A DNA stretch of 43,869 bases, taken from contig NW_003116955.1 of the NCBI RefSeq assembly GCF_000003605.2, positions 118,121 to 161,989 of the forward strand, in the 5' to 3' direction. The position numbers and the translations under genes are program-made. The notes under the pieces are model-generated. The model made no database searches, was not told where the DNA came from, and saw only the letters and a list, made by a program, of their open reading frames with translations. The DNA comes from Saccoglossus kowalevskii (Eukaryota; Hemichordata; Enteropneusta; Harrimaniidae). Below are positions 1 to 43,869 of the stretch, piece by piece. The number at the start of each line of letters is the position of its first letter. Position 1 is the first letter of the stretch.

Positions 1-351
1 TATAAGTTACCTTGGAAGAATATGACCACACCTTTGTAGGCATGGTGACACTCCACACTAATTTATGAAGTTTTTTTCCGCTGGGAACAAAAGACACACT
101 TTCACTCAGCTACTCAGTTGTTACACCATAACATCTCAATGCACCAATTGAGGGCGCAACTTATAAGAAACCCCACAGTAGATATTCGTTTAGTTGCTGG
201 CCGATGGGGCGGTAGATTAGGCTGTAAAAGTCCGCGGACTGTCACGTTAGCGTAACCATAGACTCTAAAAATATCTTCTATTTTATTTATAGTCTGTAGC
301 ATAATACACTCCAAAATCACATATTTGTACTTGTTAGGACATGCACATTTC

Positions 352-886
352 AGGCAGAAACCTACTCATAAATTAAAATACTAGTACCCAGAATTGATTC
401 ATTCTGCAAGTGTACTCCATTGCAATATAAGATTATTGACTTAAAACAAGTTTGGGGTCACCAGCCTTATTTTCGAGAAACTGGTGGTTGTATTTTAGTT
501 GAAAATCGCCATTTTGGCTCTGTTATCATGCTTTTACCATAGGTTTCTATGGCAGAGATATTATGCAATATCTCAAAATCTAACCTGGTGACATAGGCTG
601 AAAAAATCATATATTGTGAATGATGGAGTACTTTTTGTTGTGAATTATTTAAAAAATCTGGGTTTTAAAAAGTATCAAAAAATGCAATTTTTCTTTAACA
701 TTGTGCTCTATGGAATAGCAATTTTCAAGAAATATTAGGACACTTTTCTCAAAAATCTTAACTAACACACAAAATAATGCTATTTCATTATACCATGGAA
801 CATTAGCTTCATGATTGTACATAATAAACACATGAACATGTGTTTTATGACCAATTTTGTCAAAAATTATGAGTAGGCTTCTACCT
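352..886. mobile_element. MITE-like element with about 22-bp terminal inverted repeats
   Basis: The left end (352-374) reads AGGCAGAAACCTACTCATAA and continues. The reverse complement of the right end (865-886) reads AGGTAGAAGCCTACTCATAA. These are near-perfect inverted termini about 535 bp apart. The interior is AT-rich and non-coding, so a non-autonomous DNA transposon is the simplest reading. A clear target-site duplication was not seen, so the superfamily is open. Confidence 0.5.
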
Positions 887-1071
887 TAACACTCCAAACA
901 TTACCCGAATGACGTCACGGCATCTGAAAGATTTTCGTGCTAATTGCAAAATGGTAAATAACGTATTAGGAACAATTTAATTGGGAAACATATTTGTCAA
1001 TCATTTCAGTATCTTACCAGCCACAGTGCAACATGGTGTGTTTCCCATTGTTTACCGCACTGTGTGGTGTT

Positions 1072-1098
1072 ATAATTATTGTTTTCGCGTTGACTTCT
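1072..1098. repeat. 27-bp direct repeat, left copy (partner 2264-2290)
   Basis: ATAATTATTGTTTTCGCG and the following nine bases match 2264-2290 at 25 of 27 positions in the same orientation. The pair brackets the 1.2 kb just upstream of gene A. It could be a duplicated motif, element ends or chance in AT-rich DNA. Confidence 0.4.
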
Positions 1099-2263
1099 AA
1101 CACACAGTGGGCACGCTGTGTTAGTTAATAGACTTATTTACCACTTCTCAGAATCAATTAATAACAAGACCATTCGCGCGATATGTCTCGCTTCACAGAT
1201 GTAACGATGTTATTTGGTACATTTCATTCACATTCACACGACCACAATAATTTATATTAAATACAGTAAATCACAGCATAAGCTAGAACCGACGTTTAGG
1301 CTAAACTATAGGAGTAGGCCATACTAAAACATCACATCTATAATTATTCTTAAACAATTTAGATAAATCGGTTGACAAAACCAAACTAGTATAGCTTAGT
1401 CAGTCTCGTCTTTTTATCAACTTAGCTGTCGATACTCAATTTGGCTATTCTCCAACCAAACATCATATTAACATATATGTGACTGATAGCAACGTATTTT
1501 CTTTTGTGTATTTGTTTCTATATTATTACGTGATTGACAGCGTGTGTAGCTAATTGCAGCTTGTGATTTCTGGCATTAATGAGGGACATGTCATGGTGTT
1601 ACTGGGCACAATTCCCCACTGTAAGCTTAAAAACAGTTTGCCTGAAAGTTTCAGTGTATTGTTGAGAGGGTGGAATTATTTAATAGCCAGTGTATAAGCA
1701 GCTAACACCACGGGACACCTGGGAGTTGTTTGGGGTTACGACCTCACATCACCAGTCTGTCCCGTGATGTTTCCTACATTTCGTATTTCATTTTATATCA
1801 CGAGTTTTAAATAACTGAACCGCCAGGTTGTTGACTTTTATCCAATCCATTTGGCTTTCATTACAACTTTTTCTGTTATTGGCGCTAATGTAAAGTGTTA
1901 ATAATTGAATTGTTTAATAAATGAGTGATGATTTGGTTGACAGTAGTGAAGCTATTGAAAATACCTGTGTTATAGTGCCGAGTTCAACCTGAATTATCAT
2001 TGAGAGTATCTGTTGTTGAGGCAGTTATATTATTATTACTATCCATTCATAGAAATATGGCTCCAGATTAGCACGAATCAATAGCTTACTGCATAGATAA
2101 TTACAATTCAAAAGCAAGGCAAAATCGTCTGATGTGTAAACAATTCGGTATTTTCGAGCAGTTGAGTATTTTACTAGTCTGTGTACCATGCCAACCCCAG
2201 ACAGTACCAATAGGTATGTGATAATTACAGTGTTCCAACTGATAATTTCAATGTTTTTGTAAG

Positions 2264-2290
2264 ATAATTATTATTTTCGCGTTGTCTTCT
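2264..2290. repeat. 27-bp direct repeat, right copy (partner 1072-1098)
   Basis: Same-orientation copy of 1072-1098 with two mismatches. It lies about 175 bp before the proposed start codon of gene A, so it may fall in the promoter or 5' UTR. Confidence 0.4.
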
Positions 2291-2312
2291 CCCTCCCAGG
2301 GATTTTTGCCAT

Positions 2313-2334
2313 GCGGTAGGTCCCAACCAACCGC
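2313..2334 (+). promoter_or_regulatory. Short hairpin upstream of gene A start
   Basis: The 9-nt arms GCGGTAGGT (2313-2321) and ACCAACCGC (2326-2334) pair with one mismatch around the loop CCCA. It lies about 130 nt before the start codon and could form in a 5' UTR. Function is unknown and it may be coincidental. Confidence 0.25.
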
Positions 2335-2464
2335 AGTGACATTCAAAACGAAACGTAACAAAAATCAAAAAGCCGAAAAAAAAATAATGTGATTTTTAAC
2401 GACACTTTTGTGCGAACGCGTTTCTGGTTCTTTCCATTTGCGGCATTGGCTGGACGGAATGATA

Positions 2465-5400
2465 ATGTCTTCTAACACAGTGTTACGTTTATGTTTTTTC
2501 GTGGCTTTGAGTATCGTTCCTTCAATGGCTCTTTTAAAACTTAAACTAGGATTCCTAGCTCCGTGGACAAACACTGAAATAGTGAACGATTTTAGTGGCG
2601 CGACAAGTGCAGGGGCCATAAACATCGCCATTGATAGAATTAAGGAGATGGATCTAGTCGAAGATCTCGAATTCGAGTAAGTAAATTTCTTTTATGTTTC
2701 GTGTTTATACAAGATATGTTCATATTTAATTCGTCTGCAAGTAACTAATGCATGGCATATATATACAAATAGTTTTCCACTGACATAGAGATATTTATTC
2801 CTGATCGTTACGTCATTTTCGAAAGCTAGTTCAAGTAGAAAAGAGTAGATAGATTGATTGGATTTGAACTTGATATTGCAAGTTTGCATTTCGCTTTGTG
2901 CATTCACTATCCAGTGAAAAGTGCCAAACCACGTGTGTGATTTATAAATATTGTGTTGCCTTTAAGGGATTTGAATAGAGTTGTGTCGTCTGCAAAAAGA
3001 GGAAATTGGTTAATGGATTAACAAATTTATAATACAAAATTGGAAATAAAATAGGACCCAAAATCTACCCTTGTAGAACATCGGATTTATTTGTTTATAG
3101 GAAGACAATGTTTTAATATTACCAGTAACTGATTGTTGCCGATTTCCAACCCACTGTGTTTTTTTAAAGTCAATAACATTTCGAACGTGATGCAACCATT
3201 AAAAGTGTATTTGCAATACTTGATATATAGCTATAGAAAGTTTAGTATTATATTGTTTGCGAAAACCAAATTGTGTGATTGATAGTGTCTACGTTTATGA
3301 CGAAATCAACGAGTTGTTTATTTACAACTGATTCGAATACTTGCCGGTCTTCGCTGGTAACCTTTTCCGGGAAACACACCTTAGCTTAATAAATAATTGA
3401 TGATATAGGCTATAATTGTGGGACGAATAAGGTCGAGTCCGGCGGGTCCTTAGCGTCTATTGATTTGACGAAAAATGTGTTTCTCACAAACCAGGTTAAA
3501 AGGATTTATTTTGATTTCCAGTTAGACATTGCTTAAACTCGCCAGTATTCGATATACCGGCGGTAAGATTTAGACCAAGATTATCAAAATAATCAGTATC
3601 CCCCATATCAATACTGCTTATATCATTTGAGTAATATAGCTTTTTGTCCAACATGAGCAGACAGTTTGGAACATTTTTGTATTGTTTATATTTTATTACA
3701 CTTCGACAATTATTTGGGTTAATCAATAATAAACCTTTGGTATTACAGAATTGTAACTCGTGATTCGTCATGTGACAGCAAACAGGCTGCCGGGTACACA
3801 GTCGATATGCACCTCAAAGAGCACGTTGACGTAATCATTGGGCCACCATGCTCGTCTGGTGAGTATAAATGGAGTATAATCCATACAGAAATGCCATGAA
3901 AATAACATGTTTGAACTTTGCCTATAGATTGTACCAAAATATTCAGATATCATGTGTAATAACCCGAACAGTTTGAAATGGTGCACTTCCAGTACATGGA
4001 CGGCGTTGTTGTTTAACACGGTGAAACATCTCCAGAAATGTAATCGTTTTATGCGAGGGATTGCCCATATTTTAACCCAGAGTATTTGTTTTCAGTCAGT
4101 TTGAACAGCGTCGACACTCAAGTCACATATTGCACCATCCCATTAAACTCACACATGAACTCTCAATCCACTTCAATATTTACATTAGTCTTAATTTGTG
4201 TAAGTCGATAAACTGCCGAACTGTGCTCACGCTGCCAAACACTGCTTCTTAAACACTACAAGGTGTACGACTTCGCGCCTGCCCGCTACAGATATACTAT
4301 TTGTATTGTTATTCCATACTTGTACACTTGTTCAGACACATACTAAATGGATACACTCTCCATAGTGTGACTGCATTGTATAATCCTCAGCCATATATCC
4401 CACACTTTCTGAATCTATACTCAATCATATACTGTGAAATACTTTTTATTTTCGCTTGGAATTAATTTTCGCTATTTTCGCTGAAGGAGGGACTCAGTGA
4501 AAATAAAATCCAGCGAATATACCTGTTGTCATATATTTTATATTAAACTCGCCAAAACTCAGTGAAAATAAATTCCATACAACACACCCAAAACATCTTT
4601 TCGGCGAAAATGAATTCCAGTATTTTACAGTACTAGAATTCTATGTTCGCCATGCTATAACTGTATACTCGTCATTCTCTTACATTACTCTAAACTTTCA
4701 ACAACTGACTTTAAAAGGCGATGGTCTTCGCGCAGCCCGAGTTCGAAATTCATGTAAACAAACAATGTATTTCACACGCGTATGTATGAGTGCCATATCG
4801 AACACGGCATGGTGTGATCACTGCCCTCTAACCATGTACTCTCCAAATCTTCGACTCAATACTATTCATACTCCTCATCACAGTGTTGTCCAATACTTCC
4901 TTATATTTCAGCCTGTATGATATCTGGACAGTTGGCAGCATTTTGGAACATTCCAATCATATCATGGGTAGCTACATCACCAGACTTCGATGATAAAAAC
5001 ATCTACAGCACCCTCGGACGTTCACTCGGACCATTCACTAAACTTGGGATGTTTCTGATGGAAATAATGGCTAGCTATAATTGGAATCGTGCTGTCATTG
5101 TATATTCTACATTTTTATTGTACGGGGATGCTGGTAAAGCAATTGAGAAGGTAAGAAGATGTGCAATATATCATCACGTACTTACGTACTTATCACCACG
5201 CCGCCTATTCTATCCTTTTTTTCATAATATATTAAATATAATGGTTCTTCAATTTTTCAGACATTCAATGACAACAATGTGACTTTGTCGTACGTTGCAA
5301 TATACAACAGTAATCCCACTAGGAAGAAAATTCAATCAATACTTCGAAAAATTAAGAGAGAAGGGAGAAGTAAGTAATTTAAATACCAATGTGTTAGCTC

Positions 5401-8400
5401 CTTTCCAACGCCAGTTTTCTTAGAGCATTATAGAGCATTATAGAGTTTGATAAATTAATTCTCTTACTCCCACGTTGATTTCTCGTGTATTCTCTTTCCG
5501 AATTATACATTTTTCATTTAACGCCATGCCTGCCAATTGGATGATTGCTTTGTGCATGGTTAATCCCCATGATTCATAATTCCCAACGTAAGCAGGTTAT
5601 TTTTAGCATTCTCAGGTATATTGTTTAGCCAATTTACAATTTAAACTAATTTCAGTTGCCAAATGAATATTCAGTCGACTTGTTAAGTAATGACAAAATT
5701 ATTATAAGTGAAATAATTGTATGTATATTTTGTTATCATTTGTGGAAGCTAAATAGTAAGGTTATTTTATACATATTACAGTCATTGTCGTCTGCGTGCC
5801 GCAAGAAGATCGCCGAATGTTATTACTGGAAGCCTATGATATGGGGATGACAAAAGGTGACTATGTATTCTACACTGTTGAGATGTTACCAGGTGACGAC
5901 GTCATCACTGCACAAGAAACCTACCTTGGCATTGACCGAAACGAGGAAGCTCGAGAGGCATTTGAAGCAGTATTTCATGTGAGTATAATAGATCATTTAT
6001 CAATATTCCGTAAATTCAATCATTGTATTAAAACAGACATACTATGTGAAACAAATACACTTTCTGTTAATGTAAAATCTACTTAGTACCAATCAGACTG
6101 CTCCATGTCAGGTCTTTATAAATGTTATATATGTCCTGGACTCTTGTCTGACACGTGTTTTTGGTATGACCACGTCAGTATTTTTGTTCCCATAAGTGGT
6201 CCTGTGACTGTAATATTGACAGTATTGATCTCATGACATCATCGTCAGAATTTGAAACATAAATTAACCTTATTAAATTTAACATGTATCTACTAGATGT
6301 CACTTGCAGCACTGACAGGAGCAGATGTCGACATGTTCACGAAAGAAGTTGCCAGACGTGCACAGGATCCTCCATGGGGGCTTACATTACCGGCAGGAAT
6401 ACAGGTAAAAACAACTACAAATTACGTAACATGAATGTCAGAAAAACATAGTACGTTTGTTTATTTCGAATGAATGCGACCCTGCTGAAATATGTAAATT
6501 TATTAGTTTAAAAATTCTCTAATATGTACTGTGTCATTAACAATTTCTCTCACCATATAGGGAAATAAATACTCTGCATTTTTATACGATGCTATGATAT
6601 TGTATGCTCTAGCTCTGAATGACACATTATCAACAGGTGGTAAATATAACGATGGTCAACAACTGTTACAAGCAATGTCTTACAAGACATTCAGAGGTAG
6701 ACACATGCATAAATAACACACCTATTAACATATATATATCATGGTATAACTTTAAAATATACCATGTAGGTATGTGTCGTTTAAATATCATTCTCGCGTT
6801 TGTCGTAGCTTTCGTTCGCGCGGTTTCATATCCGATCAGAAATCCGTTGAAGCACCTTGTTGGATCACTATACCCCAACATTTCAAAAACTACAATGAAG
6901 AATATTACATAAATGACCGTATACATAAAGAAATATGGGTATATTGCCCAGGACGCTTACATGTTATAAACCAGTCTGAGTAGTTCATGAAGTTTCTGGA
7001 ATGCCTCCTATGACACCTTCCTAGTTGTCCAGATAAGGTACGGATTCGGGTGTCTTGTTCAGTTCAGAAAAAATGGTTAGGCTTCTAACACAAACAAAGC
7101 TAGCCTGACGTATTTTAGTAAAAAACAACAAAATAAATTTTAATAGATTAGAATTATTTGTTATCGTTTATGGTTCTTTTCTTTATTGCAAATAGTAAAA
7201 GTACAACTTCGGATTTGTTACTACACATAGTTTGTGATATCGATGTGAACCTTGTCGAACATCTTACATAAATCTGACTGGAGGCATAATCCAACTAGGT
7301 ACAAGTTGACACCACCTAAATAAATCCGAGTCCGAGAGAACGCGTGAAACACGGCGAACAATATGCACAGATGATTAAAGATGCGCCAAAGTGCGTCTTT
7401 TCTTGCGGTGCATGCATCCAGTCATAATGACACTAAACAATCAATGTAACAACAGGACCTAATACTCAGTGACGTCATTTAGCGACTGCGGTATAGCGAG
7501 AATACATAACATCCACCCATATTTATGACTTGCGACATTATTTTATATGACATATCTTTGTTTTTTTAAAGGGCGATAAATATTCAGCGTTTCTTTATGA
7601 CGCCATTATTCTTTATGCACTGGCACTCAATGATTCTTTATCCAAGGGAAAGGATCATACAAACGGAGTAGATCTCCTTCAATCAATGTCAAATATGTTC
7701 TTTAAAGGTATGACCCAGACAGGGTTGTTATTTCGTATAATGTACTACTGTAATATAAATTTGCATGTTATAGTCGCCATTTTGGATTTGCGCAAATGAA
7801 CAGGAGATGATACATAATTACGTTAGTTATACAGTGAAACAGCAAAAGCATGCCTATTCCTATTAATATAATTATGAAAATGAATAAACCCAACGATTTT
7901 TATTCGAAATCAATTGGATTGTCTATGCAAGTGTCTTCACAGACAGAAATAGAACAGACGGCATCACTATACGAGCTAATACAATGATTAATCACCATTT
8001 GAGTTTATAACGCTGACCCCGGTGTGATATGCTGGATTTTATTTTGCGATTAATTTTAGAAACACTAGAAAAAAACTAAGGCTTGATTTGGATTTGCATA
8101 TGTTCATTCAAACCATTTTGTGCGAGAAAAGTTTGCGTGGGATCCACTGATTTGATTCATACCTGAATTCGTCTAGATGCAGCACTATGTTTATAAACAC
8201 ACATTACTTTTATAACTAAAGGTATGACTGGAATGGTCATGACGGATGCTTACGGTGACAGAGAACCAGATTATTGGATTACTGATTTACAGCCTAATGG
8301 AGTTTTTGAGAAAATAAGTGAAGTTGTTAATTTAGAAGACGGTACTCGGGTGAGAAACAATATAGTTCATATTACTATGAAACCGACATAGGTTGTCACG

Positions 8401-9239
8401 GGCCTGTTAGTTTACAATTAACTTGCTAGTAGCCAATTAATTATAAGAATTGTACTCATCTCATATTACATGCGGAGCACCTTGAGAAATTTAACAACTT
8501 ACAGGATTTAAGTTTTCATGAAATACATAGATTACTTGGTTATATACTTACATTTGTCACTTTATTGGGTTTCTATAAATTTATCTTAAAAATCTTATTA
8601 AATCTTATAAAAATGAATCATACGGGACATCTATTTTATTTCTCTACCAGTATGTAAATTATAATTCATTAGCCAAATTCTCCTCTTGCCATGTGTTATG
8701 CATGAGAAGTGGGCGTTTATATTAACAATTCAATTTAGTCAACACTTAATAATACCTAACACACATATAGATTAAATCAGACCATTGCTATCTTTATTAT
8801 CAGTGTTTTATGTGCAAGAAGATTTAAATATGTCTAATCATAAAAGCTTCAAGACGATCTCATCCACTAAAGAAATACAGTGTTGAACCGTATTACTTAT
8901 ATCATCTTCATGCTTATAGTGTGGGTGAATACACTCTGTAAGAAACTCAGTGATTGTGTGGTGAACGAGCATTCAGATCTGAGCAAATAGAATCCAAATG
9001 ATTAGTAACTGAAATAAGATAAATTATAAATAAAACACACAAAAATTTGTATATCGTATTTCAATCAGATTGATAGACATCTTTTCATATAACATTGACT
9101 TACTAAAGGTACTTTTGTTTATAGGAATTTCGACAACTGGGTGAGCCTCGTTGGCCAGGTGGAAAGGTAGGACACCAATACGCACCGCCTGATGTACCTG
9201 TGTGTGGATTTAATGGAGAATTCTGTAAGGAAGATGATA
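2465..9239 (+). CDS. rGC-A ectodomain, exons 1-9
   Basis: Exons: 1 2465-2676, 2 3749-3858, 3 4912-5150, 4 5261-5369, 5 5782-5978, 6 6297-6404, 7a 6561-6696 or 7b 7572-7707, 8 8222-8349, 9 9125-9239. The hydrophobic leader is followed by LKLGFLAPW, then [18 protein letters not shown], the disulfide-type GPPCSSAC segment across the exon 2/3 junction, and [13 protein letters not shown]. All are typical of ANF-receptor domains of receptor cyclases. Exon 8 carries GMTGMV and GDREPDYW; exon 9 ends in the juxtamembrane cysteine motif [10 protein letters not shown]. Exon lengths of 2-4 and 6-9 equal those of gene B. Introns 1 (1072 nt) and 2 (1053 nt) are long; intron 2 holds a MITE. Confidence 0.93.
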
Positions 9240-12200
9240 GTAAGTAACTAGGAATATTGTAGCATTTGACCAAATATGCATTTTTTTTATTTCAAGTAAA
9301 TTGAAATTGAAAAAAAGTAATTATTGATTAATGTTTTTTTGCAGATGCCTATATTTACATTGTAGGTTTTAGTGCAGGTGTCATTATCATTGTCATGGCA
9401 ACGCTTCTATTTGTCTGGTTATACAGGTTAGTGAGATTTTGTGTGTAGTGTATTGTGGTGAGAACATCGGTCCAAGGGTTCGAACAAAAAAGTCCCACCT
9501 TAGCCATACGTGACCATTATTTAACTTCTATCAAGTATGAAACATGAATTTAAAATATGTAATCTCAATTATTGGGCATTGGCTTTTCCTGTAGCGTTGG
9601 CGTTAAACAGTGACACTATACACTTTGATATTTGACTGCTACAACAAGTCAATTAACGATCCGAAGAAGTCATCTTACGATGTTCCATGTATACATGATT
9701 ACATTGTAGATTTATAGCTATTGCATATATTACCAGTTTAAATAGCGTCTGGACATCCAAGATGCCATGGACAGTTAACACAACAAAGTTTTTTAAAGTG
9801 GTTACGACAACTATAACTATTTACTCATGTACATTATTGTTTTTAAAGACGAAGTAATTACGAAGCAGATTTATTGAACATGAGATGGAAAATTCATTTG
9901 GAAGATCTGCACTTCACTGGAGGCGGATCGCAGAAAATGAAGTCAGGGAGCATGGGTGGCGGTAGCGCCGGTAGTCACGTACGTACATTACAATAACAAA
10001 CTCTACTGCGGAGGCTATATGCTCATAGCATAAATAAATATATTACTTATAAATCAGTTTGGACTTGAAGGTACCCTGAGAATGCAAATCTCCGTCACAG
10101 CGGCAAATTACATTAAAACGCGGTAGTCGTCGCGCTGCGCAAGTGCGAGATATATGGGTCTCATATAAACAAAGATGGCGACATTGACTGTTGCGCAGTA
10201 CGAATTGAGACGTTTCCAAGCTTAAATTAGGTAATTTTCATGTTATTTGAAGGTATCGAAGGAGTCACCGGCGGTAATCAGTGCAAGTCGCGCCCAGGTC
10301 AAACCTCATACTTGTGATTTCCATTTGAAGAGCGCATTGGATTGTGAGAAAATAAATGTTATCAACACGACTACCGCGCTTTAAAAGTGCAATTCAGCAT
10401 GCTTGAACTAAATTCTTTGTATTTATTCGTTCACAGCCAAGTTTGAATAGCGGCGGCGATATTTTGTCGAAGCATTCTTCCAATTTGTCTCATAGTTTAG
10501 ATGGAAAGAGTTCAGCGCCGTCTAATCGCACACTCCAATACTTTGCCAAGACAGCTACTTATAGAGGCGTGGTAGTTGCTTTGAAGAAAATCAACAAAGA
10601 GCACTTGCAAATCAACCGCAATGTTCTCATGGAATTCAATGACGTGAGTGAAGTTCATATTTTTATTAAAATAAATTCCAATATATGCCGCCTACCATAA
10701 ATCTGGAGTTTCGAATCCAATCAGTGTATCATAACTCAAATTATTCACATCCGACGTTGGAAATCCACCACGTGAAAATTCAAGTTTTGAACTTAAAGGT
10801 GTATTTAAAGTAAAATATTACGATTTGAAGCATTGTAAAATTATATTTTATTTGGCAATTAAATACCGCGATTCTGCAGGCGAGCATTTATAATGTTTCA
10901 TAATAACCGAAATAATCAATGTGAGTTTTTTGTATATAATACACAGTGGGAATGCAACTATTAGAAAATGCAAGGATGGAGCGTCACGTATCCTATACAC
11001 AGAGGAGTTGTACAACAAGTTCATTCAATATAATCTTCATACATACCTATGTTTCTCTTTACATTTACTTTTATTCTAGGTGAGGCAACTCAGCCACGAA
11101 AATTTGAACCAGTTCATTGGTGCCTGCGTAGAATCTAATACCATCTTCCTGGGATGGCAATATTGTGATAGAGGCAGTATTGTGGTGAGATAAACGAGTG
11201 GCATGTGGAATTACATGGGAACGGCTTTTCTAACACAAGAGGTCACCAATGTGTATTATATTTGCAAGATCGTTTCAATCTGATTTTAATATAGAGTAGT
11301 CGTATTTGTACAAATGCATTAAAAATACCTTGTATTATATGACATTATGATACTCAGAATATTTGCCATTCATGTGTTGCTTGGAGTGCGTAACATTTGG
11401 TAAATATCTTACAGGATGTTCTTCAAAATGATGAAATACGCCTTGATGACGCATTCAAGTTGTCTTTCATAACAGACATTGTCAAGGTTAGTATTATTTA
11501 AAAGGCATATGATTTAATAATTGAAATATGATTTAATAATTTGAAATCAATTCACGCCTTGTTTTGTGTTCTGGGATATTTATTCTGTAAATTTCAATTA
11601 TAGAGCAGACTTTAATAAAATAAACCATGTGCGCTGCATTTGTTTTGTTGGATGTACAAACAAAATAAAAATGAGGTTTATTATTTGCATTTCCTAATGA
11701 CGATTGCTACTTCAGGCCGAGATATAAACAATAAACCGAAGATGGTAATACATTTATAAGTATAAATTCTACATATGTGATTTTAAAATAATTACTCCTC
11801 GATAGGGTATGGAGTATCTACACAAGAGTCAACATGGCGGTGGTTCCCATGGCAACCTGAAATCGTCAAACTGTTTAGTGGATAATCGTTGGGTTGTCAA
11901 GATTACAGACTATGGACTCCAGACATTTTTCTCGGGGCAGACTGAGAACGAGAATACTGACGACAATGACAAGTTTTTACGTAAGTACAGGTACTTTTAC
12001 CCCTTTCGCTGATATTTATGTATGTACCTGAAATAATTCAAGTTCCAGTCATGACTCACCCAGCTGATAATTCGCCATGTTCAAGTTAATACGATATATT
12101 AAATAAATAAAAGAATAAAAGTGATACATGATATTTGAATATGTTAATTACAACTACTACAAAATACTTTGTGACACTATCAGTTTAAGTTCTTAGAAAT

Positions 12201-15200
12201 ACTTCACGTCACGTCTCTGAAAAAAAATTATGTTAAGAACAAGTTTTTTTGACATTGCATGCGTTAAATTCCGGGTTTTACATACATTATTGTTGCTGTT
12301 TTATTGAAACGTTGTACGATAATTATTCGTAACGCTTAATATGAATATTTTTAACACTTGAATACTGTGAGCACACTAATTTAATTTGAAAATATCCGAA
12401 TACTTATAGGTAAACTCTGGACAGCTCCGGAAATCCTACGTATGAATTTTCCTCCAGCGTGTGGGACACAAAAAGGAGACGTCTACAGTTTTGCTGTGAT
12501 AATATTCGAGATTTTGGAACGAACTGGACCTTACTGCTTCGACCATATAACACCAAGAGGTGAACATTAAAGCGGAAGAGCCGTCACCAGTGTACATGCG
12601 AAAATTGGGTTCTTAGCGATGATAACAGGGCACGCTAAAATGCAAAGGCTCATGGGTAGACGCTATGACCACCAGTCGCATGCGCAGGTGACGGCTCCAC
12701 CGCTTTAACCAAATACACCATGTGTACCATCAGCACTTATAAATGTAATTTAACATAACAAAGGTCAGGAGATAGCGAGTTTTTGATATACATTTCCTAC
12801 GGCCCGTCTTGATTTATGTGGAGTTGTCTCTTGACAACATTACGTAATTAATCTTGTATTGAAAGACAATTGGCCGATGGCCTGACTAAATTATAATGAG
12901 CCACCCATTGGATTCATAACGCTGAGACAGTGGAGTAACCAAGAGTATGGCTCATCGATATGAAAATCGCCGTTTTGAAAAAAAACACTAGCTCTAAGTA
13001 GGGAGGAGGTCGCACTCTTTACTTCGGTTTTGAAAGTACAACTTAGTCGGATTACTAGTATATGCGTTCCCGACCAATACACGGTAATTAATTGTTTTCA
13101 ACAAAGGAACCGTTCTGTACTAGTAAGAGCGGGCGGGAGAACTAAATAAAACTAAACGCTATCGAATAATACACTCAGAACAATGAGGATGAGACAAATA
13201 ATACTGTTCATAATGTCAAATAAATTCAGCATTACAATACTATTCATATTTCAGATGTAGTAAATCGTATTCGTAATGGCGAAAGCAGTCCTTATCGACC
13301 AGTGATAATGCTACACAATCCCGATAGTTGCGAATATGGTCGTGAATTGATTAATCTAATGGTGAAATGTTGGTCTGAAAATGTAGATAATAGACCATTG
13401 TTTCCCCGGATTAGACTCGAAATAAGAGCTTTGTGTAAAGGAAAAGAGTAAGTAAATTGTTTGATAAAATATTCAATAATGAAACAGTTGGTACTATTAA
13501 TTCTTTTTAATCATACTATGGTAAGCCAATGTATATTAATCTTTCACTTTTTGCTTAATAAGGATCAGTATCATGGATAACATACTGAATATGATGGAGA
13601 AATATGCCAACAACCTTGAAGAAATTGTTGAACAACGAACTGGTCAAGTGTTAGAAGAAAAACAAAAGACAGATCAACTATTATATCGGATGTTGCCAGT
13701 GTTAGTATAAGCATCAATGACATCAAATAATGTGAATCGGCAATGTAACTGTTGCATTGGGTGAATTATACGGACGTGTATGTTATGAATGCCTCGACAA
13801 ATGTAATGACATTGGGATGTACTAATTTAAAAGGATTCACCGTGACTAGGGAATCAAATAGTGTTGCTCACAAACTATTTTTTTTTTTATAAATAATTAG
13901 CACACTAAGATGAGATAAATTACTGGCATTATATACTATATTGTATTGAATTATTTCAAGGTTTTGGTTGTAGATTATTGATTTAAACAAAATTATTTTC
14001 AAAGAGTAATGAGGAACAATTTAGTAAGTAAAAGGAGGAGGAATGCTACTAACTGTGATTAGCGTTAAACCACAAATTCTGCGGCCATGTTGAATTGACA
14101 GTAGTCAAAATACACAGAATTAGCGTTTATATAATTTTAAATAAAACTAGTTTGGTTTTTCCAGTTTTTTTTTTGGAACTTTCAAATAGCGCGTTGCCGG
14201 AAAGAATTAAACTTTAGAAAATATGTTAACTGCACCCAACCTTAACATTCTTTTTCAACCAATCATTTTTTTTATGTGTATGCCTCGTGAGATATATTTC
14301 TATTAATCTTGGTGGAGAATTCAGAAATAAGTAAATCCACTACGAGTAAATGTTAAACGGGTGGTGATATGGGAGAAATATTAAATATACCATTTATGTT
14401 TGTTAATCTTGATTATCAGAACGGTGGCGGAAGCTCTGAAGCTTGGACAAAATGTACCCCCTGAAGATTACGAATCGTGTACAATATACTTTTCAGACAT
14501 TGATGGATTTGCAGAATTGTCTGCAGAAAGTTCTCCAATACAGGTGATTATTTGAATTGAATTATTATTGTTAACGAATATGACAAATAATGTATTATTC
14601 ACCAAACTATACATTTAAACACCTTGTAAATACGCTTATTTTGTTTCAGATTGTTGATTTTTTGAATGACTTATATAGTTGTTTTGATGAAATCATAGGA
14701 AACCATGACGTGTATAAGGTAGGTGACTTTCAATTTCACGTAAAATCGATACATTTCGGCATTTTGCAGGCCCATTGACCGTTTTACTGGCCATTTTACT
14801 GCATACACAATTTTCAAAAACCATAGAGTACCTTCTTCTTTTTAAAATTAGGTTGAAACCATTGGTGATGCTTATATGATCGTATCTGGCCTACCACATC
14901 GAAATGGTAACCGCCATCTAACAGAAATAGCCAATTGTTCTTTGGATCTGCTCAGCTCCGCCACCTCTTTTCAAATACGTCATCGCCCAAGCCAGAAACT
15001 GCAGTTGCGCATAGGCTTACATACGGGTCCTGTAGTGGCTGGTGTCGTGGGGTTGGTTATGCCTCGATATTGTTTGTTCGGGGATACAGTGAATATAACT
15101 TCACGAATGGAGTCAACGGGAAAACGTAAGGCTTTGTTTCAGTTACAAATTGTAGTACAGCGTGCATTACACTGCAACAGTTGAAACATTTGCATTCAAA

Positions 15201-16413
15201 ATACTATGGGTAATACCACAAACACCATTTAACAACTACATATTAATGCAATTATTTTATTAATTACAGCACTTCATATTCATGTGAGCAAACAATTGTA
15301 TACATCCCTGAGAGACATTAATGAAGAATATCATCTGGCGAGACGAGGAGATATAAATGTTAAGGTGATGTCATCTTCCTATTAACATTTGATGTTTACT
15401 CTTTATTTTAATAAAATATTTTCATGTTATTTACTATACAAAAATTGTAATATATTAATGCAGGGCAAAGGAGTAGTGCCGACATATTACTTATACGGAA
15501 AAGATGGCTATAAAAAGCCTCTGCCTAACCTTTCAAAGTAAGTTACTTTTATTATAATTATGAAATACATACGTTCAAAAGTACGTTTAGCATGTTTAGC
15601 AAAATTAAGCCCAACATTCCAATGTTTTATTCATTGAAAAACTAAATTATATTTTTTGGATTGCAAACTATTTGGAATTCCCGTATTTAGAATTTGTTGA
15701 CAGATATTCTAAACATAACACTACTTTTTGGAGAACAGAATATAAAATTAACCGATTTGGACAACATGAATATCATCACAATGCACGCGTGAACACTACA
15801 GACTATATAACGTTTTGAAAATAAAATACGATATTACAGTTAAAGGTGATTGCAAAGATTTGAGATATATGATCACTCATATACGTTTTACTCCCAATGA
15901 ATGGATTTTGTTTTGATTACAGTGCTAGCAAATTGAGTGGAAAACCTAATGGTGAACGGTAAGACACGTTACACTTCTTAATGTTACGTGAAATTGAATG
16001 TCCTATTTAAGACAAATAAATTCACTGCGATACTTAGAAAATATTGAACTATGACTATGTTGATGACCAGGTGTGGACTGTCAAAGATCACAATTTAAAA
16101 AGTATTCATAAATGGTGCATAATTAATAAATCGCTTAAACATTTCAGGCCATTATTTAATATTCATTATTCCACAGTAATGCGACATACTCAAATTTCAC
16201 AATGCTTCAGCAATGTATTAATATTAGAAAATCATTAATATTACCTTTTTGTTTTGATTTCTAAAATACACAACGAACGTTATTTCACTTCACTATATTA
16301 TTATATACTGTTTACATATTTGTCATGACGGGTCCACTTACTACGGCATTTTCGTTCTTACCTTTCGCAGGATGCATGCTGCTGAAGCAGGAGGCGATTA
16401 TGAAAAATCTTGA
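2465..16413 (+). CDS. rGC-A: receptor-type guanylyl cyclase, complete 25-exon gene
   Basis: A membrane guanylyl cyclase predicted to convert GTP to cGMP when an extracellular ligand binds. Order: signal peptide (about residues 1-22), ANF-receptor-type ectodomain (to about 451), one membrane helix (about 454-478), kinase homology domain (about 540-822), helical linker (823-868) and class III cyclase domain (869-1080). The 25 exons, using one of the two exon 7 versions, total 3321 nt, a closed frame of 1106 aa, normal for receptor cyclases. The start at 2465 ([12 protein letters not shown]) gives a compact signal peptide and matches the position of the starts in B and C; in-frame ATGs at 2408 and 2459 are alternatives. 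Stop TGA is at 16411-16413. The layout matches natriuretic-peptide-receptor-like cyclases, but the ligand cannot be inferred. Exons are listed in the domain entries. Confidence 0.95.
4432..4630. mobile_element. MITE flanked by TA, inside intron 2 of gene A
   Basis: The left end reads CTGTGAAATACTTTTTATTT and the reverse complement of the right end reads CTGTAAAATACTGGAATTCA; both run into TTTTCGC-rich sequence. A TA dinucleotide flanks each side (4430-4431 and 4631-4632), the usual target duplication of Tc1/mariner-type transposons. The interior repeats ATTTTCGCT-like words in both orientations, making the whole 199 bp strongly foldable. It is non-coding. Superfamily placement is inference. 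Confidence 0.55.
4730..4790. repeat. Dispersed short repeat, copy 1 (intron 2 of gene A)
   Basis: The stretch centred on AACAATGTATTTCACACGCG resembles 28622-28682 in intron 9 of gene B, including a shared CGAA-TTCAT block and CACGCG. Because the copies lie in non-equivalent introns they are not simply inherited from the gene duplication. The element type is unknown. Confidence 0.35.
6561..6696 (+). CDS. rGC-A alternative exon 7a
   Basis: Acceptor CCATATAG, donor GTAGAC (weak). It is 136 nt, entering in phase 0 and leaving in phase 1. It encodes [20 protein letters not shown] followed by a variable loop and ends MSYKTFRG. It matches exon 7b at about 30 of 46 residues and exon 7 of gene B. 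The start and the helix are conserved; the loop after ALND and the final residues differ, notably YKTFRG where 7b and gene B have NMFFKG or GMFFKG. Frame logic makes it exclusive with 7b. Confidence 0.85.
7572..7707 (+). CDS. rGC-A alternative exon 7b
   Basis: Acceptor TTTTTTTAAAG, donor GTATGA. Same length (136 nt) and same phases as 7a, 875 nt downstream of it. It encodes [20 protein letters not shown], a loop with KGKDHTNG, and ends MSNMFFKG, closer to exon 7 of gene B at the C-terminal end. If joined after 7a, the frame reads GGG CGA TAA and stops at once. If both are skipped, exon 6 to exon 8 reads GTA TGA. So exactly one copy must be used for a full-length protein. Confidence 0.87.
9345..9426 (+). 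CDS. rGC-A exon 10, transmembrane helix
   Basis: 82-nt exon between a GCAG acceptor and a GTTAGT donor. It encodes about 27 residues, beginning [20 protein letters not shown] and ending FVWLYR. A single hydrophobic span is followed by Arg, consistent with a type I membrane protein whose kinase homology and cyclase domains face the cytosol. Gene B exon 10 has the same length and phase. Confidence 0.93.
9849..13447 (+). CDS. rGC-A kinase homology domain, exons 11-17
   Basis: Exons: 11 9849-9978, 12 10437-10643, 13 11080-11184, 14 11415-11486, 15 11806-11980, 16 12410-12559, 17 13255-13447. Exon 11 is a juxtamembrane segment rich in Gly and Ser. Exon 12 has [15 protein letters not shown] with the ATP-site Lys (about residue 572), exon 13 the alphaC to hinge region (QYCDRGS). 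Exon 15 has HGNLKSSN in place of the catalytic HRD loop and DYG in place of DFG; exon 16 has WTAPEIL and GDVYSFAVI. This is the expected inactive pseudokinase that couples ligand binding to the cyclase. MITEs sit in introns 11 and 16. Confidence 0.93.
10117..10380. mobile_element. MITE flanked by TTAA (intron 11 of gene A)
   Basis: Left terminus AACGCGGTAGTCGT, right terminus (reverse complement) AGCGCGGTAGTCGT. The 264-bp element is bounded on both sides by TTAA (10113-10116 and 10381-10384), the target duplication typical of piggyBac-type transposons. The interior is non-coding and more GC-rich than the surrounding intron. The A-GCGG start is shared with the element at 12571-12704, so the two may be related. 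Confidence 0.6.
12571..12704. mobile_element. MITE flanked by TTAA, beside an exon 16 donor (gene A)
   Basis: Terminal inverted repeats AGCGGAAGAGCCGTCACC (left) and AGCGGTGGAGCCGTCACC (right, reverse complement) match at 16 of 18. TTAA flanks both ends (12567-12570 and 12705-12708). The 134-bp element starts 11 nt after exon 16 ends, so it defines the intron just downstream of the GTGAAC donor. It is non-autonomous and has no coding capacity. Confidence 0.65.
13563..13700 (+). CDS. rGC-A exon 18, helical linker
   Basis: Encodes [20 protein letters not shown], then a charged helix with [15 protein letters not shown], the dimerising signalling helix before the cyclase core of receptor and soluble cyclases. 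The donor GTTAGT follows CCAGT, so the junction codon with exon 19 is GTA (Val); gene B has Pro there. Intron 18 (13701-14419) is unremarkable AT-rich DNA. Confidence 0.88.
14420..15537 (+). CDS. rGC-A guanylyl cyclase domain, exons 19-23
   Basis: Exons: 19 14420-14543, 20 14650-14718, 21 14852-15125, 22 15270-15364, 23 15464-15537. Class III cyclase residues are present: metal-binding Asp in YFSDIDGF (about residue 895) and in VETIGDAYM (939), guanine-selecting Glu (935) and Cys in YCLFGDTVN (1007), and transition-state Asn (1014) and Arg (1018) in NITSRMES. One oddity is DIDGFA where the family normally has DIVGFT. The domain ends with [16 protein letters not shown]. On these residues the cyclase is predicted to be active. 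Confidence 0.93.
15923..16413 (+). CDS. rGC-A C-terminal tail, exons 24-25
   Basis: Exon 24 (15923-15958) is a 36-nt exon encoding [12 protein letters not shown]; exon 25 (16371-16413) gives [13 protein letters not shown] and the stop TGA. The last exon has the same coding length (43 nt) as the last exon of gene B, which ends in a similar Gly-Gly-Asp motif, supporting the terminal exon call. I found no counterpart of exon 24 in gene B. Confidence 0.8.
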
Positions 16414-16740
16414 GCATGATGAAGGTATCTACTTTGACTACTTTCCAGGAGCTTGTTAATCGAAGATGTGCATACGATTCAACTTAAAAGAATGTAGTAG
16501 TAATGTAGTAGAAACAATTTGATAAATAGTTTGTAATTATTACCTTATCTAAACACTGTAAATGCCTTGTTACTTTGAAATAGAAATAACATTTTCAAAT
16601 GTAGATACGTTACATATTATGTATATACGAATTTACTAGTCCAAGAATAATCTAAGAATGATCTACGAAGGGGAAAACAACTAGTCAAAACTTGCAACTG
16701 ACATTATTTTTTAGAATCAATAAAGCGACACATATTTGAA
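16414..16740 (+). terminator. rGC-A 3' UTR with AATAAA
   Basis: The first canonical poly(A) signal after the stop codon is AATAAA at 16719-16724, giving a 3' UTR of about 330 nt. A TG-rich stretch follows. Actual cleavage site is inferred. Confidence 0.55.
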
Positions 16741-17452
16741 AGCAATGTCTTGGATTAGCTGTATTTACATATAAATATTCTGATATATATATATATATTC
16801 TGATATAGATTACTATGTTTCTAGCTTTCACAACTTGTCTTTAAATACTATTACATCAAGTGATCATCATTCGAATAAGTAATGTCCGCTGTATTCCCGT
16901 TAAAAGTAAACAACATCAAGAAGAAGTGCTAGTGTACGTACTATGGTGAATTGAAAACAATGTCTGAAAGCATTTTACGCATGTAACCGAAAATCGTGGC
17001 TAGTGACGAGGCTATTGTGATGAACCCCACGTTTGAACAAAATTATACTTTTTAGCAATAAATTGACCAGGATCATACATAATGTGTACCATATGTTCAC
17101 AGCTAATTAAAAGACTGTGTCTCATCCACACAGTTAGATAAATAATTACAATAGCAATATTCGAGATGAATATAATAATTTTCTAATACTGTGGCTTCGA
17201 TCTCTTTGCATCTTGTGTTAATTCTAAATTGTTATAGTATCTTATTAATATCACTTTGAATGATATGTTTCAAGTGCCTTGCGACAGTAATTGTACATTG
17301 TATTCAATGCTATCTCACTGTAAGAGCAACGACTTTCAACGAATAGCTCAAAACATAACTTGCAAAATATAAAAATGTTAAATATATGATTAAGTTATTG
17401 GTGTGTTGTCACAAGCGAAATGTAAATATTATCCATGTACGCATATCCAGCG

Positions 17453-17555
17453 TTATGTTATGTTATGTTATGTTTTATGTTATGTTATGTTATGTTATGT
17501 TATGTTATGTTATGTTATGTTATGTTATGTTATGTTATGTTATGTTATGTTATGT
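17453..17555. repeat. TTATG pentanucleotide microsatellite
   Basis: About 20 units of TTATG with one interruption near 17472. The repeat creates an artificial ORF of repeated MLCYV. It lies about 0.8 kb after the gene A poly(A) signal. Confidence 0.95.
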
Positions 17556-17724
17556 TTTTCAAATGCTTGTTCTGATTGTGCAGTATAGGCAATGCAACTA
17601 ACAAATACAAACTATGGACTTTTAGGGGATTTTTTCACTTGTAAATATTGAATGAATCATTAAATTTGAAAACATTTTCTCGTCTAAAAATGGACAGTCA
17701 AATAAAAGTTCATGTTAATGTGTT

Positions 17725-17749
17725 TAATATAATATAATATAATATAATG
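17725..17749. repeat. TAATA-type microsatellite
   Basis: Five near-perfect units of AATAT between two AT-rich unique stretches. Confidence 0.8.
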
Positions 17750-20700
17750 TATTTGATGTGTTGTTTGAGAAATTAAATTGTTCGTTGTAAAGTAAAATTG
17801 AATCTAGTTGCGTGAATATGTCTTGTTAATATGAGTATGAAACATATGTATCTCATTCAATTCAACACTATGATCTACTGGAAATGGAATTACAATACAC
17901 ATTAATTAAATCCTTGACGAATAGAAGCAATTGCATAATAATCGAGAATAATAAATCATTTAATATCCCATATTTGAAGGGTATATTGTCATGTCATGGT
18001 AACTATGGATGCAGGTATACAACCCCCCTGTTCTTAACATACCCAACCAGAAACCCCTAGACAAAAGTCGACAACAACTAGCAAGTACACCAGACAATAG
18101 TTGTTTGTGAAAAAAATCAAAAGATCTATTTGGTGAAACTATTAGCTGCTCATAAATTGGGTATTGTGCAAATGGTAAGAGATTATTAGCTGAACACCTG
18201 ACCTGATAAATTATGATCATATAAATTACCAGGGATATATTACAGATACGGATTTGCTACTAAGTGAATATTTGGATAAACAGTCAGCTGGTCAACTGAC
18301 CTTATTATTTATGCAAAAACTGGATATTGTGAAAATACATATTAAAGTCCTTCCGTTTAGTATAGTGATGGCCAGAGGATCAGTTTGTCAATTTACATAT
18401 TATAGTGAACGATAATAATTATATAAATATATATCAGTAATTTTAATGAAATTGAAGTACAATATTCTTAGTATTATTGACACTTGTTGTTTGGTATGAT
18501 GGATCCCCACAATTGGGTACAAGAGCATAGAAGTTTAGAATTAAAATTTTTATTCAGAAGAAACATGAAATCATTAAAAGTGGCCTTATAAAGAGCCATT
18601 CAATTCATAGTGGGGCAGTGGGCGGAGTATACGGTGCTTATTTTTATTAGTGTCTGACCACAGAGTTTGCCGTTCACCATGTCTATTTCCATATAAATAA
18701 AAGCTCCAGCCAATATCAGATTTGACTACCTGTTCTAAGGTATGACACTTGAAAATGAGTCTTGTGACATGTGGCAATAGTCCAATTGTATTGGGTAATA
18801 AGATTGGATACATTTAACTAGAAACAGATAAACCAGTATACCCGTATGTATGAAGCCAGTGAATGTTATTCAAGCCAAAGAAACTGCATCTATTTATATA
18901 AATACACATGGACAGAAAATATTTACTTGGAGCACTAAATTTGACAATCTCCCTACTGTCTGTGTTGATTTGGTGGGTTAAACCCACTCTAAATATGCCA
19001 CACCAGCCACATAGCTCCCGACATGGAGATGGGTATTCAAGAAAAACATTGACTGCAAAGGTCTGAATTGTTGTCAATAGCAACAAACACATTGGAAAAG
19101 TCAAATACAGTGAAAACAAAACAAAACACACAGGTATATAAATACTAACTTACTTGGATCTTTATTTGCTCCTAGTAATCCAGAGTAGAACGAGATGAAT
19201 CAAGGCTGTATAGTTTGGCATCTTTATTTCAATATTGGAGGCAACCATTATCTTATGGCGGACACACCTATGTCTAAGTTACAGAGAAACATTATTTTGA
19301 TTTTTCAGTGGACCAATAAATGCATTTGACAGAATAATATAAAAACTCTATCAGAACAGAAATTGAAACAGCTTGCTGATTAAAAAGTATCACATTTTGT
19401 CCTGCTTATTTGAAACCGAATTGAATACATAACAGACCAATTCTATCACACCTTGCTAGGCTCGAACTTCCATCCAATCAGAGCATTCCAAATAAAGATG
19501 CTAGAGGGCGCATATATATAATATAATTATGTATTATATATATAATGCTTAAATTGGGTAAACGTGTCATCTGTTATTTCTATGAATGTTCAAATGTATT
19601 TTACTACATTTCCTACCCATTTCCTGTCCAACACATTACATGTATGTTTGCACTTATCCCTCGATAATGTTTATACATCATATCTATACTTGCTTGGATC
19701 TGTATTTTATGTTCTGTATTCTGAATCTTTATTGTTAATTGTTTCGCTTCATATATCTTATACTCTGTGTTGTATTAAGTATCCATACTAACTATTCTGA
19801 TGTATATACTGAATATTCAATGAAGTACTGACTGTGATCGTTATCACTGACCATTATCTTAAAGGAATACATTAATCTTTTTTATCCAGTATTTGTTTCT
19901 CATTGTTATTTAATGTTGTGCTCTACATGTGGGAGCGTATAATGCCAAGATATGATTAAAGACTCCAGTGTGGCCAAGCTGTACCATCTTAAAGACCATC
20001 TAAAACAGTCCATAAGCTAAACTTATGTTGGCTACCTTAACATTTGTTGATGTTTACAATATGGTTTAATTTTATGCAGTTAATCAGAAAATCTTGCAAA
20101 AATATTCACTATTGGTTTCTATGCTAAAAGTGTCATTATACATAAGTTGTGCTTGGTTACATAAGATGCATACTGCTGTCAAGCATTTATTATGAAATTC
20201 TGATGAATTATATTAATTCTTTTTTGAAATTTTACTTTGCTAAAACATATTTAGTAATGTGTCTCAATCAATAACTATGTGATATTTTTGAAACTAGAGA
20301 TTGTGATATTAATCCCCCCACTTATTAGGTTAAATTGTTCATTGTAGTCCTGTCTTGGCTGACTAGATACCAGCCACTTGGATGAAATGATATACAGAAC
20401 CTGTTGCTAAAATACATGATGAATATGGTGTGTCTGGTGTACCCAGTTAGCTTTTTTATTACATTCCAAGCTAGTACATCGACCTTATAGTGTCCTGTCT
20501 CTTTCTCATGTTTCATTGAAGGTTTTGAAGTTCATTTCCCTTGGGGGTTGGGAATGTCTTCGAATTACCCAGCTTATCTTGGGGTATGTTGGATAATTAT
20601 ACACAAGTATTGATTTCCACGCTTTCTGTGGGACTACATTCATCAATATTGTTCATCACCAGCTATTGTTGCCAGCTTACATGAACCTTTCGCATGAAAT

Positions 20701-21313
20701 AACAAGATATAGCATGAGATTCAAAAGCTTTGTATTTTTAGTCAATTTGTGAGAGATTTGTCAATGAGAAGCATCGCCCACAATATCTATGGTCTATGGA
20801 ACCATCTGCAACTTGATTCAGAATAGGGTCAGACAACAATTGAATACGGACAGCATTATCTAATGATATTCAGCCTCATTTACAACCTTAATTTAAATTT
20901 TGAGTAAAACAAGGTGTATTCTGTTTTTACTACTAGCACCCACAATGTGCAATATTAATTAAGTACGCTTATGTACACAATGGGGTCTATATATCTTTCG
21001 CTTACTGTTTTGACTATATTTTTAGAACACTTGTTTTGCTTTTGTGGGTTATCGAATGTTGTGGTAGTTTGTTTTGTGTTGTTCGACTTGTAAATTTCCC
21101 CATTCGACCTTTATAAAGAGATCCACGGTTTTATACAAAGACAATATTTGTGAAAGTCGAGCTACACGACTGCAAGACTGACAGTGAATTAACAAGTAGT
21201 TATTCAACTAACGGAAAGGATATATACACATATGTGCAAGCTCCGAGTAGAGAAAACTTGTATTTGGAATTACGAAATAATTTTGAAAAAAGACAAATTA
21301 AAAATTAATTGGT

Positions 21314-21576
21314 ATAAACGTGTATGGCAGTATGTGCAGTTGTCATGACATAAAGCCTCTACTAGAGGTGACATCCCATGGAGCATTGCACCACAAATAA
21401 TCACAGGGAGGTATCATTAGTGAGAATTACGAGAGTAATGACTGTTTTGGTTTGTCACACAGGAAGTAACGTTGCCACAAGGATGGTAAACATTATAGGA
21501 ATATGTAAATTAAGCTCACATATAGTAACTCAACTTGTGCAATTTTAGTATTAACCAACTGTATGGTCATTCCACG
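21314..21576 (+). promoter_or_regulatory. 5' flank of gene B, conserved with gene C
   Basis: This 263-bp stretch aligns with 43354-43618 before gene C in the same order and up to the same start codon. The best block, 23 identical bases at 21370-21392 and 43412-43434, contains CATCCCATGGAGCATTGCA. Further matches are ACGTGTWTGG near the start and a TAAATT-A-CACAT block near the end. It may include the transcription start, 5' UTR or promoter. Conservation could reflect function or just recent duplication. Gene A shows no similar flank. Confidence 0.65.
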
Positions 21577-24500
21577 ATGACACTCTTCTGGTTGTTTGTC
21601 TTGAGTTTTCTCTCTGCACACCTAATCATTCCCGCATACTCGTTAGTTCATATAAAATTGGGTTTTATGGCACCATGGACGACAGGATTCGATTTATTAG
21701 ACAACTTTAGTGGGACAACGAGCGCGGGGGCAATAAGTATAGCAATGGACAGGATAAAGGAAATGAACTTGGTTGAAGAACTTAATTTCGAGTAAGATTA
21801 ATTAATTTTAAAACATTTCGACACACAAATTGTATCAGGTGGTGAGATTTATTTATTATGATCGAATACATTTCACCTTGTCCATGTAGGATCGTTTGGC
21901 GTGATTCAGAGTGCAGTAGTAAGCAGACGAGTGGTAGAATAGTTGAACTATATGCAGATGAACACGTTGATGTTATCATAGGACCACCATGTTCAAAAGG
22001 TATGTTACTAAATGCTGCTTTGTGAAGTGAAAATTTGCCAGTCATATAATTTAATAATTCTATGTCGAAAAACTGCTGATTTAAAACAATATTGTAATAA
22101 CTGAACTAAATCATTCAAATGTGACATATCACATTTATTTTGCTAATGATGATTATTCTAGAACATCTAGTCTCCTAGTGTTTTGCATTGTGTTTTGAAT
22201 TATTGCTTGAATTTGTTTACAGCATGTTTTTCAGCTGGACAACTTGCTTCATTCTGGAATATACCAATAATTTCCTGGGTAGCGACAGATCCCGAGTTCA
22301 ATGACAAGACAAGATATACAACTCTAGGTCGGTCATTGGGTCCTTTCACCAAACTCGGTGTATTTCTAATGGAAGTAATGGAAGGTTATAATTGGAACAG
22401 AGTTGTTGTTATTGCATCTACATACCTCTTGTTTAAAGATGCTGCTACAGCTATTGTGAAGGTAAGATAAAAACAAGTTGTCCGTTCATGACACTGCGCA
22501 TCATACTTAATATATTTTATAATATAAAGTAGCAACAGAGGAAATACTACTATAACAACATATACATCATCTGGACGGCAGTGCATGTGCGAATGGCATG
22601 TGAGTTGCACGTTATGTGCTGGACGACTGTTTTTTGATATTTTTTTTATTTGCCTCTGTTTTCTAGTCTAATGATAACCAAATAAGTGAAAACAACAATA
22701 CTGACAATCAACGTGCAATTTTGACAGGTTTTTATACATTGTCACAAAAACAATGTAAAGCCGGAAACCTCGTAAAGTGTAAAACTACATTTAGATTTTG
22801 TTGACCCACAACATTGGTTATCCCTCAGACAAACATTGGCACGGTACTATGGTATTTGCTTATAGATAATGTATATATTGTTACATTAGCATGCTCAGTA
22901 ATGTTTAACCCGCTTTTCTCATGTGGCTTCAATAAATATAATTGATCGCATTAAACTACTGAATGACAACGTATGTTGTACATCTGTTTACAATATCAAC
23001 AATACGCATAACATCAACATAACAATAATCTACGAATCATGATTATATTACAGACTTTTCAAGAAAATAACGTCACCCTGGCATATTACGCTACGTACAA
23101 TAACAACCCAACTAAGAAGTTTATACAGAAAATTTTGACAAAAACAAAGAAAGAAGGAAGAAGTAAGTAATGATTTAGTTCTATATTCCATTCACATATT
23201 TGAGGATCACATTTGTTAAAAAACGAATGCTAAAAGTAACATGGTCTTTTTAGAAAGTTTAAATATTATTTTAAATATTATTTTACAGTAGTGCATTGAG
23301 TTTATTCTAAATAACACAGAATCATAAACGCTACATATACAAACAAAACCGACCTCATGTCACCTCAATATTGTATTACAAAACAATCCAGTTCTGAGGG
23401 AAATAGCCAATTATCTCGTCTGTCAAACGTCGATCTGTTCACCATCTATTTGATGTTGATGTAGTTAGTAGCACTTATACTCCATAGACTGGGCGTATTG
23501 GTGCCCCGGAAGAACTGGAAATTAAGTGTACAACTGAACCTCAATTTGAGTTTTACTTTCGCCAAGCTTATGTATTACAGGATAGATATACATATTATAT
23601 GCTACATACTAGTGTGATAACAAAATAGTGAATTAATAATCAATTAACCATATTTTTCGGAGAGACATTCCATCCACTCTGAATTATGGAATATACTTGT
23701 CGATATTGCAGAACATGTTGATCGTATGACGTTTTACTTCTTAGACATTGCCCATTGCAGGTTTGTGGTTCCTCGAAACCTTAAAATCACATTTTTATTT
23801 GTCAATATTCGCTCTTCCATTAGTAGAATTTATATTCAAAAATATCAAAACAGCATTGATGTACATATGATTTATTGTGTTTTAAGTGGATATCATTTTT
23901 TTCAGTTCACCAGATGGTGGGGGAAGTTTCAAACTTAAAGAGCTTCTAGAGTTGTTCAACCATTCTGTTTTATACGTATATAGGCATATTTCTCCAGAAA
24001 AGAATGTTTTTTTTCTGTTATCAGATAATGATGTCAGGAGTATGAAATACTTGAGTCGGCTTAACTACGTAGATGATAATCGCACTGTTCGTCACATTTG
24101 CTACATGATAGCAAAACACATTATCAACAATACCAGACGGTCAAGTGTAGATAAGCAAGATTTCAACATAGTGTGAAAGTTTCACATAACACAAAAATCT
24201 ATAGCAGCTATCAAATGTTGGACTTTCCTGACCAACTGTAAAACACAAGGTGGGAGTGACTAAGTTGCATAATCTTTCAGCCAGTGTATACATTTTACAG
24301 ACTCATTTCAAGGTAGTTACAACACATTATTACTACTGCTTGGCTTGTTATTATTGTTCTACTAGTCCAATAACCGTCGTTAACAAACAGTTTTCGTTCA
24401 GAATTTTGTTCCAAACAGTACCTGTTTACTAGAAAAGTAGTCCGTTTTTCCAAACAGTATATGTTTACCAGTTTTTTTGTTCTTAAGATTAAGTGTTTAC

Positions 24501-27500
24501 TAGGGAAGAACTTTCTCGTAAAGAAGTGTTCAACAAAAATGTCTTTCTGCACTATTCCTCCCAAGCTGATTATGGTTTTCAGTTTGTATCGCTTATGATA
24601 TTTTATCGATATGAAACCAATACTATCTAAATAAGAAAAAAATGTCATTATGCAAATTGCAAGATTACAAGGAAGTACATGACAAATTATTGCCAAATAT
24701 GAGTGTCACACAATTATGATACATATGTATAATATATATATATATATAGACTTGTCAGGTCAAATCAATTACACTTTTTTATTGTGGTTCTGAAGTTTGT
24801 TAGATAGCAAGGTGACAACTTTGCTTAATGCTGGAGACATTTTGTTTCTAGTTCGGTAAGCTTTTCTGGTTGTCTATGTTACTTACACGAACTATGTACC
24901 ATGTGAGCTTTCAGTGGTTATAAGTATACATTACACACTGTAGCCTTGCAGGCTACCACGTCTATATTTAAATAGAAAGTCCTCTAATTAGAGTGCTGAA
25001 AGAAACACTGGGTCAAATCCATGCTGAAGGAATCGTTTAAAAACAGGAAAAAACTGTTTTATGTCAGAAAAATCTCAATACAAGTCCACTTTTTATATAA
25101 TACATACATCAACCAACTACAGATTCTGATAATTTCACTCCAGATTGGCTCTCATGCATATCCCATGCATCCATATTCAATTATCAAGATAATCAAGCTG
25201 CAGGTACACCGATGGAGTTCAATACCAGTGTGACTTAGTTAACATAAAATCTGCACATCGATGCATTTTGATGATGTAAAAATGACTCATTTCGTGGTAC
25301 ATCTGACAAAGACAGCAATACAAAAACACTGAATCTGCCCACCAAGAAGACAATAAAAGAATAAATACAAAATTAAGGCACAGACAACCAAATTGTTTGA
25401 AATTAGGATTTGTTTGAAATGATGAGATTAGGTACCTTAACAGACGCTATATTTGTAATCAACTCCTTCAAACCCCAGTATTGAACATTTTCACATAAAT
25501 TAAAACTGTCAGTATTGTAATTATGTTTTTATGATAAATTATTGAAATTATTTCCTACGAGTTTTGCCATTAGGTTTGAAAGAATGTGAAGATTTTTTTT
25601 AAAATTATGGCCGAATCCACCACCACATATCTTTTTATTTTAAATTGTGTGTATCTATTCCTTACACAATGTACATTCTAACTGCTCAAAAGTATCGTAC
25701 GTCATATAGTATTTAATTAATGGATATTTCAATTAATTAGGTGAAAGGCCTTATTAGAGTCAATGTATCGCAAGAACTTACAAGGTTGTATTTGATCACG
25801 CACTAGGGAGAAGAATGGTCCTATATTGCAATGTATTGCCCTAAGCCCTAAGCCATTATGATTTCCCCATTAGATAGTATGGGAAATGTGTTAAATATTG
25901 AAATTCTCATATCTTTGGAACTGTAAGAGTAGTGTGGTTATTTATTGAGTTACACATATTTCGATGAGGTTTTGTCGCACTTGGAAACATATGCAAATGC
26001 ATGTTTCTATGCATGGTATCATTTCGCCACGTATTTGTGTCATGAATATCAGGAATGTTGTGGAATTATTTATTGTAGATGCACATTCACTGCTAATTGA
26101 ATATTGTGCACACAAATAAAGATATCTGAATAAACTATTATCTGAACATGTTACCTTCAAATGCCAATATCTATTGCAAATATGTCTTTACTTCGAATAA
26201 AAATAATTTCATTTTGCGAATGTGTATAACCCTAGTAACCATTAAAATATCTAACACATCATGTTTCAACAATCTGTCACCCGGTCTTCGCGTTTTTGAA
26301 TACACTCACTTTCAATAAATGGTTTTCTTACATATACAGATGTATTTCAAAATTCATGCAATTATCTTTTTACAGTTGTTGTTATTTGTGCCCCCAAACG
26401 GGATCGGCGCATGTTATTACTGGAAGCATACGATATGGGCATGACTACAGGAGAATACGTGTTTTACACAGTTGAAATGTTACCTGAACAAGATGTCATC
26501 ACTGCTGAAGAAACATTTCTAGGAGATGATGGCCGTGACGAAGACGCTAGAAAAGCATTTGGAGCAGTATTCCATGTAAGTACATAAGATACCTGTCCAC
26601 TGGAATGTGGCCGTATGAAAGGATGGCAGTTGATATAATTCGAGAGTGTTCGGGGCTCGCTGATAAGGTTTCTGCAAACTAAATATTCCCCATTTATGAA
26701 CAGCAAATTTTAGTGTTTTAGTTTTTTAGGACAACATTGTTAAAACTGTCTTTTCTGGGAAGAGAAATGTAATTTATGGCATATTTTCACACTACCTTAG
26801 ATGTCATTGGCTGCATTGACTGGAGAAGAAGTAGACCAATTCACCATAAACGTGACACGTCGTCTAGCAGGCCCACCATGGAATTTAACATTAAATAGTG
26901 AAATTAAGGTAAGATGTGTATAATTCATTATTATTTGACACATGTATTTTATTTTATACGACCACACTGTGTCATATTCATCGAACAGATCAATAACCAC
27001 CCAGGGCTTACACTAGATATATGAACATTTTACTCATAATTTACATTTTATTCATAGTTACACATGATTTGTTATTGTAGGGGAATAAATATTCAGCTTT
27101 TTTACACGATGCTATAATACTATATGCCCTGGCGTTGAATGAAACACTGTCAAGAGGGTTTGATCATCGTGATGGTGAGGTGATGTTACAAGCAATGGCA
27201 GGAATGTTTTTTAAAGGTCAGTGGTTACCAATTGGTACAATAAGAACGACCCGTGATTATGTATAATAGTAATTTGTGATAATACTACGTTTAGTTTGCG
27301 AAATTTTTTTTTTATAAAAATGTGCTTCTGATGTCAAAGATACTTCACGAAATAGGTCCTGTGTCTGTACAATGTGTTAAGACAAATCATTGAGCAAAGC
27401 ATGTGTGAATTAAAATTCATCATGGCGATTCGTCAAGTTTTCAGTTCTTTCGTACATAATAATTTTGTTAGTGTGTGTGGGGTATTACAATGTTAAATAG

Positions 27501-28352
27501 TTTTGTAACTAAATATTTTTCACAATGGATATCCTTATTGCCTGATCAGTGATAATTAACTGAGTTGTGGCTGGTTGGGCAGGCAGACAACAGCTATATA
27601 CGATTACAGGTGGTAATAATTTGGTGTCAATAACTGTAAATACTATTCCTGCAATTCAGATATTTTCTAGATATTATCATATATTTGGTCACCTTAATAC
27701 CTATTATAACTACTTAATTACATACCTTTCAAGTAATCCGAGATGGCACTTGATTTTTCATCTTGCTTAATGGTATTGTACTGGTTTCCTTTTTGATGAC
27801 CGTAACAATTTTGTGTTTAGTTCGACAACTCGAATAGAAAGTAAAACCATCACACAAAATTGGAAGTCGATATTGAACTGATTAGCATCATAACAGAACA
27901 TTGTAAATAACCAAACAATGATTCATATTATTCGCACACTGGTCTCATATAGACACAGACAGATACAAAGACACTGTTCTATAGACGTGAGAATGTCACA
28001 GTTTATATGTATAACCACGCAGGTATAACGGGGAATGTTTTAATAGACATGAATGGAGACAGAGAACCAGATTACTGGATTTCAGATTTACAAGAAAATG
28101 GATTGTTCAAGAAGATTGCAGAAGTTGTGAATGTTGATAATGGGACACGGGTAAGTGTAAAATAAACTATATTAAACTCAAATGTTCATTGTCAGTGTAG
28201 TCGCTATGTTAGTCCTAATGTTGGTGTTCATTTTCAGATCACACGTCAGCTTGCCGAGCCACGTTGGGGTGACGGACGGGTTGGACACCAGTTTGCACCG
28301 CCAGACATTCCAGTATGTGGGTTTCAAGGAGAATTTTGTCAAGGAAGTAGTA
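21577..28352 (+). CDS. rGC-B ectodomain, exons 1-9
   Basis: Exons: 1 21577-21791, 2 21890-21999, 3 22223-22461, 4 23054-23162, 5 26376-26575, 6 26801-26908, 7 27081-27216, 8 28023-28150, 9 28238-28352. The signal peptide runs to about PAYS, then [10 protein letters not shown]. The ANF-receptor hallmarks are [27 protein letters not shown] across the exon 2/3 junction, [32 protein letters not shown] and the juxtamembrane [10 protein letters not shown]. Unlike gene A, there is only one exon 7; I searched intron 7 (27217-28022) by eye for a second copy and saw none. Exon 5 is 3 nt longer than in gene A. Confidence 0.93.
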
Positions 28353-31300
28353 GTAAGATAATTATTGTATATTTTATAAAGAACGAAAGTAGTTAGAACA
28401 ACGAGACAATCGTGAATATGTTTAAACGGTTTAAAACTTTAAGTACATGTGTAACTTTTTTTGAGCTGTGACACTGATTACTGAGCGAATGTTAATGTTT
28501 CAAATACCATAATTTGCAATAACACCGCGCAGATGAATGAATATTGCGTGGGAATTAAATCACTTTCAAAATAATTACAGATATCTTGAATATGCATATA
28601 CTTATATACTCTGTATGCTCACGTGTCGCAGTCGTGCAGTCGAATTTCATATGAATAAACAATGTATTTTTCACGCGTTGTACACATCGTATGACATCAA
28701 ACTCAACAACTTCACGGTGTGGCTGAAATATTGGAATGTGTAAATATAAATACTTTAATTCCTAAACTACATTTTATTTTTGTTTATTTAATAGGTGTAT
28801 ATATTTACATTATTGCCTTCTCTGCCATTGCTTTGCTGGTTGTACTGGTAGTCATTCTTGGCTTATTTCTATACAGGTATGTAATTCATGAACTGAATGG
28901 TTTGTATAAATGTATGCAAGTGTGTATTCAATTCAATAATGTGCAGAGCATAGTAAGACATGGTAGATTGTTTCTTACCTCTGTATTGTTTGAATGCTCT
29001 TGCATGTTAATTGCGAACAGACAATGGTAATGTGCTTCATGATTTGCGTTTTCAAAATTCCTAATACTAACATATGCGCACTAAAAGTCTTGAAGCTGAT
29101 TAACCCACTTTGCTCAGAACCATATTCCTCCCATACAAATGTATATAATAGAAAAACAAAGACAGAACACAACTCCGAAATTAACAATTCAATTAGTTAA
29201 ACAGTGTCAGTTTTAAAACACAATGCACGTTGTTATCATGAACACAACTAAATGTTTTTGACTTTTGTTATTAGACGGAGTCAGTATGAAGCTGAACTGA
29301 TGAGTATGAGATGGAAAATTCAAATGGAAGAAGTCCAAATGGTGTCAAATACGTCACATCCGAAAATGGCCTCCGGAAATGGAAGCCAGGTGAGATCACG
29401 TATTTCCTATACAATTGTCATTATCCATCAGCATGTTTAAATGAACAGAAAAGCGAACGAAGCTGTAACCACAAGAATGTATATGTTAATTCCTTAGACT
29501 AGTGGTAACAATATGGGCTCAGGTTCTTTGCTATCAAGACTTTCCGGGAAAGGATCCACCGATTTACGAAGTACAATTACTAATAAAAGCACACAGTACT
29601 TCTGCAAAGTCGGAGTTTATCGGGGATTGACTGTGGCCTTGAAAAAGATCAACAAGGAGCATATGCAAATCAACCGTAAAGTGCTAATCGAATTTAGCGA
29701 GGTAAGGCACAGTGAAATACAAATAGAACATGTGTTACGAAATTAGACTCTATGCGCGACATTCAACAATCAACATATCATCAATAAATTTGATTGAACT
29801 TCAATCAACCCACTATACGTAATCAGATCAATGTCATAAAATCTGACTATTGTGTGTATTTTCTTTCACGTAGATTAGGGAACTTAGTCATGACAACCTG
29901 AACATATTCATTGGAGCATCGGTGGATGTGGGAAACATTTACGTACTATGGCAGTATTGTCCTAAAGGAAGTCTTCAGGTAGTTCATGTTACACTAATGA
30001 AAACAATGTTTATATTATCAGATACGTGAACTTACTCATGAAAACCTCAATATATTTTTGGGAGTTTGTATAATAACTTCTAAACTATGTCTTGTGTGGC
30101 AATATTGCCATAAAGGAAGTCTGCAGGTATAGTTAAAAGCAGGGTTAATTTGAATTCAAGGATATGTGTTGTGTCGTTCTTTACAGTTTTTAGAACTATC
30201 AGTATAGCATGGCAGGTAAATAGTCTGTGTGCAATGTTGAGGCTCTTGCCGTGAACACGTGCTTCGAATCCCGTATTAAGTGTTGTCATGTACGTAGGCG
30301 TGTATTACTTATTTAACCTAAATATTGTATTTGTAATTACCGCTAAGCTGTGTCTTGTGTGGCAATATTGACATAAAGGAAGTATGGTACAGTTGTTTCA
30401 ATAATAATAAATGGTCGTATATTATTATTTGGAATATTAAATTAATATTATTTTTATTAGTAGTAGTAGAATTATTCCGCAACTGAATAACTGCAAACAA
30501 ATTATTACAAGAAATGTTTGTTTTCTACAGCATCCTTAGCTGAAAATAAAATAATATGTTTGTTAAATCACGGTGTTAATGTTGACAAATTGCTTGGAAT
30601 TAAACAACTGTGTTAAATTGGTGAACATCAAACTAATAATGTGTCTCTCTTGGCAGAGTGAAACCTTGCAAATAATGAATAAAAATGTCATTTCGTTTAT
30701 CCTGCTGAGCCACGCTAATGCATGTATTCACTGGAAAATAAGTAGAAGCTTGTATCCCGTCTATAAAGACGTTGTAGATAGGAACATATCTCATTGGACA
30801 GTTTATAGCAACCCAGTGTTTTATTTGTGGCTAGTAATTTTAAAGGCTTATGCAGCCAGATTATATTTGTTAGTGGTCAATGGCAATGTGGTGACGTGGC
30901 GTTGTTGATATTGAGCATTCCTTCAACCATTCGATCAATTGAACATGCTCATACATATACGTGGTGGCGTTGGTTTCATGATATAGTATCAATTGTTTGC
31001 AACTGGACTTAGAAATCTGCGATGCGAGATGATAGACATGACATTCAGGCTTCTGAAAATGATAAGGTGAGGTCGTTCGAGTTACCCGCCGGGGAGCTGA
31101 CATCCTTATTTCAATGATAGTCTCGTTAGAAGGGTGGCCAAATTAATACTAATCGTTGTATGTCGGGTTATGCTAATATAATATTAAATATCTTTCTATT
31201 TTGTTGTGGGAAAATCTTCTGCTTTAAATCTCTGATGCCAGAAAATGAATAATGGTTGAATGTTGTAATCCACTGAATGTATAACTGATTTATTTATCTC

Positions 31301-34300
31301 TTTATTATTTTTTTTTCAGGATGTGTTAGAAAATGATGATGTGAAGTTGGATAAAGCATTTAAGATGTCATTTATTTCGGATATTAATATGGTAATATAT
31401 TACCTATATTCCACCGATGTTTCATTTAATTGGACACTAGACGTTAGACAAATGGTAGCCGAAATCTCGTCTTTGCCCTCAAATTGTCTTCTATTGTCTC
31501 CCTTCATCGAGGGTACTGTTTCGAATACTATGGTGACCATTTGAGTTACCACGCAAATTTATATTTTGGAGATACTTTTTAGTGTGACTTGTTTTCGTAG
31601 TATCAACACAGCCTGTTTGAATGAACGGGTGATCTTCGTGGTGTGAACACATTTACTACAATCACATGAAGCGAAAGAGTTGAATCACACGCACCACAAA
31701 AATATATAGATATTGCAAAACACACATACAGCAAATATATTATATTATCATATTTGTGTATTTGAAATATATTGAGGTGTAACCTACTGTCAGTCTAAAA
31801 TTAAGTCATTAAATTCAAGTTATGTCAGGAATCTGACTCGACTAGCTTATAAGCTATTCCAGATTCCATTTTACCTAGACTGCATGCACAATTTTGTGTT
31901 TTGTATGAAATATTTTCTACGTAAATAAATTATTATTTTTATAAATAACATAACATAACTTAACTTAAGATCTGCCGAATAACAATAAAACACGTATTTT
32001 GCTAAAATCAAAATAGTTCAAAATTCCCAATCCCACATGACATTTTAGATTGAGAATTTTTGTGTTCATGATATTTTACATTGTATATAACAGGGAATGG
32101 AATACTTACACAAAAGCCAACACGGATACAGTTCCCATGGCAGCCTGAAATCGTCAAACTGCTTGATAGACAATCGGTGGATAGTGAAAATTACTGACCA
32201 TGGTCTGCCGAGTTTTGTGCAAGGACAAACTCAAGCTGACGACACGGAGGAGCAAGATAAATTCTTACGTAAGTTTTTACAAGTGCGCTCACTCATCGCT
32301 TAAAGTGGAATGATACTGAGAGTGAACATTTTGTCATGTAATACGAGGTATTACGAGAATACCTCAAAGTATTATTAGAGGACGCTTACATTCCATATTT
32401 GGAATTCGCATTTTCTAATATGGTAGGATGATAATACTCCGTTAAATACCGCAAAATTACGACGCGCTGTAACTTATGACGTTACGGTGACAGATGTATA
32501 ATAATATTCTATATCGCATAACGAATGAATAATATTCTAAAATTAAAAATGCAAATGTAAATTTAAAATGTACCACAGTATCAGTATCATTATCAGTATC
32601 ATTATCATCACGTCAATTTTAAATAAATCGGTTTAAAAACTGTTTTGTCTATATAAACTACTGTTAAATTGCCAAAAACAAAATCTGCACATAATAGTAT
32701 ATTAAAGTTATTTACAAGTAGCGTGCGGGTCTAGTACATTGAACAAGTAAGTCACGCACAGTAAGTCATTGTCATCTGGTAATTCACCAGGAAATTGAGA
32801 ACGAAATATTATTTCTTTTACATATTATTTTATAGTTATTTTTTTTCTCACTCAACTGATTGAGTAATATTATTGATCGATATGGGATTGCTAACTATCC
32901 CACATCCTCTGGGTATGGGATAATTGTATGTGACGTCACAGCTAATGAATTCATAAAGCATAATCCGTTCTGTTCCAGGTAAATTATGGACCGCTCCTGA
33001 AATTTTGCGTATGAACTTTGCACCCCCATGTGGCACTCAAAAAGGAGATATTTACAGCTTTGCTATTGTAATGTTTGAAATTCTTGAACGTTCTGCGCCA
33101 TATACGTTTGACAACATAACACCTAGAGGTAAGTCACAGTCGACAGAACATATCTGTGTAGTTGGTTTTAGATCAATAAACCGTCTTTAGTCACAGGGGG
33201 AAGTACGCACACAGGTCTTGTTTAGTGAAGTTTGTAACTTCGAGCTACACTAATTTTAATTCAAAAAACAAGCTCGGTTGAAGTTGTTTTTGACTGGAAC
33301 ATTACATATTCACATAGTATTCAGAAATTACATTACTGATAGATCACTATCGATATGGTGTCGTATTGTTCATAGTATTTTGTTTCGCAACTCTAGATGC
33401 TGTTAATCGAATTCGAAGTGGTGAGAGTATTCCGTATCGTCCAGTCGTATCAGTCTCAGATGAGAACGAGGTAATGGGCAAACGTATTTACCAGTTAATG
33501 ACACAATGCTGGAGCGAAAATCAAGAAGAGAGACCATCTTTCAGCAAAATACGATCTGTTATTCGTGCTATCAATGGCGGAAAGTTAGTGATTTATATTC
33601 ACTCATTCATTCATCCATCCACAACAAGATTAGTTAATGAAAATGTTGAATAAATCACTTGTTTGGTGAAACATAATTCTACTCAACACCCCGCTGGCAA
33701 CAAGAGTTGCATTATTCAATCATTACAACAAGTCAATGTGATTATCGTCATAGTAATGAATATTCATCTATTGTTGATACTAGCTGTCAAAGATAATATA
33801 TGTGTTTATACTATCATTAATAAATTTGTTCTGTGTAATGGCTATCATTGTGTACTTATATGTTACACTTATAATGTCTTTCAATACCATAGATCCAGAA
33901 GTACGTCTTATAATCTGTTAAAAGATTGATATTGTCCGATAATATTATTAGATTATAATATTATATCCGATCAATCTACGTAGAGCTTTATTTTCAGGGT
34001 TTATCTACACAAATAATACCATTAATCGTATATCAAATTTACACTGATAACTCGGGTATGTGTCAAAATATTGTTGAAAAACCAGTCAAATTCAAGGAGT
34101 TGGACACATTTTTAGGTCACTTGTGAATAAACGAAATTTGTTAATCACTTTTTTGTAAAAGCGAGGTAAATAAATTACTTTTTTTATTTCTTCATGAGCA
34201 GGCTTTCTGAATTTACGTGTTCACTGTCTTAAATGCCCACTTCGTCGTATTATATCAAACAACGCGCCGTGCATGCATTTAATTACTTATATAACGATGA

Positions 34301-36635
34301 TAACGTGGACAGTGGTAAAGTAATCAGTGTGTGTTATATTTCAGAAACATCAGTATTATGGACAATATTTTAAGCATGATGGAAAAATATTCGTATAATC
34401 TTGAAACGATTGTCGAGGAAAGAACAGAAGAACTTGTGGAAGAGAAACGAAAAACGGATCGGCTGCTGTATCGAATGTTACCTCCGTAAGTTCAAATATA
34501 CATGTAATAATAGCAAATAACATGCGGAAAAATAAATAGGGAGTAGTGTACCCATACTGCTCCACCAAGTGTCAGTAGAAGCGAGCATATATAGCGATTT
34601 TAGCAGGACATTTTCACATATCTGATTAGATCTCAATTCCTGAATCACCTTTTAGTAGGTTTCAAAGTACCGTCATGAAAGGTATGAATGATGTTACTTT
34701 TCTTACATACACTTTAGCAGTATTCTCACACTTATGTACAATATATATTGCAGGACTGTAGCTGACGCCCTTAAGTTGGGGAAAATTGTGGAGCCCAAGC
34801 ATTATGAATATGCCACTGTGTATTTCTCTGATGTTGTCGGTTTCACTAAACTGTCTTCAGAGAGCACAGCAAAGCAGGTAACACGATTTTTTTTAAAAAC
34901 ACGTTGGCGGATATAATGATATGACAATTTTCTCAAATAATGTCGATTTATTTATTATTCACAACTTTCTTGACATTTTTGCTACTTTTTCTATACAAAA
35001 TACGACACAAAGTATTCAATGAATACAGAATGTGTGGATGCAAAGATTATTAAATAATGAAAATGCAACTAATGTGAGCCCTTTTGTCGTTATAATGCAC
35101 TCTGGGGCTTACTGTAAATGGGAAAGTGTGTGTAGTTGTCAGTGATGGTGAATGCTCTCATATTGAAAATCCAGGTGCTAGTCTTATGGATTGGAATATG
35201 TTGTCCCATTTATGTACACAATGTCAACATTTTCAATTAAACATTCTTAACCGTGATGCCATTCTTAGAATTGGACTTTCCCCCCAAAATAAACTAAATT
35301 CGCGCCACAGGAAATCAAATGAAGATATAACTAAATCCTGTCTCTGACTGACCGTATGTATGCACGTATGCTTGTCCGTTCCATTTATATATTATTACAA
35401 AAACGTGTTCTGCTAGTTATTGAAACGCCGTATTCTCATTGGTTAGTCGGTACAACGCAGTCCTTGTTTTTCTTTATAGGCAATATTGGGAATCTTCCGC
35501 GCATCTTTAATAACTACACGTGGGATATCAATGAAACTTGGTACAGGGTTTTTCTTGCATAATGGCCATATCAGATTACTTTGGAGTGAAATCCATGCAA
35601 TATAAATTGCTCAATTTGCATAAATTATTCATTTTACTTCAAATTCATTCCTTAGTATAATTGTTAGTAATAATGACTTGAACCACCTCAAGGAGCGGAG
35701 CTATATTAGTTGACAGCCATAACTTTCGCACACGAGAGCTCTTTTTAAGCTGATATTAAAGAAGTTTGTGAAAAAAAAACAATGTTTATGAATTTATTGG
35801 GCGTTACATTCAAGAACACTCCTATAATGCAATGCTATGTGAATAATACTCGGTCAGCTTGCTGATGCAATGAAATTGAAAAAAAAAAACCTGCTATCTT
35901 GAATGTTTTATTATTTTCAGGTTGTTGACCTTTTGAACGATCTTTACACATGTTTTGACGAATTGATTTCAAACCATGACGTATATAAGGTAATGTTCTT
36001 TACCATGTTCATCATATAAAGTGTACCTAACAAAATATACATGTTTGACTACCTAATAACTCATAGACGAGTAGTTATTTTGTCAGTCAGTCTACAAGAT
36101 ATGTGAACAAAGTGGTCAGATGTTTAGAAAAGTGTTAACACAACCTGCCGTACACGTGGCACACGCTTCATATCATTCTCTGTCAAAAGATCAGAAAGAT
36201 GATACTGATGTCATCTGTAATATACTATACCTATTGTAATAAGAACAAAACTAATGAAAAAACACTTCTACAAATAAGGTGACATTATCAGTATGTGGAA
36301 TGTAAACACATATTTGTTTATATCTCCAATATATTTATCTGTACAGATCAAATTCTATTCAATTCATGAAAGCTTAATATTTCAACTTGACCTTTAGATA
36401 CATTTCTGATGTGCTTTGTATCAAAAAACGCAATTTTAGTGATTATCTTCCAATAATATATTCAATAATCCAACTGATCATAAGGTATCAAATCATGCAG
36501 TCAACTTCGTGTGCCTAAAACATATTTACGAGATACCAGATTCTATGACAACAAAAATGATTTTAATTTCACCATCGAACGTCTACAGCAATATTTTTGG
36601 TTGACACCATCGTGATATTTCGTGACGAAGCGAGT

Positions 36636-36666
<31 letters not shown>

Positions 36667-39600
36667 TTCACACAGCGATTGGTTTTATCAAACGTTTATG
36701 TCATAGATGTAAATAATTGACAATATAAGTGTCCGTCTCATTTTATTGAATTGTTAGGTGTTGATGGTAAAAGGCTCGGAACTGCTGTATGTTTTTTTAT
36801 GGAAGTTGTATATGATAATATCAATTATATGTTGTTATATGATAGTCTCGCGATATTCCGATATTAATATACTTACACTGTAATGTATAAAAATAGGTTG
36901 AGACCATTGGTGATGCATATATGATAGTGTCCGGTTTGCCACAGATGAATGGTAAACGTCATAGTGCTGAGATTGCCAACTGTGCATTGGACCTGCTTAG
37001 TTCCATCACACGTTTTAAAATACGTCATCGTCCTGACGAAAAACTGCAACTGCGAATTGGTATACATACAGGTCCTGTAGTGGCTGGTGTTGTTGGTTTG
37101 GTTATGCCTCGATATTGTCTGTTTGGGGATACTGTCAATTTAGCGTCTATAATGGAATCTAATGGAAAACGTGAGTTTATCAATTAGATCCACATATTTT
37201 GTATACGGTTTATTCGAAGAGACGTTTGGTAAATAATGCTATCATGTTTACATTTGTAAATAATAAGCACATGTTTTTTTTCAGCTTTACATATCCACAT
37301 CACCAAGCAAACCTACCTAGCTCTGATCGCATTAAATTGTGGATATCGTATGTATCATCGTGGAGAGATACATGTCAAGGTACGTTGAATATGTAAATAA
37401 TCCACAAAAGCATTTATGTGACACTAGAGGGTATATGAGACAGTCAATCGTAATTTTCATACTACTTGTCAAATACATTTCCCAATACACCTAGTAAGCC
37501 TTTTTAATTAATTAACAAAGCTTATCTTGTGTGAATTTGACAATCTTTATAAAGGGACAATTGTTTTCAATCATGTAATAGATTTTGGAAACTGACATAA
37601 TTTTAAAGTGATGAATACAATTGGGGATTTATTATTATAGTGCGATTTATTTCTTATCATTTATGTAGTTTTGAATCGTTATGCACGTTCATTTGTGAAA
37701 TGTCATTTTATTGCCTACATATTTGAACTTCCCATAAGATAGTGTGGTATGGAGGAAGAATAATGCATTGTGGCCAGTGAACAACACAGTTCAGAAGCTG
37801 TAATTTAATTAAAAATTCTTCGTGAATTTAACCAACGGTTGACAAGGCCGTAGTAGAAACTAACACTCATACTCATACAGGCATCGGTTTAACGCCGATC
37901 ACCTGTGAAAATTGAAACAACAAGCGAACTGTCTAGCGTCGAGAAGATCCATATATAAGAATTCCAGAATTAAACAAGGGAACATTACAAACATTGTATC
38001 AATGTACGAAGACCTTAATAGGCTCTTGCTGAACAGCGTACAATTTGAGTCCACTAGATATTTTTCAAACCCTCGCTATCAAAGCTATTATTTTATAGTG
38101 GTATACTGTGGTATACTGTATTGTGTACATCTCACGCGAGCCATCATTGGGACCGCAATGAAATAAATTTATTTCTGTAGTTCTGCAGCAGACTTGATTA
38201 GTGATGCGCCCGTAATTGACTATTTAAAATTAATTTGATTAATTTTCTCACCAAATAGTGGCGTTTTCACATTAAAATATTGTTCCCATTCGTAACTTGG
38301 TACATGAATCTAGCCAACCGGAGTGGGTTTGCTGTACATGTGTTTGTTTGGTGTGTCACTAGGTCTGATTGTAACACTTTTCAGCTTAACAAAAAGATAG
38401 CGTTTGACAGCGTAGTTGATTATCTTAACGACTGCTCACAGAGTACAAAACGAAATGAATTTACATATCTGAATGGCATACTTGACACAATAAATAATAT
38501 CGCAAGATAAATGTACACAATTATGTTATTAAATTCGTCACAACCTGCTACTACACACCGAAGTGCATCTCATAATGTGATAGGCAAATTTGACAAAATA
38601 AGTTGATTGTCATCGACAACACAATATTCAAGTGCCCAGAGTCCGCGTACGTTGGGAACTACTTCTTTACTTATTTCTTTATCATGTCAAAAGATGTGGG
38701 AGTTTATTGAATTATCGAAATTAAGAAAATCATTGATGTCATATATGGCTTTGCATTGTTTTTTTGATTATTGATAATGCTCTCACGACAGATTTAAAAT
38801 ACACTAATCAATATATTACACTAATGAGTAGGCCTGGGTAATGTGGAGGTCATGTCAGTGTAATTATTACCACATATATGTGAATCAGATGCAAATCGAA
38901 CATCGATGGAAAGTTAATTGGTGTACGTTGCTCAATTAACGGACAAAGGGTTAATAAATAAGAGACACATCGCTGACAAACTGGTATTACATTACAGGGC
39001 AGAGGTTTACTATCCACATATTTTCTTGCTGGTAAAGATGGATACAAAGGTTTCCTGCCTGCAGTTCTTAGGTATGTATGTGAAATTAGATTTGTCAAAG
39101 TATAGATCAACCGCAAATCCGGTGATGTGTGTGAGGGTACGATTATTTGAAACCATTTGTTTAAACTAACAATGGCGAAAGACTCGACACATACACACCG
39201 GGAAAAGCGAGAAAAAACGGGCAGACACAGAAAATGCAAATTCTAGTTCCATATGATGTGTCTTGAGAGCCATATAATTAGTATATTGCAAAAACAATAT
39301 GTTTGTTTAATTCCACCACGTGCTCAAATACGACAGAAACTTTAAAACATGATATGACTGGTACTATTTGATTAGATCAATAGTGATGGTTTCGACCTAC
39401 AACACTTTCTACTCTTTCTTTGTAAATAATCAACTATATACTAACTCGAATCTGTTTTGTTGATATTACCATTAGGTTTTAGATATACAAATCGTTTTCT
39501 GATTTACTGGTATAACTTAGGAACTACTTGTATATATGTATATATATAGTAAATGCAATATTATGTATTTGTGTCTCACTATACCTCAATCGCTGTACTA

Positions 39601-39805
39601 AATACATAGCGTTTTTAACATGAAGCAAATACAGTATTTCCCGACTGTGAAAACGTCCTGCAATTTGATGAAATTCACACATTTCATACAAGATACTGAC
39701 ATACAACAATGAACAGTTATGACTCTAATTTGACGTACAATAATATTGTTTTATTTCTACAGCCAAGGTGATACCTCTGGGGAGTATGGTGGTGATTGCG
39801 CATAA
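21577..39805 (+). CDS. rGC-B: receptor-type guanylyl cyclase, complete 24-exon gene
   Basis: A paralogue of gene A with the same domain order. The 24 exons, using one version of exon 13, total 3270 nt, a closed frame of 1089 aa ending at TAA 39803-39805. The start at 21577 ([12 protein letters not shown], context CCACG before ATG) is chosen because gene C starts at the equivalent position. The membrane helix is at about residues 454-480, kinase homology about 535-816, linker 817-863, cyclase about 864-1075. Introns are larger than in gene A: intron 4 is 3.2 kb and intron 22 is 1.6 kb. Two points stand out: duplicated exon 13, and Ile instead of the transition-state Arg of the cyclase. It could therefore signal weakly, or pair with another cyclase. 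Confidence 0.95.
23163..26375 (+). other. Intron 4 of gene B (3.2 kb)
   Basis: The longest intron in the window, against about 0.4 kb for the same intron in gene A. It contains ORFs of 96 codons (+, 23886-24176) and 133 codons (-, 24295-24696) without recognised motifs, and a short TA run near 24728. Repeat insertions are the likely cause of the expansion, but no element ends were identified. Confidence 0.6.
28622..28682. repeat. Dispersed short repeat, copy 2 (intron 9 of gene B)
   Basis: Same-orientation match to 4730-4790, with CGAATTTCAT, AAACAATGTATTT and CACGCG in the same order. See the partner copy in intron 2 of gene A. Confidence 0.35.
28795..28876 (+). CDS. rGC-B exon 10, transmembrane helix
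   Basis: 82 nt, the same length and phase as gene A exon 10. It encodes [20 protein letters not shown] and then LGLFLYR, a single hydrophobic span followed by a basic residue. The residue sequence has diverged from gene A while hydrophobicity is kept. Confidence 0.93.
29275..33583 (+). CDS. rGC-B kinase homology domain, exons 11-17
   Basis: Exons: 11 29275-29389, 12 29498-29701, 13a 29874-29978 or 13b 30022-30126, 14 31320-31391, 15 32094-32268, 16 32979-33128, 17 33397-33583. Exon 12 has [16 protein letters not shown] with the conserved ATP-site Lys. Exon 15 reads HGSLKSSN at the HRD position and DHG at the DFG position, so both catalytic motifs are lost. Exon 16 has WTAPEIL and [14 protein letters not shown]; exon 17 has [12 protein letters not shown]. 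It is a pseudokinase regulating the cyclase. Intron 13 (to 31319) contains a tRNA-like repeat and an exon relic. Confidence 0.93.
29874..29978 (+). CDS. rGC-B alternative exon 13a
   Basis: Acceptor TTTCACGTAG, donor GTAGTT. It is 105 nt, phase 0 at both ends. It encodes [18 protein letters not shown], then [17 protein letters not shown]: the end of the alphaC helix, beta4, beta5 and the hinge of the kinase homology domain. It matches 13b at 20 of 35 residues; the two ends are conserved and the middle (the beta4/beta5 region) differs. Only 43 nt separate it from 13b. Confidence 0.87.
30022..30126 (+). CDS. rGC-B alternative exon 13b
   Basis: Acceptor TATATTATCAG, donor GTATAG. It is 105 nt, phase 0 at both ends. 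It encodes [18 protein letters not shown], then [17 protein letters not shown]. The frame is fully open and both splice sites are intact. The upstream gap of 43 nt (29979-30021) is too short to be spliced as an ordinary intron, so 13a and 13b are probably used one at a time. Confidence 0.85.
30200..30300 (+). mobile_element. tRNA-derived SINE-like copy (intron 13 of gene B)
   Basis: A box-B-like GCTTCGAATCCCG (30261-30273) lies about 50 nt after an A-box-like TGGCAGGTAAA. The segment after box B (CGTATTAAGTGTTGT) matches the copy at 41123-41215. It lies between exon 13b and the exon relic. Confidence 0.5.
30315..30383 (+). pseudogene. Decayed third copy of exon 13 (gene B)
   Basis: Bases 30343-30383 match 30080-30120 of exon 13b at 38 of 41 positions. 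Before that, AACCTAAATAT corresponds to AACCTCAATAT of 13b, with a gap of roughly ten bases between them. In the exon frame it reads KLCLVWQY, a TGA stop, then HKGS, and the exon 13b donor is not kept. It is much closer to 13b than 13a is, so it derives from a later duplication of 13b. Confidence 0.75.
34345..34485 (+). CDS. rGC-B exon 18, helical linker
   Basis: Encodes [20 protein letters not shown] followed by an acid-base-rich helix with [16 protein letters not shown]. It is one codon longer than in gene A (141 against 138 nt). This is the coiled-coil signalling helix that dimerises receptor cyclases. Confidence 0.88.
34754..39071 (+). CDS. rGC-B guanylyl cyclase domain, exons 19-23
   Basis: Exons: 19 34754-34877, 20 35921-35989, 21 36897-37170, 22 37285-37379, 23 38998-39071. 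Metal-binding Asp are present in YFSDVVGFT (about residue 890) and VETIGDAYM (934), with Glu 930 and Cys 1002 for guanine selection and Asn 1009. The transition-state Arg is missing: NLASIMES has Ile (codon ATA at 37149-37151, about residue 1013) where gene A has NITSRMES. Exon 23 reads [18 protein letters not shown]. The fold should be intact, but catalysis is expected to be impaired in a B homodimer. Intron 22 (37380-38997) holds no recognised gene. Confidence 0.92.
36639..36667. repeat. AT dinucleotide repeat (intron 20 of gene B)
   Basis: Uninterrupted run of about 14 AT units directly after GAGTCGC. A common microsatellite type. Confidence 0.9.
39763..39805 (+). CDS. rGC-B terminal exon 24
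   Basis: After the acceptor TTATTTCTACAG the frame reads [13 protein letters not shown] and stops at TAA. Its coding length of 43 nt equals that of the last exon of gene A, and the Gly-Gly-Asp near the C-terminus is shared. The joined frame of all exons closes exactly with this exon. Confidence 0.8.
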
Positions 39806-40120
39806 ATTTGATTGATTTGATAAGCTACAGAAAGAGCAAACAAGTTTCAACTGTCCAAGACAATTATTAAACATAATAATTTTACAAGAATAATTTAATA
39901 TAATGCGTCACTAAAACCCATCACATTCTGCAACAACATTCACGTATATTTGCATCCATATGAATCATAATGTCACAACAACTAGTAGGGGGCTGCTAAT
40001 GTATTCAGCGATTTTGCTAAGTCGGTCGAAAAGGTGAATAATGTTGAGTAAGTAAGGATCGGATATTATTAGTAAATATGTTATAAAAGTATTAATAAAC
40101 ACAATCGTGTGATGGAAGCA
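39806..40120 (+). terminator. rGC-B 3' UTR with AATAAA
   Basis: The first canonical poly(A) signal after the stop is AATAAA at 40094-40099, implying a 3' UTR of about 300 nt. The cleavage site is inferred. Confidence 0.5.
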
Positions 40121-41122
40121 GTGTCAATTACCTGCAAACGAAGCATATAATATACGATCAAACTTGTTTTGTATCAATGAGTACCTGCGATTGATTGTTT
40201 CTGCTGGTGGACATGTACAGTTTCCGAGTACAATCCTGACTGACCAGGTTTGTATTGAACCACGATACTAAGATTATATGTGTGTAGTGAGACAACGAAT
40301 GTCGTCTTGTAATTTATTTAAGTTAATTTGCTTGTAATTTCATCATTTTACTTAAGTTGAATATTTAGATGGTTGGTTTTAGGAAGATTAGAATAATCTG
40401 CTTATTTAGATTGCTGATATACATAAATTACGTGAGTGTTTTTCATAATTTAGTTGATTTTATTTCATTTGAAATTTTGCAAATGTTTTGCTTTTTATGA
40501 TTTTTATATGTATCGTTTTACCTAATTTGCATTCTAGTCAGTTTGTTTTATATAATTTTCATATATGTAAGCGGCGTGATTTCGCTCAGTTGTCACTTGA
40601 GCTTGAGATTCGTTTTTTGCCAATTGTAGTTCTGAGGGAAATTATAATTCTTATACCAAATGGACATTAAAGTCATGTATGGTAACAACATGTAAATAGC
40701 TGAAAAATGAAGCTTTGCTTTTATAAAATTCGAATGCTGTTTGTATTTACATAACATAAATGCTGCAATATTTCACCCATTTGTGTGTATAAACAAATGA
40801 GAAAAAAAAAGATAACAGTTTATGTCCCTGTAATCCTATTGCCAAACCGCTCCCAGCTAGGATGGCCCTTCTAATCACTACGTCTGTCTATCTCTCGGAG
40901 AAAAAAATCTTAGACATATCTCATTCTACTCTGCTTGAGTGTGTTCCCAAGTTTGATTGTTTGATATCTTTTCCTTTGTTTATCACTCATGTAGTTAGGA
41001 GAAAAAAATCATAAAAATTGCCGTCTTACGGTGGCAAAGGTAACATTTAGCTTGTGCAGTACCATCCCGTCGCTGCGGGCGGTGTTTACTAGTCATCATT
41101 TCGAAATGTCAATTTGAGAAAA

Positions 41123-41215
41123 TGGTGTGGTAGTTAACGCGCCTGTCTGAATCAGGGAGGTACTTATCGTGATCTCGTGTTCGAATCCCGTATTTAATGT
41201 TGTAATAACTGTGTA
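41123..41215 (+). mobile_element. tRNA-derived SINE-like copy (B/C intergenic)
   Basis: TGGTGTGGTAGTTAACGC resembles a tRNA D-arm/A box, and GTTCGAATCC (41179-41188) is a good box B about 56 nt later, the normal tRNA spacing. The tail CGTATTTAATGTTGT is shared with the copy at 30200-30300. Acceptor-stem pairing is poor and the 3' tail is not tRNA, so this is a tRNA-derived retroposon, not a working tRNA gene. Confidence 0.55.
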
Positions 41216-42488
41216 TTCGTTTACATGCTTGTTTAGTTTTTTTTATATGCAGTAATGCAACAAATAGTACAAATCATGTTACGCAATCATTTGGAAAATG
41301 TTTTTCAGGCTTTCAGTTTTGTTGTCTGATTAATAAAATAGACAAATTTGCCATGTAATAATTTTATTAGTACTATGTATGTTATGTATTCATAGAGTTT
41401 GTGAAATAAAAACGTTGTTTAAAACATCTTGAATTATGTTGTTAGTATATACTTTATTATGGTAATGACAGCAATGGATTGGTCACGAATTATTTATACT
41501 CTACAGGCAATAACACATTTAAAAGTGAAGAACAGGGATTGAAATGACAAAATAATTGTGACATAATTGATCCCTACGTTGATCCGATTGGGGTAATTAA
41601 GTGAAACCATAGCTTGCATATTGATGTATTAATTACGAGAATGCATTTGAAATATACGCACATTGTAATGTTACAGTAGCGTATCACAATTTGATTTGAA
41701 CTCGTCGTAGAAGCCTAAAGTTGTGCTAATAACATTACTGGCTGTGGCATTAGTGCAGCACGTAACTATATAAATCTGGGTCAGTTACACGTATATCAGT
41801 GCATATAAAGAAACATATCTGTAAAATAAACTACCAGCTTTGTAAATACTCCGACAATGCAGACTAGTTTGCTCGAGTTACTTATTCTCCTAATTTATTG
41901 GCAAAATTCAATTCAAGTGTTTGAGGAGGTGAGGTGGAAGGTAAGTATATAGATTAATTGATTTAAAACAAGGAAATTAGGGTTCTTTATTGAAGTTCAC
42001 AGAACCCTTCCTCATGAGGTTGTTATGAACATATCAGTGATAGAACACAACCATCGATTAATGAACCAAATCCAACACGAACGCTCAATTTGAACGAAGT
42101 CAAATAGTATTTATTGTGCATTGAATCGTATGTAAATAGATCGTGACATCGACGTCATTTACCGGTAACGTTGCTATCGTTACAACCGCACATGGTTAAG
42201 GAGCTTCCGTTTTTAACCGAGAGGGAGGATTTTGGCAAGCATCTAGTAAAATATAAAAAGTCACTTTCCGTGAATTCCACGAAATATTATAATTAATGTC
42301 ATAGTGTTTTATATCACATTTCATTTAACAATACATAATGCCTTACAAATCTGTTATCTGGTGTGTATCATATTTCAAGTAAGCTAAAGCACCGCATACT
42401 TCATACAGCCGGGTAAATTATATTAAAGCAATTTCTAGTAAGACTATAGGGGAAAAACTTCAACATTATCAGAGTTCTAATTTTGTAG

Positions 42489-42957
42489 ATGTTGATGAAG
42501 CAGTGGTTTGACAATGATGTCAGTGAGGTAAGAAGAAACCTAATTAAATATTCGCATTTATTAGACAAGGACAATAGTATTAGACAAGAACGATATAAAA
42601 TTAATAAAAAAAAGGAATATAAAGCTAATTTATGTAAATAGAATCATTATGCTTAAGGAGTCTAATCCTAAGTGTTTCTGGAAGTTACTTGAGGAACTTG
42701 GTGATTTAGATAAAAACCCACGAAAGCATGACATCATCAGTGTAGAGTCATGGTTAAATCATTTAAAATGTTTAAATAATAAAGTTAACGTGGAAGATAA
42801 AAGCTTCTCACAGACTATTGTAAATGATATTAGTAGTATGGAAAGTTTAGATGATTACAAACACATTATTAATCAAGATTTCACTAATAAGGTATTGCAG
42901 CATAGTAAACTTTTAAAGTCAGGCATTGTTTAAAGACAAACAGGGCAACCAAACCTG
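42489..42957 (+). mobile_element. Truncated non-LTR retrotransposon (LINE) relic
   Basis: One frame (from about 42498) gives KQWFDNDVSEVRRNLIKYSH and continues to KEYKANL before a TAG at 42639. A shifted frame from 42649 gives LKESNPKCFWKLLEELGDLD, then VESWLNHLKCLNN, and ends LLKSGIV. This order (WF-D, Lys/Arg-rich helix, LKESNPK-FWKLL, S-W--H) is the linker between endonuclease and reverse transcriptase of many LINE ORF2 proteins. The reverse transcriptase core is missing and the frame is broken, so the copy is dead. The 3' end has a small CAGG/CCTG hairpin and runs into an AAATT repeat, like a LINE 3' terminus after internal deletion. Confidence 0.7.
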
Positions 42958-42961
42958 TGTC

Positions 42962-43017
42962 TAAATTAAATTAAATTAAATTAAATTAAATTAAATTAAA
43001 TTAAATTAAATTAAATT
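42962..43017. repeat. AAATT pentanucleotide repeat
   Basis: About 11 perfect units directly after the LINE 3' hairpin. It may be the microsatellite tail of that element. Confidence 0.93.
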
Positions 43018-43353
43018 GTTATCTTTATTGCGCAAATATTTGATTCGACACTCTGTGGTTGCTGTATGCTTGTAGTTTCTCGGATAACTAAACATGGATA
43101 ACAAATCAGGAAATGTTATGTTTTAATGAAATATTTTGCGCTGTTCGAACAATTGAGTTCAGTGACGGAATTCTATTTCCGACGCGCGCTACAGCTTTAT
43201 ATCTACGTCCAACGTAAAGAAAGGGAAGTGTTAGAATGTGACTTTAATAACAATATCGGTTATGTTGGTAGTTTAATCAATATAAAATTCGGACGTTCGA
43301 ATGATTACTAATACTACAGCATAATTATCGCGTCTATATTGCATTTTTAATTG

Positions 43354-43618
43354 ACACAAACGTGTTTGGCTATATGTACAGTTACCATGACATTACATCG
43401 CTACGAGAGGGGACATCCCATGGAGCATTGCACCGCAGATAATTACAGTGTGGTGTCATTAGTGGTTATCACGTGGTGTATGATTACTGTTTTTATTTCG
43501 TTACCATGCAACCGACACTATGACCAAGTTGGAAATGATATAGGGATATTTAAATTGAGTACACATGTAATGTTTCAATTGATTTCAATTTCATCATCAA
43601 GTGTATACTCATTCCACC
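43354..43618 (+). promoter_or_regulatory. 5' flank of gene C, conserved with gene B
   Basis: Aligns with 21314-21576. It contains the 23-base identical block at 43412-43434 and further matching blocks up to the start codon. See the gene B entry. A long open frame through this region is a by-product of its composition. Confidence 0.65.
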
Positions 43619-43830
43619 ATGACACTCTCATGGTTGTTTGTCCTGAGCTCTCTCTTTGCATACCTAATCCCCGCATACTCGTTAATCCATATCAAATTGG
43701 GTTTTATGGCACCATGGACGTCAGGATTCGATTTATTAGACAACTTCAGTGGGACAACGAGCGCCGGTGCAATAAACATAGCAATCGACAGGATAAAGGA
43801 AATGGACTTGGTTGAAGAACTTGACTTCGA
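43619..43830 (+). CDS. rGC-C exon 1, partial (runs off the window)
   Basis: Encodes the signal peptide MTLSWLFVLSSLFAYLIPAY and the start of the ANF-receptor domain ([10 protein letters not shown], then [18 protein letters not shown] and LVEELDFE). The context CCACC before ATG is a good initiation site. It ends in GA before GTAAGA, the same phase 2 junction as A and B. It is far more similar to gene B than to gene A, both in coding and upstream sequence, so B and C are the younger pair. The remaining exons would lie to the right. Confidence 0.92.
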
Positions 43831-43869
43831 GTAAGACTGATATTTATTTATTTAATTCTTTATAAATCA

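Follow-up and report, generated by a model that had tools for sequence, protein, structure and literature searches.

Two pairs of adjacent alternative exons provide the closest described precedents for the locus reported here. In the alpha-tropomyosin pair, exons 2 and 3, the branch site lies close to the upstream donor (Smith and Nadal-Ginard 1989, via PMC6692369), and OGDH exons 4a and 4b are exclusive exons that likewise have a branch site near the upstream donor (PMC7969005). In human extracts, about 50 nt between donor and branch site is needed for efficient assembly (PMC6692369), and a donor-branch distance of <50 bp, used as a criterion for hindrance, was found in 57 of 629 human clusters (PMC5740500). 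Nevertheless, human introns of 43 and 49 nt are spliced; these are G-rich and carry an enhancer, the 43-nt example being in ESRP2 (PMC4463651).

Alternative splicing is also known to modify kinase and kinase-like domains. The mutually exclusive tandem exons of FYN encode the SH2-kinase linker and the N-terminal part of the kinase with its ATP site (PMC9741552). Among receptor guanylyl cyclases, NPR-A and NPR-B isoforms without exon 9, a 75-bp part of the kinase homology domain, occur at a low level and yield an inactive receptor (PMC10665444). The same domain is a site of chaperone contact in GC-C, whose residues 528-544 are unfolded in the Hsp90 channel of the GC-C-Hsp90-Cdc37 complex (PMC10400071). 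A surface-level search of the open-licence literature found no replacement exon in a receptor cyclase.

Here, we describe a putative case of that kind, exons 13a and 13b of gene B from the hemichordate Saccoglossus kowalevskii. As alpha-tropomyosin and OGDH are portrayed in the sources cited, the likeness is that of adjacent alternatives with a branch site near the upstream donor. The differences are that non-joining was demonstrated on RNA in those genes and is predicted from DNA for gene B, and that in gene B the whole spacer is 43 nt, with a branch motif merely 19 nt from the donor. FYN, as summarized above, resembles gene B in having tandemly duplicated exons for part of the N-lobe of a kinase; however, FYN is an active tyrosine kinase, gene B encodes a receptor cyclase whose domain is kinase-like, and the segment differs. 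The reported NPR-A and NPR-B isoforms resemble gene B in that alternative splicing would affect a receptor guanylyl cyclase within its kinase homology domain, but they skip an exon, whereas gene B would replace one and keep length and frame.

A receptor guanylyl cyclase gene with two copies of exon 13

The window, the whole 43,869-nucleotide stretch of DNA that was analyzed, contains on its forward strand two complete-looking receptor guanylyl cyclase genes (A and B) and exon 1 of another such gene (C) (Table 1). The joined frame of the 23 gene B exons runs for 1075 codons with zero stops, with 13a or 13b alike; this count ends before the stop codon, which, like any further exon, was not located. 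Pfam ANF_receptor (PF01094), PK_Tyr_Ser-Thr (PF07714), and Guanylate_cyc (PF00211) follow in one chain, and gene B is by this domain make-up a receptor guanylyl cyclase, for which cGMP production is predicted.

Table 1. Positions within the window of the genes, exons, and splicing elements discussed in the text
Feature	Position	Strand	Description
Gene A, receptor guanylyl cyclase	about 2489-15526	+	Complete-looking
Gene B, receptor guanylyl cyclase	21577..39070	+	23 exons found; end of last exon set arbitrarily, gene reaching at least 39060
Gene B exon 12	29498..29701	+	Start of kinase-like domain; phase-0, stop-free join to 13a and to 13b
Exon 13a	29874-29978	+	35 codons (105 nt), open, phase 0-0, AG before, GT after
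Spacer	29979-30021	+	43 nt, GT...AG, 6 G/43, GGG absent
Candidate branch site CACTAAT	29992-29998	+	From YTNAY scan; CTAAT core, A at spacer position 19
Exon 13b	30022-30126	+	35 codons (105 nt), open, phase 0-0, AG before, GT after
13c, decayed third copy	30315-30386 matched; 5' half probably from about 30299	+	Missed by the first-pass annotation
Gene B exon 14	31320..31391	+	Joins after exon 13
Gene C exon 1	43619-43828	+	85% identical to gene B exon 1

The first-pass annotation had described the pair as two open 105-nt exons of phase 0-0 separated by a 43-nt spacer with its own donor and acceptor, and this is borne out by coordinates and dinucleotides alike. The complete joins, 12-13a-14 and 12-13b-14, are both in phase 0 and free of stops.

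The two exons are identical at 67 of 105 nt and at 20 of 35 residues. Their 38 differences are distributed over codon positions 1, 2, and 3 as 9, 8, and 21, with NG86 estimates of 0.33 for dN and 2.5 for dS, the latter saturated. When 13a was mutated without selection to 38 differences in 5000 simulated runs, 29% of the frames stayed open, and only 1 run of the 5000 retained at least 20 identical residues. Neutral decay over the whole of the 13a-13b divergence is therefore excluded, and coding constraint on both copies is supported by the codon-position bias together with the simulation, a result compatible with recent loss of one of them. Comparison with 21 other exon-13 copies (L022, L025, and L027, which change length, were left out) revealed that 13a and 13b both keep every column that is invariant in the others, namely, F12, G14, Y28, C29, and G32. 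Elsewhere, their losses are complementary. Exon 13a has lost C16, present in 20 of the 21 others, and has Y in place of C23; 13b, in contrast, keeps C16 and C23, has lost the acid at position 18 (D or E in 21/21 others), and carries K21 and L22, which are absent from the 21 other copies.

Splice sites and the 43-nt spacer

Within the spacer, the dinucleotide AG occurs at positions 3-4 and 42-43 only. Under the usual scanning rule for the choice of AG downstream of a branch site, the branch site of 13b must consequently sit inside the spacer, and the distance from donor to branch site is therefore <43 nt. A YTNAY scan returned three motifs, of which CTAAT alone is well placed, 24 nt before the spacer end. 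The first-pass annotation was right to single out CACTAAT as a candidate branch site and slightly wrong in placing it about 17 nt from the donor, as the branch A is at 19. The predicted donor-to-branch distance for this best motif, 19 nt, lies far below the approximately 50 nt under which steric hindrance is expected. Thus, the match to steric hindrance that had been proposed holds for the short spacer and for the proximity of the motif to the donor, from which hindrance itself would follow by analogy.

The spacer is short by local standards too. Across the 44 introns of genes A and B, the minimum length is 87 nt, twice that of the spacer, and two gene B introns with revised borders (223 and 108 nt) leave this minimum unchanged. 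Also, the 27 joins estimated between adjacent myosin-head pieces are all at least about 105 nt, in a small sample where stop-containing pieces could bridge short introns. Unlike the spliced human introns of 43 and 49 nt, the gene B spacer is not G-rich.

Donors were scored with a model trained on 41 gene A and gene B donors, whose sites were picked partly by consensus, which flatters them. Against this model, the 13a donor scores 5.2, in the lowest tenth, and the 13b donor (CAG/GTATAG) scores 3.2, below all 41. The acceptors rank at 12% for 13a and 38% for 13b. Among the other exon-13 copies, 19 of 21 have GT at the same border; the donor of one single-copy exon (L004) is as weak as that of 13b, and that of another (L023) is weaker. 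Weak splice sites suit regulated exons and, equally, a dying exon. The reading frame provides no safeguard, because exons of 105 nt remain in frame when both are included and also when both are skipped. Read-through of the spacer, in turn, meets an in-frame stop 17 codons past 13a.

Probable mutually exclusive use of 13a and 13b

We propose, with a probability of roughly two in three, that 13a and 13b are mutually exclusive exons and that exclusivity is achieved at least partly by steric hindrance. According to this model, exon 13 was duplicated in tandem, and both copies would have been retained as alternative exons, with the spliceosome joining exon 12 to either 13a or 13b and then to exon 14. 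The 13a donor and the 13b branch site would compete for the same space in the spacer, and joint inclusion would be disfavored because the spacer cannot hold the two far enough apart. Each mRNA would then encode a full receptor, its kinase-like N-lobe having one of two 35-residue segments. The pair has the DNA features of the mutually exclusive class, as judged by like length, same phase, and residue identity. To the observed anatomy, coding constraint, intact frames, and shortness of the spacer relative to other introns, we add by inference the expression of both isoforms, their exclusivity, and hindrance as its cause. Caution is advised by the weak 13b donor, the lack of a frame safeguard, the loss from 13b of the otherwise universal acid at position 18, and the spliced human 43-nt intron.

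Evidence on the persistence of copies at this place comes from 13c. Over 53 nt (30334-30386), it matches 13b at 87% identity, and it has an in-frame TGA at the position of the family Cys29, a 9-nt deletion relative to 13b, and a weak donor; its 5' half is faintly recognizable, with 16 of 2000 shuffles scoring as well. Because 13c has a 13b-type middle, it derives from a 13b-like exon, and its decay indicates that copies arise and die at the exon 13 place. Exon 13b remained open while this sister copy decayed.

These observations bear on the possibility that a single copy is used, most likely 13a, and that 13b was silenced recently and has not yet acquired a stop. Such a history would agree with the bottom rank of the 13b donor, with the fate of 13c, with a branch that is longer for 13b than for 13a (0.63 versus 0.16, at a fork that is open in the tree), and with the simulated share of neutral copies that stay open at this divergence. 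However, the residue identity matched in 1 of 5000 simulations excludes a long neutral decay and leaves room only for a recent silencing; moreover, 13b keeps the invariant columns, equals 13a in its kinase-model scores, and has the higher-ranked acceptor. We regard a silenced 13b as unlikely, yet worth serious consideration.

It is very unlikely that both copies are included, with the spacer removed as a tiny intron and the N-lobe extended by 35 residues. The spacer does begin with GT, end with AG, and contain a reasonable branch motif, the double form is in frame, and a human intron of the same length is spliced (PMC4463651), but half the length of the shortest of 44 introns, a donor-branch distance of 19 nt, and a composition that is not G-rich are difficult to reconcile with such splicing, and joint inclusion would duplicate strands of the kinase fold. 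An off switch, in which 13a, spacer, and 13b are kept as a 253-nt unit whose stop codons, met soon after 13a on read-through, cause message decay, is extremely improbable, as it leaves the coding constraint on 13b unexplained and any out-of-frame retained intron would be equivalent.

What the swap would change in the kinase-like domain

By kinase anatomy, we take exon 13 to span the end of alphaC, beta4, beta5, and the hinge. The placement in this segment made at first pass agrees with alignment to structures of GC-A (9bcl and relatives) and GC-C (8fx4), the names of the elements being those of kinases in general. The accompanying remark that the ends are kept while the middle changes turned out to be exact. 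Over codons 1-14 and 26-35, the copies share 58 of 72 nt; over codons 15-25, limits that were chosen after inspecting the data, they share 9 of 33 nt (24 differ) and 0 of 11 residues.

The divergence of this middle block is an outlier. When the other copies were paired, 122 pairs had 12-18 differences; in these, the longest run of differing residues is 10 and none reaches 11, and random placement of the differences gives a run of 11 in 1 per 20,000. Among the 253 pairs that can be formed from 23 copies, 35 have ends that are at least 70% identical; the other 34 have middles of at least 42% identity, versus 27% for 13a and 13b. The simplest reading is that the beta4-beta5 part has been tuned divergently in two directions. 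We do not claim positive selection on the block, where pN is 0.66 versus a pS of 0.56 at the ends (Fisher p 0.40); middle pN exceeds end pS in 3 of the 253 pairs. Borrowing of the 13b middle from another paralogue was rejected too, as its best matches (L004, L005, and L007) share 20 of 33 nt, an ordinary paralogue identity (mean 0.52).

Both versions of the spliced domain fit kinase models equally well: 13b scores higher than 13a with the Pfam kinase model (154.4 versus 148.0 bits) and with GC-C (113.9 versus 111.1), and lower with GC-A (223.4 versus 228.4). Position 26 of exon 13, presumably the usual gatekeeper place, is Trp in 13a and 13b, which gives no obvious sign of a swapped nucleotide pocket. 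GC-C residues 528-544 align with exon 13 residues 16-32, and the fully differing block (15-25) lies almost wholly within them. The changed block is a better match to the Hsp90-threaded stretch of GC-C. One speculative and rather doubtful extension is that the exon swap acts as a chaperone switch, with isoforms that differ in N-lobe stability and in dependence on Hsp90-Cdc37; the GC-C complex, as described, involves no alternative splicing, and the gene B receptor would be a client of Hsp90 by analogy. If there were such a switch, receptor lifetime or responsiveness would differ, rather than ligand or nucleotide binding, and, together with a tandem exon 7 pair in gene A, the cluster would diversify its receptors through duplicated exons that lie in different domains. 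Any functional difference between the isoforms, including the tuning of nucleotide binding or signal relay put forward at first pass, is likewise predicted from sequence.

One receptor gene may yield two receptor forms. If both isoforms are made, a kinase-like domain would be retuned by a replacement exon, with no new gene copy, in a receptor cyclase family that otherwise grew by gene duplication. Exons 13a and 13b would also supply two naturally occurring N-lobe variants, constant at the ends and different in the beta4-beta5 part, for probing the role of the domain, and the pair represents a very compact putative case of branch-site hindrance.

Exon 13 across the genome and in neighboring genes

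Searches of the genome found at least 29 places with 13b as the query and at least 26 with 13a. Leaving out 13a, 13b, 13c, and two unlike matches (C3649 and C207), either query recovered the same other cyclase-like exon-13 loci, at least 24 in number. No second copy was found within 1.5 kb of 24 such loci, one of which (L013) stops at a contig end; partial matches near L016 (E 0.053) and L029 (E 0.49) look like chance. The nearest relatives of 13a among the matches listed are L004 (71%) and L014 (68%). At L013 and L024, exon 13 is continuous with exon 14, the intron being absent. The match at L022 (C355:310580-310669) falls within a frame reported as open for 12,239 codons, which may reflect a stretch of N counted as open.

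In a tree of 35 columns, 13a, 13b, and the A13+L011 pair all emerge from one open fork (92/88). The best tree groups 13a with the A13+L011 pair (support 74/19); forcing 13a and 13b together costs 0.12 log units (p 0.43), and forcing 13b with that pair costs 0.33 (p 0.49). The tree thus neither separates these alternatives nor dates the duplication. Given the open fork, the duplication may be older than the divergence of gene A from gene B, in which case gene A would have lost a copy.

Gene C is the nearest relative of gene B. Its exon 13 is hidden from view because the downstream sequence runs into N, which makes up 52,193 of 70,000 bases of C1056 past 161989.

Gene A has a tandem pair of its own, in the ligand-binding domain: two exon 7 copies of 136 nt each (6561-6696 and 7572-7707), with GT after both, 29 of 45 residues identical, and differences per codon position of 14/7/32. 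Use of the two together would shift the frame because 136 is not divisible by three. No further close pair was found among 25 genome matches. Another cyclase gene, close to gene A (C1056:214145-230949; L042 and L043) and on the minus strand, has a single exon 13 (L011).
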